Positions 1 through 51,120 of a stretch of 51,120 nucleotides of DNA are shown here, in pieces. Source of the stretch: Caldithrix abyssi (GTDB lineage Bacteria; Calditrichota; Calditrichia; Calditrichales; Calditrichaceae); the NCBI GenBank assembly GCA_011369465.1, contig DRQG01000054.1, forward strand, positions 1 through 51,120. Reading direction: 5' to 3'. Positions within the stretch are counted from its first letter, which is position 1, and the number at the start of each line of letters is the position of its first letter. The position numbers were made by a program, and so were the translations under genes. The notes under the pieces are model-generated. The model had not been told where the DNA came from. It saw only the letters and a list, made by a program, of their open reading frames with translations, and made no database searches.

Positions 1-354
1 TGCTAAATAATGTAGCTAATAAACTGTTAAAAATAATGTGCGCTATCGCGCGTACACAAAACTATTTTGTGGATAACTATGTGCATATCCACTCGAAATT
101 CGCTTGATTTTAGCACTTGACAAAGTCATAGAAATCAGGGGTCGGAGGCTGAGGCTAATAGCCAAAGGGCCGGAATTTCGAATGTCGATCAATGATTGAA
201 GATTTACGAACTGATTACTGAGAACTAAAAGCCAACCCTTCGTCCCGCCCGGGCGGGATCAGGGCAAGTAGCTAACAGCCAAGAGCTGACAGCTGAGAGC
301 TGATAGCTGACAACTGAAAACTAATAACTTAAAACTCTAATCCACAGGTATATT
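1..354. other. Intergenic stretch with degenerate AGCTGA tandem repeat
   Basis: No credible gene is seen here. About 268-330 is a run of imperfect 7-10 bp units built around AGCTGA (agctgacagctgagagctg and so on), fading into AACTGAAAACT. A G/C palindrome, CCCGCCCGGGCGGG, lies at about 244-257. This looks like non-coding repeat sequence; no promoter could be assigned with confidence. Confidence 0.5.
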
Positions 355-687
355 ATGAAAGTGCCATTAATAAAATTAGCCCACGCCCGGTCCGGAGATA
401 AGGGCGATACCGCCAACGTCGGAGTCATCGCACTTAAACCGGAATATTATCCCATCCTGAAAGAAAAGTTAACCGTGGAACGCGTAAAAGCGCATTTCGG
501 CGATATGGTAAAAGGACCGGTAGAACGGTTTGAAATGCCCAACATCGGCGCTATCAATTTTCTTTTGCATAATGCACTGGGCGGCGGCGGTACACTAACC
601 TTAAAACATGACGCTCAGGGCAAAACTTACAGCAGCGCCTTTTTGAGGATGGAAATAGAAGTAGATGACGAATTGATGAATTTGTGA
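355..687 (+). CDS. AtuA-like C-terminal-domain protein
   Basis: This 110-aa protein resembles the small C-terminal domain of the AtuA/DUF1446 family, which occurs either fused to the large AtuA domain or as a separate subunit next to it. The opening LAHARSGDKGDTANVGVIA (about residues 8-26) and the later NIGAINFLLHNALGGGG are the parts I recognise. There is no signal peptide, so it should be cytoplasmic. The large partner is not in the window and may lie upstream. AtuA is linked to acyclic terpene and branched acid degradation, but the activity of the lone domain is not established. The ATG follows a weak AGG ribosome site. Confidence 0.75.
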   Translation: MKVPLIKLAHARSGDKGDTANVGVIALKPEYYPILKEKLTVERVKAHFGDMVKGPVERFEMPNIGAINFLLHNALGGGGTLTLKHDAQGKTYSSAFLRMEIEVDDELMNL

Positions 688-691
688 ATAA

Positions 692-827
692 TTGGAGTAT
701 TGGAGTGGTGGAGTAATGTAAGACAAGATTTATCTTGTCCACACTGCTTCGGCTGTTAATCTCATTATAAATTGGAATGTTGGAGTATTGGAGTGGTGGA
801 GTACTGTATAACAAGATTTATCTTGTC
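692..827. repeat. Duplicated 48-bp minisatellite unit ending in a short-loop hairpin
   Basis: Two 48-bp copies, 692-739 and 780-827, differ at three positions by eye. Each starts with three 8-mers of the type TTGGAGTA/TTGGAGTG/GTGGAGTA and ends with an inverted repeat (ACAAGAT-TT-ATCTTGT). Minus-strand translation gives STTPILQ/STPPLQYS-like peptides, typical of false ORFs over such repeats, so I call it non-coding. Confidence 0.75.
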
Positions 828-867
828 ATCCTGGGTTCAAGAGTTCATAATCTGGTCCGGTTTCTGG

Positions 868-890
868 CGCGACATAAATGTCGCGGTACG
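868..890. repeat. Short-loop hairpin repeat ending in CGCGGTACG
   Basis: CGCGACAT-AA-ATGTCGCG is a perfect 8-bp stem with a 2-nt loop, followed by GTACG. The same plan, with a different stem word but the same CGCGGTACG end, recurs at 19602-19625. This suggests a family of small dispersed hairpins. Confidence 0.6.
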
Positions 891-958
891 GTTCTTCATC
901 AATCCGTTATTTCAATAATCCATTTTATATTACACAATAACTTAAAACAGGACTATTC

Positions 959-1720
959 ATGCGCATTATATCCTGGAATGTAAACGGCATCCGTGCCGCC
1001 ATTCGCAACGGTTTTATGGATTGGCTGGATAATGAGAACGCCGAAATCATTTGTTTGCAGGAGGTAAAAGCCACATTAGAGCAGACGGACAGCGCTTTTG
1101 ATAAAGACGGTTGTACGGTTATCTGGAATGATGCTTCACGGGCCGGCTACAGCGGAGTGGCCACACTGAGCAAACCGCAGCCTTTGAATATATGGAAAGG
1201 ATTCGGCATTGAAGAATTTGATCACGAGGGTCGGATTATTCTTACCGAATATGATAAATTTTTTCTTTATAATATCTATTTTCCCAACGGTCAGCGCGAC
1301 CAGGAACGTTTGGATTATAAGCTGCGCTTTTACGATGCCTTTTTAGAGCATGCTCAGGAAATTCGTAAAAGAGGCAAAGCGGTAATTACCTGCGGCGATT
1401 TCAACACTGCGCATAAAGAAATCGACCTGAAAAATCCCAAAGCAAACGAAAAAAATTCCGGTTTTCTGCCTGTTGAGCGAGCCTGGATGGATAAATTTGT
1501 GGAACATGGGTATGTGGATACCTTCCGCATGTTCAATCGGGAGCCGGATCAATACAGCTGGTGGACGTATCGTTTTGGCGCACGCAAAAAAAATGTGGGC
1601 TGGCGTATTGACTACTTTTTTATTGATGAAGAACATAAGGATATGGTGCGAACGGCTTTTATCGATCAACAAGTTATGGGCTCCGACCATTGCCCGGTAG
1701 GTATTGAGCTGGACGTTTAA
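959..1720 (+). CDS. xth: Exodeoxyribonuclease III / AP endonuclease
   Basis: Metal-dependent 3'-5' exonuclease and AP endonuclease of base-excision repair, cytoplasmic. At 253 aa it has the usual family length. The endonuclease/exonuclease/phosphatase fold is visible through RIISWNVNGIRAA at the N-terminus, the LQEVKA glutamate motif (about 34-39), YFPNGQ, CGDFNTAH (about 144-151), WRIDYFF and the C-terminal GSDHCPVG with its catalytic Asp-His pair. The ATG is preceded by AGGA at good spacing. It stands alone between repeat-rich spacers, so it is probably monocistronic. Confidence 0.95.
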   Translation: MRIISWNVNGIRAAIRNGFMDWLDNENAEIICLQEVKATLEQTDSAFDKDGCTVIWNDASRAGYSGVATLSKPQPLNIWKGFGIEEFDHEGRIILTEYDKFFLYNIYFPNGQRDQERLDYKLRFYDAFLEHAQEIRKRGKAVITCGDFNTAHKEIDLKNPKANEKNSGFLPVERAWMDKFVEHGYVDTFRMFNREPDQYSWWTYRFGARKKNVGWRIDYFFIDEEHKDMVRTAFIDQQVMGSDHCPVGIELDV

Positions 1721-1845
1721 ACACTTTATTCTTTTTTACCCAGAAAAGGATTATTATTTTTTACCGTTAAGCTCTATTTTTTTGAAAATAAGCCGAAATA
1801 AAAATATTGCTCTGTAATTTTAACTGTTTTCCGGAGGATAGTTTG

Positions 1846-2499
1846 ATGCCCAAGAAAATACTTTTATTAATGGCCTCGTTTCTTCTGCTGGTACAATGTG
1901 ATATACCCGAACCGGCGGATATCGCACCGCCCTTTGTAAACGTGGTTTATCCCATACAGGGATCGGTTTTATCTGCTAATACAACGGTGGTTATCGGCGC
2001 TGTTGACGACGATGCCGTTTCCAAAGTATGGTATTATGTGGACGGCGTTAAAATGGGTGAGAGCGGAAAAGCGCCTTATGAATTTCTTTTGGATATTTCT
2101 TCTCTGGAGAAACGGGTTGATCACGTATTACAGGCCGGTGCAGTTGATAACTCCGATAATACCGGCTATTCCGAACAGGTTATCTTTACCGTGGCCGAAA
2201 CGCCGGATATTACACCGCCCACAGTGCAGATTTTGAACCCCCAGCCGGGACAGACCGTAAAGGGTACCATATCCATTGTTGCCCATGCCACAGACGACCG
2301 CTCGGTAAAAAAAGTAGCCTTTTTTGTGGATGATGATTCGTTGGGGGTCGTTCAGGCTTATCCTTATAAATTCGAATGGAACACCACAACCGTTACCGAT
2401 TCCGTACAGCATAATATTTATGCCAAAGCCTTCGACAGCGGTAACAACAGCGCCGTCTCATCAGTGGTTACGGTTTTCGTGGATCAGAGCAGTAAATAA
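1846..2499 (+). CDS. Lipoprotein with two bacterial Ig-like repeats
   Basis: A 217-aa predicted lipoprotein: after MPKKI comes a hydrophobic stretch ending in LLVQC, the likely lipidated Cys. Two tandem domains of about 95 aa follow, with the pattern APPFVNVVYP...SVLSANTTVVIGAVDDDAVSKVWYYVDG and then TPPTVQILNP...VKGTISIVAHATDD, typical of Big_7/Ig_17-like folds. I chose the ATG at 1846 because GGAGG lies 8-10 nt upstream; an earlier start at 1807 would spoil the signal peptide. The role is presumably adhesive or structural at the cell surface. It converges on the minus-strand gene that follows, with 6 bp between stops. Confidence 0.7.
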   Translation: MPKKILLLMASFLLLVQCDIPEPADIAPPFVNVVYPIQGSVLSANTTVVIGAVDDDAVSKVWYYVDGVKMGESGKAPYEFLLDISSLEKRVDHVLQAGAVDNSDNTGYSEQVIFTVAETPDITPPTVQILNPQPGQTVKGTISIVAHATDDRSVKKVAFFVDDDSLGVVQAYPYKFEWNTTTVTDSVQHNIYAKAFDSGNNSAVSSVVTVFVDQSSK

Positions 2500-2505
2500 T
2501 CCGGC

Positions 2506-3477
2506 TTAGTCATTGTCCTTATCGGCCAGGAAGGAACAGTACACCGGGCAGTGATCGGATATTTTCTCACGGTATTCCGGGATGGCCTTGCCTTTGTATT
2601 CGGGTTTGCCGTCCCGGCACATACCCCCTACCTCAACGCTGTTTTTTACGTACTCTTCCAGTGCTCCGCGCGATATAAAGATTTGATCGATCAGCGATCC
2701 CTGAATGCGTTCTTCCCGGTAATCGGGCTGCCAATAATTGGTGTAGCCGCTGTCGGCTATTTCCGAAGTGGCCCAGTAAAATCCCATTTTTTCCATTAGC
2801 GGTTTAAACTCGTCGTAACCCAATTTGGAAACATTGTTAAAGTCACCCATTAAAACTACATCCTTATCGCCGGTGTCATTCTGAACTTGTTCCAGAATCC
2901 GTTCCAAAACAGCCCATTGTTTCTGCCGTTGATCCCACCCCGCCGGCCCGGCTTTAAGATGAACGACAACGGCATGAAAATCAAAGCCGGTTTTGAGCGC
3001 TTTAAAATAAGCCCTAAAGGCCGGACGCAGCCAGGAATCCGGTTTGAGCGCCACATCCATATAAACCTGCGGTTTCCCCACCAGCTCCAGTACGCTGGAA
3101 TCGTATAAAAAACCGACCTTTTGCGATCCCGGCGAGGGCGCGTAAATAAACTTGTATTGCGGGCCGAGGTATTCGACGGCTTTTTCCTGTAGCAATTGTG
3201 TATCCACCACTTCCACCAGCCCCAACAATTCGATATCCAACTTTTTGAGCAGATTAAACAGGGCCGGGATGTCGGTGGCCTGCCCCTGCGGCGGGATGCG
3301 CAGATTGATGCCGTATTTTTTCATCATTTCCCCGTCTTCTTTACAGGGAAACCATTCGATGTTAAAGGAACCGATTTGGATGATGGACGTGTCTTCATCA
3401 GCCGAAGATTGAGTATACACAGGAAGATTGCTTAGAAATATTGCCGTAAGTACAAATAAAATTATTCTTTTAGTCAT
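2506..3477 (-). CDS. Secreted endonuclease/exonuclease/phosphatase-family protein
   Basis: A 323-aa protein with an N-terminal signal peptide (hydrophobic residues 5-20), so it acts outside the cytoplasm. The EEP fold is supported by QIGSFNIEWFP (about 36-46), ELLGLVEVVD with the metal-binding Glu, VVLMGDFNNVS and the terminal SDHCPVYCSF with the catalytic Asp-His pair. It could be a secreted nuclease or phosphodiesterase; substrate is not readable. The start has AAGGA just upstream. Confidence 0.85.
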   Translation of the reverse strand: MTKRIILFVLTAIFLSNLPVYTQSSADEDTSIIQIGSFNIEWFPCKEDGEMMKKYGINLRIPPQGQATDIPALFNLLKKLDIELLGLVEVVDTQLLQEKAVEYLGPQYKFIYAPSPGSQKVGFLYDSSVLELVGKPQVYMDVALKPDSWLRPAFRAYFKALKTGFDFHAVVVHLKAGPAGWDQRQKQWAVLERILEQVQNDTGDKDVVLMGDFNNVSKLGYDEFKPLMEKMGFYWATSEIADSGYTNYWQPDYREERIQGSLIDQIFISRGALEEYVKNSVEVGGMCRDGKPEYKGKAIPEYREKISDHCPVYCSFLADKDND

Positions 3478-4332
3478 ATTATGTTCCTTAATTAGCGATG
3501 TGAATATTAACCCATTGCCTGCTTTACTTCATTTATTGCCTTATTAATGACTAAAATAAAAAAACTAAGTTTAGTATAAAAATCTTTTTAGGGTATATTG
3601 GGCAGATATGAGGATAAAGAATACAATATTCTTAAAATGATTGTTGCGCACTGTGCAACAGGTAATTAGATTGATTGGTTCTCTTGGTAAATCTATGGGT
3701 GAAATTTAAAGATCAGATTGTTAATAATATACGACAGAACAAGCATTAATCCACAGATACCTACGAGTCATTGATCGTTTCGACTTTATTTCCCCGAAGA
3801 GGAATATGATCATAGCCCACCGATTCATCGATGGGAAAAAGACAGCAAAAATCGGTTCCCGTCCCGTCAGGGACGATTGAAGCGCTATTAAACATGGAAA
3901 ACAAATGTCTCTTTCGGGACATACTCGATTGGTTGGATTGGCTGTCCCCGTCATAAATGATGGGGCTATAAAAAGTGACTAATTATAACTTGCATTTTAT
4001 TTTAGAACTCTTTATGTTTCTAACTGTTTATGCATCAGCGATTTTAAACTTATCTTATTGTTTCGGTCACACGCGTTCAATCAAAACAATTTCTTTTATG
4101 AAAGATAATAATAACATCTATCTATCTAAACGTATGTTTTATTTTAATCTATTTCTACTTTTCCGACCTTTTAATCCTACTTTTATTAATCCTTTTCTGC
4201 GCAGGATGCGCTTATCCCAAGCTATGGTTTTGTAAGGTTAACGCAAAAAAATGGGACGACTGGTTCGGCTGACTTGTTTCATTTTTCTGTTCTTATAAAA
4301 TGAAATGATACGAAAAAAAGGAGAATAGATAG
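3478..4332. other. 855-bp intergenic region with hairpin cluster and leader palindrome
   Basis: Open frames here look random and I see no gene. Three hairpins sit in 3860-3965: CGTCCC-GTCA-GGGACG (3860-3875), TGTCTC-TTTC-GGGACA (3906-3921) and CCCCGTCAT-AA-ATGATGGGG (3946-3965, one wobble pair). Just upstream of the next gene, TTTCATTTT (4277-4285) and AAAATGAAA (4297-4305) form a 9-bp inverted repeat. It could be a leader hairpin or an operator for the cassette starting at 4333. Confidence 0.55.
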
Positions 4333-5558
4333 ATGAAAAAGAAAATAGTTCTCTTCGTGTTGACGGCATTTTTGTTTATTGCCGGCTGTTCGCAAATGAA
4401 AGATCAAAAGATAACCGCCCCGGAAAAATCCGATGCCGCCGTTATGCCGGACGGAATTTCAGGCGGAGATATACAAATACAAATGCAAATTTCCAAACTG
4501 GATATTTTAGACGCAATCTGGCTTTTGCCTTAAATGACGAAGCCGCGCTCAATTCTTTAAGCTCGGAAACGTGCAAAGCGGACAACAAAGAACGTATTAT
4601 TGATCTGAGTAAATGGTTAAATAAGGATGTCGTCGGAAACACCCTGGCTCAGCGTATGGCTTTAAGCGGCAATATGGAACAAATTGACGGTCGTCTAAAA
4701 CAGGTAACTGCTGAAGACTTTACAATGATAACCCAATCCTTAGAACCGATGGTCGACGTATATTTTCCCGTTGACGAGCACCGAAACAACTGGTACGAAA
4801 ACAAAGACAAGCTGCTTATTGCCGTTGTCCATCCGGCAAAGGAATGGGAACCGGCCACGGCTTACAAACTTAACGAAGAAAAAGTGCTGCTTGACCCCTA
4901 TACTCCGCCGGAAGAGCCGGTGCTGGTGGTCAGCCTGTGCGAGCATGGCGGCATTCATTTAGGAAATGCCATAAAAACCAACGCACCTATTGATGATGGT
5001 GATGGAGGAGGAGGCTCCGGAGGCGGTTCCGGTGGAGGAACGTCCTGTTCTGGACCAGGTGATGGTTGTAACGAACCTTTACAAGACGGAGCCAGAATTA
5101 TAATGCACAAGATGAAGCAAGATGTTTGTGAAGAAGGATGGGCATTAGGCGATCCTGAAATACGATATAGTATTAAAGAATCTAAAAATAAAAATTATCT
5201 GATTAGTAACGAAAATCCTGGCGATTTATGGGATTGTACTTATGGTGGATTTTTAGGACTTGAAATATTTCATGATTATAATTGGAAAACAATAAATCAC
5301 TATGATTTCTTTTGGCATTTTAACGATTATGGAAACTTTGTCGTTTATCATTTCTTTGAAAGCGATGGCGGTTGGCCGGGTAAAGAAGTTTCTTTCACAT
5401 TCTATGGAATTACATTTAAATTTGATATTGGAAATGATGACGAAGATATGGGAGCAAAAAGCATCCATAAAGATGATGGCTACTTAGAACCCGGTGTTGA
5501 CCAAGCATATGACTCGGGTGATATGCGTTTTTATATTGATTGGCAGAATCCAGATTAA
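4333..5558 (+). CDS. Cassette 1 module lipoprotein, frameshifted; DDED-type C-terminal domain
   Basis: The 5' frame begins MKKKIVLFVLTAFLFIAGC, a clear lipoprotein signal, but stops at 4531-4533. The protein continues in a different frame, open before 4503 and running to 5558 (LAFALNDEAALNSL, then QRMALSGNMEQ onward). A one-base frameshift therefore lies between about 4400 and 4530, giving an intended product near 408 aa. Parts in order: lipobox, a conserved body with LLIAVVHPAKEW and VSLCEHGGIHLG, a Gly/Ser linker (about 4998-5040), and a C-terminal domain with EEGWALGDPEI, an aromatic YGNF motif and NDDEDMGAKSI. The acidic pattern hints at a Ca-binding, C2-like beta sandwich, but this is inference. 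The body faintly recalls DUF3103 proteins, from memory only. It may be a pseudogene or a base-call error. Confidence 0.65.
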
Positions 5559-5580
5559 AAACTAATTGCATTGTATGGCT

Positions 5581-5606
5581 GAAGCAGGATGAAGTTATCC
5601 TGCTTC
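5581..5606 (+). terminator. Intercistronic hairpin after cassette 1 module
   Basis: GAAGCAGGAT-GAAGTT-ATCCTGCTTC is a perfect 10-bp stem located 22 bp after the module gene and 24 bp before the barrel start. There is no good U-tract, so it may attenuate transcription or stabilise mRNA rather than terminate fully. Confidence 0.55.
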
Positions 5607-5630
5607 GGCTTGCTATTTCTGGAGTTAAAA

Positions 5631-6452
5631 ATGTTACTAAGAGGATTAATAATTTATTTTATATTGACGAGAATATCCTTTTCTCAAACAGCCTTGGAAG
5701 ATTCTTCACTAGTAGATGAGATTGAATTAACATTTGGCATTGAGGGCGGGATTCTTAAAACCAGCCAGTATCTGGAACCATTAAAGGATTTTACCTATCA
5801 AGGAGAGCCTGTCGATCAAACTATTCCCTTTTCCTTCGCGCCTGTTTTCACCGTGCAGGCCGGTCTGCGCGGCTTCGGTTTCAATATTTTTGCTTTTATG
5901 AGAAACAGTTTTCTTAATTACGGCGCCGACGGAAACGTGTATATTAAGGACGGAATGGAAATATTTTCAACCGCTCAGGAATTGCTTGAATGGGGAGGGG
6001 GGCTTTATTACAAAATAAATCCGCGTTGGAGCGCCGGATTGCAGTACAGCAGGTACTCCGGAGAAATGAGAGGCCGGGAAAAGCCACCCGGACCTATGAG
6101 TTCTATCGATACTTATTTCTCTTTTAAACAGTTAAAGGCCAGCGCCTCTTATCATTTCGTCCTAAACGAAAAAACCTTCGTACCTCTGAAGGCCGGCTTC
6201 ACCTTATATTCGTATATGCCTAATGTTTCCGACCAAATTCTTATCGAATTTCCCGACCAATATACGACAGGCAATATACAATATCGCTATGGATATAACG
6301 GCAAGCCGTTTAACTTGACTTTAGAAGCGGAACTTCATTTCGATTTTGTTTTAACACCCCTACTGCGTTATGAATACCTGAGTATCGGCTCCACATACCA
6401 TATACATATGTTCAGCCTTTTGCTGCGCTGGATGATTCCCGCTGAAAATTAA
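5631..6452 (+). CDS. Cassette 1 outer-membrane beta-barrel protein
   Basis: About 273 aa with an N-terminal hydrophobic signal (MLLRGLIIYFILTRISFSQ), then alternating aromatic and polar strands such as GGGLYYKINPRWSAGLQYSR and LTLEAELHFDFVLTPLLRYEYL. This fits a barrel of roughly 10-12 strands. The ATG at 5631 has GGAG 7 nt upstream; the in-frame ATG at 5589 lies inside the preceding hairpin and is less likely. It sits between the module lipoprotein and the TonB receptor, with 19 bp to the latter, so co-expression with both is likely. It is a distant relative of the barrels at 10131 and 11478. I do not recognise a named family. Confidence 0.65.
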   Translation: MLLRGLIIYFILTRISFSQTALEDSSLVDEIELTFGIEGGILKTSQYLEPLKDFTYQGEPVDQTIPFSFAPVFTVQAGLRGFGFNIFAFMRNSFLNYGADGNVYIKDGMEIFSTAQELLEWGGGLYYKINPRWSAGLQYSRYSGEMRGREKPPGPMSSIDTYFSFKQLKASASYHFVLNEKTFVPLKAGFTLYSYMPNVSDQILIEFPDQYTTGNIQYRYGYNGKPFNLTLEAELHFDFVLTPLLRYEYLSIGSTYHIHMFSLLLRWMIPAEN

Positions 6453-6471
6453 ACTATGGAAAAGGGAATTT

Positions 6472-8679
6472 ATGAAAATCGCCTTACTGCTTACTTTTAT
6501 ATCCCTGAGTTTCCGTATTCTTTTCGGACAGGAAAAAATCACCGTTGCGGGTCGGCTGTATAACGAAGAAAGCAAGCAGCCGGTTCCTTATGCCAACATC
6601 GTTGTAAAGAACACCTTTATCGGTACCACCAGCGACGAGAACGGATCGTTTTCCCTGCAGCTGGAGGCGGGCGACTATACGCTGCAAATCTTCCATGTTG
6701 TATATTATGAGAAAGAAGTCCCGATTTCCTTAAAGCAAGGTAAAAACATCCATCTCTCTATAGCGCTTAACGAAAAGACCGAACAATTGGGTGTCATCAC
6801 CGTACAGGCCAGGCGGGATGCGGCGCTTTCCGGTTTTTACCTGAAGCCGTACAGCGTTATTAACGCGCCGGCCATAGGTGAACCGGATGTTGTGCGCGTA
6901 GCTGCCATGTTGCCCGGTATTACACAAATTAACGATTATAAGGCGGAGTTGAATATCCGCGGCGGGCATGCGGACCAAAACCAATTCATCCTGGACGGCG
7001 TCGAAGTTTTTAACCCGCAGCATGTAATGGGCATGTTCAGCGCCTTTAATTTATGGGCTGTTGAGGATATACGCATTTACACCGCCCGCTTTCCGGCCGA
7101 ATATTCCGGTCGTCTCAGCGGCGTCATTTCTCTTAACAGCAAGATGCCGCAGAATAAGCCCTATACCCGCGCACATCTTAGCTTGCTCAGTTCCGGAATT
7201 GCTTTAACCCGTAAATGGAACAAAACCGGCCTGCTGTTTGCCGCCCGGCGTACGTATCTGGATTTAGCGACTAAATTATTCGGCGGCAATTTCCCCTTTA
7301 ATTTCTACGATATTAATCTGAAGTTAACTCAGAATTTTACGGATGCTTGGAAGATATCGGCTATCGGTTTTCTCAATACCGACCGCATGGACGCCGACCC
7401 GTCACTATCCAAATGGGGCAATCGGATGGCCGCGCTTAAATTGTATAAGCAAAGGGACGGCACCGTCAAAAAAATGGCCCTCTTCTACAGCGGCTTTTTC
7501 AGCTCAGCGGAAGAGGGCGGCGGTTCTTCTTTTATTAATAATGATTTTAACATCAGCGGCCTTTTGCTGGAATATCGAAGGATTTTTAGCAAAACAATCG
7601 TTCGCTTCGGCCTTTCATTCAAAAAAAACCAAAGCGCCTACAAATGGTATTTGCAGGGAAATTTAAATGCCGATAAAATATTTTATTCCGGCGCTCCGCA
7701 GGCCTTCAATGAAAAACAATCAACGGATTTAATGGAAGGTTGGTACGGTCAGGATTTTCTTTTTCTGCCTCGTTTTCCGCTCACCATTAAATTACGCTAT
7801 ATATTACAAGATTATAAGCAGTCCTACTTGGCCCCAGGCCTGTTCCTTGATTGGCAGATTTTGCCGCGTTTAACGGTTACAAGCGGAGCGGAACGTATGT
7901 TTCAGTTTTTTGCCGCCGGCAGCGAAGCGCTGGAGTTCAACGCGCCCAGCCCGCTGTTCATCACAGACAAACCTTTATCCGCCGATCTATTCACTTTGGG
8001 CGCAGTATGGCAGTTAGGTTTGGACTATCAGTTAAAAAGCGAATTGTTTTACAAAAATTTCCATTCCCTGGTAAAACTGAACGCCGCAGCCGACTCCTAC
8101 CCAGCATTTTTATCCGGCAGTGGACGAGCCTATGGCGCGGATATTGTATTTGAAAAACTACGCGGCCGAATTACCTTTCAATTCGCATATTCCTACTTAA
8201 GCGCTTTACTGTGGTTCAACAATGTTTCGTCCAAACCAAATTGGGATGTGCCGCATGCTTTTAAAGGCTTGATGGGTTTCCGTTTCGGCCGTACCTGGCT
8301 GTTTAACGCCGCTTTTACATATCGCAGCGGTAATTTATATCAAAATGCTCTGGCTATGTTTTATGCCTCCGGGGCTACCGGTGACAGGAACTACAGCCGA
8401 ACCGATTTTAATCTGGTTACACCTTATTTTATTCTTGAGAATACGCCGTCAACCCGCTTTAACCCGTATACCCGGCTCGATCTGGCTTTGCGTAAAAAAT
8501 ACAAAGCCAAACATTTTGACTGGACGCTTTATATACAAGTACAAAATATTACCTTCGCAGATAATCCGTTGCGTATTGATTTTCGCGAACGGTATTTTGG
8601 CGGCACACCTAACCAGGATGAAGGCATAACCATGTCTATCCCCATCCTGCCTTCCGTAGGGGCGGAGTTTGAGTTTTAG
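6472..8679 (+). CDS. TonB-dependent-receptor-like protein, cassette 1
   Basis: A 735-aa outer-membrane protein. Residues 1-19 are a signal peptide. About 24-105 form a carboxypeptidase-D regulatory-like domain (VAGRLYNEESKQPVPYANI, TSDENGSF). About 125-215 form a plug domain with ELNIRGGHADQNQFILDGVE and a FPAEYSGRLSGVISL end. The rest is barrel, ending in an aromatic residue (EFEF). This is the SusC-like domain order but shorter, and I see no clear TonB box. A receptor of this type usually imports or exports a ligand across the outer membrane with TonB energy. The next gene starts 9 bp later. Its paralogue is at 12363. The ligand is unknown; the cassette context points to the secreted module or a product bound by it. 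Confidence 0.85.
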   Translation: MKIALLLTFISLSFRILFGQEKITVAGRLYNEESKQPVPYANIVVKNTFIGTTSDENGSFSLQLEAGDYTLQIFHVVYYEKEVPISLKQGKNIHLSIALNEKTEQLGVITVQARRDAALSGFYLKPYSVINAPAIGEPDVVRVAAMLPGITQINDYKAELNIRGGHADQNQFILDGVEVFNPQHVMGMFSAFNLWAVEDIRIYTARFPAEYSGRLSGVISLNSKMPQNKPYTRAHLSLLSSGIALTRKWNKTGLLFAARRTYLDLATKLFGGNFPFNFYDINLKLTQNFTDAWKISAIGFLNTDRMDADPSLSKWGNRMAALKLYKQRDGTVKKMALFYSGFFSSAEEGGGSSFINNDFNISGLLLEYRRIFSKTIVRFGLSFKKNQSAYKWYLQGNLNADKIFYSGAPQAFNEKQSTDLMEGWYGQDFLFLPRFPLTIKLRYILQDYKQSYLAPGLFLDWQILPRLTVTSGAERMFQFFAAGSEALEFNAPSPLFITDKPLSADLFTLGAVWQLGLDYQLKSELFYKNFHSLVKLNAAADSYPAFLSGSGRAYGADIVFEKLRGRITFQFAYSYLSALLWFNNVSSKPNWDVPHAFKGLMGFRFGRTWLFNAAFTYRSGNLYQNALAMFYASGATGDRNYSRTDFNLVTPYFILENTPSTRFNPYTRLDLALRKKYKAKHFDWTLYIQVQNITFADNPLRIDFRERYFGGTPNQDEGITMSIPILPSVGAEFEF

Positions 8680-8688
8680 GAGGTTTGA

Positions 8689-9399
8689 ATGAAGTATATC
8701 TTTCTTATTCTTGTATTTTTAGCGGCCATTTCCTGCCATGAAGATACTGTTACCAATCAGTATAATTACGAAGACCAATTATCCGTTTCGCTTATTATAC
8801 GTTCCAATCAGATAAAACAAACGGCTTTTATTACAAGAGTTAAACCTTTTGAGGCCGATCCTGGTCCTGCTTCTTTTGTTGACAGTGTGATACTTAATGT
8901 GGACAACCGTTTGTTTGAATGGATTCCGTCGGACTCGATGGGAGATAACCAAAATTGCTGGCAAAGCGTGATCGACGTTCGGAAATGCTTTAACTATTAT
9001 ACGGACAGCTTACTTGTTTTGGCAGGAAAGTCCTATAAATTATTGGCTTCTTATAAAACTAAAACTATTGAAGGTTTTACCGATGTCCCCGGCGATTTTA
9101 ACATAGCGGTAAAGGGACGCACCATTTCCTGGACAAAGAGTGAAAACGCCTATCTGTACCGTATTACCGGGATACATTTGGAAGGGGGAAATTTTATTAT
9201 CGAAAGGGTAACAACCGACTCATCCCTTACCATTAACGAGGAAAGTTTTGATCCCGGGCCTTACCGCATAACCGTAGAAGCGTTGGATAAAAATTTTTAC
9301 GATCTGGCCTTTGACCGCACCTATGCCGCCGGACTCAGCGGTGCGGTTGGTGTTTTCGGCAGCGTAACGGTAAAAACAATTGAAGCCAAAATAGAATAA
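8689..9399 (+). CDS. DUF4249-like lipoprotein, cassette 1
   Basis: A 236-aa predicted lipoprotein with signal MKYIFLILVFLAAISC and a lipidated Cys at about residue 16. The body follows the DUF4249 pattern: an early SVSLIIRSNQIKQ strand, YYTDSLLVLAGKSYKL, ITVEALDKNFYD and a C-terminal GLSGAVGVFGSVTV motif. In Bacteroidota these lipoproteins are coded next to TonB receptors with carboxypeptidase-like N-termini, the arrangement here. It is probably a surface-exposed or periplasm-facing partner of that receptor. It has a paralogue at 14606. The biochemical role of the family is not known to me. Confidence 0.75.
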   Translation: MKYIFLILVFLAAISCHEDTVTNQYNYEDQLSVSLIIRSNQIKQTAFITRVKPFEADPGPASFVDSVILNVDNRLFEWIPSDSMGDNQNCWQSVIDVRKCFNYYTDSLLVLAGKSYKLLASYKTKTIEGFTDVPGDFNIAVKGRTISWTKSENAYLYRITGIHLEGGNFIIERVTTDSSLTINEESFDPGPYRITVEALDKNFYDLAFDRTYAAGLSGAVGVFGSVTVKTIEAKIE

Positions 9400-9426
9400 T
9401 GTATTTATAGCAAAACATCTTTTTGA

Positions 9427-10080
9427 AAAAAAGACAAGCTGCTTATTGCCGTTGTCCATCCGGCAAAGGAATGGGAACCGGCAACGGCTTACAAACTTAA
9501 AGGAGAAAAAGTGCTGCTTGACGCCTATACGCCGCCGAAAGAGCCGGTGCTGGTGGTCAGCCTGTGCGAGCATGGCGGCATTCATTTAGGAAACGCCATA
9601 AAAACCAACACACCTATTGATGATGGTGACGGCTGAGGCTCCGGAGGAGGTGGCGGTTCCAACCACTCACGCGTTAATTTGAAGTGGGAAATTCTTCATA
9701 CGATTAAATTAGAAGATGATGGAGAAGGATGGTTGCGTGGTGATCCTGAAATATATTTTGTTACAGCTTCACCAAAAGTAGGTGAACTTACTAAAGAATG
9801 GTTGGATAATGTGAATGATGAAGATGTTACTTACACAGTAAACAGGTATATGTTCACCTGGGACTGGACAAACTACGGCGATTTTTATCGTCTTAAAGTT
9901 GGAGAAGATGATACCGGAGGATTGGGCAATGTCAAAATTAGTTATACCGGAGTTACCGTTACGATAGATTTAGGCGCTGACGACGAAGATTTAGGTTCAA
10001 AGATAATAAATAAAGCAGACGACTGGGGTGAATTTTATTATACTGGGAAGGTCTGGTTTAGCATTAAATATGAAGAATAG
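9427..10080 (+). pseudogene. Cassette 2 module: 5'-truncated copy with in-frame UGA
   Basis: Positions 9427-9657 are a near copy of 4802-5030, starting at the LLIAVVHPAKEW part; signal and N-terminal body are missing and the frame is closed upstream by TGA at 9424-9426. The frame then runs to 10080, interrupted only by TGA at 9634-9636. That codon aligns with the Gly codon GGA at 5007-5009 of copy 1, in the Gly/Ser linker. After the linker, about 9679-10080 code a divergent C-terminal domain (GEGWLRGDPEIYF, DWTNYGDF, ADDEDLGSKIINKADDWG). With no start or export signal it is probably a silent fragment or a donor module. The 134-aa piece could only be made from a TTG at 9679, which has no ribosome site. 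Confidence 0.75.
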
Positions 10081-10087
10081 TTACTTT

Positions 10088-10105
10088 GAGCGCCGAAAGG
10101 CGCTC
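10088..10105 (+). terminator. Intercistronic hairpin after cassette 2 module
   Basis: GAGCGCC-GAAA-GGCGCTC is a 7-bp GC-rich stem with a GAAA loop, 8 bp after the module stop and followed by an AT-rich run without a true U-tract. It occupies the same place as the hairpins after modules 1 and 3. Confidence 0.6.
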
Positions 10106-10130
10106 ATATTTAATTAAGAAAGTGAGTGAA

Positions 10131-11006
10131 ATGACAAAGGTAAAAATTATTGTTTTTTTCATCTTTGTATTCTTTTTTAGTAAAGTATTCTCTCAAGAAA
10201 TAACAATATTTGTGGAGCCCTTCGGAGAATATAGCTGGGCTGATTTCCGCTTTCCCGGTCATCTAGATCTTGGGGTAAAAAATGTTAATCATCAAACGCT
10301 TTATCCTAAAGCGGATTTTAGCGCGCATTTTAACCCCGGTTTTTTTATTAAAGCAAATTACAGAGTCATTTCATTAAAAAGCGGTGTATCTCTATATAGT
10401 TATATTTTTTCACTACCTACTTCCCTTTTTCCGCGTGGAATCGCTCCTCAATATGACGGTAAGGGAAACCCGCGTTATTATTTGGGAGATGGTTTCGTTC
10501 CTAGAGATGAACAAATAATGTTCGGATTAAAAAAAAGAGAGATTTATTTAGAGATCAATTATGGCGTTTCTAAACATATGGCGGTGGGTTTTCTATATCA
10601 TAACGCCAATAACAGCATCTTCAAAGATAGCAATGTAGAAATGCATGGCGCGGCCCTTGATACGCTGGGTTCTTATGTAAACCACGACCATATTATCAAT
10701 AATTATTTTCTAACGACTTCCTTCACATATAAAATCACTTCTTTTCTTATCAGGATAAACGTTAAATGGTCGCCTTATAGCTCATATCAAATTACATATA
10801 ATCACGAAAAGGGGAAAAATAATTATGACGGTTATACTTATAAACTTGGTGCCGGATTGGAATGGAAATCGCTGTTTTTAGAATATTACTATTCCGCCTG
10901 TTTTACCAAATCGGATTTGTTTTCTAACAGGGCGCATACCGTCCGGTTTGGATTTTCCTGGGAAATGCTAAATTTAAATATCGGTAAAATTGATATTTTT
11001 GAATAA
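10131..11006 (+). CDS. Cassette 2 outer-membrane beta-barrel protein
   Basis: About 291 aa. The start at 10131 gives a clean signal peptide (MTKVKIIVFFIFVFFFSKVFSQ); a TTG at 10086 would begin inside the hairpin. Strands alternate, and a YDGKGNPRYYL motif and the ending GKIDIFE are shared in form with the barrel at 11478 (FDGNGKTRYYL, TEIDIFH). The two are therefore paralogues. This half unit lacks its own TonB receptor and DUF4249 gene; the next gene is the third module. Function unknown; the constant pairing with a module gene suggests a secretion or anchoring partner. Confidence 0.65.
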   Translation: MTKVKIIVFFIFVFFFSKVFSQEITIFVEPFGEYSWADFRFPGHLDLGVKNVNHQTLYPKADFSAHFNPGFFIKANYRVISLKSGVSLYSYIFSLPTSLFPRGIAPQYDGKGNPRYYLGDGFVPRDEQIMFGLKKREIYLEINYGVSKHMAVGFLYHNANNSIFKDSNVEMHGAALDTLGSYVNHDHIINNYFLTTSFTYKITSFLIRINVKWSPYSSYQITYNHEKGKNNYDGYTYKLGAGLEWKSLFLEYYYSACFTKSDLFSNRAHTVRFGFSWEMLNLNIGKIDIFE

Positions 11007-11058
11007 GTACAAAAATTATCTTATTCTTTAAATTTTCATCAAATCCTAAGGCGAGATT

Positions 11059-11412
11059 GTGCATTACATTACCAAAACAATAGCCGCAATTATATGCATT
11101 TTTTCTTTACCGCTTAATAAAAACCTTTGTCGCATATGGATTGATAATGTTGATGATGACGGCCCATTATATACGCTTAACAAAAAATTATTCCGGTGGT
11201 ATTGGCGTGATTATGGCAATTGGCATAATCTGAATATTGCAGAGGCTGATGATGATTGGGACTATTCTATAAGTATTCTTGGCCAGGGAGTATCAATCAA
11301 TATTACAAACGACGATGAGTACCTTGGATCAAAAATTGTGAACAAGGACGATCCTTATAATGAGAAATATGAAACCGGCATGGCATATTTTAGAATAACT
11401 TATATTGATTAA
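11059..11412 (+). CDS. Cassette 3 module: short secreted DDED-type domain
   Basis: A 117-aa protein, GTG start with AAGG upstream. Residues 1-24 (MHYITKTIAAIICIFSLPLNK) could serve as a signal peptide. The rest aligns with the second half of the module domain: WIDNVDDDGPLYTLNK, WRDYGNWHNL, NDDEYLGSKIVNKDD and a final YETGMAYFRITYID. The GDPEI segment, the linker and the conserved body are missing, so it is truncated relative to copy 1. The stretch 11059-12400 is more AT-rich than the receptor genes on either side. It may be functional as a minimal secreted domain or may be a remnant. Confidence 0.55.
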   Translation: MHYITKTIAAIICIFSLPLNKNLCRIWIDNVDDDGPLYTLNKKLFRWYWRDYGNWHNLNIAEADDDWDYSISILGQGVSINITNDDEYLGSKIVNKDDPYNEKYETGMAYFRITYID

Positions 11413-11422
11413 CGATATGTGT

Positions 11423-11454
11423 GGGGTTGCTATATTTTAGCAACCCCCTTTTTT
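11423..11454 (+). terminator. Rho-independent terminator after cassette 3 module
   Basis: GGGGTTGCTA-TATTT-TAGCAACCCC, a 10-bp perfect stem, is followed by C and six Ts (11449-11454). It lies 10 bp after the module stop and 24 bp before the barrel start, so downstream genes would be expressed only by read-through or their own promoter. Confidence 0.85.
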
Positions 11455-11477
11455 CTACCTAATACGGAGTAATGAAT

Positions 11478-12350
11478 ATGATTTATAAAAAAATAGTCCT
11501 GTTTTTTTCAATAATTATACTTCTTAACTATACATACGCAGAAAAAAATACACTTTCTTTTTATCTTACGCCAAAACTATCTATTTCAAATTACAAAATG
11601 AATTTTTCTGGTATTTATACCTGGGATTTGCCAAAATTAAGCCAACAAAACTTTATGGCAACTTCAAATTTTAAACCATATTTTCAACCATCGCTTGACC
11701 TGAGAGTTACTTATAAAAACTTCGAAGCAGGTTTTGATTTTTACATGGAAAATCCTTTTGAAATTCATATTTTCTCTGCGGAGACAGAACAATTTGATGG
11801 AAATGGTAAAACACGATATTATTTAACTCAAGGAGATTCTGTCAAATATTTACAAACTGATGATCCGGTTAAATCCGGGTTGAGAACTCATAATGGAAGT
11901 CTTTACTTAAATTATAACATATCTAACTATTTTAAGATAAATTTGAGTTATAAATTCTATACACTTGAATATTATAAAATATCGCCTCCGGCAGGAATCC
12001 GTATTGATTCACTTGGCTATAGTATGAGTCATACCCAGAAAATCACCTTGGTCAATTTTGGTTTTGAATATAACTATTATTGGAATGATTGGAATTTTGG
12101 TTTTGAAGGCGAATACGCGCCGTTTTTAAATATGACTATAAAAGATATTTATAATAAAAATCATTATTATAATGGATATGCATATTTTTTAGGAACAAAA
12201 ATTGGCTGGAAACAATTTTTAGTTCGTTATACATATAATCATATTACAACGAATGATAACTCTTTTTCAAATATTTATCATCGCTTTGAAATTGGTTTTA
12301 TTTGGAAAGCTTTTAAGTTAGACTTAACGGAGATAGATATATTTCATTAA
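11478..12350 (+). CDS. Cassette 3 outer-membrane beta-barrel protein
   Basis: About 290 aa. The ATG at 11478 is favoured because GGAG (11466-11469) lies 8 nt upstream; the ATG at 11472 is only 2 nt away from it. A signal peptide (MIYKKIVLFFSIIILLNYTYA) is followed by strongly aromatic alternating strands. It is a paralogue of the barrel at 10131, sharing the RYYL motif and the IDIF ending. It is noticeably AT-rich. The TonB receptor gene begins 12 bp later, so these two are likely one transcript. The family is not recognised. Confidence 0.65.
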   Translation: MIYKKIVLFFSIIILLNYTYAEKNTLSFYLTPKLSISNYKMNFSGIYTWDLPKLSQQNFMATSNFKPYFQPSLDLRVTYKNFEAGFDFYMENPFEIHIFSAETEQFDGNGKTRYYLTQGDSVKYLQTDDPVKSGLRTHNGSLYLNYNISNYFKINLSYKFYTLEYYKISPPAGIRIDSLGYSMSHTQKITLVNFGFEYNYYWNDWNFGFEGEYAPFLNMTIKDIYNKNHYYNGYAYFLGTKIGWKQFLVRYTYNHITTNDNSFSNIYHRFEIGFIWKAFKLDLTEIDIFH

Positions 12351-12362
12351 TAGGGATTAAAA

Positions 12363-14597
12363 GTGGATATTTTTATTAAAATACTTTTCTTCATTTTAAC
12401 CTTTTTATCCGCATCTTTTGCCGGCTCAATACGAGGTATGGTTTATGGGGACTCAAAAAGCAATCCTTTGGCAGGAGTGAATATTTCTATATTAAACGCC
12501 TATAAAGGGACAACCAGTGATGAAAAGGGACTTTTTATTCTTACCGGTCTGGAATTTGGAAAGCAATACAAAATCCAGTTCAGTTATATCGGTTATGCCG
12601 ATACAATCCTTTTTGTTGAACAGGCGAAGGATAATCCCACGCCGTTGGAAATCATCCTCAAATCGGTGCCGCTGCGTATGAAAGGGATTGTTGTTTCGGA
12701 AGAACGGGAATCGAACAGGGCGCTCAACATTCAGCGGCTCAATCCCGAATCGATTAAAAACATGCCCTCCGCGGTAGAACAGGACGTGGTGCGCGCGCTT
12801 ACCTATTTACCCGGCGTACTGCAATACAACGATTTGAAAGGCGACATAACGCTGCGCGGCTCTCCGCCCTATCAAACCCAGTTTTTGATCGACGGGATGG
12901 AAATTTATTATCCCTGGCACATGTTCAGCGTTTTCGGGGTTTTTAACCTGGACGCCGTCGGCAGCGTACACAGTTACAATGCCGGTTTCCCGGCCCGATA
13001 CGGCGGGCGCAGCGGGGGCGTCATCGATATAACCACCTCTGCTTTCTCGGCTAAAAAAGACCTTAAAATTAATTTGAGCCTGGCCAGCATTTCCGCCTAC
13101 TACAAGCAATTACACGGTAAATGGGGCGTGATGCTTTCGGCGCGTAAAACTTATTTTGATATCCTCTCCAATTTCATTTATTTAATTCCCTTCGGTTTTG
13201 TGGACGCCAATCTCAAGCTTAATTATTTTATATCCAAAACATGGAATATCGAAATAAACGGCTACGCCAATAACGATTTTTTCACCATCCCCCCCGACCA
13301 GTTCACCGGCAACGAAAAATTCGATTTCGGCCGATTTTTCAAAACCTTTGTACGCGGCGAGGATAACTGGGGAAATCTTGCTTTAGGGCTTAAGCTAAAA
13401 TATGCAAAAAATAATATTTTCGGACAGCTTCGCCTTTATCGTACCACATATTATATGGATATTTCCGATTTTGTCGATAATCTTTTGGTGGATTACACCG
13501 TAAATCCTGCACTTGGTATCCGCTTTAATGAAAATATCTTTTTAACAGGCGGTATGCAGTATAAAAATATACACCAGAATTACCGCTGGGGATATGCCGG
13601 CAGCAGCGATATGAAAGACATCTATCCGGCCCTGGCCTATCCGTTTCGGATCAACGCCTCACAGGATTTATATACGGGATATTTTGATTTTGATATTAAA
13701 GCAGGTAATTTACTGCTGCAGCCCGGTCTGCGCTTAACTTCCTACCAGAATAACTGGTATCACGAGGAACGTTTCAGCGTTCGTTACTTCCTTTCCGAAA
13801 GGACGCAGCTTTACGGCCACGCCGGACGTTACGTACAATTCGGATTTGCTCCCTTTCAGAATATGGAATTTACTATCGGCACGCCGCTTCTGTTTATGAA
13901 GCGACCTTCATTAACCAATCATTTGAGCGTAGGTATTGAAAAACAGCTCAATCCCGTCATAAACTCCCGTTTGGATGTGTATTATAAATCCGTTGCCGAT
14001 CTTCCGGAAAACAAAGGGGATTTTCGTTACGATGTAAAAACGTATCAGGCCGACATCGCCGGTCTCGATCTGTTTATTCTTAAAGAAAAAGGTTATTTGA
14101 CCTGGCAGCTGTCCTATTCTTTTTTAAAAACACAAGTAAACGATGTTAATCATAGTTACCCCCTGGATTGGGATATTGCCCATAATATTTCTTTTCTTTC
14201 CGGCATAATGGTGGGCAAAGGCTGGTATTTTAATATGGGCTTCTTTTTTCATTCCGGCCTGCCCTACACGCCCGTTACCGCCGCGTATTACGGAATTACG
14301 GAAAGGGATTACTATTTTAACAAACAACTCGTTTACGGTTCCTACAACAGCGAGCGGCTGCCCAATTACCTGCGTTTCGATTTTGCCGTACGCAAACTCT
14401 ACCGTTTTGATACGTTCGATATGTTCTTGAAGGTGCAGGTAATCAACGCCTTTTACCGTGATAATGTTACCCGCATCGATTGGGAAGAATATTATTGGAA
14501 CGCTTCGCGCTTCAGTGCAAAAGGAACCGATAACGATGGTGTGAAACTGGGCGCTCCCATCATCCCCAGTGTCGGCCTGGAATTTATTTTTAGATAG
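12363..14597 (+). CDS. TonB-dependent-receptor-like protein, cassette 3
   Basis: A 744-aa paralogue of the protein at 6472. GTG start with AGGG upstream. Residues 1-20 are a signal peptide. About 22-100 form the carboxypeptidase-like domain (IRGMVYGDSKSNPLAGVNI, TSDEKGLF). About 125-220 form the plug, with DVVRALTYLPGV, ITLRGSPPYQTQFLIDGMEI and FPARYGGRSGGVIDI. The rest is a beta-barrel ending in GLEFIFR. The first third up to about 12650 is AT-rich like its upstream neighbour, after which GC content rises. This suggests a recombination joint near the end of the carboxypeptidase-like domain. The DUF4249-like gene follows within 10 bp. Confidence 0.85.
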   Translation: MDIFIKILFFILTFLSASFAGSIRGMVYGDSKSNPLAGVNISILNAYKGTTSDEKGLFILTGLEFGKQYKIQFSYIGYADTILFVEQAKDNPTPLEIILKSVPLRMKGIVVSEERESNRALNIQRLNPESIKNMPSAVEQDVVRALTYLPGVLQYNDLKGDITLRGSPPYQTQFLIDGMEIYYPWHMFSVFGVFNLDAVGSVHSYNAGFPARYGGRSGGVIDITTSAFSAKKDLKINLSLASISAYYKQLHGKWGVMLSARKTYFDILSNFIYLIPFGFVDANLKLNYFISKTWNIEINGYANNDFFTIPPDQFTGNEKFDFGRFFKTFVRGEDNWGNLALGLKLKYAKNNIFGQLRLYRTTYYMDISDFVDNLLVDYTVNPALGIRFNENIFLTGGMQYKNIHQNYRWGYAGSSDMKDIYPALAYPFRINASQDLYTGYFDFDIKAGNLLLQPGLRLTSYQNNWYHEERFSVRYFLSERTQLYGHAGRYVQFGFAPFQNMEFTIGTPLLFMKRPSLTNHLSVGIEKQLNPVINSRLDVYYKSVADLPENKGDFRYDVKTYQADIAGLDLFILKEKGYLTWQLSYSFLKTQVNDVNHSYPLDWDIAHNISFLSGIMVGKGWYFNMGFFFHSGLPYTPVTAAYYGITERDYYFNKQLVYGSYNSERLPNYLRFDFAVRKLYRFDTFDMFLKVQVINAFYRDNVTRIDWEEYYWNASRFSAKGTDNDGVKLGAPIIPSVGLEFIFR

Positions 14598-14605
14598 GAA
14601 TGAAT

Positions 14606-15352
14606 ATGAGAATGAAATATATTGCCTTCTTTTTTGCCCCGCTATTTTTTCTGACCGGCTGCGGCGAAGACCTGATCATTCAGCAGCAGCCCGTTCCGGA
14701 TGATTTCGGCATTTCGCTTATTCTTTATTCAAATCGACTGAAACAGGTGGGCGTTATTTCAAAAACTGTCGATCCTGCCCGAAACGTCCTTGACGATACG
14801 ACTCATTTTTACCCGCATGCCGTTTTGCGGGTGGACGATACGCCTTTCTCAGCCATTCCCAACGATTCGCTTTTTTTACGCAAATACAGAGATCGTGACT
14901 TTACCTACAATTACTATACGGACAGTATGAGCATCATCAGCGGCCAAACCTACCGTCTGCACATCGATTTGGGAAACGGCAGAACGATTACCGGTCAGAC
15001 CATTGTTCCGCAAGGAATTGAACCGGACAGTGTCACAGAATCGGAGTATTACTACTACATTTCCTGGCGGGGGCCGGATTCGTTAAGTTATTCCTGGATT
15101 TTATGGGCGAATGCCGGCACGCCGGAACATCCCGATTGGTCGCCTTTTATAAGGGGTTACTCAGGGCACGAAACCTATGCCAGAATTAAGAAGAAAAGTC
15201 TTATGGGGTTCAGCCAATTTTATATGTATGTACATACGTACGATTTAAACTACACCAATTACGTAACGGAAAAACGGCAAACCAGCGGTTTAAGCGGCGG
15301 ATACGGCGTTTTCGGCTCCATAAAATCGGATGGGTTTTGGGTGACGTTTTAG
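14606..15352 (+). CDS. DUF4249-like lipoprotein, cassette 3
   Basis: About 248 aa with lipobox FFLTGC near residue 18. The body parallels the protein at 8689: an ISLILYSNRLKQVGVI strand, YYTDSMSIISGQTYRL, and a GLSGGYGVFGSIKS end. ATG 14606 is preferred because AGGA (14596-14599) is 6-7 nt upstream; ATG 14600 is too close. The ribosome site overlaps the stop of the receptor gene, so the two are likely translated together. It closes the repeated cassette and converges on a minus-strand gene. Confidence 0.75.
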   Translation: MRMKYIAFFFAPLFFLTGCGEDLIIQQQPVPDDFGISLILYSNRLKQVGVISKTVDPARNVLDDTTHFYPHAVLRVDDTPFSAIPNDSLFLRKYRDRDFTYNYYTDSMSIISGQTYRLHIDLGNGRTITGQTIVPQGIEPDSVTESEYYYYISWRGPDSLSYSWILWANAGTPEHPDWSPFIRGYSGHETYARIKKKSLMGFSQFYMYVHTYDLNYTNYVTEKRQTSGLSGGYGVFGSIKSDGFWVTF

Positions 15353-15381
15353 CGTAAATATACCGGCTTGTAAAATAACTG

Positions 15382-15900
15382 TTATTGAGGATGAGTTCCT
15401 TTTTTAAAGACGCGCAATTGCTCGGTTATGCTTTTCAGTTTTTCTTTTTGCGGTTTTTGCGGGTCGGTGCGGACGTGTAAATTGTAAATATGGGATAACC
15501 CGCCTTCGGATAAGCGCATCCGCAGGGGCGCGCCGCTCAAAGCGCAAATATATGTACTCAGACGATCGCTTTCCGGCGTTAAATCGATCACCAGATCAAA
15601 TTGCACCTCGGTAAACTGGCTCATATAGGCGTCGCTGGGCAACCCCATCCAGTTGCCGTCGCTTTTACGGAAAGAACGGCGCTCAAAGGTGGATATGCTG
15701 GCTTCCGGAAATACCTTATACAAATCGGATGTAAAGCGTTGGAAATCATCTTCCCAGGCCGATTGCGCGGGAAGTAAAACCAGTATGTTTTTGATCTCAC
15801 GGATCAGCTGTGGAAAATTGCGCGCCTCTTTATCGGGTGGAAACAGTTTGAGTCGCAGATCAATATATTTTTTTAGTATTACGTCTTTTATTTTATTCAT
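15382..15900 (-). CDS. DUF6913-like small protein
   Basis: A 172-aa cytoplasmic protein with no signal peptide. The core IKNILVLLPAQSAWEDDFQRF and FDLVIDLTPESDRLSTYICALSGAPLRMRL resembles the short half-Rossmann DUF6913 proteins of Bacteroidota, which in turn look like the N-terminal half of GT9 heptosyltransferases. The second sugar-nucleotide domain is absent, so transferase activity is unlikely. No neighbour helps to define a role. Confidence 0.5.
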   Translation of the reverse strand: MNKIKDVILKKYIDLRLKLFPPDKEARNFPQLIREIKNILVLLPAQSAWEDDFQRFTSDLYKVFPEASISTFERRSFRKSDGNWMGLPSDAYMSQFTEVQFDLVIDLTPESDRLSTYICALSGAPLRMRLSEGGLSHIYNLHVRTDPQKPQKEKLKSITEQLRVFKKGTHPQ

Positions 15901-15951
15901 TACATTTTCCGAAACTTGCCATTTTATAATTCTTTAAGTTAAATATTAAGG

Positions 15952-16542
15952 TTACAGAAGGCCCTCGATGTTAACGATAATTCCATTTTTTGTCTTATTA
16001 TAAAAGATGAATTTCACGTCAATTTTTTCTTGCAGCGACATTTTAGATTTATACGTTTCCGGTTTGATACTAACAGGTTGATTGCCTATAAAACCATCTA
16101 TGCCCTTTGATTCTTCATCAGGAGTAGCTAATTTATATGTTGTTTTAATACGACTTGCGATTTTACTAAGAATCGCTTCTTGAAACTTTAAGCCGATAAA
16201 GGTTTTAATTATTACTAAATCTTTTACCCAATTTGTGATCATTTCATCGTCAATTAAATCAATAACCGATTTAAAATTCTCAATCATCTCTTTTATTTTT
16301 TGTGAAGCTTTTTCTATAGCGTCAGGATGTCTTTTAATATACCATTTTTCCCATTCAGCAACAGACTGACCGGAAAATTCCTGAATTAATTCACTCATTT
16401 GTCCCACGACAGAGGGACGAGTACCTTGCGCATTCTGATTAGCCAAATTGAGTATCTGAGTTGAATACTTAGGAAACTCGAATTTTTCCGTTCCCAACAA
16501 TTCTTTTACTTCATCAAAAGGAATTTTAAAACGAGTTTTCAT
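15952..16542 (-). CDS. MjaI-family type II restriction endonuclease
   Basis: A 196-aa restriction enzyme resembling the MjaI family, whose founding member cuts at CTAG. Recognisable blocks are LNLANQNAQGTRPSVVGQMSEL (about 31-52), LVIIKTFIGLKFQEAIL (109-125) and the nuclease core EESKGIDGFIGNQPVSIKP (143-161), where D149 and K160 are likely catalytic. Length matches the family. Its start overlaps the 3' end of the upstream methyltransferase gene by 17 bp on the same strand, a classic coupled R-M pair with the modifying enzyme made first. CTAG specificity is inferred from family membership. Confidence 0.9.
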   Translation of the reverse strand: MKTRFKIPFDEVKELLGTEKFEFPKYSTQILNLANQNAQGTRPSVVGQMSELIQEFSGQSVAEWEKWYIKRHPDAIEKASQKIKEMIENFKSVIDLIDDEMITNWVKDLVIIKTFIGLKFQEAILSKIASRIKTTYKLATPDEESKGIDGFIGNQPVSIKPETYKSKMSLQEKIDVKFIFYNKTKNGIIVNIEGLL

Positions 16543-17848
16543 AAGTTGCCTTTATACTTCGCAGTTTTTCGAATTTTGAGAATAACTTAAACGGATATTC
16601 CGTATCCACTTCTACCAAGCCCTCTTTTAACAAATGAGCATTAATGAAAGTTTTATTTTTCATATAGACATAAGCCATAAGCCGATTTTGACTATCGTAT
16701 TTGATGGTATCATATTTCAGAAATACTTGCCTTCGCAAAATTTTAGCGGTGAGATATTTTCCGGCCGCTTCGGAAAGTTGAGCGATTGGCTTAACACCGA
16801 TCAGGCGAATCTCAAGATCATTATTCAGTCTTATTAAATTCGGTCTGATAATTTCTTTGACGGTATAGTATTCTTCTCTTTTAACGCCGTTTTCAGCATC
16901 TTTCACGCTGACTTTTGAGCCGAATTTCAGTTTATTGGGGTCTATTTTCTTCTTAAAATTTACCGGGTCTTTAAAAACATACTTCAATTTCTCAATTTCT
17001 TTATTCCAGTCTATAGAAGGCAGGTTTTGCCGGACCGTATTAAATTCAAATTCGTTGAACAATGAGTCCTTTTGCGATTCCAGTTTTTTTTCAACTATGG
17101 GAATAAATTCTTCATTTATTTCATATCCGATGGAGTTTCTGTTGGACACAATGGCCGCCAGAGCGGTTGTACCGCTCCCTAAAAAAGGGTCTAAAACCGT
17201 TTCGCCGACAAAGGTGAACATTTCAATAGCGCGTTTGGGAAGCTCGACCGGGAACATGGCAATATGTCCGTCCTGGCGTACACCGTTAAAATACCAATGA
17301 CCGGAAAAATATTCTTTCCATTTCTGTTTTGGGATGATGGATTGCTCTTTTATTTCTTTACTAACTTTGGGGGGATTGCCCGGCTTCTTAAAAATAAGTA
17401 TAAACTCATAGTCAATTTCAACGATGCCGTTTCTGGGATAGGGATACGAACCCATCACCGTTGCGCCGCCGGTCGTATTCATGGTGGTCTTTTTTTGCCA
17501 GATGATTGCGCCCATATAATCAAACCCGATGGTCTCGCAGAATTTTATGATCTCTGTCCGAATGGGAATAACCTTATAGCGCCCGTAATAAACCGCCCGC
17601 GCAAATTGATCGCCGACGTTCACCAGCATGCGGCATCCCGGATGAAGAACCCTGTAGCATTCGTCCCAAACAAGATTCAGATTATTTATATAATCTTCGT
17701 AGGAATCATTAAATCCGATTTGTTGTTCCGTGCCGTAATCTTTCAACTGCCAATAAGGGGGTGATGTGACCACCAGATGAACCGAGGCATCATCCAGTTC
17801 GATCATTTTCCTTGAATCACCAATGATACATGTGTGCTTTGTTTTCAT
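16526..17848 (-). CDS. DNA (cytosine-N4-type) methyltransferase with C-terminal SNase-like domain
   Basis: A 440-aa protein. Residues 1-260 are a beta-class amino-methyltransferase: catalytic TSPPYW at 28-33 and the SAM-binding DPFLGSGTT at 220-228. TSPPY is typical of N4-cytosine enzymes and fits a CTAG modifier protecting against the MjaI-type nuclease coded next. Residues about 305-430 look like a staphylococcal-nuclease fold (EIRLIGV at 346-352, then a KYDSQNRLMAYVYM segment and a FINAHLLKEGL segment). Of the SNase active site, both Arg positions seem kept (R348, R389) but the DTPE stretch is replaced by VKPI and the Ca-binding DGDT is not seen, so cleavage is unlikely. The tail may bind DNA. 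Confidence 0.88.
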   Translation of the reverse strand: MKTKHTCIIGDSRKMIELDDASVHLVVTSPPYWQLKDYGTEQQIGFNDSYEDYINNLNLVWDECYRVLHPGCRMLVNVGDQFARAVYYGRYKVIPIRTEIIKFCETIGFDYMGAIIWQKKTTMNTTGGATVMGSYPYPRNGIVEIDYEFILIFKKPGNPPKVSKEIKEQSIIPKQKWKEYFSGHWYFNGVRQDGHIAMFPVELPKRAIEMFTFVGETVLDPFLGSGTTALAAIVSNRNSIGYEINEEFIPIVEKKLESQKDSLFNEFEFNTVRQNLPSIDWNKEIEKLKYVFKDPVNFKKKIDPNKLKFGSKVSVKDAENGVKREEYYTVKEIIRPNLIRLNNDLEIRLIGVKPIAQLSEAAGKYLTAKILRRQVFLKYDTIKYDSQNRLMAYVYMKNKTFINAHLLKEGLVEVDTEYPFKLFSKFEKLRSIKATYENSF

Positions 17849-17997
17849 ATTCTGTTTGATTATTTCGTTTGTCTGAATTTAAGGGTTGTTTTTGATATTA
17901 ACAAGTTATGTGTTTCTTTCATGCGGTTTTACACTTTGGGGCAGGGTGGCCCGCAGGATAATTACCAACCTTTTTCCTCTCGGCCAAGTTTTCTCTG

Positions 17998-18028
17998 GAC
18001 CATCCAGGTCTTTGAGACCTGGATGGTC
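17998..18028. repeat. 14-bp perfect hairpin, 3-nt loop
   Basis: GACCATCCAGGTCT (17998-18011) and AGACCTGGATGGTC (18015-18028) pair perfectly around TTG. It lies between the 5' end of the methyltransferase and the 3' end of rarA on the minus strand. No U-tract follows on either side. It resembles the other small-loop hairpins of the window more than a terminator. Confidence 0.65.
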
Positions 18029-18109
18029 TTTCTATCAACAGATCAGAGGGGGGAAAACAGAAGCCATCGCATAAAACAATGGGGTCTTCCGGTAAATTTA
18101 TGGCAGTAC

Positions 18110-19447
18110 TTATTTCTGGTTGTCTTTTTTCCCTTTTGCAAGTTTATTCAAATATTCGGCCAGCCTTGCTTCTCTGCCTTGCTGCGTCGGTTTGTAGAAC
18201 TTTGTATTCTTTAACTTTGCCGGCAAATATTGCTGTTCCACAAAATGATTTTTATGGTCGTGAGGATATTTATATCCCGCGCCGTATTTTAAATCCTTCA
18301 TTAACTTTGTGGGGGCGTTGCGCAGATGCAGGGGAACGGGCAAATCCCCGCTTTTGTTTATCTCTTCTTCGGCGGCGTTAACAGCCTTATAGGCGGCGTT
18401 GCTTTTGGGAACCGAGGCCAGATAGGTGGTTACCTGCGCCAAAACAATGCGCGCTTCCGGCATGCCGATATGGTGTACGGCTTCAAAACCGGCATTGGCC
18501 AGCGAAAGGGCATAAGGCTCGGCATTGCCGATATCTTCCGAAGCCAGAATAATCAGCCGGCGGGCAATAAACAGCGGGTCTTCTCCGGCTTTGAGCATCC
18601 GCGCCAACCAGTACACCGCCGCATCGGGATCGCTGCCGCGTACGCTTTTGATAAAAGCGGAAATAATATCGTAGTGTGCCTCGCCCTTTTTATCGTAATA
18701 CAGCATATTCTGCCCGGCGGCTTTTTCCAGTAAATTCGCATCGATCACGATCTTTGTCTTATTTTTATCGGCCAGATAAAAGGCGGATTCCAGCAAATTT
18801 AATGAGCGCCGGGCATCGCCGCCGCCGTAGTAAATCAGCGTGTCCATAGCCTCAATCCGCAGGTCATATCGGCTGAGCAAAACATCCTTCTCTACGGCGC
18901 GTTCGATAATGGTTTGCAAATCCTCTTTTCCCAGCGGTTCCAGCTTAAGCACCTGGCAGCGAGAGAGCAGCGGGTAGATTACTTCGAAGGAGGGATTTTC
19001 CGTTGTGGCGCCGATGAGCACCAGGGTTCCGTTTTCCACGGCATGCAAAAGGGCGTCCTGCTGCGCTTTATTGAAGCGGTGAATCTCATCGATAAACAGG
19101 ACGCTGCGTTTGTTATACAATTCTATTTGCCGTCGGGCTTCTTCAATGATTTCTTTTACGTCTTTCACCCCGGCGCTAACTGCGGAGATGGATTGAAAAC
19201 GGAAGCCCACTTCATCGGCCAGCAAACGCGCTATGGTGGTTTTACCCACACCGGGAGGGCCCCAGAGAATCAATGAGGGCAGATATGCGGTTTTTAACTG
19301 TTGGCGCAGCGCCGAATGCGGGCCGATAATGGAAGTGTGGCCAACCACATCATCCAAATGTCGGGGCCGCATACGTTCCGCCAGCGGGCGGTGGGTTGGT
19401 TCCTGCTCCGCGGCATGCGTAAAAAGTGATGTGTTGTCGGCCGTCAT
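18110..19447 (-). CDS. rarA: Replication-associated recombination protein A
   Basis: A 445-aa AAA+ ATPase (RarA/MgsA/WRNIP1 family) acting at stalled forks with SSB and the clamp-loader-like machinery. Walker A GPPGVGKTT (about 63-71), Walker B and sensor DEIHRFNKAQQDAL (about 118-131), GATTENPSFEV, and the C-terminal tetramerisation region with KAGEDPLFIARRLIILASEDIG are all present. N-terminal PLAERMRPRHLDDVVGH is typical. Length fits the family. A short spacer with hairpin repeats separates it from the next minus-strand operon. Confidence 0.95.
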   Translation of the reverse strand: MTADNTSLFTHAAEQEPTHRPLAERMRPRHLDDVVGHTSIIGPHSALRQQLKTAYLPSLILWGPPGVGKTTIARLLADEVGFRFQSISAVSAGVKDVKEIIEEARRQIELYNKRSVLFIDEIHRFNKAQQDALLHAVENGTLVLIGATTENPSFEVIYPLLSRCQVLKLEPLGKEDLQTIIERAVEKDVLLSRYDLRIEAMDTLIYYGGGDARRSLNLLESAFYLADKNKTKIVIDANLLEKAAGQNMLYYDKKGEAHYDIISAFIKSVRGSDPDAAVYWLARMLKAGEDPLFIARRLIILASEDIGNAEPYALSLANAGFEAVHHIGMPEARIVLAQVTTYLASVPKSNAAYKAVNAAEEEINKSGDLPVPLHLRNAPTKLMKDLKYGAGYKYPHDHKNHFVEQQYLPAKLKNTKFYKPTQQGREARLAEYLNKLAKGKKDNQK

Positions 19448-19530
19448 AGTATAATCCGGTTTTGTTCGGTAAAAGCGCCCTTTTAGGAAATTCTAAATCG
19501 CCTCAGTGATTATAAAATGGCGAAATTTAG

Positions 19531-19625
19531 CGATTTGGAAAATCGTCCACTCACCACCAAAAATCTTGACTATCACCTTATATTTGAAACTGGCAGTATT
19601 TCGCGATTTGGAAAATCGCGGTACG
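19531..19625. repeat. Pair of CGATTT-GGA-AAATCG short-loop hairpins
   Basis: Two related inverted repeats lie between the PEGA gene and rarA: CGATTT-GGA-AAATCG at 19531-19545 and CGCGATTT-GGA-AAATCGCG at 19602-19620. The second is followed by GTACG, as is the hairpin at 868-885. They may also stop leftward transcription of rarA or its neighbour, but there is no U-tract. Confidence 0.6.
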
Positions 19626-19637
19626 AAATGTACAGAA

Positions 19638-21809
19638 TCATTCTATGGCTACCTTCCATAAGGCCAGGTGGGCGGTGGCGTCTTCGGTGGTGGCAATCAG
19701 AATCACATTCCGGCCGTGCTGTAACACGTTGCTGATGTCAAATTTTTCGTAATGATCCGGGCCGATCTGATCCAGCGCATATTTTGGCCTTACTTCATTG
19801 CGAAATTTATAGTTGTTCACCTGAATCCTGTATGCGGTTTCCCCTTTGACCACCAGAGGGTAATAGTCTTTGGTATTGTAAGCCCAGATTTTCAGCCAGA
19901 TGGATTCGGACAAATCCACATTTTCGGGAATAGAGAAGATAAACAACAAAGCGTCGCTGCCCGGCGGATTTCGATAGCCGAAAGCCAGACCAAGATTCCA
20001 GATTTCTTCGCCGATGGTTGCATTTCCGGTTACGTCAGGCCCGGTTTGATTGCTGGCCTGAAAACCGCTCTCTTCCAAAACATATCCGCTGACTACATGG
20101 CCAAAGTCGGAACTCGGCTGCACTCCTTTTGGCGTAAAATAAACGCTGAACAAATTGCTGTATCGGAAGACGAATTCACCCGGCCCGTCAGTGCGAACGT
20201 CAATCGTTTGTTTATGCGGCTTTTTGTAGAATGGAACCTCACTAAAATCCACCGTATGTTTTCCCAGCGGCAGAGATCCTTTAAAACGGCCTTTGGCCAC
20301 CTGTTTACCGTCCAGATAGATCATCCCGTCCACAGGTACGGTGCGCAGAGAGATCACCCGAAAAAGGGCGGTGAGGGTAAAATCGGCCTGTACCTTTTTG
20401 TTGCTTTTGTCCAGATGAACCACCCGTTCTTCCGGGTAGGCCTTATAACCGTCTTTTTCCACCTGAATAATGTGCTTTCCGTAGGGAATCCGTTGCAGAA
20501 CATAATCGCTTTTAAAATTGGTGGGCTGCCCGTCCAGGATGATACGGGCGCCTTTTACATTGGTTTTCACTTCAATAAAACCCACATCCGTAAGTGGATT
20601 GAAACCGCTTAACCTTCGGGTGGCTTTAGCCTGTTTTAGTTTGAAAAAGAGTCGTGTGGTATCTCCCTTTACGATATTCACCGTGTGTTGGGGCGGTTCC
20701 GAAACATGTCCTTCTTTACGCACAATTACGGTGTGCGGCCCCGGAGTTAAATTCAACCGGCCGTGTGTCTTCAGATCGCCGTAAAACTCGCCATCCACAA
20801 AAATATTGGCATTATCCGTATTGGTGCCGATGAGCACCAGCCCTGTTTCGTCCAGTTGCCGCGGCACAAGCTGAAACGATATGCGTACCGTATCGCCTTC
20901 TTCAATATCCACCGTATCGGCCGTCGGAATGGTACGGTACTCGGGCGATATCACGGTAATCACATGCCGCCCGGCCTCAATGGGGTACAGCTTGTTGGGC
21001 TCAAATCCTACCACCAGATTCTGATCCAGATATAAATGACCCTGCTCTTTATTTACATCCACAATGATATGGCCTTTGGGGATCTCTTCGGCCAGTTGTG
21101 AGAGATAAAGGAACCACAGCAAACCGCCAACCAGTAAAAGCGGCAGCGCCAGCAGAGCTATGCGGACGGCCTTTTGGCGCGGCGAAAGGACTTCTTCCAG
21201 AAATTCATCCTGAGCTTCGAACTCTTCCTGCGTCATCCAGCGAACTTCGCCCAGATGGTTTTTATACTTTTTATAACCGGGTTGGGATCGGTAAAAGCGG
21301 TCTAATTCTTCCTGATATATTTTCGATTCCAGTTCTTTATGCTGGTTGTGTTCCGCTTCCTCTCTTTGCCGGTTAAATTCCTGCAAACGGCGTTCGATAT
21401 CCCGGGTAACCTCTTCCCGAAAGCGCTCTTCGGTTTCTTTAGCCTGCTCCCGGTTTATGACTTTCGGCGCTTTGGATGGTTTGAAACGCGAAAAGAACTT
21501 TTTTAAGGCGGATTCTTCAACCGGATAAAACTCATACTCGTTTTCCAGTTCGAACAGGGTAAACCAGCGTACCTCGCCCAGATGGTTTTCGCAGCGGATG
21601 AATTCCGGGTGACCGGAATACAGTTCTTCTTCCACTTTTTCGCGCAGGAAGCGTTCAACCACCATCCGGTTTACTTCTTCGCCCCCTTTCGCCTCCTGCC
21701 CGGTTGAGGGGGGCGCTGATTTTTGGGTTTGTTGATGTTTTTCTTCCAGCTCGCGACGGATGCGCTCTCGCAGCGCCTCTTCATCTATTTTAGGTTTCTT
21801 TTTCGGCAT
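19638..21809 (-). CDS. PEGA-repeat membrane-anchored protein
   Basis: A 723-aa protein in three parts. Residues 1-212 are highly charged and coiled-coil-like, and contain a duplicated module with the motif NHLGEVRW (75-82 and 184-191), each preceded by a Glu/Arg-rich helix. Residues about 216-236 are a single membrane helix. The outside part holds about four PEGA-type repeats (GHIIVDVNKEQGHLYLDQN, VLIGTNTDNANIFVDGEFYG, FIEVKTNVKGARIILDG and one more), then a C-terminal beta-rich domain of about 160 aa. PEGA repeats usually serve as wall- or surface-associated scaffolds. It is last in a leftward unit after valS and the DUF4139-like gene. No function can be assigned to the NHLGEVRW module. Confidence 0.75.
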   Translation of the reverse strand: MPKKKPKIDEEALRERIRRELEEKHQQTQKSAPPSTGQEAKGGEEVNRMVVERFLREKVEEELYSGHPEFIRCENHLGEVRWFTLFELENEYEFYPVEESALKKFFSRFKPSKAPKVINREQAKETEERFREEVTRDIERRLQEFNRQREEAEHNQHKELESKIYQEELDRFYRSQPGYKKYKNHLGEVRWMTQEEFEAQDEFLEEVLSPRQKAVRIALLALPLLLVGGLLWFLYLSQLAEEIPKGHIIVDVNKEQGHLYLDQNLVVGFEPNKLYPIEAGRHVITVISPEYRTIPTADTVDIEEGDTVRISFQLVPRQLDETGLVLIGTNTDNANIFVDGEFYGDLKTHGRLNLTPGPHTVIVRKEGHVSEPPQHTVNIVKGDTTRLFFKLKQAKATRRLSGFNPLTDVGFIEVKTNVKGARIILDGQPTNFKSDYVLQRIPYGKHIIQVEKDGYKAYPEERVVHLDKSNKKVQADFTLTALFRVISLRTVPVDGMIYLDGKQVAKGRFKGSLPLGKHTVDFSEVPFYKKPHKQTIDVRTDGPGEFVFRYSNLFSVYFTPKGVQPSSDFGHVVSGYVLEESGFQASNQTGPDVTGNATIGEEIWNLGLAFGYRNPPGSDALLFIFSIPENVDLSESIWLKIWAYNTKDYYPLVVKGETAYRIQVNNYKFRNEVRPKYALDQIGPDHYEKFDISNVLQHGRNVILIATTEDATAHLALWKVAIE

Positions 21810-21857
21810 AGTGTTTTATAGCGTTTTTGGTTTTATCGGTAATCCTGTCCCGGCGTG

Positions 21858-23228
21858 TTACCATTTGGTAATGTATTCGAATTTCAATGTGGCCTGGCTG
21901 TCCTTTTTTACGGGAACGATGAAACGGATCTGGCCTGCCTTATCGGTAATCGCCTTAAAATTGCTGGACAATACGCGGATTTCCTGCCTGGGACTCACGG
22001 TTTCAATCACTTCGATTTCCACATCGGTTTCTTTATGATTGCGCAATGCGTATTCGACAAGCTGTTTACGGGAGCGCTTGTCGGGCCGTTCGGTTTTTAC
22101 CACCTTTCGCTCACTGACCAGATCAAAAGCCTTGCCTACGGGTATTTCCAGTTTCTCGTTTTTTGGGGTGTGTTTAACGTGATTTTCACCGATAAATTCC
22201 AGTTCGTCTCCATCGGATTTATACAGCCGGATGGTGCCCGCCGGCAGCGGAATACCCAGATTGTTCTCCTTTTTGTTATGGAATTGAACCAGCACATTCA
22301 CATCAGCCCAACGCGGCGATTCCACCCGGTAAATCTTTTTAATCCGGCTGTCGGTTTCGGGGAAAAGCTGAATCTGTTTCACCTGATTGTTCTTCAGGTC
22401 TGTGGGGCGCTGCAGGGTATAGAGGTGGTATTCAAAAAAGGCCTTTTCCTCAAAACTTTTATCTGCCGCCATAACCATGGTTGGCATGGCACGTTCCGTA
22501 GATTTGGAACGGTAACGGGACAATACGTTGATATCCCCGGCCATCAATTTTAACCGGGCATTTTTGTAACTGCGCCCGCTGGTGTTGTTTACCGAAACCC
22601 AGCAGGCCAGGGTCATGCGCGTATCATCCTCGTTTAAGCGGGCCACGTAATCGGCCTGCCAGTCCAGCCCGCGGCTTAAATACGAAATATGCGCTTTTTG
22701 CCTGCCGCTGGCCGTGGACTGCACCTTCCACACCAGAGTGGGACGCAATACAAAACTGTCTTTGTTTTTGGAGTAGTCTTTAAAATAAATTTTAAGCTGA
22801 TCGCTTCGGGGGATGATCTGCAAATTATCGTCCATATCCAAAAGCATCAGGTTGGAACCGCCGGCCGAGAGCAGCTTACCGATCACCGTGCCCAAATCGG
22901 GATGCACGATCGTCACTTCCTGCCCCAGCGATTTATTGAGCACTTTGCTCACATCAATCAAGTCGTATTCATAATTCTGTTCCAGAACGACAAATGATTT
23001 TTTGCTGCTTTCGATCAGCAGTGAGGTAGGCTCGATTTTGGACGGTATATCCTCCAGATATACCGTAGAAACCCCTTTCTGCAAATCCAGCGAGCGCAGC
23101 TCACGGACCAGACCCATACCGGAGTTGGTAACGGTAATGGATAGATTTTCCTGAGCCCACGAGATCGAAACCAGAAGCAGGGCCAGCAAAACCGCCCCGG
23201 CGCTAAACAACTTATTTGAATTTCTCAT
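21858..23228 (-). CDS. DUF4139-like secreted protein
   Basis: A 456-aa protein with a signal peptide (hydrophobic residues 8-24, cleavage likely after SWA). The N-terminal half has the VYLEDIPSKIEPTSLLIES element and the C-terminal half the SYLSRGLDWQADYVARL and LMAGDINV segments typical of DUF4139-domain mucoidy-type proteins. Many relatives have an N-terminal DUF4140 domain; here that part is replaced by a shorter beta region. Its start overlaps the 3' end of valS by 17 bp, so it is translationally coupled to it. Role unknown; location periplasm or outer surface. Confidence 0.75.
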   Translation of the reverse strand: MRNSNKLFSAGAVLLALLLVSISWAQENLSITVTNSGMGLVRELRSLDLQKGVSTVYLEDIPSKIEPTSLLIESSKKSFVVLEQNYEYDLIDVSKVLNKSLGQEVTIVHPDLGTVIGKLLSAGGSNLMLLDMDDNLQIIPRSDQLKIYFKDYSKNKDSFVLRPTLVWKVQSTASGRQKAHISYLSRGLDWQADYVARLNEDDTRMTLACWVSVNNTSGRSYKNARLKLMAGDINVLSRYRSKSTERAMPTMVMAADKSFEEKAFFEYHLYTLQRPTDLKNNQVKQIQLFPETDSRIKKIYRVESPRWADVNVLVQFHNKKENNLGIPLPAGTIRLYKSDGDELEFIGENHVKHTPKNEKLEIPVGKAFDLVSERKVVKTERPDKRSRKQLVEYALRNHKETDVEIEVIETVSPRQEIRVLSSNFKAITDKAGQIRFIVPVKKDSQATLKFEYITKW

Positions 23229-25887
23229 AGTTTTGTCTCACCTTTTGTAAGTTTTCCTGTATATTTTGCAATTTTTTACGCTCGGTCTCCACCACTTGTG
23301 CCGGCGCTTTCTGTAAAAAGTTGGGGTTATTCAGTTTGTTCTGCAAGGCTTTTTCCAACCCCTGCAAACGTTGCAGTTCTTTTTCCAGCCGTTGACGCTC
23401 CTTATCGCGGTCAATCAGGTCGGCCATGGGGATAAACAGCTCGATGTTTTTCACCACGGCCACGGCGGCGTCCGTTTTGTCAAAATCCGGCGGCACATCC
23501 CGGATGCTTTCTACCCTGGCCAGTGAAGCAAAATGCACCAGTTGGCTTTTCAAAAATTCTTTGTGTGCTGTATCGGCTTCCACAAACAGTGATACGCGTT
23601 TTCCCGGCGGTACGTTCATTTCGGCCCGGATATTGCGGATGCTGCCGATGGCTTCCTGCAAGATATGCACGCTTTCTTCGGCTTCTTCGTCCAAAGCGCT
23701 TTCATCGGGTTGCGGCCAGGCCGAAATAACGACGCTCTCTTCATCGGCGGCGCGGAAATGCTGCCAGATTTCTTCGGTAATGAAAGGGATAAAGGGGTGC
23801 AGCAGTTCCATACTGGTTTTCATCACGTGCGAGGCCAGAGCCAGAGCCGTTTTCTTTTCGCTTTCATCTTTGGCATTGTACAAGCGCGGTTTAATCATTT
23901 CCAGATACCAGTCACAGTAGTCGTGCCAGAAGAAATGATAGGCGGCGTCCAGAGCGTCGTTCACACGGAATTTATCGATGTTTTCCGAAACGGCGGTAAT
24001 GGTTTTGTTCAACCGGCTCAAAATCCAGCGGTCTTCCAGAGTAAATTTTTCTTTGTACCGGCTATAATCCGTTTCCGTTTTGTCCAGATTCATCTGTAAA
24101 AAGCGAAAGGCGTTCCAGATTTTGTTGGAAAAATTTCGGCCCATTTCGAAGCTTTTTGGCCCGATTTTGATATCCTGCCCCTCCGAACTCAGGGCAACAA
24201 TGGTAAACCGTACGGCATCGGCGCTGTATTCTTCGATCATCTCCAGCGGATCGATACCGTTGCCCAGCGACTTGCTCATTTTACGGCCCTGCTGGTCGCG
24301 GACGATACCGTTAAAATAAACATTGTGGAAGGGAATTTCGCCCATAAATTCCAGCCCGGCCATAATCATGCGCGCCACCCAAAAGAAAATAATATCCGGC
24401 GCGGTGACCAGCGTATCGGTTGGATAAAAATATTTCAGGTCTTCGGTTTCATCGGGCCAGCCCAGGGTGGAAAAGGGCCAAAGCTGGGAAGAAAACCAGG
24501 TATCCAGCACATCGCTGTCCTGTTCCCATTTTTCATCCGCAGTGGAAGGGTCTTCCAGGCTCACCTTGTACTCGCCCCGTTCATTGTACCACACCGGGAT
24601 GCGGTGGCCCCACCACAGTTGCCGGGAGATGCACCAGTCGCGTATGGTTTCCATCCAGTGCTCGTAGGTTCTTTCGAAGCGGCCTTCCGGGTAAAATTTA
24701 ATTTTGCCTTCTTTAACCACCCGCAAAGCCTCTTTGGCCAGCGGTTTCATTTTAACAAACCATTGTTCGGAAAGATAAGGCTCCACCGGCACACGGGAAC
24801 GGTAGCTGTGCCCCACGGCATGGATATGATTTTCCACCTTTTCCAACTGACCCATCCGTTCCAGCTCCTGTACAATGATTTTGCGGGCCTCAAAACGGTC
24901 TTTGCCGGCAATGGACTCAGGGATGTGCAGCTCATCTTCAAAATCGCCGTCCCGGAATACCCGGCAAACGGGCAGTACTTTCCCGTCTTTATCCAGCACA
25001 ATCACTTTGTCCAGATCGTGACGCTCGCCGATTTCGAAGTCATTGGGATCATGGGCCGGAGTGACCTTAACAAAGCCGCTGCCGAATTCCTTATCCACAT
25101 GGCTGTCGACAATGATTTCCACTTCGCGGTTTACAAAAGGAATAATCACTTTTTTGTTGATGAGCGGGCGCTTGGCGTCGTCGTCCGGGGCCACAGCCAC
25201 GGCGGTATCGCCAAGCAGGGTTTCCGGGCGGGTGGTGGCCACCACAATATACTCGTTGCTGTCTTTCAGTTTATAGCGGATATGATACAGCTTGCCCTGC
25301 ACCTCTTTATGATCCACTTCATCGTCGGCCAGCGCCGTTGCCGAAGCCGGGTCCCAGTTTACGATACGCAGACCGCGGTAAATAAGCCCTTTATTGTACA
25401 AGCGCACAAACACCTCGCCCACCGCGCGGGACAGCCCTTCGTCCAGCGTGAAACGTTCGCGCTGCCAGTCGCAGGAGCAACCCATCTTTTTTAATTGATT
25501 GATGATGATAGAACCGTGATGTTTTTTCCACTCCCACACTTTTTCCACAAATTTTTCCCGTCCCAGGTCATAACGGGATTTGCCCTCTTTGGCCAGTTCG
25601 CGCTCCACCACGCTCTGGGTGGCAATGCCGGCGTGATCCGTGCCCGGCAACCACAGTGCGGCATAACCTTTTTTCCGGTGGTAACGGATCAGAATATCCT
25701 GCACCGTATTGTTATAGGCGTGCCCCATGTGCAGCACCGAGGTTACATTGGGCGGGGGGATGACAATCGTGTATGGTTTTTTATCGGGATCAACCTCGGC
25801 GTGAAAATAATTTTTTTCCAGCCAGAAGTCGTACCACTTATCTTCCACATCTTTCGGGTTGTAAACTTTGGCGATTTCTTTAGACAT
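23212..25887 (-). CDS. valS: Valyl-tRNA synthetase
   Basis: An 891-aa class I aminoacyl-tRNA synthetase charging tRNA-Val. The HIGH-type signature appears in NVTSVLHMGHAYNNTV (about 49-64), the editing domain has ATTRPETLLGDTAVAV, KMSKS appears in GRKMSKSLGNGIDP, and the C-terminal coiled-coil arm (ERQRLEKELQRLQGLEKAL onward) is complete. Length is normal for the family. It is first in a leftward operon with the DUF4139-like gene, and the ATG has GGAG upstream on the minus strand. Confidence 0.97.
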   Translation of the reverse strand: MSKEIAKVYNPKDVEDKWYDFWLEKNYFHAEVDPDKKPYTIVIPPPNVTSVLHMGHAYNNTVQDILIRYHRKKGYAALWLPGTDHAGIATQSVVERELAKEGKSRYDLGREKFVEKVWEWKKHHGSIIINQLKKMGCSCDWQRERFTLDEGLSRAVGEVFVRLYNKGLIYRGLRIVNWDPASATALADDEVDHKEVQGKLYHIRYKLKDSNEYIVVATTRPETLLGDTAVAVAPDDDAKRPLINKKVIIPFVNREVEIIVDSHVDKEFGSGFVKVTPAHDPNDFEIGERHDLDKVIVLDKDGKVLPVCRVFRDGDFEDELHIPESIAGKDRFEARKIIVQELERMGQLEKVENHIHAVGHSYRSRVPVEPYLSEQWFVKMKPLAKEALRVVKEGKIKFYPEGRFERTYEHWMETIRDWCISRQLWWGHRIPVWYNERGEYKVSLEDPSTADEKWEQDSDVLDTWFSSQLWPFSTLGWPDETEDLKYFYPTDTLVTAPDIIFFWVARMIMAGLEFMGEIPFHNVYFNGIVRDQQGRKMSKSLGNGIDPLEMIEEYSADAVRFTIVALSSEGQDIKIGPKSFEMGRNFSNKIWNAFRFLQMNLDKTETDYSRYKEKFTLEDRWILSRLNKTITAVSENIDKFRVNDALDAAYHFFWHDYCDWYLEMIKPRLYNAKDESEKKTALALASHVMKTSMELLHPFIPFITEEIWQHFRAADEESVVISAWPQPDESALDEEAEESVHILQEAIGSIRNIRAEMNVPPGKRVSLFVEADTAHKEFLKSQLVHFASLARVESIRDVPPDFDKTDAAVAVVKNIELFIPMADLIDRDKERQRLEKELQRLQGLEKALQNKLNNPNFLQKAPAQVVETERKKLQNIQENLQKVRQNYEKFK

Positions 25888-26093
25888 TCAAACCACTCCT
25901 GATCAAATATTCCATTTATTAAAGCCTTGAATATACTGAATTTTTGCCCGAATTGCATCTAATCTGCGTTATAAAAAAGTTAAACTCTTGTGATGATGAT
26001 GTGAATAGGCTTGTTTAACATCTCCTCGCGGCTGTTAATGCTCTTATATCCTTTTTGAATCCAATAATTTCTATCCAAACGGAGTTTAGCCTG

Positions 26094-26507
26094 ATGAAGG
26101 TTTTTACAAACGTATTGTTGTTTTTACTTGCTGTTGTAGTATTACAGAACTGTAGTGATCAGATCGTTTCTACCTGCGATACCGAAAAGGAAACCCCACA
26201 AAAAGTAACTTTTACATACATTCAAAATGAAGTGTTTACGCCGATATGTGTTTCCTGCCATGGCGACGTGCTGCAGCAGGGCGGACTCGATTTAAGTTCA
26301 GGAAATGCTTACGGTAATTTAGTCAATGCCGCTTCCACGTCTTCGTCATTAAAACGTGTACAGCCGGGGGAGAGCCAAAACAGTTATTTGATGAAGCGTT
26401 TACGCGGTGAAAACGGCGAGACGGTAATGCCGCCGTCCGGGAAACTGTCCGGCGCCCTTATCGACTCCATTGCCGCCTGGATCGATCGCGGTGCGCCGCA
26501 GGATTAA
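26094..26507 (+). CDS. Small c-type cytochrome lipoprotein
   Basis: About 137 aa. The ATG at 26094 (GGAG upstream) gives a lipoprotein signal ending VVLQNC. One haem motif, CVSCHG, sits near residue 60. PPSGKLSGALIDSIAAWIDRGAP at the end matches Planctomycete-type cytochrome C domains, with MPP providing the likely distal Met. It is the first of a set with YceI and a DUF5777-like barrel, a grouping I have seen in Bacteroidota-like genomes. It probably passes electrons in the periplasm to or from the P460-like protein downstream. Confidence 0.8.
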   Translation: MKVFTNVLLFLLAVVVLQNCSDQIVSTCDTEKETPQKVTFTYIQNEVFTPICVSCHGDVLQQGGLDLSSGNAYGNLVNAASTSSSLKRVQPGESQNSYLMKRLRGENGETVMPPSGKLSGALIDSIAAWIDRGAPQD

Positions 26508-26535
26508 ATCATTATAATAACGGGGGAGAGCCTTT

Positions 26536-27126
26536 ATGCATTATAAAATATATTTACTCTTATTCGCTGTTTTATTGGGCGGCACCTTTTCGGAAGAGTG
26601 CCACGTAACCGCCGAAAAAACCAATCTGGTAAAATTTATTTCCGACGCGCCCATCGAAGAATTTGAAGGCGTTACCGATCAAATTGACGGCTATCTGTAC
26701 TGGGAAGGCGACCGGCTCACTGAAAAATCGGATTTGTACTTCGAAGTGGATTTGAACACACTCGATACCGGTATCGGTTTGCGCAACCGCCACATGCGCG
26801 AAAACTATCTGGAAACGGAAAAGTACCCTTTGGCCAGCTTCAAAGGCAAAATTATCAAATCCGAAAAAGCGGGTGAAAACACATTCAAGGTTATGGTGCA
26901 GGGAACCATGTCCATCCATGGTGTGGATCGGCTTATGTCGGCCGAAGGTATTATCCAAAAAAACGGAGACATCTATCGCATCCAAAGCCATTTCGATGTA
27001 AAACTTTCTCACTATAATATTGAGATCCCTTCCATAATGTTTTATAAGATAGATGAGACCATGCGTCTGGTTTTGGATTTTCATGTAAAAAAGATTGAAG
27101 AGAAAACAGAAGCGAATAACCGGTAA
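26536..27126 (+). CDS. YceI-family periplasmic protein
   Basis: A 196-aa protein with signal peptide (residues 1-17) and a YceI-type lipocalin-like beta barrel: VKFISDAPIEEFEGVTDQIDGYLYW, then LDTGIGLRNRHMRENYLETEKYPLASFKG and GTMSIHGVDR. The family binds isoprenoid lipids and often appears with cytochromes. It is 28 bp after the cytochrome gene and 22 bp before the barrel gene, consistent with one transcript. Confidence 0.88.
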   Translation: MHYKIYLLLFAVLLGGTFSEECHVTAEKTNLVKFISDAPIEEFEGVTDQIDGYLYWEGDRLTEKSDLYFEVDLNTLDTGIGLRNRHMRENYLETEKYPLASFKGKIIKSEKAGENTFKVMVQGTMSIHGVDRLMSAEGIIQKNGDIYRIQSHFDVKLSHYNIEIPSIMFYKIDETMRLVLDFHVKKIEEKTEANNR

Positions 27127-27148
27127 CATCAATAATTAAGGAGCTCTA

Positions 27149-27976
27149 TTGAAAACGATCGTATTCATTCTGGTATCACTTATCTTTAGCCTGACCCTTT
27201 CCCAGGCGCAGGTTCGCTGGAAAAAAAAGAAAGTTGAAAGACCGGTTGATCTGCTTTTATTTCACTCCACGCAGGTGGTAAATCTTCCGACGACAGAAGT
27301 TCTGAACAAAGGCGAATTTCAATTTGAAATATCGCATCGCTTTTTACCTCCCATAGATGCTAAAAAGACTTTATTGGGTTTGGATGGTCCGGCCTATATG
27401 CGTCTGGCGCTTGGTTATGTACCGGTAAAAAATGTGGCAGTTACCTTTGGGCGCAGTAATAATCAGGATAATTATGATTTGCGGATAAAGTATAAATTTT
27501 TACAATGGGCGAATGCAACCGTTCCTCTCACCGCTGCCGTGCGAGCAGGAGCTGCCTGGAATACCGAAGTTACCGATCGTGAAACGAGCGATCCTAAAAA
27601 CTTCCAATATTACGGACAACTTGTACTAAACACTTTGTTATTTAAAAAATTAGGAATCGGTCTGGTACCTTCGTATCTGTACAACAGTCATATTTATTGC
27701 GATAAAACCCAATATTCATTTACAATGGGAAGTTATGTGCAGTTTTATATTTCGCCCATGTGGAGCCTACTGGTGGAGGCGAATAATACCATAAGCGGCT
27801 GGCGCAATCAATATGATTCTTACACCTTCGGTATCGAACTGGAAACGGGCGGTCATTTTTTCAAAATATTTCTTACCAACGCGGCCGCGCTCAATCCCTC
27901 ACAGTTTTTAGCAGGCGCGGACCTAAAAAACCAATGGCGGCTGGGATTCAACATAACCCGAGTATTAACCTTTTAA
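27149..27976 (+). CDS. DUF5777-like outer-membrane beta-barrel protein
   Basis: A 275-aa protein using a TTG start with GGAG upstream. After the signal (MKTIVFILVSLIFSLTLSQA) come VVNLPTTEVLNKGEFQFEISHRFLP and ALGYVPVKNVAVTFGRS, hallmarks of the DUF5777 barrel family, followed by strands to the end. It completes the cytochrome c, YceI, barrel trio. Function unknown; the association suggests an outer-membrane part of an electron or lipid path. Confidence 0.75.
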   Translation: MKTIVFILVSLIFSLTLSQAQVRWKKKKVERPVDLLLFHSTQVVNLPTTEVLNKGEFQFEISHRFLPPIDAKKTLLGLDGPAYMRLALGYVPVKNVAVTFGRSNNQDNYDLRIKYKFLQWANATVPLTAAVRAGAAWNTEVTDRETSDPKNFQYYGQLVLNTLLFKKLGIGLVPSYLYNSHIYCDKTQYSFTMGSYVQFYISPMWSLLVEANNTISGWRNQYDSYTFGIELETGGHFFKIFLTNAAALNPSQFLAGADLKNQWRLGFNITRVLTF

Positions 27977-28079
27977 AAACCAATAAATAGGTCATCAAAG
28001 TAAATAAAGGAAGGAGGCGTTTGAGTATTTTTTTCTTAATTGTTCAGGAAGCTCAACTTAACATCAGGGGGATTTTCGT

Positions 28080-29027
28080 ATGAAAACTCACTATAGAATT
28101 TTACTGCCGGTTCTGGCCGGTTTAATGATTTTTGCTTGTTCCACAACCACAGACTCCACAGATGATGGCAGCAAAGAATTCGTTGCCGATCTGAATGATT
28201 TTAAAGACTATCAAAACTGGACGGAAGTCGATCTGTTGTACGGACCCGATCCGCTGCTGCAAGCAGCTCACGGTGCAAACGACGGGTTGTACCGCCGGGT
28301 CTATATTAAGGACAATGCCCAACCCGAAAACGGTAAGTATCCTACGGGTACAATTATTCTTAAAGAATTGCGCACGCCCGACGGCACGCTAACCGGCGCT
28401 TTAACCGTTCTGGTTAAGCGGGACGGCGGTTTTAATCCCGACGGCAACGGATGGGAATGGTTTATGACCGACACCGATCTGACAACGGTTATTACACAGG
28501 GGGATAATGCTACAGCCGGCAGCGGTGCCTGCGCAAGCTGTCATAGCGGAGCCAATGTAAACAATAACGGTACCGACTGGGTTTTTAAACATCCCAATGA
28601 AAGCGAATTTGAAGCTGATCTGGATGATTTTAAAGATTATCTCACCTGGACAAAAGTGACAACGAATTTTGGCCCGGATCCGTTTTTACAGTCCGCACAC
28701 GGCGTTTCCGACTCACTCTATCGAAACGTCTATTTTAAAGACGGAGTAAAGGCTGTGAACGGGGAGTATCTTAAACGTACAATCATTTTAAAAGAGCTGC
28801 GCGATAAGGATGGCAATTTGGCCGGCGCCACCACAGTTCTGGTTAAACGCGGCGGCGATTTTAACCCGGATGGCAACGGCTGGGAATGGTTTATGGTAGA
28901 TACCGGTTTAACAACCATCATGACCCGGGGAGATAACGCTACTGCCGGAGGCGGTGCATGTGCCAGTTGCCACAATGGAGCGAATAATATGGGTAACGGG
29001 ATGGATTGGGTATTTACCCAGCCGTAA
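28080..29027 (+). CDS. Tandem P460-like dihaem lipoprotein
   Basis: A 315-aa predicted lipoprotein (lipobox MIFAC near residue 20) built from two near-identical halves of about 135 aa, each starting FxADLxDFKDYxxWT and ending with one haem motif, ACASCHSG in the first and ACASCHNG in the second. The halves resemble the cytochrome P460 fold (GTIILKEL, LVKR.G.FNPDGNGWEWFM, then CxxCH), whose known members oxidise hydroxylamine or related small molecules. The Lys cross-link to haem cannot be judged by eye. GGGGG ribosome site upstream; a strong terminator follows. Confidence 0.78.
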   Translation: MKTHYRILLPVLAGLMIFACSTTTDSTDDGSKEFVADLNDFKDYQNWTEVDLLYGPDPLLQAAHGANDGLYRRVYIKDNAQPENGKYPTGTIILKELRTPDGTLTGALTVLVKRDGGFNPDGNGWEWFMTDTDLTTVITQGDNATAGSGACASCHSGANVNNNGTDWVFKHPNESEFEADLDDFKDYLTWTKVTTNFGPDPFLQSAHGVSDSLYRNVYFKDGVKAVNGEYLKRTIILKELRDKDGNLAGATTVLVKRGGDFNPDGNGWEWFMVDTGLTTIMTRGDNATAGGGACASCHNGANNMGNGMDWVFTQP

Positions 29028-29073
29028 TTTTTTTATACATAAATATATTGTTATAGTCTATCATTGTGAAGTC

Positions 29074-29104
29074 ACCCCATCATCCGCCGGATGGTGGGGT
29101 TTTT
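29074..29104 (+). terminator. Rho-independent terminator
   Basis: ACCCCATCATCCG (29074-29086) and CGGATGGTGGGGT (29088-29100) form a 13-bp stem, followed by TTTT and an AT-rich run. It ends the transcript of the P460-like gene, 47 bp after its stop. Confidence 0.85.
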
Positions 29105-29202
29105 ATTTATTTCCGGGATTGTTATTCCTAATAATTTGGTTATTTTTAGGATTATAATTCCTAAAAATTGATTTTTTTGGAATTCATCCCTATATTAAAG
29201 CT

Positions 29203-30330
29203 ATGAAAATCGCCCGGTTCTACTCAAATCTTGACAAACATTTAAAGCCCAACAAAGTACTGGTTATCTATGGCCCCAGGCAAGTAGGAAAGACCACGCT
29301 TCTCAACGATTATCTGCGCTCGACGCGCTATAAATATCGGCTGGATTCTGGCGAAAATATCCGTATCCAGGAACTGCTTTCGTCCCCTGACTTTAACCGT
29401 ATTTCAGATTATGCCAGCGGTTATGAGCTTATTGCCATTGACGAAGCTCAGAAGATACCTAACATTGGTTCCATACTAAAGATTATGGTAGATCATCTGC
29501 CCGGAATACGTATTATCGCTACGGGATCCTCCTCTTTTGAGTTATCCGGTCAAATCGGCGAACCTCTGACCGGCCGCAAACGCATGCTCCTTCTTTTTCC
29601 CATTGCCCAACTGGAATTAAAAGAGCATTTTAATCCTTTCGATTTAAAAAATCTTCTTCCGGATTTTTTGATTTACGGTTCTTATCCTGAGGTTGTTGCC
29701 ACTGAAAATAAAAAGGAAAAAATAGAAATTCTTAGCGAAATCAGCGGCTCCTATTTAATGAAGGATCTGCTGGAGCTCAATGGAATCAAAAGCTCGCAAA
29801 AACTAATAATGATTTTGCGCTTATTGGCTTTTCAAATTGGAAGCGAAGTATCCCTAAATGAAATAGCGCAAAAAGTGGGATTGGATTATAAGACGGTTGG
29901 CCGTTATATTGATTTGTTGGAAAAGACTTTTATCCTCTATCGTCTATCTGGCTATAGCCGCAATTTGCGCAATGAGATGACAAAAAAACAAAAATATTTT
30001 TTTTATGATACGGGAATTCGAAATGCCCTTATAGCCAATTTCAATCCCATTGAATTGAGAAATGACGTGGGGCAATTATGGGAGAATTTTCTTTTTATCG
30101 AAAGGCTAAAAAAGCAGTCGTACACAGGTATTTATAGCAATAACTATTTTTGGCGGACATGGTCGCAGGATGAAATTGATTTTATTGAAGAAAGAGAAGG
30201 TAATCTGTATGCTTATGAATTCAAATGGGCGGCCAAAACAACAAAACCGCCCAGATTATGGCAAAAAACCTATCCGGATAGTTCTTTTCAGGTAATTACT
30301 CCTGAGAACTATCTTGACTTTATCGCCTGA
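29203..30330 (+). CDS. AAA-14/DUF4143 family ATPase
   Basis: A 375-aa P-loop protein: Walker A GPRQVGKTT (about 24-32), Walker B ELIAIDEAQKIP, sensor IRIIATGSSSFEL, then a winged-helix segment (LNEIAQKVGLDYKTVGRYIDLLEKTFILYRLSGYSRNLR) and the C-terminal DUF4143 region with a nuclease-like WRTWSQDEIDFIEEREGNLYAYEFKW. These solitary ATPases are widespread in mobile and accessory DNA and their function is unclear. It has its own AT-rich upstream region after a terminator, so it is likely monocistronic. Confidence 0.88.
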   Translation: MKIARFYSNLDKHLKPNKVLVIYGPRQVGKTTLLNDYLRSTRYKYRLDSGENIRIQELLSSPDFNRISDYASGYELIAIDEAQKIPNIGSILKIMVDHLPGIRIIATGSSSFELSGQIGEPLTGRKRMLLLFPIAQLELKEHFNPFDLKNLLPDFLIYGSYPEVVATENKKEKIEILSEISGSYLMKDLLELNGIKSSQKLIMILRLLAFQIGSEVSLNEIAQKVGLDYKTVGRYIDLLEKTFILYRLSGYSRNLRNEMTKKQKYFFYDTGIRNALIANFNPIELRNDVGQLWENFLFIERLKKQSYTGIYSNNYFWRTWSQDEIDFIEEREGNLYAYEFKWAAKTTKPPRLWQKTYPDSSFQVITPENYLDFIA

Positions 30331-30356
30331 CACCGCAATCCGACAGAAGACTGCAT

Positions 30357-30830
30357 TCAACCTCCTTTTTTTAACGTTCTTAAATCATCCAGCACTTCCC
30401 GATGATGTTCTTTTACCTTCACTTTAGGATATACTTTTACAATCCTGCCCTGTGGATCGATAATGAAGGTGGAACGGACAATGCCCATGAACTCTTTTCC
30501 GTACAGTTTTTTCTTCTGCCAGACGCCGTACGTTTCGCAAACATTCGACCCGGCATCGCTGAGCAGTTTAAAAGTCAAACCGTGTTTATCGGCAAATTTT
30601 TTATGCCGTTCAACGGAATCTTTACTTACGCCCAACACAACCGCTTCGCTCTCGTCTATTTGCGGCAAAACCGTTTGGAAGTTGCAGGCTTCGGTTGTGC
30701 ATCCGGGCGTCATATCTTTGGGATAGAAATAGAGTATGACCCATTTCCCTTTAAAATCGGAAAGGTTTACCTTTTCATTGTTTTGATCCGGTAATGTAAA
30801 ATCCGGCGCTTTTGTACCTTCTGCAAGCAT
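30357..30830 (-). CDS. bcp: Peroxiredoxin, Bcp/PrxQ type
   Basis: A 157-aa thiol peroxidase reducing hydroperoxides with thioredoxin as donor, cytoplasmic. The two-cysteine PrxQ pattern TPGCTTEACNF (about 41-51) holds the peroxidatic and resolving Cys five residues apart. YFYPKDMTPG, VVLGVSKDS and RSTFIIDPQGRI fit the family. GGAG lies upstream of the ATG. It converges on the ATPase gene, 26 bp between stops. Confidence 0.95.
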   Translation of the reverse strand: MLAEGTKAPDFTLPDQNNEKVNLSDFKGKWVILYFYPKDMTPGCTTEACNFQTVLPQIDESEAVVLGVSKDSVERHKKFADKHGLTFKLLSDAGSNVCETYGVWQKKKLYGKEFMGIVRSTFIIDPQGRIVKVYPKVKVKEHHREVLDDLRTLKKGG

Positions 30831-30913
30831 CTGTGGTGTTCTCCTTAAATTTCAATCATTTCAACAAAACATTTGATTCCGATATTGCACTGTGGGCAGC
30901 AATTGCCTAACAA

Positions 30914-30959
30914 ACAAAAAAGGGAACGATTTTGCGGCGCAATTCATTCCCTTTTTTGT
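30914..30959 (-). terminator. Terminator after the 19-haem cytochrome gene
   Basis: ACAAAAAAGGGAA (30914-30926) and TTCCCTTTTTTGT (30947-30959) form a 13-bp stem with U-runs on both strands. It lies 24 bp past the minus-strand stop at 30983, so it ends the leftward cytochrome genes. Confidence 0.8.
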
Positions 30960-30982
30960 ATTTAAAACCCCACATATTTTGG

Positions 30983-33757
30983 CTATTTATATCCTATCAA
31001 CTCCGAAAAAATGATGAGTATGATCAGGATGATTCCAATGGTGAGAAAAAGATACCCGAAAAAAGAAATGATTCGATCCCACTGTTTGGGGACATAATCC
31101 TTAACCACCACTTTCCGCAACAAACCTGTTCTCTTTAACCGCTCATATTCTTCCGGCCGTTCTTTCTTGTATTCCTCCAACGGCACAAGGCCGGTAAAAA
31201 TAACCTTATCCATCGGAAAGGATTCCGGGCGCAGATGTGTATTGAAAAAATGAATGGTAAAAATAAATCCGACAGCCAGCAGAGCTTCGTCACTGTGAAT
31301 AATGGTGGCTACATTGATCAGCCAGCCAGGCAGCCAGTTGGTAAAGAATTCCGGGAACCACAGCATTAAACCGGACAATCCGATAACCGCTACACCCCAA
31401 AAGACAGCGAAATAATCAAACTTTTCCCAATAGGTCCAACGCCCGTAATTCGGTTTGGGGCCCCGGCCAAGAAACCACTTCATGGTTGCCCAAAAATCTT
31501 TTATGTCTTTTTTATTGAACATCATCGAATTTTTACCCAGAAAGAACTCGAAAAAACCCTTTTTTGTTTGTTGTTTTTTCTTTATGAGCAAATACAAGTG
31601 GGATATAAAATATCCGAAGGTAATCATGGCTGCAATCCGATGAAGCGTCCCTGCGGCGATAACCCCGCCAATCGTTTCCGCTAACGTTTTTGCCCAGGGC
31701 ATTCCGGAAAATTTGAGCATCATTCCTGTAAGCGCTAAGGTTAAAAAGCTCAGGATAACAAACACATGGGTTATGCGATGCGGCCTTTCAAAACGGCGGA
31801 TATAATAGCGCGTTACCTGTTCTTTTTCTTCTTTTTTCCGTCGCAACATTTGTTTAAATGATTTTGGCAGCCAAAGTAAAGTATGAATGCCAAAGAATGA
31901 GAAAACGCTTATCAATAAAATCGTCATCGCCCAATAGGTGTAATACAAAATTGGATACTTTATAGGGTCATGGTGTGTGGCATGCGTTAAATAGCCGGTA
32001 AAACGCTCATTGGCATCTTTGTGACATTGCTGGCAGGTTTCTACAATATGGTACATGCTTACGCTGGAATTCGGATCGGATACAGGTCGAATTTTGTGCG
32101 CCGTGTGGCAATCGGAGCATTTAGCTGATTCCAGGTAGCCGAGGCGATAGGCTTTACCGTGCATAGTCTCTAAATAAGATTCGGATAAGTCGGTATGACA
32201 ACTACCGCAGGTTTGGGTTACCTCCGTCATAAATTTATCTTGTGTAACCGTACTGATGGTATGTGAAGAGTGGCAATTCGTACAGGTTGGCAGTTCCTGC
32301 ATCTTTTTGTCATCCGTTGAAAAATGAGCGCTTTTGATATAATCTTTGTAAATACCTCTATGGCAGGCTGCACAAGTGGCGGGAACATTTCTCTTATAAA
32401 CGGATGATCTCGGATTATCATGTTTTAATACCTGATGGGCGGTATGGCAGTCCGTACAAACAGCGCTGGGAAGCAGACCTTTTACCACCAGCCCCCGGCC
32501 GTGCACACTCTGCGAATAATCGGTATAGGCATCCACTTCAGCCAGTTCCTTTGTTTTCTCTACTGGGCTGTCCGACCGGTGGCATGTACCGCACAGCTTT
32601 GGTATGGCCGCTCTATAAGTAGGTGAGTTTTCATCAATATTCGCTTTTATATGATGATCGCCATGACAGGTTGTGCATTCCGGTGCGTCTTTCACTCCTT
32701 CTTGCAAGGCCTTACCATGACCGCTGTTAGCGAATTCCTCCGCAGTTTTGATATGACAATTGGAACAGTCCACCTTACCCGCGGTTTTACACGGTCTCTT
32801 TAAACGGGGGTTAACATCGCTGTGGCATTTTACGCAGCTTACTTCATTATGAACGGAAGATTTAATATCTTCCTTAACCACCTTTAACGATATTTCTTTA
32901 CCGTTTTCCGTTTTGTGAATGCCATCCTGACTATGGCATTTTAAGCAGGACTGATCGGCCACGGTTAGTACTACCGATTCTTTTCTGGCCTTATGCGGCA
33001 AGTGGCAATCTGTACAAGTTGGAATGGAGTTTGGGTCTTTACGCCATTTTTCACCTTCGATGACCTGTTTATGAACATCTTCAATTCTGGTATGGCATTT
33101 CATACAGGTTTTGGCCACGTTTCGCGGCGCAATGGACGATTTTTCATCGGTGTGCGGCAAGATTAGATGACTGTTATGACAATCCACACAAGCAGCCGTT
33201 ACAATCAATCCCTTTTTGAACAGACCTTCGCCATGGATACTGAGGCTGTAATTTTCCAGAATATTGTGTTCGGTAATGTTGTACACTTTGGCCACCGGGG
33301 CACCCTCTTTATGGCACTTACCACACAAAAAAGGTATGTTCATTTTGTAAGAAGGCGATTTGGGATCGGATATGGCCAGAATATCATGTTTCCCATGACA
33401 CTCGATACAGGTGGGAGCATAAATCTGTTTTGCGTGCAAAGCTTTTCCGTGGATACCCGCTTCATAATCGTGCTGCACATCGTCGTGACAATCGCCACAG
33501 AAAACAGGCTCCACTTCGCCCTCGTCGGGGTGCTCGTCCGTATTAACAGAGGAATGACAGTCGATACAATCTAATTCACCATGGATGGAATGGTTCACAA
33601 CGTCCTCATCCACAAATAAACTAATCTCTCTGTTGCCTCGCTCCATGGTTAATTCGGTATCATCATGGCAATCCAGGCATCCTTCACTATCTTCGGCTCT
33701 GGCAGAAAGGACAATTGAAAATAAAATCAGTATTGTTATGAAAACGGATGTTTTCAC
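30983..33757 (-). CDS. 19-haem cytochrome with C-terminal cytochrome b membrane domain
   Basis: About 924 aa. I prefer the GTG at 33757, which has GGAG 8 nt upstream and gives signal VKTSVFITILILFSIVLSARA; the TTG at 33781 would add eight charged residues. The periplasmic part (to about residue 600) holds 19 CxxCH motifs by my count, several in repeated GCLDCH / IHGELDCIDCH units. The last third is a membrane domain with about five helices (ILLISVFSFFGIHTLLWLP, HVFVILSFLTLALTGMML, GVAVIGLSGLMLWFPEFF and others) and His residues suited to two b haems, like cytochrome b561/CbcL-type quinol enzymes. It likely moves electrons between menaquinol and periplasmic cytochromes. A terminator precedes it, so it may be partly separate from the operon upstream. 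Confidence 0.88.
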   Translation of the reverse strand: MKTSVFITILILFSIVLSARAEDSEGCLDCHDDTELTMERGNREISLFVDEDVVNHSIHGELDCIDCHSSVNTDEHPDEGEVEPVFCGDCHDDVQHDYEAGIHGKALHAKQIYAPTCIECHGKHDILAISDPKSPSYKMNIPFLCGKCHKEGAPVAKVYNITEHNILENYSLSIHGEGLFKKGLIVTAACVDCHNSHLILPHTDEKSSIAPRNVAKTCMKCHTRIEDVHKQVIEGEKWRKDPNSIPTCTDCHLPHKARKESVVLTVADQSCLKCHSQDGIHKTENGKEISLKVVKEDIKSSVHNEVSCVKCHSDVNPRLKRPCKTAGKVDCSNCHIKTAEEFANSGHGKALQEGVKDAPECTTCHGDHHIKANIDENSPTYRAAIPKLCGTCHRSDSPVEKTKELAEVDAYTDYSQSVHGRGLVVKGLLPSAVCTDCHTAHQVLKHDNPRSSVYKRNVPATCAACHRGIYKDYIKSAHFSTDDKKMQELPTCTNCHSSHTISTVTQDKFMTEVTQTCGSCHTDLSESYLETMHGKAYRLGYLESAKCSDCHTAHKIRPVSDPNSSVSMYHIVETCQQCHKDANERFTGYLTHATHHDPIKYPILYYTYWAMTILLISVFSFFGIHTLLWLPKSFKQMLRRKKEEKEQVTRYYIRRFERPHRITHVFVILSFLTLALTGMMLKFSGMPWAKTLAETIGGVIAAGTLHRIAAMITFGYFISHLYLLIKKKQQTKKGFFEFFLGKNSMMFNKKDIKDFWATMKWFLGRGPKPNYGRWTYWEKFDYFAVFWGVAVIGLSGLMLWFPEFFTNWLPGWLINVATIIHSDEALLAVGFIFTIHFFNTHLRPESFPMDKVIFTGLVPLEEYKKERPEEYERLKRTGLLRKVVVKDYVPKQWDRIISFFGYLFLTIGIILIILIIFSELIGYK

Positions 33758-33883
33758 CTCGGATGCTCCTTTTTTCAACAACCATTTTTTAATTTAAATT
33801 CCTGAGATTTTAATATAACCGGTCGCCTCTTATCTGGTTTTATCGTGAATACCGGTTTCTTAATTTGAGGGGATATTCTGGAA

Positions 33884-33914
33884 AAAATGGCCTCATTATT
33901 TACGAGGCCATTTT
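33884..33914 (-). terminator. Terminator between the two cytochrome b fusion genes
   Basis: Read on the minus strand, AAAATGGCCTC and GAGGCCATTTT (11-bp stem, 9-nt loop) are followed by two more Ts. It follows the 11-haem gene stop at 33973 and precedes the 19-haem gene start at 33757. Confidence 0.8.
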
Positions 33915-33972
33915 CTATAAGTTAAAGATTGCTCGGGAATTAAAGCAATCATTAAATTATTTTTTAAATCGA

Positions 33973-35901
33973 TTAATCCTGGTGTGATTTTTTGTTTATT
34001 TTAATCTGCGATTTTAACTCCTCATATTCTAAGGGATGGTGATGTTTGAGTTCTTCTTCTGTTATCTTACCATCCATCCAGGTTAAACTGACCGGATATT
34101 TTTCCGGATGGAAAATAACGAAGAACCAGTGCCAAACAAGTATAGCTAAAGTCGCCAGCCAGGCTTCGTAATAATGAATAATTTCGGATGTTTCGAATAA
34201 CCAGGATGGAAAAATGCCTATAAATATCTCAGGGAACCAAAGTACCAGACCGCTGGCGCCCATGACTACAACACCCCAGATAAGGGCCAAATATTCGGCT
34301 TTTTCCGCATAATCAAATCGAGGGAATTTGGGTCGCTCACTCGTTAACCCGAGATGAAATTTAATATTTTGAATCAAGTCCTTTATGTCGTCTATCGTCG
34401 GCATTAATGCTTTAACATCGCGATGGCCTTTTTTTGTAAAGATAAAATAGAATAACTGGATTACGGAAATCGTTCCCATAACTATTGCCGCCGCCCTGTG
34501 TAAAGTGGAACGAATGGCCTCATTCATACCCAGGTCAACCAGTAAAGTAACCCAGCCGGCATTCGGAAATTTAAGCGCAAAACCGGTAACCGCCAGTGTG
34601 GTAAAGCTAAGAAACATAAGAAAGTGTTGATACACTTCCCACGATTGAAACCGTTGAACGCGCGGCATGTTCTTTTCTCTTTTACGTTTTTCCCGGATAA
34701 AATGTAAAAGAATCAGCATATTATGGACAAGCATACCGCCTATAACTACAATGATCAGCCAGGTATATACCACACGAAAAATATATGCGACCGGGTTTCT
34801 GGACTTTAAATCCAACGGGTGGACTTCAATGTTGATGAAACTTTCCGTAATATTATCGTGGCATTGTCCGCAGGTTTCTTTGAGATGTGCTTTATTTGTG
34901 CTGGCCAGAGGGTCCAGATTACTTCTAATGGAATGAACTTCGTGGCAGCTTGTACAGGTTGCCGCATCTTGATCACCCTTTAGCAAGGCCAACCCATGAT
35001 AGGAGCGGGCATAGGATTCAAATCGACGCGGGTCTAAACCATACCGCTGCATCATCACTTCGGAGGCATGACAGTTATTACAAATCTGGGAGGAAGCATT
35101 AAGTCTGTTTGTTACCGCGTCTTTGGACTTTGGTGAAAGGATTCGATGTTCACCGTGACAATCGTTACAGGCAGGGGCTTCCACATGCCCACGCTGAATG
35201 CCCTGCCAGTGAACACTCTGCTGGTATTCTTCAAAAATTTTCTCATGACAGGTGCCGCAGGTTTTCGGAATGTTTTGTTTACTGTAGCTACATTCAGGAT
35301 TTATTTTACTAAGTATTTGATGATAATCATGGCAATTAATACAGGTGGGGGGATTTTTATCAGGCTCTTCATGTAGAATTCTATCGTGCACACTGCCATG
35401 ATATTTAGAAACCGGCGTTTCACCCCGCAACCCCAAACGACGCATTACAGCCGGCTTATCATGACAATTCCCGCAAGTTTTTTCAATATTCAATTTATAG
35501 GTATGTGAATTTTTGTCGTCGGAAGGTAAAATATCATGTGTGCCGTGACAGTTTTTGCAGGTCGCTGTTTCAACAACAGTATCCATGCGTGAGAGCCAGT
35601 GTACACTTTTCTGATAATCTGCCTGCTCATCTTCGTGGCAATTTCCACAGGATACCGATGCCACTACTTCTTCATTAGGATGATCTTCAATCATTTCGTG
35701 GCAGTCGGTGCATTCCAGATCGCCATGGATGGAATTATCCAATACTTTATGATCCACGAAAACAGAGACTTCAACTGAATCGTTGATGGATTTAGTCAAA
35801 TCCCTTTCATTATGACAATCCATGCAATCATCATTCGTCTGTGTGAATGATAACATCGGCGTTACCAGTAAAAGGAACAGCCAGATTAAACTTTTTTTCA
35901 T
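33973..35901 (-). CDS. 11-haem cytochrome with C-terminal cytochrome b membrane domain
   Basis: A 642-aa protein: signal peptide (residues 3-20), then a periplasmic part with 11 CxxCH motifs (DCMDCHNE, ECTDCHEM, SCGNCHED and so on), then from about residue 370 a membrane domain with HNMLILLHFIREKR, FLMFLSFTTLALTGFALKF and GVVVMGASGLVLWFPEIF. It is a shorter paralogue of the 19-haem protein; the LTGFALKFP/LTGMMLKFS and SGLVLWFPEIF/SGLMLWFPEFF segments match directly. A quinol-linked role at the membrane is likely. GGAG precedes the ATG, and the 12-haem gene ends 15 bp upstream. Confidence 0.88.
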   Translation of the reverse strand: MKKSLIWLFLLLVTPMLSFTQTNDDCMDCHNERDLTKSINDSVEVSVFVDHKVLDNSIHGDLECTDCHEMIEDHPNEEVVASVSCGNCHEDEQADYQKSVHWLSRMDTVVETATCKNCHGTHDILPSDDKNSHTYKLNIEKTCGNCHDKPAVMRRLGLRGETPVSKYHGSVHDRILHEEPDKNPPTCINCHDYHQILSKINPECSYSKQNIPKTCGTCHEKIFEEYQQSVHWQGIQRGHVEAPACNDCHGEHRILSPKSKDAVTNRLNASSQICNNCHASEVMMQRYGLDPRRFESYARSYHGLALLKGDQDAATCTSCHEVHSIRSNLDPLASTNKAHLKETCGQCHDNITESFINIEVHPLDLKSRNPVAYIFRVVYTWLIIVVIGGMLVHNMLILLHFIREKRKREKNMPRVQRFQSWEVYQHFLMFLSFTTLAVTGFALKFPNAGWVTLLVDLGMNEAIRSTLHRAAAIVMGTISVIQLFYFIFTKKGHRDVKALMPTIDDIKDLIQNIKFHLGLTSERPKFPRFDYAEKAEYLALIWGVVVMGASGLVLWFPEIFIGIFPSWLFETSEIIHYYEAWLATLAILVWHWFFVIFHPEKYPVSLTWMDGKITEEELKHHHPLEYEELKSQIKINKKSHQD

Positions 35902-35916
35902 CGGAACTCCTGTATT

Positions 35917-36777
35917 CTAATTGTGGCACTGTATGCAGGCATCGTCACCGCTCGTATGACATACGGTACAACGGTCATAATCAATCCGTGCTTCCACCGC
36001 ATGCTGACTGGCCCAGTCCGGAGCAGAATGGTTTATCGGTACAATATAATTAATTGTCGTATGGCATTCAATACAGTAATTGGTGTTTTGATGGCATGTA
36101 AAACAGGAGCTTTCACGGGTTAAATAACTGGCAGAATGGGTTAAAATAAATTCTGCAGGGTGTGACTGATTCATCAGATTATCGCCCTGATGACAGTCTA
36201 TGCAATAACTCTTTTGATGGCAGGAATTACAATTTTCGCTACCGGTTTCCGCATAACTGCCATGGCTTCGTTTCCAATTTTCCATATGATTGGCCGGAAT
36301 TATGCTTTCGTTTTTATCGTGGCAAAGATAGCATCCTTCTGTGGTTTGAGGTACATCGTGGCAGTTCATACAGGTTTCCATAGTTGGCAGATGCATTCCC
36401 TCGGTAACAAATTCTTTTGCACTAATACCGCTATGGCAGGTTTCGCATTCGGTATCTCGATCGATATGTGCTTTATGACTGAAATGTGTTATGTAATTAT
36501 TAATTCTTGGCAGCAGGACGGGTTCTTCCCCATTTTTATGGCAGGAAGTACAATCCGTATCCTCTTCGTCATGACAGTTATAACATGTTTCCATATCCGG
36601 GAGCAAATCATCCGCGGCATTCTGGCTTTCTGCTGCCTTGGCATGGCAGTCGTTACAGTTCGCATCTGCTTCTTCCGTATGAAATTTATGTGAGAAAATC
36701 AAGTCGGAGTCCCAGTTAATTGCCGAGGCCAAAACCAGGCCCATAAAGCCAAGGATAGCTATTATTTTCATCTTCAT
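35917..36777 (-). CDS. 12-haem periplasmic c-type cytochrome
   Basis: A 286-aa secreted protein (signal MKMKIIAILGFMGLVLASA) with 12 CxxCH motifs, about one per 24 residues, ending in ACIQCHN at the very C-terminus. It also has many extra His residues for bis-His ligation (FSHKFH, FSHKAH, NHMENW). The density and length recall MtrA/DmsE-type electron-wire cytochromes, though MtrA has 10. Its gene lies 3 bp after the barrel gene at 36781 (same strand, barrel first), so the pair could form a barrel-plugging conduit. No catalytic site is evident. Confidence 0.88.
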   Translation of the reverse strand: MKMKIIAILGFMGLVLASAINWDSDLIFSHKFHTEEADANCNDCHAKAAESQNAADDLLPDMETCYNCHDEEDTDCTSCHKNGEEPVLLPRINNYITHFSHKAHIDRDTECETCHSGISAKEFVTEGMHLPTMETCMNCHDVPQTTEGCYLCHDKNESIIPANHMENWKRSHGSYAETGSENCNSCHQKSYCIDCHQGDNLMNQSHPAEFILTHSASYLTRESSCFTCHQNTNYCIECHTTINYIVPINHSAPDWASQHAVEARIDYDRCTVCHTSGDDACIQCHN

Positions 36778-36780
36778 AGT

Positions 36781-37989
36781 TTAGCTCCCAAAATTATAGA
36801 CAAGCCGAACACCGCCGCGGACAGAATTGTTGAGAATGTCTGTATTCTGGTAATAATTTAAGTTTGCTACCGCCATAAACGATTTCAGGAAGCGATAACG
36901 TAAACGCAGGTAATAGGCTATGGCGGTTTGGCTGTCCGTCTGATCATAAAAGGTATAGTTAACCGGCGCAATACCGCCGCTCACCATAAAATTCTTAGAT
37001 GGCGCATAGTGTCCGCCCAGGGTCAGGCTTAACCGTTTTATATCGGATTCGCCAAAAAGGTAGTTGAAACCAATGTTTAAAAATCGGTATTGATACGTAA
37101 GGTAAGTTACATAATCTTTACGTTCCGATGTCATTGCCACAATCTGATTGAAGTTGATTGTGCTAGTGGTAGAAATTTTGTATTGAATTCCGAGCATGAA
37201 GCGCTCTATTAAATAGGAAAAATCTACTTTGGGAAAATTCCATCCCTGCGGACGGAACAAATAATAATTCAGGCTGATATTGACCCGATCTGCTGCTTTG
37301 CAGAATAAATTCAAGCTTCCGTCGTCTAAGCGGCTATTGGTAAAGTCATACCCATAGTTTCCATTTACTCTTATTTTGAACAGAGTGAAGAAGAAATCCA
37401 TACCGGCTTTGGTTATGTTGCCGTCATAATAATACTTGGCTTTTAAGGAAGCTTTATTCCACGATACCGCCATATCGGCATAGGCCAGGGTTTTTTGGTT
37501 ATCCGAATCATACACCAGACCATAGGGAACATACAGGCCGCCTAAAGCGGAAATGCGAATACGTTGGCCCAGTTTAATGGCAAAGGCGCCGCCATCCACC
37601 GAACCCCTAAACCAACGGCCAAACGGCATAATTCTTCCGAGCTGAATGTTACCAACAGAAAAATCATAGCGTAGAAAGGCCTCATAGATTTTGGTCTGAT
37701 TCAGCCGTTCACCGGTATTGTAACCTGCACTGTCTGAGACTTCCACAAATCCGTCACTCCGCAACGCATTTACCCGGAAACTGAACTTATCCGCAAAATT
37801 GCCGTAGAGGCGTAATTGATTTACACTGCGTAAAAAAGCCTCATCATTACTGATAACCGAAATGTTTTTAGCGTTGTCGCTGTTCCAAAACGGTGTTCCC
37901 ATAAAAATACCGGTGGAGAAGCTGCCTTTTATATCTCCGGCCAGCAATATGGTTGGCAGGAGCGAAAATAAAATAATAAAAGTTTTCAT
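36781..37989 (-). CDS. Outer-membrane beta-barrel next to 12-haem cytochrome
   Basis: A 402-aa outer-membrane protein with a signal peptide (MKTFIILFSLLPTILLAG) and alternating strands to a final Phe-Gly-Ser (VYNFGS). Size fits a barrel of about 16 strands, well below the roughly 700 aa of MtrB-type conduits. The stop codon is 3 bp from the next gene, the 12-haem cytochrome, so the two are co-translated. It could be the porin half of a compact electron conduit or an independent porin. Confidence 0.7.
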   Translation of the reverse strand: MKTFIILFSLLPTILLAGDIKGSFSTGIFMGTPFWNSDNAKNISVISNDEAFLRSVNQLRLYGNFADKFSFRVNALRSDGFVEVSDSAGYNTGERLNQTKIYEAFLRYDFSVGNIQLGRIMPFGRWFRGSVDGGAFAIKLGQRIRISALGGLYVPYGLVYDSDNQKTLAYADMAVSWNKASLKAKYYYDGNITKAGMDFFFTLFKIRVNGNYGYDFTNSRLDDGSLNLFCKAADRVNISLNYYLFRPQGWNFPKVDFSYLIERFMLGIQYKISTTSTINFNQIVAMTSERKDYVTYLTYQYRFLNIGFNYLFGESDIKRLSLTLGGHYAPSKNFMVSGGIAPVNYTFYDQTDSQTAIAYYLRLRYRFLKSFMAVANLNYYQNTDILNNSVRGGVRLVYNFGS

Positions 37990-38027
37990 TTTGATTTTTC
38001 CATTTGCGTACTATTATTGGAAAATAT

Positions 38028-38056
38028 AAGCAAGCAAGGTTAGCCCTTGCTTGCTT
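38028..38056 (-). terminator. 12-bp hairpin between rhodanese and barrel genes
   Basis: AAGCAAGCAAGG and CCTTGCTTGCTT pair around a 5-nt loop. On the minus strand it is followed by TATATTTT. It lies 17 bp after the rhodanese stop and could be an attenuator that lowers expression of the downstream barrel and cytochromes, or an mRNA-end stabiliser. Confidence 0.6.
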
Positions 38057-38072
38057 AAAAAATATCGTCTGA

Positions 38073-39005
38073 TTAATTACCCCAGGGTTTCGGCCATTTA
38101 TGCCCCGGTAAAACGTCATATATCATGGCATTTGTTCCGAATTTAATGGACTTAACATCATAGCCTAAAACCTTAAGATACGCAATCGTGGCTGCTGCGG
38201 TTTGGCCAGTCCAGCAGTACAGGATATTGTCACCGGCCGGGTCAAACGCCTTCAGGTTTTCGGTAGTTTTTATTGTTAGTGGAGTAAGCTGATAAGCTCC
38301 GTTTATATGACCAAGTGTAGTGTAATCGGTCTCACTCCAGTAATTCATAATATTGTAATCTTCGCGGTTGGCCATAACATCATCTGCAGATATCAGCATC
38401 CCATCATTCCAGGCGTCAATGGCCGCTTGAATTCTGGCGTCCAGAATATCTTCGGCTTCTGTCTTACCGGTGTTCAATTCCGGATAGTCAAATTCGGGTA
38501 AAGCCGGCGAGGCTGTAGTCACCCAATTGGGATCGCTTGCGAATTTATTGGAGCAGTTAGCGGTCCATTTATCCAAAGAAGCATCATAAATGCTCATACC
38601 GAATTTGAGCACATACGCATCATATCCTTTTAAACGTAACAGCATGTGCGCGAAAGATGCGGTTTGGCCAGTGTAACAAACCACAAGAATATCTTTGGTG
38701 GCGTCTTTAACCTTATCGAACATATTGTCTAAGGTGGCATTCACAGCATCCGGAATATGAAGCGCATTAAAATCTGCCTCCGAACGAAGGTCCAAAACAA
38801 AATAGTCAGCGGTGTTAATGTCGCTAAGGTTTACGATCCATCCACTGAGGTTATTTACCCATCCCTGATAATCCGCATCTCCGCTTTCGAGGTATTTAAC
38901 CAATACCTCAAATTCATTCACCTGGGGTTGTTCTTCGGTTGAACTGCTGCAACCGAAAAAGACAAGTAACGAGACGATTAGTAATAAAGGCATAATTTTT
39001 TTCAT
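38073..39005 (-). CDS. Lipoprotein with two rhodanese-like domains
   Basis: A 310-aa predicted lipoprotein (lipobox VFFGC near residue 19) with two rhodanese-type domains. The first (about 55-150) has FVLDLRSEADFNALHIPDA and active-site loop VCYTGQTA; the second (about 200-305) has GHINGAYQL and YCWTGQTA. Both keep the catalytic Cys. It could carry sulfane sulfur from thiosulfate or polysulfide to partners outside the inner membrane. It lies between a haem-rich lipoprotein gene (42 bp upstream) and the barrel gene, so it is part of the electron-transfer operon. No CxxCH is present. Confidence 0.85.
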   Translation of the reverse strand: MKKIMPLLLIVSLLVFFGCSSSTEEQPQVNEFEVLVKYLESGDADYQGWVNNLSGWIVNLSDINTADYFVLDLRSEADFNALHIPDAVNATLDNMFDKVKDATKDILVVCYTGQTASFAHMLLRLKGYDAYVLKFGMSIYDASLDKWTANCSNKFASDPNWVTTASPALPEFDYPELNTGKTEAEDILDARIQAAIDAWNDGMLISADDVMANREDYNIMNYWSETDYTTLGHINGAYQLTPLTIKTTENLKAFDPAGDNILYCWTGQTAAATIAYLKVLGYDVKSIKFGTNAMIYDVLPGHKWPKPWGN

Positions 39006-39046
39006 AACACAGCTCCTTCGATTAATTAATACTTGGTAAGAGATTG

Positions 39047-40468
39047 TTATTCCCAGCCATCCGGCAAATTGCCATCCACAACCACGGGGTCATTTGCTTG
39101 CACTTCATCGGGCCACTTTTCCTGTATTTCCGCGCGGAATAGAAAAATCTCTTTGTTCTCCGGCTTTCCAAAACCTTCCTTTGTATGACAATTATTATAA
39201 CAAGGCGAAGCATCGGTTCTTGGCGTCCAGCGCTGGATACTGTGGGGAGAGGCAAATTTCCATGTTGGAATCGTATTGTAATCCGGCAAATTAGCGGATG
39301 CGCTTCCCCAGTTTTCGTATGTATCGGGTGCGATCGGAATATGACGCACCACAGCATATTTCACATCGCTAAAATCTCTATGCGCAGGCAGCGGGTTCAA
39401 ACCGATTTTGAAATCCTCGTGGGGATTATTTTCCTGATAATCCGGATCGGTTTTCCATTCGCCTTTTACATGACATGCAGAACAATTATTATATTTTTGG
39501 GAATGACACACATAACAGGTCATATTATCCATGTGCATGGTATGATATAAATTTATCGTGGCAATAGAATCTGCCGGGTGACAGTCAAAACAGGAAGGAC
39601 GCAAATCGTAGGTATAACGGTCCGTATTATCCGTATCCGTTACCCTGGTGTGCATCTCGGATTGATTATGACAGTCAAAGCAATCCATATATAATGTTTT
39701 AAAATGCACATCCCCCTGGCGTTCTTCCAGCCCTTCTTCTCCGTAAAAATCGAACGCTACGCGCGATCCGTGACAGGCAGTGCAGTTTTTCTCCATATTG
39801 GGTGTTTTTTGAAAACGATGATCATTTACCAATCCCTTCCCGGCACTGTTGGGAATTGAAATATGACAGTCGCCGCAAGTGGCGTGACAGGAGGTACATT
39901 CCCCGTTAAATCCATCCCGGGTGGATTGGGGACATTGATCAAAGGAAGACACTCCGGAGCGTAAGGCGACATATTTACGTTCGCCCCAGAGTTGCTGATG
40001 CAAACTGTTATGATATTCCTCAGCCGTCGAAGTATGACATTCTTCTCCGGCACAGCTGTTGGAAACCTTGCCATCAACGGTTGTAAATTCTGATGGGTCC
40101 TGGATAAGTCCTTTGTGTGCCTTTTCTTTATTATTATTCTGCGTTTTGTCCCCGCCGTGACAGTCCACACAGCTTAATTCTTCAAAGTGGTGATCCAAAT
40201 CGGCAAGATTACCGGAACGAGGCAGTTTAATATACACTTTTTCCCATGGAGCCATGGGAGGCACGTCGCCGCCTCAGCCGCCGCCTCCACCACCGCCACC
40301 GGTGTCTTCTTCCGGCGCTAAGAGTTTCAGTCGTTCTTTGTTGGTGTGGCAATACACACAACCATCATCTCCCACAAAGATATTCTTGCCGGCATTTTCT
40401 TCTTCCAACAACTGTGTACATCCATACAATAACAGGAATAAAAAAAGAATGAATGATTTCTTATACAT
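39047..40468 (-). CDS. Multihaem lipoprotein with in-frame UGA in poly-Gly linker
   Basis: The frame opens at 40468 with MYKKSFILFLFLLLYGC, a lipoprotein signal, passes a first haem motif CVYCH, and enters a run of eight Gly. A TGA at 40274-40276 interrupts, and the same frame resumes with Gly-Gly-Asp and runs to 39047. Read through, it is about 473 codons with nine CxxCH motifs plus CX4CH (CAGEECH) and CX3CH (CYNNCH), so up to 11 haems. Without read-through the first product is a 64-aa monohaem lipoprotein; a GTG at 40264 could start the rest, but with no signal peptide it would not be matured. It heads the leftward operon behind a sigma-54-like promoter. Sequence error, suppression or decay are all possible. 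Confidence 0.8.
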
Positions 40469-40508
40469 TATAAACCTACCTTTTTGTGAAAATTATATCA
40501 TTGCTTAA

Positions 40509-40524
40509 TACAAAAGCCGTGCCA
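40509..40524 (-). promoter_or_regulatory. Sigma-54-type promoter, leftward
   Basis: On the minus strand TGGCACG-GCTT-TTGTA: the -24 box is exact and the -12 box has T in place of C (consensus TTGCA), spacing GG-N10-GT. Transcription would start near 40497, 29 nt before the start codon at 40468. Confidence 0.7.
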
Positions 40525-40610
40525 AAAATACCAGGGTATTCCCATGTTATCTAACCTCAATAAATTCAATGAATTTTAAGTTATATTTTCTTTAAGAGAT
40601 AAAAATTAAC

Positions 40611-40734
40611 GAAACGTGATGTTTCATTTAATACCTTTTTCTTTTATAAACCCAACTGCTATATAATATTTTCATCAAAGAAACATACTGTTTCACTAAA
40701 AAAAATGAAACGGCTTATGAAACATACCTGTTTC
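40611..40734. promoter_or_regulatory. Three GAAAC-N5/6-GTTTC palindromes (likely activator sites)
   Basis: Sites at 40611-40625 (GAAACGTGATGTTTC), 40680-40694 (GAAACATACTGTTTC) and 40719-40734 (GAAACATACCTGTTTC, 6-nt centre), plus a half site GAAAC at 40707-40711. They lie 90-200 bp upstream of the leftward sigma-54 promoter and 360-480 bp from the rightward one, as expected of enhancer sites for an NtrC-like activator, such as the protein at 46665. Binding by that protein is inferred. Confidence 0.7.
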
Positions 40735-41095
40735 CTGCGAACAGTTTATGTTGCTCCATTTATTTACTTTTTGATTTTTTATGTATTGCAAAAATCTTCT
40801 CTACCTGATAAGGGTTGGATTGTTCTTTCTAAAAAACAGTACGGCAACCGATTTATCTTAACCGTTTAAAAAGTGCTTTAAGGGCATTAAACAAAGAGTA
40901 AGCTATTGTTTAATTTTACAACGGTATGTTAAAATTATAAACAACACTAATATCAATGTTTACAAGGCGTTAAAGTTTTGTACGGGAAAAATGTTGTATA
41001 ATTCAACATCCCCGTTTTATTCCGTCTGTTTTATACCACCCTATATCTTATTGATTAATAACAACTTAACTATAATTCAATATTTAATGTTTTTT

Positions 41096-41111
41096 TGGCA
41101 TTGCATTTGAC
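41096..41111 (+). promoter_or_regulatory. Sigma-54-like promoter, rightward
   Basis: TGGCAT-TGCAT-TTGAC matches the consensus TGGCAC-N5-TTGCW except for the last -24 base and the C/A change in the -12 box (GG-N10-GA). Start would be near 41123, 30 nt before the ATG at 41153. Weaker than the leftward one. Confidence 0.45.
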
Positions 41112-41152
41112 TTTGTAAAAGTGAACAGCAAAACAAAACAAGGAGTCACAAA

Positions 41153-41839
41153 ATGGTCTTTATATTAGTTTTCTTAACCGTGGCAGTTTGTATCGCCCTT
41201 AATTATTTCCTTCAGCGGGAAGAACGTGCTTTGAAAGCAACTGAAAAGAAAAAGAAATCACCTATCTTTCTAAGCCCGGATAAAGCATTGTTGCCTATCA
41301 AAAGGAAGGGAGAGCGGTTTTATCACCCCAGTCATTCATGGGTACAAAAGGAAAAAGACGACATCTATTATGTTGGTTTTGATGACCTGATTTCATTTCT
41401 GTTTTCCGATCACATAAAGTTGAAAAACCTTCCTCTCATTGGCGCCAGTTTACCGCAAGGCAGTCCGATTTGGGATGTTTCAGTCAACGGGCACCATATT
41501 TTGCAATTAGCGCCTGTTTCAGGCGAGGTGGTTGATGTTAATCCGGCTTGTTGTCTGGATATGCCCCTGCCCTCCGATCAGGTGGAAAAATCGTGGATTC
41601 TTAAAATAAAAGCGGAACATTTCATAAAAGATGCCAACAATCTCATGTCCGATACTCAGGCAGATATTATGAATAATTCCATTCGTGATGAGATATTCTC
41701 TAAAGCAGTGAAGGGTAACTATGTAAATGATGGCGGTAAATTAGCTCCGGAGTTTGTTGAAAATATGTCGGAAGAAGACTGGCACAAATTTATTCAAAAG
41801 TATTTTCCGCACCAGGAAAAAACAATAACTCAATACTAA
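41153..41839 (+). CDS. Membrane-anchored GcvH-like protein 1
   Basis: A 228-aa protein with an N-terminal membrane helix (residues 1-18) followed by a basic stretch (RALKATEKKKK), so the domain should face the cytoplasm. About 60-160 resemble the glycine-cleavage H fold: YHPSHSWVQKE, YVGFDDL, LAPVSGEVVDVN. The position of the lipoyl Lys in true GcvH is Gly here (VNGHHILQLAPV), so lipoylation is unlikely. The C-terminal DGGKLAPEFVE motif is shared with the protein at 44202. It opens the NrfC/NrfD operon after AGGAG. Paired H-like proteins around NrfCD suggest a structural or redox adaptor role, unknown to me. Confidence 0.7.
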   Translation: MVFILVFLTVAVCIALNYFLQREERALKATEKKKKSPIFLSPDKALLPIKRKGERFYHPSHSWVQKEKDDIYYVGFDDLISFLFSDHIKLKNLPLIGASLPQGSPIWDVSVNGHHILQLAPVSGEVVDVNPACCLDMPLPSDQVEKSWILKIKAEHFIKDANNLMSDTQADIMNNSIRDEIFSKAVKGNYVNDGGKLAPEFVENMSEEDWHKFIQKYFPHQEKTITQY

Positions 41840-41851
41840 AGGAGGTGGAAT

Positions 41852-41944
41852 ATGGTTGCCGTTTTAATGGTGTTTACGATCACCGCGCTTTTGTCTTATG
41901 ACATAATCGCTCATAAAATATTAAAACACAGTAAGGGTTCTTGA
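41852..41944 (+). CDS. 30-aa membrane peptide between GcvH-like and NrfC-like genes
   Basis: Not an ordinary-length gene: 30 codons beginning MVAVLMVFTITALLSYDIIAH and ending in a Lys/His-rich tail (LKHSKGS). A single hydrophobic helix of about 16 residues is present. Translation is supported by an unusually strong GGAGGTGG site 4-11 nt before the ATG and by its place inside the operon, 12 bp after the H-like gene. It may be a small subunit stabilising the quinol complex. Confidence 0.6.
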   Translation: MVAVLMVFTITALLSYDIIAHKILKHSKGS

Positions 41945-42065
41945 AATATTGAATGAATGAATTGTTGGTTTGAAACGACGCCGATATTTGGACTTTGGTG
42001 ATTTATTTTCAATAATTCGCCAATTCAGTAATTCATCATTGCAAACGTAAATGGGGAAACAACAC

Positions 42066-42920
42066 ATGGAACGCAGAGATTTTATAAAAACACTTGGAGT
42101 AATGGGCGGAACAGTTCTTAGCGGTAGAAAACTGCACGCCGAACAAAAAGCTAAGGCGGACGACAAAGAATTTGTAGGCATTCTTGTCGATACGACCCGC
42201 TGCGTTGGCTGCCAGGCTTGCAGCGAAGCCTGTGCCGAAGCCCATGGATTACCGGAGCCTGACCTGGATGAAGAAATCACCATGCAACGTAAAACTTCTA
42301 CAACCCAATGGACGGTGATCCGTGGCGATGAAGACAAAGAAATCTATGTTAAAACACAATGTATGCACTGTAATCAACCGGCCTGCGCTTCGGCGTGTCC
42401 AACCCAGGCTATGTACAAAACACCGGAAGGCCCGGTCATCTGGCGGGAAGATAAATGCATGGGCTGTCGTTTTTGTATGATTTCCTGCCCCTTCGATATT
42501 CCTAAATTCGAATATGACAGTCCCATTCCCAAAATCCAAAAATGTATTATGTGCTGGGATCGTCTGCAGGAAGGTGAAGAACCGGCCTGTACAGAGACTT
42601 GTCCCGAAGAGGCTATTATTTTTGGAAAACGGCGCAATCTTCTCGAAGAAGCGCGTTCGCGAATTTACAATAATCCGGATGATTATGTTCATTATATATA
42701 TGGCGAAAATGAAGCCGGCGGAACCGGATACATATATCTATCTGCCATCCCTTTCGAAGAACTGGGTTTCCGTACAGATATTGATAAAAAAGCATATCCT
42801 GAGTTAACCACCGAATTTCTATACAGTGTACCTGTTATTTTAACTCTGTGGCCTGCATTTTTACTGGCCTTGAATAAAGCCACAAAACCCGACGAAGAAA
42901 ATGAAGAAAGCGAGGATTGA
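42066..42920 (+). CDS. NrfC/DmsB-type ferredoxin subunit with Tat signal
   Basis: About 284 aa. ATG 42066 (GGGGA 8 nt upstream) gives a twin-arginine signal MERRDFIKTLGVMGG, so it is exported folded to the periplasm. Four cluster motifs account for four [4Fe-4S] centres: CVGCQACSEACAE, CMHCNQPACASACP, CMGCRFCMISCP and CIMCW...CTETCP. A hydrophobic C-terminal segment (FLYSVPVILTLWPAFLLAL) may anchor it. It is the electron-carrying partner of the NrfD-like protein whose gene starts 1 bp after its stop. Direction of electron flow cannot be read from sequence. Confidence 0.9.
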   Translation: MERRDFIKTLGVMGGTVLSGRKLHAEQKAKADDKEFVGILVDTTRCVGCQACSEACAEAHGLPEPDLDEEITMQRKTSTTQWTVIRGDEDKEIYVKTQCMHCNQPACASACPTQAMYKTPEGPVIWREDKCMGCRFCMISCPFDIPKFEYDSPIPKIQKCIMCWDRLQEGEEPACTETCPEEAIIFGKRRNLLEEARSRIYNNPDDYVHYIYGENEAGGTGYIYLSAIPFEELGFRTDIDKKAYPELTTEFLYSVPVILTLWPAFLLALNKATKPDEENEESED

Positions 42921-42921
42921 C

Positions 42922-44223
42922 ATGGACGGAGGAAACGGTAAATATCATTTGCTCAAATCCGAATCAAAACGGTTTTTCCGCTTTTTCTTAAGCGAGCTTA
43001 AACCCAAAGGACCTCTTTTAACTCCATTTAATATTGTCGCTGCGATCATCATATCCGTAGGGATGGTCCTTATTGTTATTCGTTTTGCTACCGGCCTGGG
43101 CTCAGTAACCAATTTAAGCCAGGAATTTCCCTGGGGTATCTGGATCGGTTTTGATGTGGTTACGGGAGTTGCCTTTGCCGGCGGCGCTTATGTGCTTACT
43201 TTTATGGTTTATATCCTGCGTCTTGAAAAATATCACTCCGTGGTTCGCATCACCGTTGTAAACGGATTTTTAGCTTACGTGTTTTATGCCGGGGCTCTGC
43301 TGCTGGATTTGGGACGTCCCTGGAACGTAATCAATCCCATCATCGGTAATAACTTCGGCGTTAGCTCGGTTATGTTTCTGGTGGCTTGGCATTTTATGCT
43401 GTATATGATGGCAGAATTTGTTGAGTTTTCGCCGGCGGTTGCCGAATGGCTGGGCTGGAAACGCATTCATAAGGTGCTTAGTTCTCTTACCCTTGCTGCG
43501 GTTATATTCGGTATTACGCTTTCCACTTTGCATCAATCCGGTCTTGGCGCATTATTCTTAATGGCCAAAAACAAAATTCATCCGCTATGGTATTCTGAAT
43601 TCATTCCCATTCTCTTCTTTGTTTCCAGTATTTTTGCCGGGCTGTCCATGGTCATATTCGAAGGAAGCATCAGTCATAAGGTATTTCGTCATCGTTTAAG
43701 CAGAGAGGCTCACGAAAAACACGATGATATAGTGTTGGGTCTGGGACGTATTTGCGCCGGAACGATGTTTGTATATTTCTTTTTGAAAGTGCTTGTTTTT
43801 CTGCACGGACAACACTGGTCATATCTCGATACGCCCTGGGGTTATTGGTTTTTAGTGGAGATTATAGGTTTTGTTGTTGTGCCCGGGGGATTATACACGC
43901 AAGCCGTGCGCACTCGTAATATTTCACTTATAAAAATTGCTTCGGGAATCACACTGGCGGGTATTATCCTTAACCGGCTCAATGTTTCTGTGATCGCTTT
44001 TAAATGGTATGCACCGCACCACTATATTCCCCATTGGATGGAAATCTGGATAACACTTACCGTTGTATTTGCCGAACTGATCGTTTTGCGCTGGATTGTT
44101 AACCGCATGCCTATCTTGAGTGATCCGCCGGCCTGGGCGCAGAAGAAAAAAGAGCTAAAAAGAACGATAAAATATATCCCATTAGAAGAGGAGAAAGAAG
44201 AATGGACAGTTTCCACTATGTAG
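42922..44223 (+). CDS. NrfD/HybB-type membrane quinol oxidoreductase subunit
   Basis: About 433 aa with roughly nine or ten membrane helices. I chose the ATG at 42922, with GAGG 6 nt upstream; an ATG at 42901 lies inside the NrfC-like gene. Characteristic stretches are ELKPKGPLLTPFNIVAA, QEFPWGIWIGFDVVTGVAFAGGAYVLTF, LLLDLGRPWN and HQSGLGALFLMA. Members bind menaquinol at the periplasmic side and pass electrons to the ferredoxin subunit. The 3' end overlaps the second H-like gene by 22 bp. Confidence 0.9.
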   Translation: MDGGNGKYHLLKSESKRFFRFFLSELKPKGPLLTPFNIVAAIIISVGMVLIVIRFATGLGSVTNLSQEFPWGIWIGFDVVTGVAFAGGAYVLTFMVYILRLEKYHSVVRITVVNGFLAYVFYAGALLLDLGRPWNVINPIIGNNFGVSSVMFLVAWHFMLYMMAEFVEFSPAVAEWLGWKRIHKVLSSLTLAAVIFGITLSTLHQSGLGALFLMAKNKIHPLWYSEFIPILFFVSSIFAGLSMVIFEGSISHKVFRHRLSREAHEKHDDIVLGLGRICAGTMFVYFFLKVLVFLHGQHWSYLDTPWGYWFLVEIIGFVVVPGGLYTQAVRTRNISLIKIASGITLAGIILNRLNVSVIAFKWYAPHHYIPHWMEIWITLTVVFAELIVLRWIVNRMPILSDPPAWAQKKKELKRTIKYIPLEEEKEEWTVSTM

Positions 44224-44900
44224 ATCTCTTTGCTACCAAAGGCATTGAGTATATCCTAATATTAGGATTCTTGGCCGTTTTGGTTTGGTATTGGAGGTAC
44301 CTGAACAAGCCCGTTGTCAGCGGGGCTAAAGCCGTTCGTGAAAAAATAAAAACCACTATGGTAGATTGGTTTGTCCTTGCCAACGATTTCTATTATCACC
44401 CGGGGCATACCTGGGCGGTGCCGGAGCAAGAGGGTGTGCTGCGTGTGGGTGTTGACGACTTTGCCCAAAAATTAGTTGGCAAACCGTCTGCCATAGAACT
44501 GCCCACGGTAGGTGAGCATCTGGTACAGGGCGATGTGGGCTGGAAGATGAAGGTGGACTCTAAGACAATCGACGTGCTGTCACCAGCCAATGGTGAAGTT
44601 ATTGCGGTTAACGAACGTGTTCTTCAATCACCGAATCTAATTAATGAAGACCCGTATAAAAACGGATGGCTGTTAAAAATTAAGACTCCGCAAATGAAAG
44701 CCAATCTGAAAAATCTGCTTAACGGCAATATGGCTCGTGCCTGGATGGAATATACCACACATCAAATCAGCCGTACACTTTCCAACGATACTGTTCCGGT
44801 TTTGCAGGATGGCGGTAAAATTGTTCCGGGGTTTGCCAAAGAAATAGAACCGCAAAACTGGGATAAACTCGCCCGGCATTTTTTACTGACGGATGATTAG
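44202..44900 (+). CDS. Membrane-anchored GcvH-like protein 2
   Basis: A 232-aa paralogue of the protein at 41153. A membrane helix at about 15-30 (EYILILGFLAVLVWYW) is followed by basic residues, so the rest faces the cytoplasm. The H-fold runs from YYHPGHTWAVPEQE through LPTVGEHLVQGD to LSPANGEVIAVNERV and NEDPYKNGWLLKI. A Lys (VDSKTIDVL) lies one residue off the usual lipoyl position, so modification is uncertain. It ends with DGGKIVPGFAKEI, the motif shared with H-like 1. Its start lies inside the NrfD-like gene, and a terminator follows. Confidence 0.75.
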   Translation: MDSFHYVDLFATKGIEYILILGFLAVLVWYWRYLNKPVVSGAKAVREKIKTTMVDWFVLANDFYYHPGHTWAVPEQEGVLRVGVDDFAQKLVGKPSAIELPTVGEHLVQGDVGWKMKVDSKTIDVLSPANGEVIAVNERVLQSPNLINEDPYKNGWLLKIKTPQMKANLKNLLNGNMARAWMEYTTHQISRTLSNDTVPVLQDGGKIVPGFAKEIEPQNWDKLARHFLLTDD

Positions 44901-44924
44901 TTCTAACTTAAATTCATATACATG

Positions 44925-44951
44925 GGGTGGAGAGGATATCCACCCTTTTTT
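44925..44951 (+). terminator. Rho-independent terminator after NrfCD operon
   Basis: GGGTGGA-GAGGATA-TCCACCC followed by TTTTTT (44946-44951), 25 bp after the H-like 2 stop. The histidine kinase gene downstream therefore needs read-through or its own promoter. Confidence 0.85.
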
Positions 44952-44973
44952 AATATAAAATTGAAAACCTTCT

Positions 44974-46647
44974 TTGCCCGCTATGATTAATTTAGTACAT
45001 TATGTAAAAAACGACCATAACCTTCTTCGAATTATGCGTATTTTAAAATTGCTTAGCTTTAAAATATTTGTGCTTATCTTTGCTATCCTGGCTCTCTCAT
45101 CGGTGGGAATTACCTATTTCCAGACCCAATCGCAAGCTGAACATTACAACGACATGCTTACTCTTTGTGCCATACGTACCAGCAATATAATCCGGGCATC
45201 TACACGTTATGCCATGCTGTTAAACCGAAGAGAAGACACGGTCAACATTATTCAAACCATCGGTAAGCAACATGGTATTGAACGGATTCGCATTTATAAT
45301 AAGAGAGGCGAAATAATTTTCTCGACCGATACAAGCGAGGTAAACCAGACAATCGATATGACTATTCCGGAATGTGCGGCTTGTCATGGCCCTGAAGGTG
45401 AAATATTGCAAATAAAACAACCCGATCAACTCAAAAGAATCATTACACGGCCTGACGGTTCCCGGGAGCTGGGATTTATCACCCCCATACCTAATGAACA
45501 AAGCTGTTATACGGCAGATTGCCACATTCATACCCGGAACGATAAAATTCTCGGCGTACTGGATGTTTCTCTATCCATGAAAGATACGGATGCAATCCTC
45601 GATCAGGAAAAGACGATAATGTTTAGATACAACATTGCCGTAACCCTGTCCCTTGCTTTGATCGTCGGGTTGGTTATCTGGGTAGGTGTTCATGTACCCA
45701 TAACCAAATTCTTAATTGGTACAAGAGAAATTTCGTCGGGAAATTTAAATTATACAATCGACATTAAACGAAACGATGAAATCGGCGTTTTTGCCGAATC
45801 TTTTAACAAAATGACCGAAGACCTGCGTAAGGCTAAAAAAGAGATTACGGAATGGTCTTCCGAGCTCGAAAAACGAGTGGAAGAAAAAACAGAAGAACTG
45901 AAAAAAACCCAGGAACGCATTCTGCAAATCGAAAAAATGGCCTCATTGGGCAAGCTTTCGGCTACGGTTGCACATGAACTGAACAACCCCATGGCCGGCA
46001 TTCTCACGTACAGTAAACTTATCCAGCGCAAACTGCAAAACAAGGACCTGCAGCCGGAGGAGAAAGATACCATACTGAAACAACTTAAAATGATCGAAAG
46101 CGAAAGCGACCGCTGCGGTAAAATAATAAAAGACCTTTTGCTTTTTTCCAAAAAACAACGTATCGAAATTAAACCAAACTCGCTTAATGACATCGTAAAA
46201 ATGTCCTTACAACTGGTGAGCCATCACCTGGAGTTGAATAATATTGAAGTGCGCAAGGAACTGCAACCCAACCTGCCCCAGGTTAACGTGGACGAAAATC
46301 AGATTAAACAGATGCTGCTGGCGCTTATCGTTAACGCCGTAGAGGCAATGGATGAAAACGGTGTGTTGACGATTTCGACCATCTATAAGGCATCGGAAAA
46401 AAAGGTCTATCTCTCCGTAAAAGATAACGGCAGAGGCATCCCGGAAGAGGTAATGCCGCATATCTTTGAACCCTTCTTTACTACTAAAAACGCGGTGAAA
46501 GGCTTTGGGTTGGGACTTTCGGTAGTGTACGGTATTGTAGAAAACCACCGGGGAGAAATTAAAGTTGACTCCCGACCAAATGAAGGAACAACTTTTACCA
46601 TCAAATTGCCAATTAATCTCGAGGTAAACAAGGATCTGCAAATCTGA
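44974..46647 (+). CDS. Sensor histidine kinase with haem-c-type periplasmic domain
   Basis: A 557-aa kinase (numbering from TTG 44974; ATG 44983 or 45034 are equally possible because no ribosome site is clear). Membrane helix at about 28-48, periplasmic sensor 49-215 with CAACH (134-138) and CYTADCH (178-184), second helix 219-240, HAMP 241-295, dimerisation domain with H334 in VAHELNNPMAG, and an ATPase domain with DNGRGIPEE and GFGLGLSVVYGIVENH. A covalent haem in the sensor would let it read redox state, O2, NO or a similar ligand, as in Geobacter haem-PAS sensors. Partner regulator is the next gene, 17 bp on. Confidence 0.88.
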   Translation: MPAMINLVHYVKNDHNLLRIMRILKLLSFKIFVLIFAILALSSVGITYFQTQSQAEHYNDMLTLCAIRTSNIIRASTRYAMLLNRREDTVNIIQTIGKQHGIERIRIYNKRGEIIFSTDTSEVNQTIDMTIPECAACHGPEGEILQIKQPDQLKRIITRPDGSRELGFITPIPNEQSCYTADCHIHTRNDKILGVLDVSLSMKDTDAILDQEKTIMFRYNIAVTLSLALIVGLVIWVGVHVPITKFLIGTREISSGNLNYTIDIKRNDEIGVFAESFNKMTEDLRKAKKEITEWSSELEKRVEEKTEELKKTQERILQIEKMASLGKLSATVAHELNNPMAGILTYSKLIQRKLQNKDLQPEEKDTILKQLKMIESESDRCGKIIKDLLLFSKKQRIEIKPNSLNDIVKMSLQLVSHHLELNNIEVRKELQPNLPQVNVDENQIKQMLLALIVNAVEAMDENGVLTISTIYKASEKKVYLSVKDNGRGIPEEVMPHIFEPFFTTKNAVKGFGLGLSVVYGIVENHRGEIKVDSRPNEGTTFTIKLPINLEVNKDLQI

Positions 46648-46664
46648 TAAAACAGGATACAATT

Positions 46665-48023
46665 ATGAAAAACGAAGATATCAAAATCCTTGTCGTGGAT
46701 GACGAAGAAATTGTACGTGAATCACTCACCGGATGGTTCGAAGAAGACGGTTACACGGTAGATAATGCCAAAGATGCCGTAGAGGCTTTGAATAAAATGA
46801 CTAGGACCCGCTGGGATATTTACTTTGTGGATATCAAAATGCCCGGAATGGACGGATTGGAACTGCAGCGGCGTATCCGGGAAATCGACAATGAGGCCAT
46901 CGTCATTATAATCACAGCCTATGCCTCGGTCGATACCGCTGTACAGGCACTCAAAGAGGGCGCATTCGATTATATCACCAAGCCGTTTGATCCGGATCAG
47001 TTGAGCCGTCTTATCCGCAATGCCGCTAAACAGCGTCGCCTTTCTCTGGAAAATAAAGAGCTCAAAGGAAGTCTGGAACAATTAATTACCCCTCCGGAGA
47101 TCATCGGTAGCAGCCAACACACCGAAGAGATAAAAAAATCCATAGAAGTTGTGGCGCCAACTAACACAACCGTAATGATCCGTGGTGAGAGCGGTACCGG
47201 TAAGGAACTGGTTGCCCGGGCGATACACGCTCACAGTGACCGGCGCTATTTTCCTCTGGTTACCGTAAACTGCGGTGCACTGTCCGACAGTCTGCTGGAG
47301 AGTGAGCTGTTCGGTCATGAAAAAGGCGCCTTTACCGGTGCCTTGTACCGACGCAAAGGCAAGCTGGAAATTGCCAATGGAGGCACACTGTTTCTTGATG
47401 AAGTGGGCACTATAGGCCCCAAAACGCAGGTGGATTTACTACGGGCTATCGAATCCAAAGAGTTCACCCGTTTGGGCGGCAATGAAACGATTCGCTCCGA
47501 CTTCCGGATTATCTGCGCCACCAATACCAACCTGGAAGAAGCGGTAAAGGAAATGAAATTTCGGGAAGATCTGTATTATCGCTTGCAGGTTTACGTAATT
47601 CAGTTAAAACCTTTACGCGAACGGCCGGAGGATATACCCGAGCTGGTCAACTATTTTATACGCCGCTACAGCCAAAAAATGAACAAACCGATCAAAGGCA
47701 TTGATCGAGAAGCCCTGGATATGCTGATGGCCTATTCCTGGCCGGGCAACATCCGTGAATTGGAAAATGCCGTGGAAGCCGCTATGGTAGTTACAAAGGG
47801 TCCGTCTTTACAGCGGAACAACTTTAAACTGAATCATTCCGACCAACCCCTTGTATTTAGCTCTGATCTTTCTTTGGCAGAAGTGGAAAAAAACCATATC
47901 CTCAATGTTTTGCAGGCCCACAACTGGAACATCACCACTGCGGCTAAACTGTTGGGGATAGACCGCGTAACCATCTATAAAAAACTCCGTAAGTACGGCA
48001 TCCAGCGTCCGAAAAATGCGTAA
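46665..48023 (+). CDS. Sigma-54-dependent response regulator, NtrC family
   Basis: A 452-aa three-domain activator. Receiver 1-120 with acidic pocket VVDDEE and phospho-acceptor D56 (VDIKMPGMDG), AAA+ domain about 145-385 with Walker A GESGTGKE (174-181) and the sigma-54-contacting GAFTGA loop (221-226), and a C-terminal Fis-type helix-turn-helix (WNITTAAKLLGIDRVTIYKKLRKYG). It is cognate to the kinase just upstream. The divergent sigma-54-like promoters at 40509 and 41096 with GAAAC palindromes between them are its most likely targets. Confidence 0.93.
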   Translation: MKNEDIKILVVDDEEIVRESLTGWFEEDGYTVDNAKDAVEALNKMTRTRWDIYFVDIKMPGMDGLELQRRIREIDNEAIVIIITAYASVDTAVQALKEGAFDYITKPFDPDQLSRLIRNAAKQRRLSLENKELKGSLEQLITPPEIIGSSQHTEEIKKSIEVVAPTNTTVMIRGESGTGKELVARAIHAHSDRRYFPLVTVNCGALSDSLLESELFGHEKGAFTGALYRRKGKLEIANGGTLFLDEVGTIGPKTQVDLLRAIESKEFTRLGGNETIRSDFRIICATNTNLEEAVKEMKFREDLYYRLQVYVIQLKPLRERPEDIPELVNYFIRRYSQKMNKPIKGIDREALDMLMAYSWPGNIRELENAVEAAMVVTKGPSLQRNNFKLNHSDQPLVFSSDLSLAEVEKNHILNVLQAHNWNITTAAKLLGIDRVTIYKKLRKYGIQRPKNA

Positions 48024-48543
48024 AATTGTATTGGTACCCTGTCAGTTCGAGCCGAAATCCCTGATGCCGTCTTTGCGAAAACGGCTCGAAGAACTTTTGC
48101 AGATTCCCGTTCATATTGAAAATATGTATTGCCAACCGGAACTCTTTTTTGACGCTCAGCGCAGCCAGTATAATGCTCTGCAAATTCTGCAATCACTCCC
48201 CGAAATCGAATCTCAAAAAACGCTGATTTGTACCGCAGTGGATTTGTATATTCCTATCTTTACTTTCGTATTCGGTCTGGCCCGTTTAAACGGTTGCCGT
48301 GGTATCATTTCCAGCCATCGTTTGAGCCCTCGCTATTATGGACTACCCAACGACGCCGAGATTCTTCTAAAACGATTGATCAAGGAAGCGGTGCACGAGC
48401 TCGGCCATCTGGCCGGTTTAAAACATTGCCGGCAGTTCGACTGTGTTATGGCAAATTCCGCTACAGCCGATGAAGTGGATATTAAATCCGAATTTTTTTG
48501 CCCCGAATGCCACAGCCGGTTCCTTAGGCATTTTAATACATGA
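48016..48543 (+). CDS. amzA: Archaemetzincin-type metalloprotease
   Basis: A 175-aa zinc protease-like protein. The zinc signature HELGHLAGLKHC is followed by RQFDCVM and, 16 residues later, CPEC, which together match the archaemetzincin pattern with a second structural zinc site. The N-terminal MRKIVLVPCQF is typical. No signal peptide, so cytoplasmic. The start overlaps the regulator gene by 8 bp, so it is translated from the same message as the kinase/regulator pair. Substrate unknown. Confidence 0.9.
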   Translation: MRKIVLVPCQFEPKSLMPSLRKRLEELLQIPVHIENMYCQPELFFDAQRSQYNALQILQSLPEIESQKTLICTAVDLYIPIFTFVFGLARLNGCRGIISSHRLSPRYYGLPNDAEILLKRLIKEAVHELGHLAGLKHCRQFDCVMANSATADEVDIKSEFFCPECHSRFLRHFNT

Positions 48544-48710
48544 TGCAGTTATTTCTTTATTGGTTAGAAGAAAATACAAACCTGCTTATTAAAGTTTAAG
48601 ATGTTTCCGGTAATTCTCCTTTTGCAAAGTCTTTCATTCCGACTTGCCGTAACTAAAAATAATGTTTAATTTCAATGGTTCATATAATATCTTTGCTAAG
48701 GAGTTCTATC

Positions 48711-50081
48711 ATGAAAAGTTTTAAAGTAGCGGCCTGGTTTATTGTTCTGGCGTGGAGCGTTTTGCCGGCCCTGGCGCAAATCGAAGATCATCAGGATATT
48801 GAAGGGCCGTTTGAATCTCCGCAGGAAGTAACGGAAACCTGCCTGGAATGCCACGAAGACGCAGCCAAAGAAGTGATGCAAACGATCCACTGGACCTGGG
48901 AACGCAAAGTAACCGGTTTGCCCGGACACGAGGATGTTATCGAATTAGGCAAGCGTAACGTATTCAACAATTTTTGTATTGATGTGGAATCCAACTGGCC
49001 TCGCTGCACCAGCTGCCACGCCGGTTATGGATGGAAAGACGCAAATTTCGATTTTGACGCTGAGGAAAATGTGGACTGCCTGGTTTGCCACGACCGCACC
49101 GGCAAATATAAAAAATCTCCCGCCGGGGCCGGGATGCCGGCTAAGGACGTTAACCTGTTGGAAGTAGCCCGTAATGCCGGTGCGCCCACCCGGGCCGATT
49201 GCGGCGCTTGTCATTTTTTTGGTGGCGGCGGTGAAAATGTAAAACACGGCGATCTGGATGCGGGACTAATTCATCCTGACAGCACTTACGATATCCACAT
49301 GGGTCGGGAAGATATGTCCTGTCAGGAATGCCACGAAACCAAAGCCCACAACATTAAAGGCGAATCCATGGCCATCGTAACCAATCCCGAAAACCGTATT
49401 TTGTGCGAGGATTGTCATGATCCGAAGCCGCACGAGTCCAAAAAAATCAACCAGCATACCGATAAAATCGCCTGTCAAACCTGCCATATTCCCGAGTTTG
49501 CCAAAAACCGCCCAACCAAAATGTATTGGGACTGGTCCACAGCAGGAAAGGACAGCACGGCGCCAAAAGATGAATACGGTATGGATACCTATAACAAGAA
49601 GAAGGGCTCTTTCCGTTGGGGTAAAAATGTCCAACCGGAGTATTACTGGTATAATTTAAGATCCGCCCGTTATGTTAAGGGCGATAAAATTGATCCGACC
49701 AAAACGCTTTATCTGAACAAACCGCTTGGTTCGCTCAAAGACAAAGACTCGAAACTCTATCCTTTTAAAGTAATGCGCGGTAAACAGATTTACGATGTTA
49801 AAAACAAGTATCTTATCGTTCCCAAACTGTGGGGCGGCTATTGGAAACATTTTGACTGGAACAAAGCGGCTGAAGAAGGTATGAAAATCGCCGGACTTCC
49901 GTACAGCGGCGAATACGGGTTCGTGCGGACCGTAATGTTCTGGAAAGTGAACCACATGGTAGCGCCCAAAGAGGACGCCCTCGGTTGTAAAGATTGCCAC
50001 GGTAAAGGCAAAAACAAACGAATGGACTGGAAAAAACTGGGTTATCGCGGCGACCAGATGTACAAAAAATACCGGGATTAG
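48711..50081 (+). CDS. Octahaem tetrathionate-reductase-type cytochrome (OTR)
   Basis: About 456 aa from ATG 48711 (AAGGAG upstream), with signal peptide ending ALA. It has exactly eight CxxCH motifs: TCLECH, RCTSCH, DCLVCH, DCGACH, SCQECH, LCEDCH, ACQTCH and GCKDCH, spread as in octahaem tetrathionate reductase, the Shewanella type that also reduces nitrite and hydroxylamine. Motif SNWPRCTSCHAGYGWKD and a long C-terminal non-haem region before the last motif fit. The Lys ligand of the active-site haem cannot be picked securely. It is a periplasmic terminal reductase or oxidase candidate for the island. Confidence 0.88.
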   Translation: MKSFKVAAWFIVLAWSVLPALAQIEDHQDIEGPFESPQEVTETCLECHEDAAKEVMQTIHWTWERKVTGLPGHEDVIELGKRNVFNNFCIDVESNWPRCTSCHAGYGWKDANFDFDAEENVDCLVCHDRTGKYKKSPAGAGMPAKDVNLLEVARNAGAPTRADCGACHFFGGGGENVKHGDLDAGLIHPDSTYDIHMGREDMSCQECHETKAHNIKGESMAIVTNPENRILCEDCHDPKPHESKKINQHTDKIACQTCHIPEFAKNRPTKMYWDWSTAGKDSTAPKDEYGMDTYNKKKGSFRWGKNVQPEYYWYNLRSARYVKGDKIDPTKTLYLNKPLGSLKDKDSKLYPFKVMRGKQIYDVKNKYLIVPKLWGGYWKHFDWNKAAEEGMKIAGLPYSGEYGFVRTVMFWKVNHMVAPKEDALGCKDCHGKGKNKRMDWKKLGYRGDQMYKKYRD

Positions 50082-50083
50082 CA

Positions 50084-50176
50084 ATGATTGCTTTTTATCT
50101 GATTATGTTCGTTCTGCCGGCGCTAATCATCGGCGCCGCTTTTGCACTGGCTTACCGTAAAGAGGAATTAGACTGA
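50084..50176 (+). CDS. 30-aa symporter small accessory protein
   Basis: A 30-codon ORF: MIAFYLIMFVLPALIIGAAF then ALAYRKEELD, one membrane helix with a charged tail. It begins 2 bp after the octahaem gene stop and its TGA overlaps the ATG of the symporter (ATGA-type overlap at 50174-50178). Short proteins of this form directly upstream of SSS symporters are described as small accessory proteins. The coupling supports real translation. Confidence 0.7.
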   Translation: MIAFYLIMFVLPALIIGAAFALAYRKEELD

Positions 50177-51120
50177 TGGAAAGCGCTGCCAACGTCCAGT
50201 TGCACAATAATCTGTACAGCTTGTTCGCTTTTGTCGGCTATTTGCTGATTGTTACTGCAATCGGTATATTCACCACCCGCTTCTCGTCCAAAGGCGTCCG
50301 GGAATACTTTATCGGCGGCCGCAATATGAACCGCTTTGTGGTGGCGCTTTCCGCGGTGGTCTCCGGCCGCAGTTCCTGGCTGCTTTTGGGCGTAACCGGC
50401 ATGGCCTATAAAATGGGCCCTTCGGCTGTGTGGGCGGTTGTGGGATATATTTTGGCTGAGCTGTTACTTTTTCTTTTTTACGCCAAACGTTTGCGCTATT
50501 TTAGCGAGAAATACGACTGCATTACTCTTCCCGATTTTTTTGCGGCGCGCTTCGGGGATAAGAACGGGTTGCTGCGATTAACCCTGGCGCTCATCATCCT
50601 TGTTTTTATGGTCAGCTATGTTTCCGCTCAGTTTGTCGGCGGTGGAAAAGCCTTTGCGGCCGGTTTTCAGATTGACAACACTACTGGCATCCTGATTACG
50701 GCTGCCATTGTTTTGCTATATACCTTGTTGGGAGGATTTCTGGCCGTCAGCCTGACCGATATGATTCAGGCCTTTTTTATGATCTTTGCCCTGATTATCC
50801 TGCCGGTTATCGCCATTGCCGATCGCGGGGGACTGAGTATTGTGCTGGAACAATTAAAGGCTCTTCATCCCAGGTTTATCGACCCGTTTGCACTGTCGTT
50901 GGGTACCGCCATTGGTTTTTTGGGCATCGGTTTAGGGTCGCCCGGCAATCCACATATTATTGCCCGCTATATGTCTATCGACGACCCGGAACAATTACGC
51001 TTTTCCGCGGTGGTGGGAACGGTTTGGAATGTATTGATGGCCTGGGGTGCTTTGTTTATCGGTCTGGCCGGGCGGGTCTATTTCCCCGAGGTTTCTTTAT
51101 TGCCCGGTAGTGACACGGAA
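50176..51120 (+). CDS. Sodium:solute symporter (SSS family), partial
   Basis: The first 315 codons of a membrane transporter cut by the window end. FSSKGVREYFIGGRNMNRFVVALSAVVSGRSSWLLLGVTG is the SSS hallmark, followed by LLYTLLGGFLAVSLTDMIQ, the sodium-site helix region, and GSPGNPHIIARYMSI, as in proline/pantothenate-type carriers. At least eight helices are visible. The ATG overlaps the accessory peptide stop. Substrate is uncertain, proline-like compounds or carboxylates being usual. Confidence 0.92.
   Translation, partial: MESAANVQLHNNLYSLFAFVGYLLIVTAIGIFTTRFSSKGVREYFIGGRNMNRFVVALSAVVSGRSSWLLLGVTGMAYKMGPSAVWAVVGYILAELLLFLFYAKRLRYFSEKYDCITLPDFFAARFGDKNGLLRLTLALIILVFMVSYVSAQFVGGGKAFAAGFQIDNTTGILITAAIVLLYTLLGGFLAVSLTDMIQAFFMIFALIILPVIAIADRGGLSIVLEQLKALHPRFIDPFALSLGTAIGFLGIGLGSPGNPHIIARYMSIDDPEQLRFSAVVGTVWNVLMAWGALFIGLAGRVYFPEVSLLPGSDTE

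What the first reader, a model, noticed from the sequence alone, without database searches (positions are those of the whole stretch)
4333..15352. Repeated envelope cassette: module protein + barrel + TonB receptor + DUF4249-like lipoprotein
Three module genes share a C-terminal domain (GDPEI, aromatic YGNF-like motif, DDEDxGxK). Each is followed by a hairpin and then a barrel of 270-290 aa; units 1 and 3 add a TonB-like receptor and a DUF4249-like lipoprotein. Receptor and lipoprotein pairs are known in Bacteroidota, but the fixed link to this module and barrel is not one I know. A tempting reading is a surface-display or secretion system whose variable module is swapped between copies, like the orphan C-terminal modules of polymorphic toxins.
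Basis: partly seen in the sequence, partly recalled or inferred. Interest (0 to 1): 0.85.

Follow-up and report, generated by a model that had tools for sequence, protein, structure and literature searches.

The report
Swappable surface-receptor cassettes with displaced copies
A Calditrichota bacterium carries a surface lipoprotein whose business end appears to be exchanged together with the outer-membrane receptor and lid genes behind it, with two older displaced ends still lying downstream; this gene-shuffling pattern is known from bacterial toxin loci but appears here in what looks like a ligand-capture system.

Summary
The repeated cassette is real. The module gene is a DUF3103-family lipoprotein: conserved N-domain, Gly-rich linker, variable C-domain. 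It is followed by a hairpin, an optional small barrel, a TonB-dependent receptor (TBDR) and a DUF4249-family lid lipoprotein. The order recurs: all four genes in a Melioribacteraceae genome; module-TBDR-lid in three further Calditrichota loci (one in the window's own genome); module-TBDR in a Bacteroidetes genome (contig cut). The barrel is not constant.

The exchange idea is supported. Cassette 2 starts with a 228-bp copy (92%) of the end of module 1's N-domain and the start of its linker, then turns into a different C-domain; cassette 3 has only part of a C-domain. In another Calditrichota genome the N-domain matches module 1, but C-domain, TBDR and lid match this genome's second locus; AU tests reject a common history. 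So C-domain, TBDR and lid travel together, breaking at the linker, as orphan CDI/Rhs modules do. No toxin-like or secretion part was found.

Unexpected: poly-C tracts (14 and 9) sit at the start of both Melioribacteraceae genes, out of frame, suggesting phase variation.

Best reading: an exchangeable ligand-capture lipoprotein of a TBDR-lid complex. Architecture well supported; function inferred.

The parts
4117..4128 (+). (TCTA)3 repeat in an upstream element conserved with the C88 locus, which has (TCTA)6
   Evidence: the C88 tract is the only (TCTA)4+ in the genome
4098..4272 (+). possible small ORF across the repeat, ending KKWDDWFG-stop; its ATG (4098) is in another frame than its tail
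   Evidence: conserved with C88, third codon positions vary most but the numbers are small; the pattern occurs only at the two DUF3103 loci
4333..5558 (+). module gene 1: DUF3103-family lipoprotein; signal peptide in frame of 4333, body in frame of 4509
4799..5026 (+). 228-bp direct repeat, copy 1 (end of N-domain and start of Gly-rich linker)
5091..5558 (+). C-domain (variable module) 1
5573..5613 (+). hairpin after module 1
   Evidence: z -4.7
5631..6452 (+). barrel 1 (listed ORF from 5589; start at 5631 more likely); OMP_b-brl Pfam hit
6472..8679 (+). TonB-dependent receptor 1 (CarboxypepD_reg-like and Plug domains)
8689..9399 (+). DUF4249-family lipoprotein (lid) 1
9426..9653 (+). 228-bp direct repeat, copy 2, without the rest of the N-domain; TGA in frame at 9634-9636
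9679..10080 (+). C-domain (displaced module) 2
10087..10106 (+). hairpin after module 2
   Evidence: z -3.9
10131..11006 (+). barrel 2
   Evidence: homologous to barrel 3
11122..11412 (+). C-domain (displaced module) 3, distal part only
11421..11454 (+). hairpin with T run after module 3 (terminator-like)
   Evidence: z -3.5
11472..12350 (+). barrel 3
12363..14597 (+). TonB-dependent receptor 3
14600..15352 (+). DUF4249-family lipoprotein (lid) 3

Best explanation
The locus encodes a multi-part uptake receptor: a TBDR with a DUF4249 lid lipoprotein, plus an accessory DUF3103 surface lipoprotein whose C-domain captures the ligand and hands it to the receptor. The lipoprotein's 5' part (upstream region, signal peptide, N-domain, linker) stays in place as a platform. 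The ligand-specific set (C-domain, optional barrel, TBDR, lid) is replaced as a unit by recombination in the DNA of the N-domain end and Gly-rich linker. A replaced set is pushed downstream and decays, which gives the ordered array seen here: current set 1, truncated set 2, older set 3. A hairpin after the module gene would let the lipoprotein outnumber the receptor, and in some genomes simple repeats at the gene's start would switch the lipoprotein on and off. Shown: gene order, recurrence, the junction, chimerism, co-inheritance of C-domain with TBDR and lid, hairpins, repeats. Inferred: surface location, ligand capture, phase switching, role of the hairpin, order of events.
For: Gene order recurs in other loci and phyla. 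228-bp near-identical N-domain/linker DNA with sharp edges, then different C-domains and barrels. G013 chimera: N-domain with module 1 (55%), C-domain, TBDR and lid with C88 (45%, 53%, 44%); AU p 0.0013 (N), 0.0002 (C), 7e-5 (TBDR). DUF4249 next to this kind of TBDR is a proposed transporter-lid pair (PMC11003636); accessory lipoproteins assemble on TBDR-lid cores (PMC7618045); HpuAB is a phase-variable lipoprotein-TBDR pair (PMC4703857, PMC3786947). Hairpins. Poly-C tracts.
Against: No ligand, no structure (pLDDT 46) and no interface shown. Module 1 is frameshifted in this assembly and so may be off, mutated or misassembled. DUF3103 also occurs with no TBDR on hand (L018). The chimera rests on one genome pair, and few loci are available. 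The barrel's role is unexplained.
Confidence: 0.5

Rival explanations
1. Ligand-receptor self-recognition: the C-domain is itself the ligand, displayed on or shed from kin cells, and the linked TBDR and lid are its cognate receptor, so that the cassette defines a recognition type, as polymorphic pheromone-receptor loci do.
For: C-domain, TBDR and lid are inherited together and diverge together; poly-C tracts at the lipoprotein gene start.
Against: No sign that the lipoprotein is released or processed; an uptake complex would need the same matching of parts.
Confidence: 0.12
2. Antigenic variation: exposed domains are exchanged and switched to escape phages or predators that use the receptor complex; the transported ligand is secondary.
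For: Repeats at the gene start and exchange of presumably exposed domains fit diversifying selection; two of the other three poly-C/G tracts in G040 lie at a surface-protein gene and at a polysaccharide-flippase gene.
Against: Says why exchange is favoured, not what the parts do; compatible with the best explanation as its selective cause. No phage or predator data.
Confidence: 0.13
3. Ordinary tandem duplication and divergence of an uptake operon, with later loss of pieces and a local gene conversion at the linker.
For: Units 1 and 3 are paralogous along their TBDR and lid.
Against: About 95% in-register identity inside the repeat against 34% protein identity of the C-domains directly after it; barrels 1 and 2 unrelated by sequence; the G013 chimera.
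Confidence: 0.15
4. Polymorphic toxin locus: the C-domain is a toxin delivered to neighbours and the downstream genes give immunity.
For: Conserved N-part, exchangeable C-part, displaced copies downstream, as in CDI and Rhs loci (PMC4927057).
Against: No toxin domain in Pfam, NCBIfam or PADLOC; no exporter partner; the partners are a receptor and a lid, not a small immunity gene; the C-domain is shared by all copies as one diverging family rather than swapped for unrelated folds.
Confidence: 0.06

Closest known systems
TBDR-DUF4249 lid pairs (BT2172-BT2173 type; PMC11003636)
   Same: TBDR gene directly followed by a DUF4249-family lipoprotein.
   Different: Here preceded by a DUF3103 lipoprotein, often a barrel, and organised as exchangeable cassettes.
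Utilisomes, SusCDEF-type accessory lipoproteins (PMC7618045)
   Same: Additional lipoproteins encoded with a TBDR and its lid.
   Different: No SusD/E/F homology detected and no glycan enzymes next to it; no complex shown.
Neisseria HpuAB (PMC4703857, PMC3786947)
   Same: Lipoprotein and TBDR encoded together; poly-G tract in the reading frame makes expression phase-variable, compare poly-C tracts in L017 and L026.
   Different: No sequence relation detected (PDB searches); no lid or cassette array in HpuAB; ligand unknown here.
CDI/Rhs orphan modules (PMC4927057)
   Same: New 3' module displaces the old one downstream; displaced module keeps a stretch of the upstream gene's sequence at its 5' end.
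   Different: No toxin, immunity gene or CdiB/Rhs part; what moves is a binding-type domain with receptor and lid.
Pfam DUF3103 (PF11301)
   Same: N- and C-domain segments match; several relatives or segments exceed the cut-off.
   Different: The family has no described function; window modules 1 and 3 fall below the cut-off on their own.

Membership tests
DUF3103 (PF11301) | Pfam gathering score of 25 bits | tested here: met
   Module 2 frame 31 bits with its TGA read through; L018 45.1, C88 29.5, L027 47.2. Module 1 alone 12-13 bits, but 55% identical over 135 aa to G013, which passes (32.1).
DUF4249 (PF14054) | Pfam gathering score of 28.5 bits, or homology to members | tested here: met
   C88 38.8 and G013 46.9 bits; window lipoproteins only through profile comparison, 98%, 1.3e-13.
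TonB-dependent receptor | Plug domain and 22-strand barrel | tested here: met
   Plug domain in both window receptors; PF00593 barrel domain over cut-off in C88 and L014 receptors, which are 23-25% identical to the window's. TonB dependence itself not testable here.
CDI/Rhs polymorphic toxin | C-terminal toxin domain | tested here: not met
   No toxin family hit in Pfam, NCBIfam, PADLOC.
CDI/Rhs polymorphic toxin | Displaced orphan 3' modules with homology to the upstream gene | tested here: met
   228-bp homologous 5' end on module 2.
CDI/Rhs polymorphic toxin | Exporter (CdiB) or Rhs shell and an immunity gene | tested here: not met
   None among the genes of the locus.
SusCD/RagAB system | SusC/RagA receptor model and SusD lid | tested here: not met
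   TIGR04056 only 43 bits against a cut-off of 368, from the N-terminal domain alone; lid is DUF4249-family, not SusD.
Phase-variable gene (homopolymer contingency locus) | Hypermutable repeat at the gene start whose length sets the reading frame | tested here: inconclusive
   Repeats and out-of-frame starts seen in L017 and L026; length variation in a population not testable here. Module 1's own frameshift is not at a repeat.

The most novel reading that the evidence does not exclude
A non-toxin polymorphic module system: a surface recognition ligand (the DUF3103 C-domain) and its cognate TBDR-lid receptor are exchanged as one typing cassette with an orphan archive, and the ligand is phase-variable, forming a self/non-self or partner recognition system at the outer membrane of Calditrichota and relatives.
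Probability: 0.12. Interest if true: 0.85.

Novelty: new variant of a known kind. Interest (0 to 1): 0.6.

Why it matters
Module displacement with an orphan array is described for toxin loci. Here the same architecture appears in a receptor system, and it indicates which parts must match each other (C-domain, TBDR, lid), an inference from evolution that can be tested directly. It also gives a context-based role for DUF3103, for which the paper library held no report, and adds DUF3103 to the parts that go with DUF4249-lidded receptors.

Tried and rejected
(1) Structure of the DUF3103 protein (7 sequences) and of the C-domain (10 sequences): mean pLDDT 46 each, not usable; fold search had no match at E <= 0.001. 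My impression that the C-domain is C2-like (VWEDDxGLxGxDD) remains an untested lead. (2) Sequence searches of solved structures with three profiles: nothing. (3) Barrel 1 as a homologue of barrels 2/3: not shown; barrel 1 with the Melioribacteraceae barrel only a hint (z 4.8). (4) Plasmid-borne relatives: none. (5) Known RNA element at the locus: none. (6) More members in Acidobacteriota: none beyond L018's genome in 396 genomes. (7) Defence-system families: none. (8) Literature: nothing on DUF3103, one paper naming DUF4249, none joining Calditrichaeota, TBDR and lipoprotein.
Full report
WHAT IS THERE. The window lies on contig C54 of a 4.31-Mb draft genome. The organism is a member of Calditrichota: two genomes of its own phylum hold the very contigs that the named collection lists as Caldithrix sp. 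and Calditrichaeota bacterium. Between 4333 and 15352, on the + strand, there are three head-to-tail units. Unit 1 has a module gene (4333-5558), barrel, TBDR and lipoprotein. Unit 2 has a truncated module and a barrel. Unit 3 has a partial module, a barrel, a TBDR and a lipoprotein. The TBDRs carry CarboxypepD_reg-like and Plug domains. The last lipoproteins of units 1 and 3 give no Pfam hit themselves, but as a profile with two relatives they match clear DUF4249 members (98%, 1.3e-13).

THE MODULE IS DUF3103. The weak Pfam hits of modules 1 and 2, the whole-genome search and the relatives identify the module protein as a divergent DUF3103 lipoprotein: signal peptide with lipobox, N-domain ending in ...PPEEPVLVVSxCEHGG, a Gly-rich linker, and a C-domain with W(x)nGDPEI and acidic motifs. 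The 'module domain' of the finding is this C-domain. Both C-domain subtypes (DDEDxG type and WEDDxGL type) are homologous by profile comparison (95%, 4e-8).

RECURRENCE. The same genome has a second DUF3103 gene on contig C88, followed by TBDR and DUF4249 lipoprotein without a barrel. Of 40 Calditrichota genomes only two others have DUF3103, and both have module, TBDR, lid (L013, L014). In L014 a barrel and a further TBDR follow the lid. A Melioribacteraceae genome has the complete four-gene unit module, barrel, TBDR, lid (L017), and its TBDR and lid are the closest relatives found of unit 1's (33% and 34%). A Bacteroidetes genome has module then TBDR, where the contig ends (L019). An Acidobacteria genome has DUF3103 with no TBDR on hand (L018). 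All six C-domains detected in the phylum lie in these loci or in the array. The link of module to TBDR to lid is therefore real across at least two phyla; the barrel is an optional part, so far only next to DDEDxG-type C-domains (modules 1-3 and L017). The family is rare and patchy: 4 of 294 genomes in the class of L017's genome and 1 of 396 Acidobacteriota.

EXCHANGE. In the window, 4799-5026 and 9426-9653 are 92% identical over 228 bp; in-register identity is about 95% over most of it and at background level outside both edges. The stretch covers the end of the N-domain and the start of the linker. Beyond it the C-domains are only 34% identical in protein, and barrels 1 and 2 show no sequence relation. 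Copy 2 has no upstream N-domain and carries a TGA in the linker. Module 3 lacks even the first half of the C-domain. Independent evidence comes from G013 (L013): its N-domain is 55% identical to module 1 and 32% to C88, but its C-domain (45% against 25%), its TBDR (53% against 23%) and its lid (44% against no BLAST match) side with C88. AU tests reject G013+C88 for the N-domain (p = 0.0013), G013+mod1 for the C-domain (p = 0.0002) and G013+tb1 for the TBDR (p = 7e-5). The C-domain and TBDR trees divide the loci alike, although the branches of the C-domain tree are weak. The simplest account is replacement of everything from the linker to the lid as one unit, with the older sets displaced downstream. 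This is the first of two models proposed for orphan cdiA-CT/cdiI arrays (PMC4927057). I describe it as the same kind of displacement; I do not file the locus as a CDI or Rhs system, because toxin, immunity gene and exporter were looked for and not found.

EXPRESSION FEATURES. A strong hairpin lies between the module gene and the next gene in seven of the eight units examined, with unrelated sequences but z-scores of -3.1 to -6.3; the exception is L019. Only the one after module 3 looks like a full terminator with a T run. I infer partial termination that makes more lipoprotein than receptor. At the 5' end, both DUF3103 genes of the Melioribacteraceae genome have a poly-C tract (14 and 9) a few codons after a start codon with a good ribosome-binding site, and in both the start is out of frame with the body. 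That 3.8-Mb genome has only five runs of nine or more C/G, so two at the starts of its only two detected DUF3103 genes is far beyond chance. Two of the other three tracts are at an exported surface protein and a polysaccharide flippase. In L027 the start and body frames also differ, around a TC-rich stretch. In the window's genome, the regions upstream of both DUF3103 loci share a conserved element with (TCTA)3 or (TCTA)6; the latter is the only (TCTA)4+ tract in the genome. The element contains a possible small ORF ending KKWDDWFG-stop, in a different frame from its ATG. Module 1's own frameshift near 4500-4530 is not at a repeat and may be a mutation or an assembly error. Phase variation is thus a strong inference for the Melioribacteraceae genes and only a possibility here.

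FUNCTION. A TBDR and a DUF4249 protein form a conserved operon in many genera and were proposed to work together (PMC11003636, which cites a preprint on lids of TonB-dependent transporters). Accessory surface lipoproteins assemble on TBDR-lid cores in utilisomes (PMC7618045), and in Neisseria a phase-variable lipoprotein-TBDR pair, HpuAB, takes haem from haemoglobin (PMC4703857, PMC3786947). By analogy, I take the DUF3103 C-domain as the ligand-capture part of such a complex. That explains why C-domain, TBDR and lid would be exchanged together and why the N-domain need not be. The alternative that the C-domain is itself the ligand of the receptor is not excluded. Structure prediction gave no usable model, so the fold and any interface remain unknown.

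VERDICT. The barrel is demoted to an optional part, and secretion or toxin delivery is unsupported. The locus is a new variant of a known kind: a lidded TonB-dependent receptor system with an exchangeable capture lipoprotein and an orphan-module array.

Noticed in passing
L017:7776-7789 and L026:3753-3761: Poly-C tracts of 14 and 9 a few codons after the start of both DUF3103 genes of one Melioribacteraceae genome, each with the start out of frame with the body; only five such runs in the whole genome.
   Followed up: yes
L032 and L040 (G040:C16:243101, G040:C40:7559): Other runs of nine C/G in the same genome lie at an exported surface protein gene and a polysaccharide-flippase-like gene, also typical of phase-variable loci.
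   Followed up: partly
window:4098-4272 and L006 upstream of 8149 (minus strand): Element conserved upstream of both DUF3103 loci with a TCTA repeat and a possible small hydrophobic ORF ending KKWDDWFG; function unknown.
   Followed up: partly
window:15952-17848 (-): MjaI-type restriction endonuclease and an N6/N4 DNA methylase with a C-terminal SNase-like domain lie on the other strand, just beyond a DUF6913 gene, next to the array; perhaps a variable region.
   Followed up: partly
L019:6754-7461 and L028:599-982 (-): LuxR-type regulator genes with hydrophobic C-terminal tails lie directly upstream of the DUF3103 genes in two other genomes.
   Followed up: no
L014:4326-5440: After the module-TBDR-lid unit a barrel and the start of another TBDR follow without a module; perhaps a second displaced cassette.
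   Followed up: no
L027:2324-2474: Start codon and body of this DUF3103 gene are in different frames, with a TC-rich stretch between them.
   Followed up: no

Follow-up and report, generated by a model that had tools for sequence, protein, structure and literature searches.

Two putative sigma-54 control units between divergent respiratory operons of a Calditrichota-like bacterium

Introduction

A 684-bp intergenic region with a respiratory operon on either side, the two being divergent, raises the question of whether both operons answer to one regulator or each to its own. The region lies in a window of 51,120 nucleotides, which is the whole stretch of DNA analysed here and corresponds to contig C54 in a genome of 4.3 Mb and 161 contigs (G000). 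A preliminary description of the window proposed a single path, in which a haem-sensing kinase signals to the regulator encoded beside it and this regulator acts through three palindromes on both operons. Our literature search did not find a paper combining sigma-54 and Caldithrix, nor one on BccR/CbcBA, a sigma-54 regulator of cytochromes in Geobacter. What the region may offer is a testable sigma-54 enhancer code for extracellular-electron-transfer genes, i.e., a site, a spacing, a promoter and a candidate activator.

Results and discussion

Promoter-like elements and palindromes in the intergenic region

The features of the region are as follows.

40509–40524, minus strand: leftward sigma-54-like promoter, TGGCAC-N5-TTGT, TGGCACGGCTTTTGTA (pattern match and homologous upstream regions)
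40611–40625, unstranded: putative promoter-proximal enhancer palindrome, conserved and placed 101 bp from the -24, GAAACGTGATGTTTC
40680–40694, unstranded: putative distal enhancer palindrome, conserved and spaced 69 bp from the proximal one, GAAACATACTGTTTC
40707–40711, plus strand: lone GAAAC half-site (pattern match)
40719–40734, unstranded: third palindrome, a 16-mer, GAAACATACCTGTTTC (pattern match)
40991–41009, unstranded: site tentatively assigned to the neighbouring regulator, serving the rightward promoter, ATGTTGTATAATTCAACAT (hexamer enrichment)
41096–41111, plus strand: rightward sigma-54-like promoter, TGGCAT-N5-TTGA, TGGCATTGCATTTGAC (pattern match; similar element in 6 of 11 upstream regions)

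The two outward-facing elements are located as first described, about 42 nt from the start codons: the left one, read from 40524 to 40509, ends 40 nt ahead of the ATG at 40468, and the right one ends 41 nt ahead of the ATG at 41153. Both have a perfect -24 and the correct spacing, and the canonical GC of the -12 is absent from both, the left reading TTGT and the right TTGA. The pattern TGGCAY-N5-TTG has no other match in the 51 kb window, and by sequence alone this pair is within chance (1.07 matches expected, with two or more in 26 of 100 shuffles). Genome-wide, TGGCAY-N5-TTGNW gives 58 matches versus 38 for the reversed pattern. The case for both elements rests on their placement and conservation. 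The genome carries one copy of rpoN (Sigma54_DBD, 209.8 bits).

A sigma-70 scan of the intergenic region gave 4 matches versus 4.2 in shuffles, i.e., no excess, and an Rfam scan of the window gave zero matches. Three overlapping sigma-70-like matches were seen at 40962–40905 on the minus strand, near the rightward side.

Between the promoters lie the three GAAAC-N5/6-GTTTC palindromes that had been described, where 0.0014 are expected; none of 5000 shuffles reached three. Genome-wide enrichment of GAAAC-N4/8-GTTTC was considered as further support and rejected, with 32 matches versus 35 for the reversed control, and because this loose palindrome is at background across the genome, significance attaches to the cluster alone. 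Across the 15 family genomes there are 12 copies of the exact 15-mer GAAACANNNTGTTTC, versus 6 for its reversed control. Eight of the 12 occurrences are upstream of a homologous leftward operon (G000, G001 twice, G002, G003, G005, G008 and G014), and the remaining four are elsewhere (G012, G009, G002 contig 164 and G007).

Conservation of the leftward control region

The leftward operon and the elements discussed with it are, from the promoter outward:

39047–40468, minus strand: lead gene, predicted selenocysteine-containing multihaem lipoprotein, with an in-frame TGA at 40276–40274 (translation and homologues)
40242–40259, minus strand: hairpin after the UGA, candidate SECIS element, GCUC loop (single-sequence fold)
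38073–39005, minus strand: rhodanese lipoprotein (domain search)
36781–37989, minus strand: beta-barrel-like protein with zero Pfam matches, the barrel being inferred from sequence
35917–36777, minus strand: 12-haem cytochrome (CXXCH count)
33973–35901, minus strand: multihaem c/b561 fusion with 11 CXXCH (domains and CXXCH count)
30983–33781, minus strand: multihaem c/b561 fusion with 19 CXXCH, preceded by a 191-nt gap (domains and CXXCH count)

Given the gap of 191 nt, the last gene perhaps forms a separate unit. Counted over the four leftward cytochromes, CXXCH motifs number 51 (19+11+12+9), to which the rightward octahaem protein adds 8, in agreement with the earlier count of more than 50. 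From its gene content, the operon is predicted to encode an outer-membrane electron conduit.

In a set of 40 class genomes, 15 gave homologues of the lead cytochrome, and with G014 added 16 genomes were compared. TGG[CT]A[CT]-N5-TTG[CT] precedes the leftward operon in 13 of the 16 (exceptions G004, G030 and G016), a count obtained after the -24/-12 pattern was broadened from TGGCA to TGG[CT]A on inspecting G005 and G014 by eye. The -12 of the orthologous promoters is TTGC or TTGT. The upstream sites of G012 were not scored because its contig starts just before its promoter. Among the 15 scorable genomes, 11 have at least one strong site, i.e., one that matches 11 or 12 of the 12 arm bases; G010 has a single weak site (10/12), and G004, G030 and G016 have zero sites. 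The preliminary description had named the absence of palindromes from relatives that keep the operons as evidence against itself. Of the 12 family genomes with a promoter match and a scorable upstream region, 11 have a strong palindrome, the twelfth being G010.

In nine genomes, which span eight genera, the sites are paired 67–71 bp apart (G000, G011, G006, G008, G007, G003, G001, G002 and G013). Pairwise identity among eight of these (G013 left out), with no correction for phylogeny, is 78% for the sites, 51% for the intervening spacers and 52% for shuffled spacers. Because the sites are conserved while the identity of the spacer equals that of shuffled DNA, the comparison is strong evidence that the palindromes and their spacing are under selection. 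The nearer site is 78, 89–91 or 101 bp from the -24 in eight genomes, i.e., in steps of about one helical turn; the distances of 93, 95 and 81 bp in G013, G014 and G005 blur this helical phasing. The sites thus have what is expected of the upstream activating sequences (UAS) of enhancer-binding proteins (EBPs): they are repeated and inverted, stand 78–101 bp from the -24, where roughly 80–250 bp from the promoter is usual for such sites, and are conserved against drift. Most UAS are placed 100–250 bp upstream in the part of PMC6615313 consulted. In kind, the region is an ordinary sigma-54 enhancer region, and as such it is well supported as real.

The rightward operon, its kinase and the neighbouring regulator

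On the other side, the genes are:

41153–41839, plus strand: GcvH-like protein 1 (domain search)
42051–42920, plus strand: 4Fe-4S protein (domain search)
42901–44223, plus strand: NrfD/HmcC-like membrane subunit (domain search)
44202–44900, plus strand: GcvH-like protein 2 (domain search)
44974–46647, plus strand: sensor kinase with CxxCH and Cx4CH haem-c motifs (domains and motifs)
46665–48023, plus strand: NtrC-type response regulator with GAFTGA (domains and motif)
48016–48543, plus strand: peptidase M54-like protein (domain search)
48675–50081, plus strand: octahaem cytochrome, TIGR04315, 8 CXXCH (model match and CXXCH count)

Domains and motifs bear out the earlier account of an NtrC-type regulator with GAFTGA and a Fis helix, 5.5 kb away and beside a haem sensor kinase. 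Specifically, the regulator matches Response_reg (PF00072), Sigma54_activat (PF00158) and HTH_8 (PF02954), all above cut-off, and GAFTGA is read in it. The kinase matches PF00512, PF02518 and HAMP and carries the motifs CAACH and CYTADCH. CxxCH and Cx4CH are kept in all 16 kinases compared, a set that includes the one of the window, and this combination of HisKA/HATPase_c with conserved haem-c motifs is what defines a haem-c sensor kinase by sequence. That its signal is a haem ligand, as first suggested, is a guess; since its haem-c motifs are of the covalent type, redox state or a gas could just as well be what it senses.

Judged by record titles, several phyla share the rightward gene set together with its kinase and regulator (L035, L036, L044, L045, L048 and others). 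A similar promoter element stands upstream of 6 of 11 operon starts on the GcvH/FeS side, all six with TTGA or TTGG at the -12, and a match in the right place was not found at the other five (L038, L042, L045, L046 and L048). The matches at 41096–41111 of the window and in L035, L044, L036, L037 and L039 share this TTGA/TTGG -12, not TTGC, and may possibly represent a sub-class of sigma-54 promoter.

The upstream regions linked to the regulator were taken as the six with a promoter match, the same five loci being left out. In these, TTCAAC/GTTGAA occurs 9 times versus 1.6 expected and is among the most over-represented hexamers, with a modest score of 5.4; the motif was picked after inspection, and G036 is without it. 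A search for a clean second palindrome upstream of the gene for GcvH-like protein 1 gave just a loose GTTGAA/TTCAAC half-site. It is more likely, if tentatively so, that the haem-c kinase and the neighbouring regulator drive the rightward operon through such a site.

The rightward module resembles Hmc/Ohc-type complexes in that its NrfD-like subunit is nearest HmcC (429 bits) and its octahaem cytochrome is a member of TIGR04315 (609.7, cut-off 375). It differs from them in that the HmcC score is under the cut-off of 550 and two GcvH-like subunits flank the module. In a relative, a response-regulator receiver is fused to a GcvH-like domain (L150:18896–19681, PF00072 and PF01597, one protein scanned), and at the homologues in L140, L141, L143, L146 and L148 receiver and GcvH matches lie side by side. 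The GcvH-like proteins of the window are separate subunits, unlike the fusion of L150.

Which protein reads the palindromes

Sequence comparison indicates that the palindromes probably answer to a redox-type activator encoded elsewhere and not to the neighbouring regulator. The candidate is a one-component PAS-AAA-Fis activator (PAS-EBP), the gene for which is on contig C106 of G000. At 59–73% identity it is found in 12 other family genomes, which with G000 makes 13 of 15 (G003 and G004 are without it), and further orthologues are in G022, G031, G038, G032 and G028. GAAAC/GTTTC half-sites lie on at least one side of the gene in all 18 orthologues, whose flanks together hold 110 versus 18.2 in shuffles (the largest of 500 shuffles held 36). 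They come in several orders and spacings, and the 15-mer form is not constant. A sigma-54 match lies within 250 nt downstream in 11 of the 18. When the flanks of the 30 EBPs of the genome are compared, some of them ending at a contig edge, the PAS-EBP has 7 half-sites, the next EBP 4 and the neighbouring regulator 0. In G005, G014 and G013 a paralogue of the PAS-EBP with 41–43% identity is divergent from the leftward operon, with sites in between.

Strong sites and the PAS-EBP are concordant in 13 of the 15 scorable genomes, ten having both and three (G004, G030 and G016) neither. The discordant genomes are G003, which has both sites and no detected PAS-EBP (89% complete), and G010, which has the PAS-EBP and a weak site. 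A one-sided Fisher test, calculated by hand and with no correction for phylogeny, gives approximately 0.03 for this co-occurrence.

Three cysteines in the PAS domain (positions 52, 61 and 65 in G000) are kept in all 21 aligned proteins, two of 23 loci having been left out where the script found no open frame. Downstream of the PAS-EBP in G000, behind the promoter match TGGCACATCGTTTGC, are the genes for a TPR protein and BshB1, a bacillithiol deacetylase (295.5 bits, cut-off 182.5). Because the same half-sites occur at its own gene and at the adjacent TPR-bshB1 operon, the PAS-EBP is probably a thiol or redox sensor, a reading drawn from this gene context and the PAS cysteines. The loci L216:834–1280 (minus strand) and L205:4087–4617, just downstream of the PAS-EBP, encode a small TPR protein in which a DDCPC motif is conserved; in G000 the gene for it overlaps bshB1.

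Among known activators, PrdR of Clostridia (NF041552) is the best-scoring NCBIfam model for the PAS-EBP and aligns across PAS, AAA+ and HTH, but its identity with PrdR was rejected at 354.8 bits versus a curated cut-off of 795. In the same portion of PMC6615313, PrdR sites are reported as TGT-N10/12-ACA, whereas those of the window are GAAAC/GTTTC, and the targets also differ. For Desulfovibrio too, the main text of PMC4641369 describes a one-component EBP whose sites precede the sigma-54 promoters for a multihaem electron-transfer complex (DVU3142 and the octahaem Ohc). That text, which leaves the motif logos to figures outside the present coverage, does not contain GAAAC/GTTTC; further differences from the Desulfovibrio regulons it describes are that in the window genome the gene for the putative reader lies away from the operon and that its flanking targets include bshB1. 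It also reports that EMSA was required to pick between the neighbouring EBPs DVU2956 and DVU2960.

A different protein that also acts at the PAS-EBP locus, either another EBP or a conventional dimeric repressor or activator, could read the palindromes instead, given that the genome encodes about 30 EBPs and that G003 keeps the sites where the PAS-EBP went undetected. We regard this as unlikely, since sites 78–101 bp upstream of the -24 are enhancer-like and do not overlie the promoter, and since every other EBP of the genome has fewer half-sites beside its gene than the PAS-EBP, where they are present in every orthologue.

We give still less credence to the wiring first described, in which the regulator at 46665–48023, phosphorylated by the haem-c kinase, would bind the palindromes and activate both operons. 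It is the nearest EBP, in the same island and with GAFTGA and a Fis helix, and EBP genes are often near their targets, as stated in the main text of PMC4641369. However, its orthologues (57–78% identity) are found in six class genomes (G036, G024, G035, G023, G034 and G031) and in no other family genome, where the best matches are EBPs of 43–47%, so relatives keep the sites without the regulator: palindrome pairs are present in eight other family genomes and a single strong site in two more. Moreover, its recognition helix DRVTIYKKLRKYGI is unlike the PAS-EBP helix GRTTLWRKMK/HKTTLFRKIK, and the six regulator-linked upstream regions hold GAAAC/GTTTC 4 times versus 3.96 expected. The distribution of orthologues and this background level of GAAAC rule against the neighbouring regulator as the leading reader; a promoter island can have a reader other than the regulator closest to it.

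In the other direction, seven leftward upstream regions (leaving out G010, G030 and G004) hold 30 GAAACA/TGTTTC versus 2.0 expected, with no enrichment of TTCAAC/GTTGAA. This two-way dissociation, like the sites, their spacing and the conservation of the promoter, comes from comparison of sequences, and by it the palindromes are predicted to serve the leftward operon alone. Divergent control of the respiratory island by sigma-54-type promoters is supported; the single path serving both operons is not.

Chance, with promoter matches and palindromes both functionless, is highly improbable. In its favour, a window of this size should hold about one match to the sigma-54 pattern by sequence alone, and the palindrome is at background across the genome. 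Against it are a cluster so far above expectation and a pair kept with its spacing in nine genomes of eight genera while the spacer was randomised in the eight compared.

A model with two control units

The reading that we prefer, and hold to be probable, is that the region contains two separate sigma-54 control units, the PAS-EBP on the palindromes driving the leftward operon and the neighbouring regulator driving the rightward one. In the first unit, TGGCACGGCTTTTGTA would drive the genes for the selenocysteine cytochrome lipoprotein, the rhodanese lipoprotein, the beta-barrel-like protein, the 12-haem cytochrome and the b561/c fusion. Its enhancer would be formed by the GAAACA-N3/4-TGTTTC palindromes, including a pair spaced by 69 bp of which the nearer member stands 101 bp ahead of the -24, and would be bound by the PAS-AAA+-Fis EBP with three invariant PAS cysteines encoded on contig C106. 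The same half-sites would let this activator control itself and the adjacent TPR-bshB1 (bacillithiol) operon. In the second unit, TGGCATTGCATTTGAC would drive the genes for the GcvH-like, FeS, NrfD/HmcC-like and second GcvH-like proteins, the haem-c kinase, the NtrC-type regulator and the M54 protein, and may extend to the octahaem cytochrome; its activator would be the NtrC-type regulator, acting via GTTGAA/TTCAAC sites such as ATGTTGTATAATTCAACAT at 40991–41009. The identity of the binding protein, the signals, the limits of the operons and all of the wiring of the second unit are what we infer here.

A fuller version can be put forward with distinctly less assurance. The three-Cys PAS-EBP may sense thiol or redox state and switch on the selenocysteine conduit, bacillithiol synthesis and itself through the 69-bp-spaced sites, while a second, haem-c-sensing EBP system runs the divergent inner-membrane complex and the lead cytochrome belongs to a selenoprotein family distinct from ExtKL. 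If so, two redox inputs that are independent of each other would meet at one promoter island in Calditrichota-like bacteria.

The lead cytochrome as a predicted selenoprotein

The first leftward gene is predicted to encode a selenoprotein multihaem lipoprotein. Its in-frame TGA at 40276–40274 (minus strand) falls between Gly8 and GG. This UGA is codon 65, in the context GG-U-GG, after the first CXXCH and ahead of most haem motifs. It is at the identical position in 16 loci, and a 17th homologue, in G016, has Cys instead (GGCGG). Directly after the UGA, most single sequences fold into a hairpin of 5–6 bp with a GUU-type loop; the hairpin of the window differs from those of its relatives in having 7 bp and a GCUC loop, and the minimum folds of G004 and G004b are without one. 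For the SECIS region, a consensus fold calculated with the window sequence excluded was weak and did not recover the hairpin of most single folds. The genome encodes the selenocysteine machinery (SelB, 346 bits; tRNA-Sec, 70.9 bits). By sequence, the gene therefore has the marks of a selenoprotein gene: a conserved UGA, a Cys homologue, a hairpin in most sequences, and SelB with tRNA-Sec. Standard annotation would split such a gene or cut it at the UGA.

We did not find the lead cytochrome in print, within an incomplete coverage of the literature; ExtKL and TIGR04315 are named among selenoproteins in the part of a 2026 review consulted (PMC13188914). As far as the extHIJKL conduit of Geobacter is described in the consulted parts of PMC6148476 and PMC5877670, it shares with the leftward operon a rhodanese lipoprotein, a beta-barrel protein and a UGA-Sec multihaem cytochrome in one cluster. 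In those descriptions, the UGA of ExtKL follows a five-haem domain, whereas here it is early, after the first CXXCH; the gene order also differs, a lipoprotein cytochrome leading the operon of the window. Membership of ExtKL (NF040886) was rejected: three full-length proteins gave no match at E≤1, and the UGA does not come after a pentahaem domain. The in-frame UGA of the window gene at 39047–40468 has a counterpart at L149:1976–3325.
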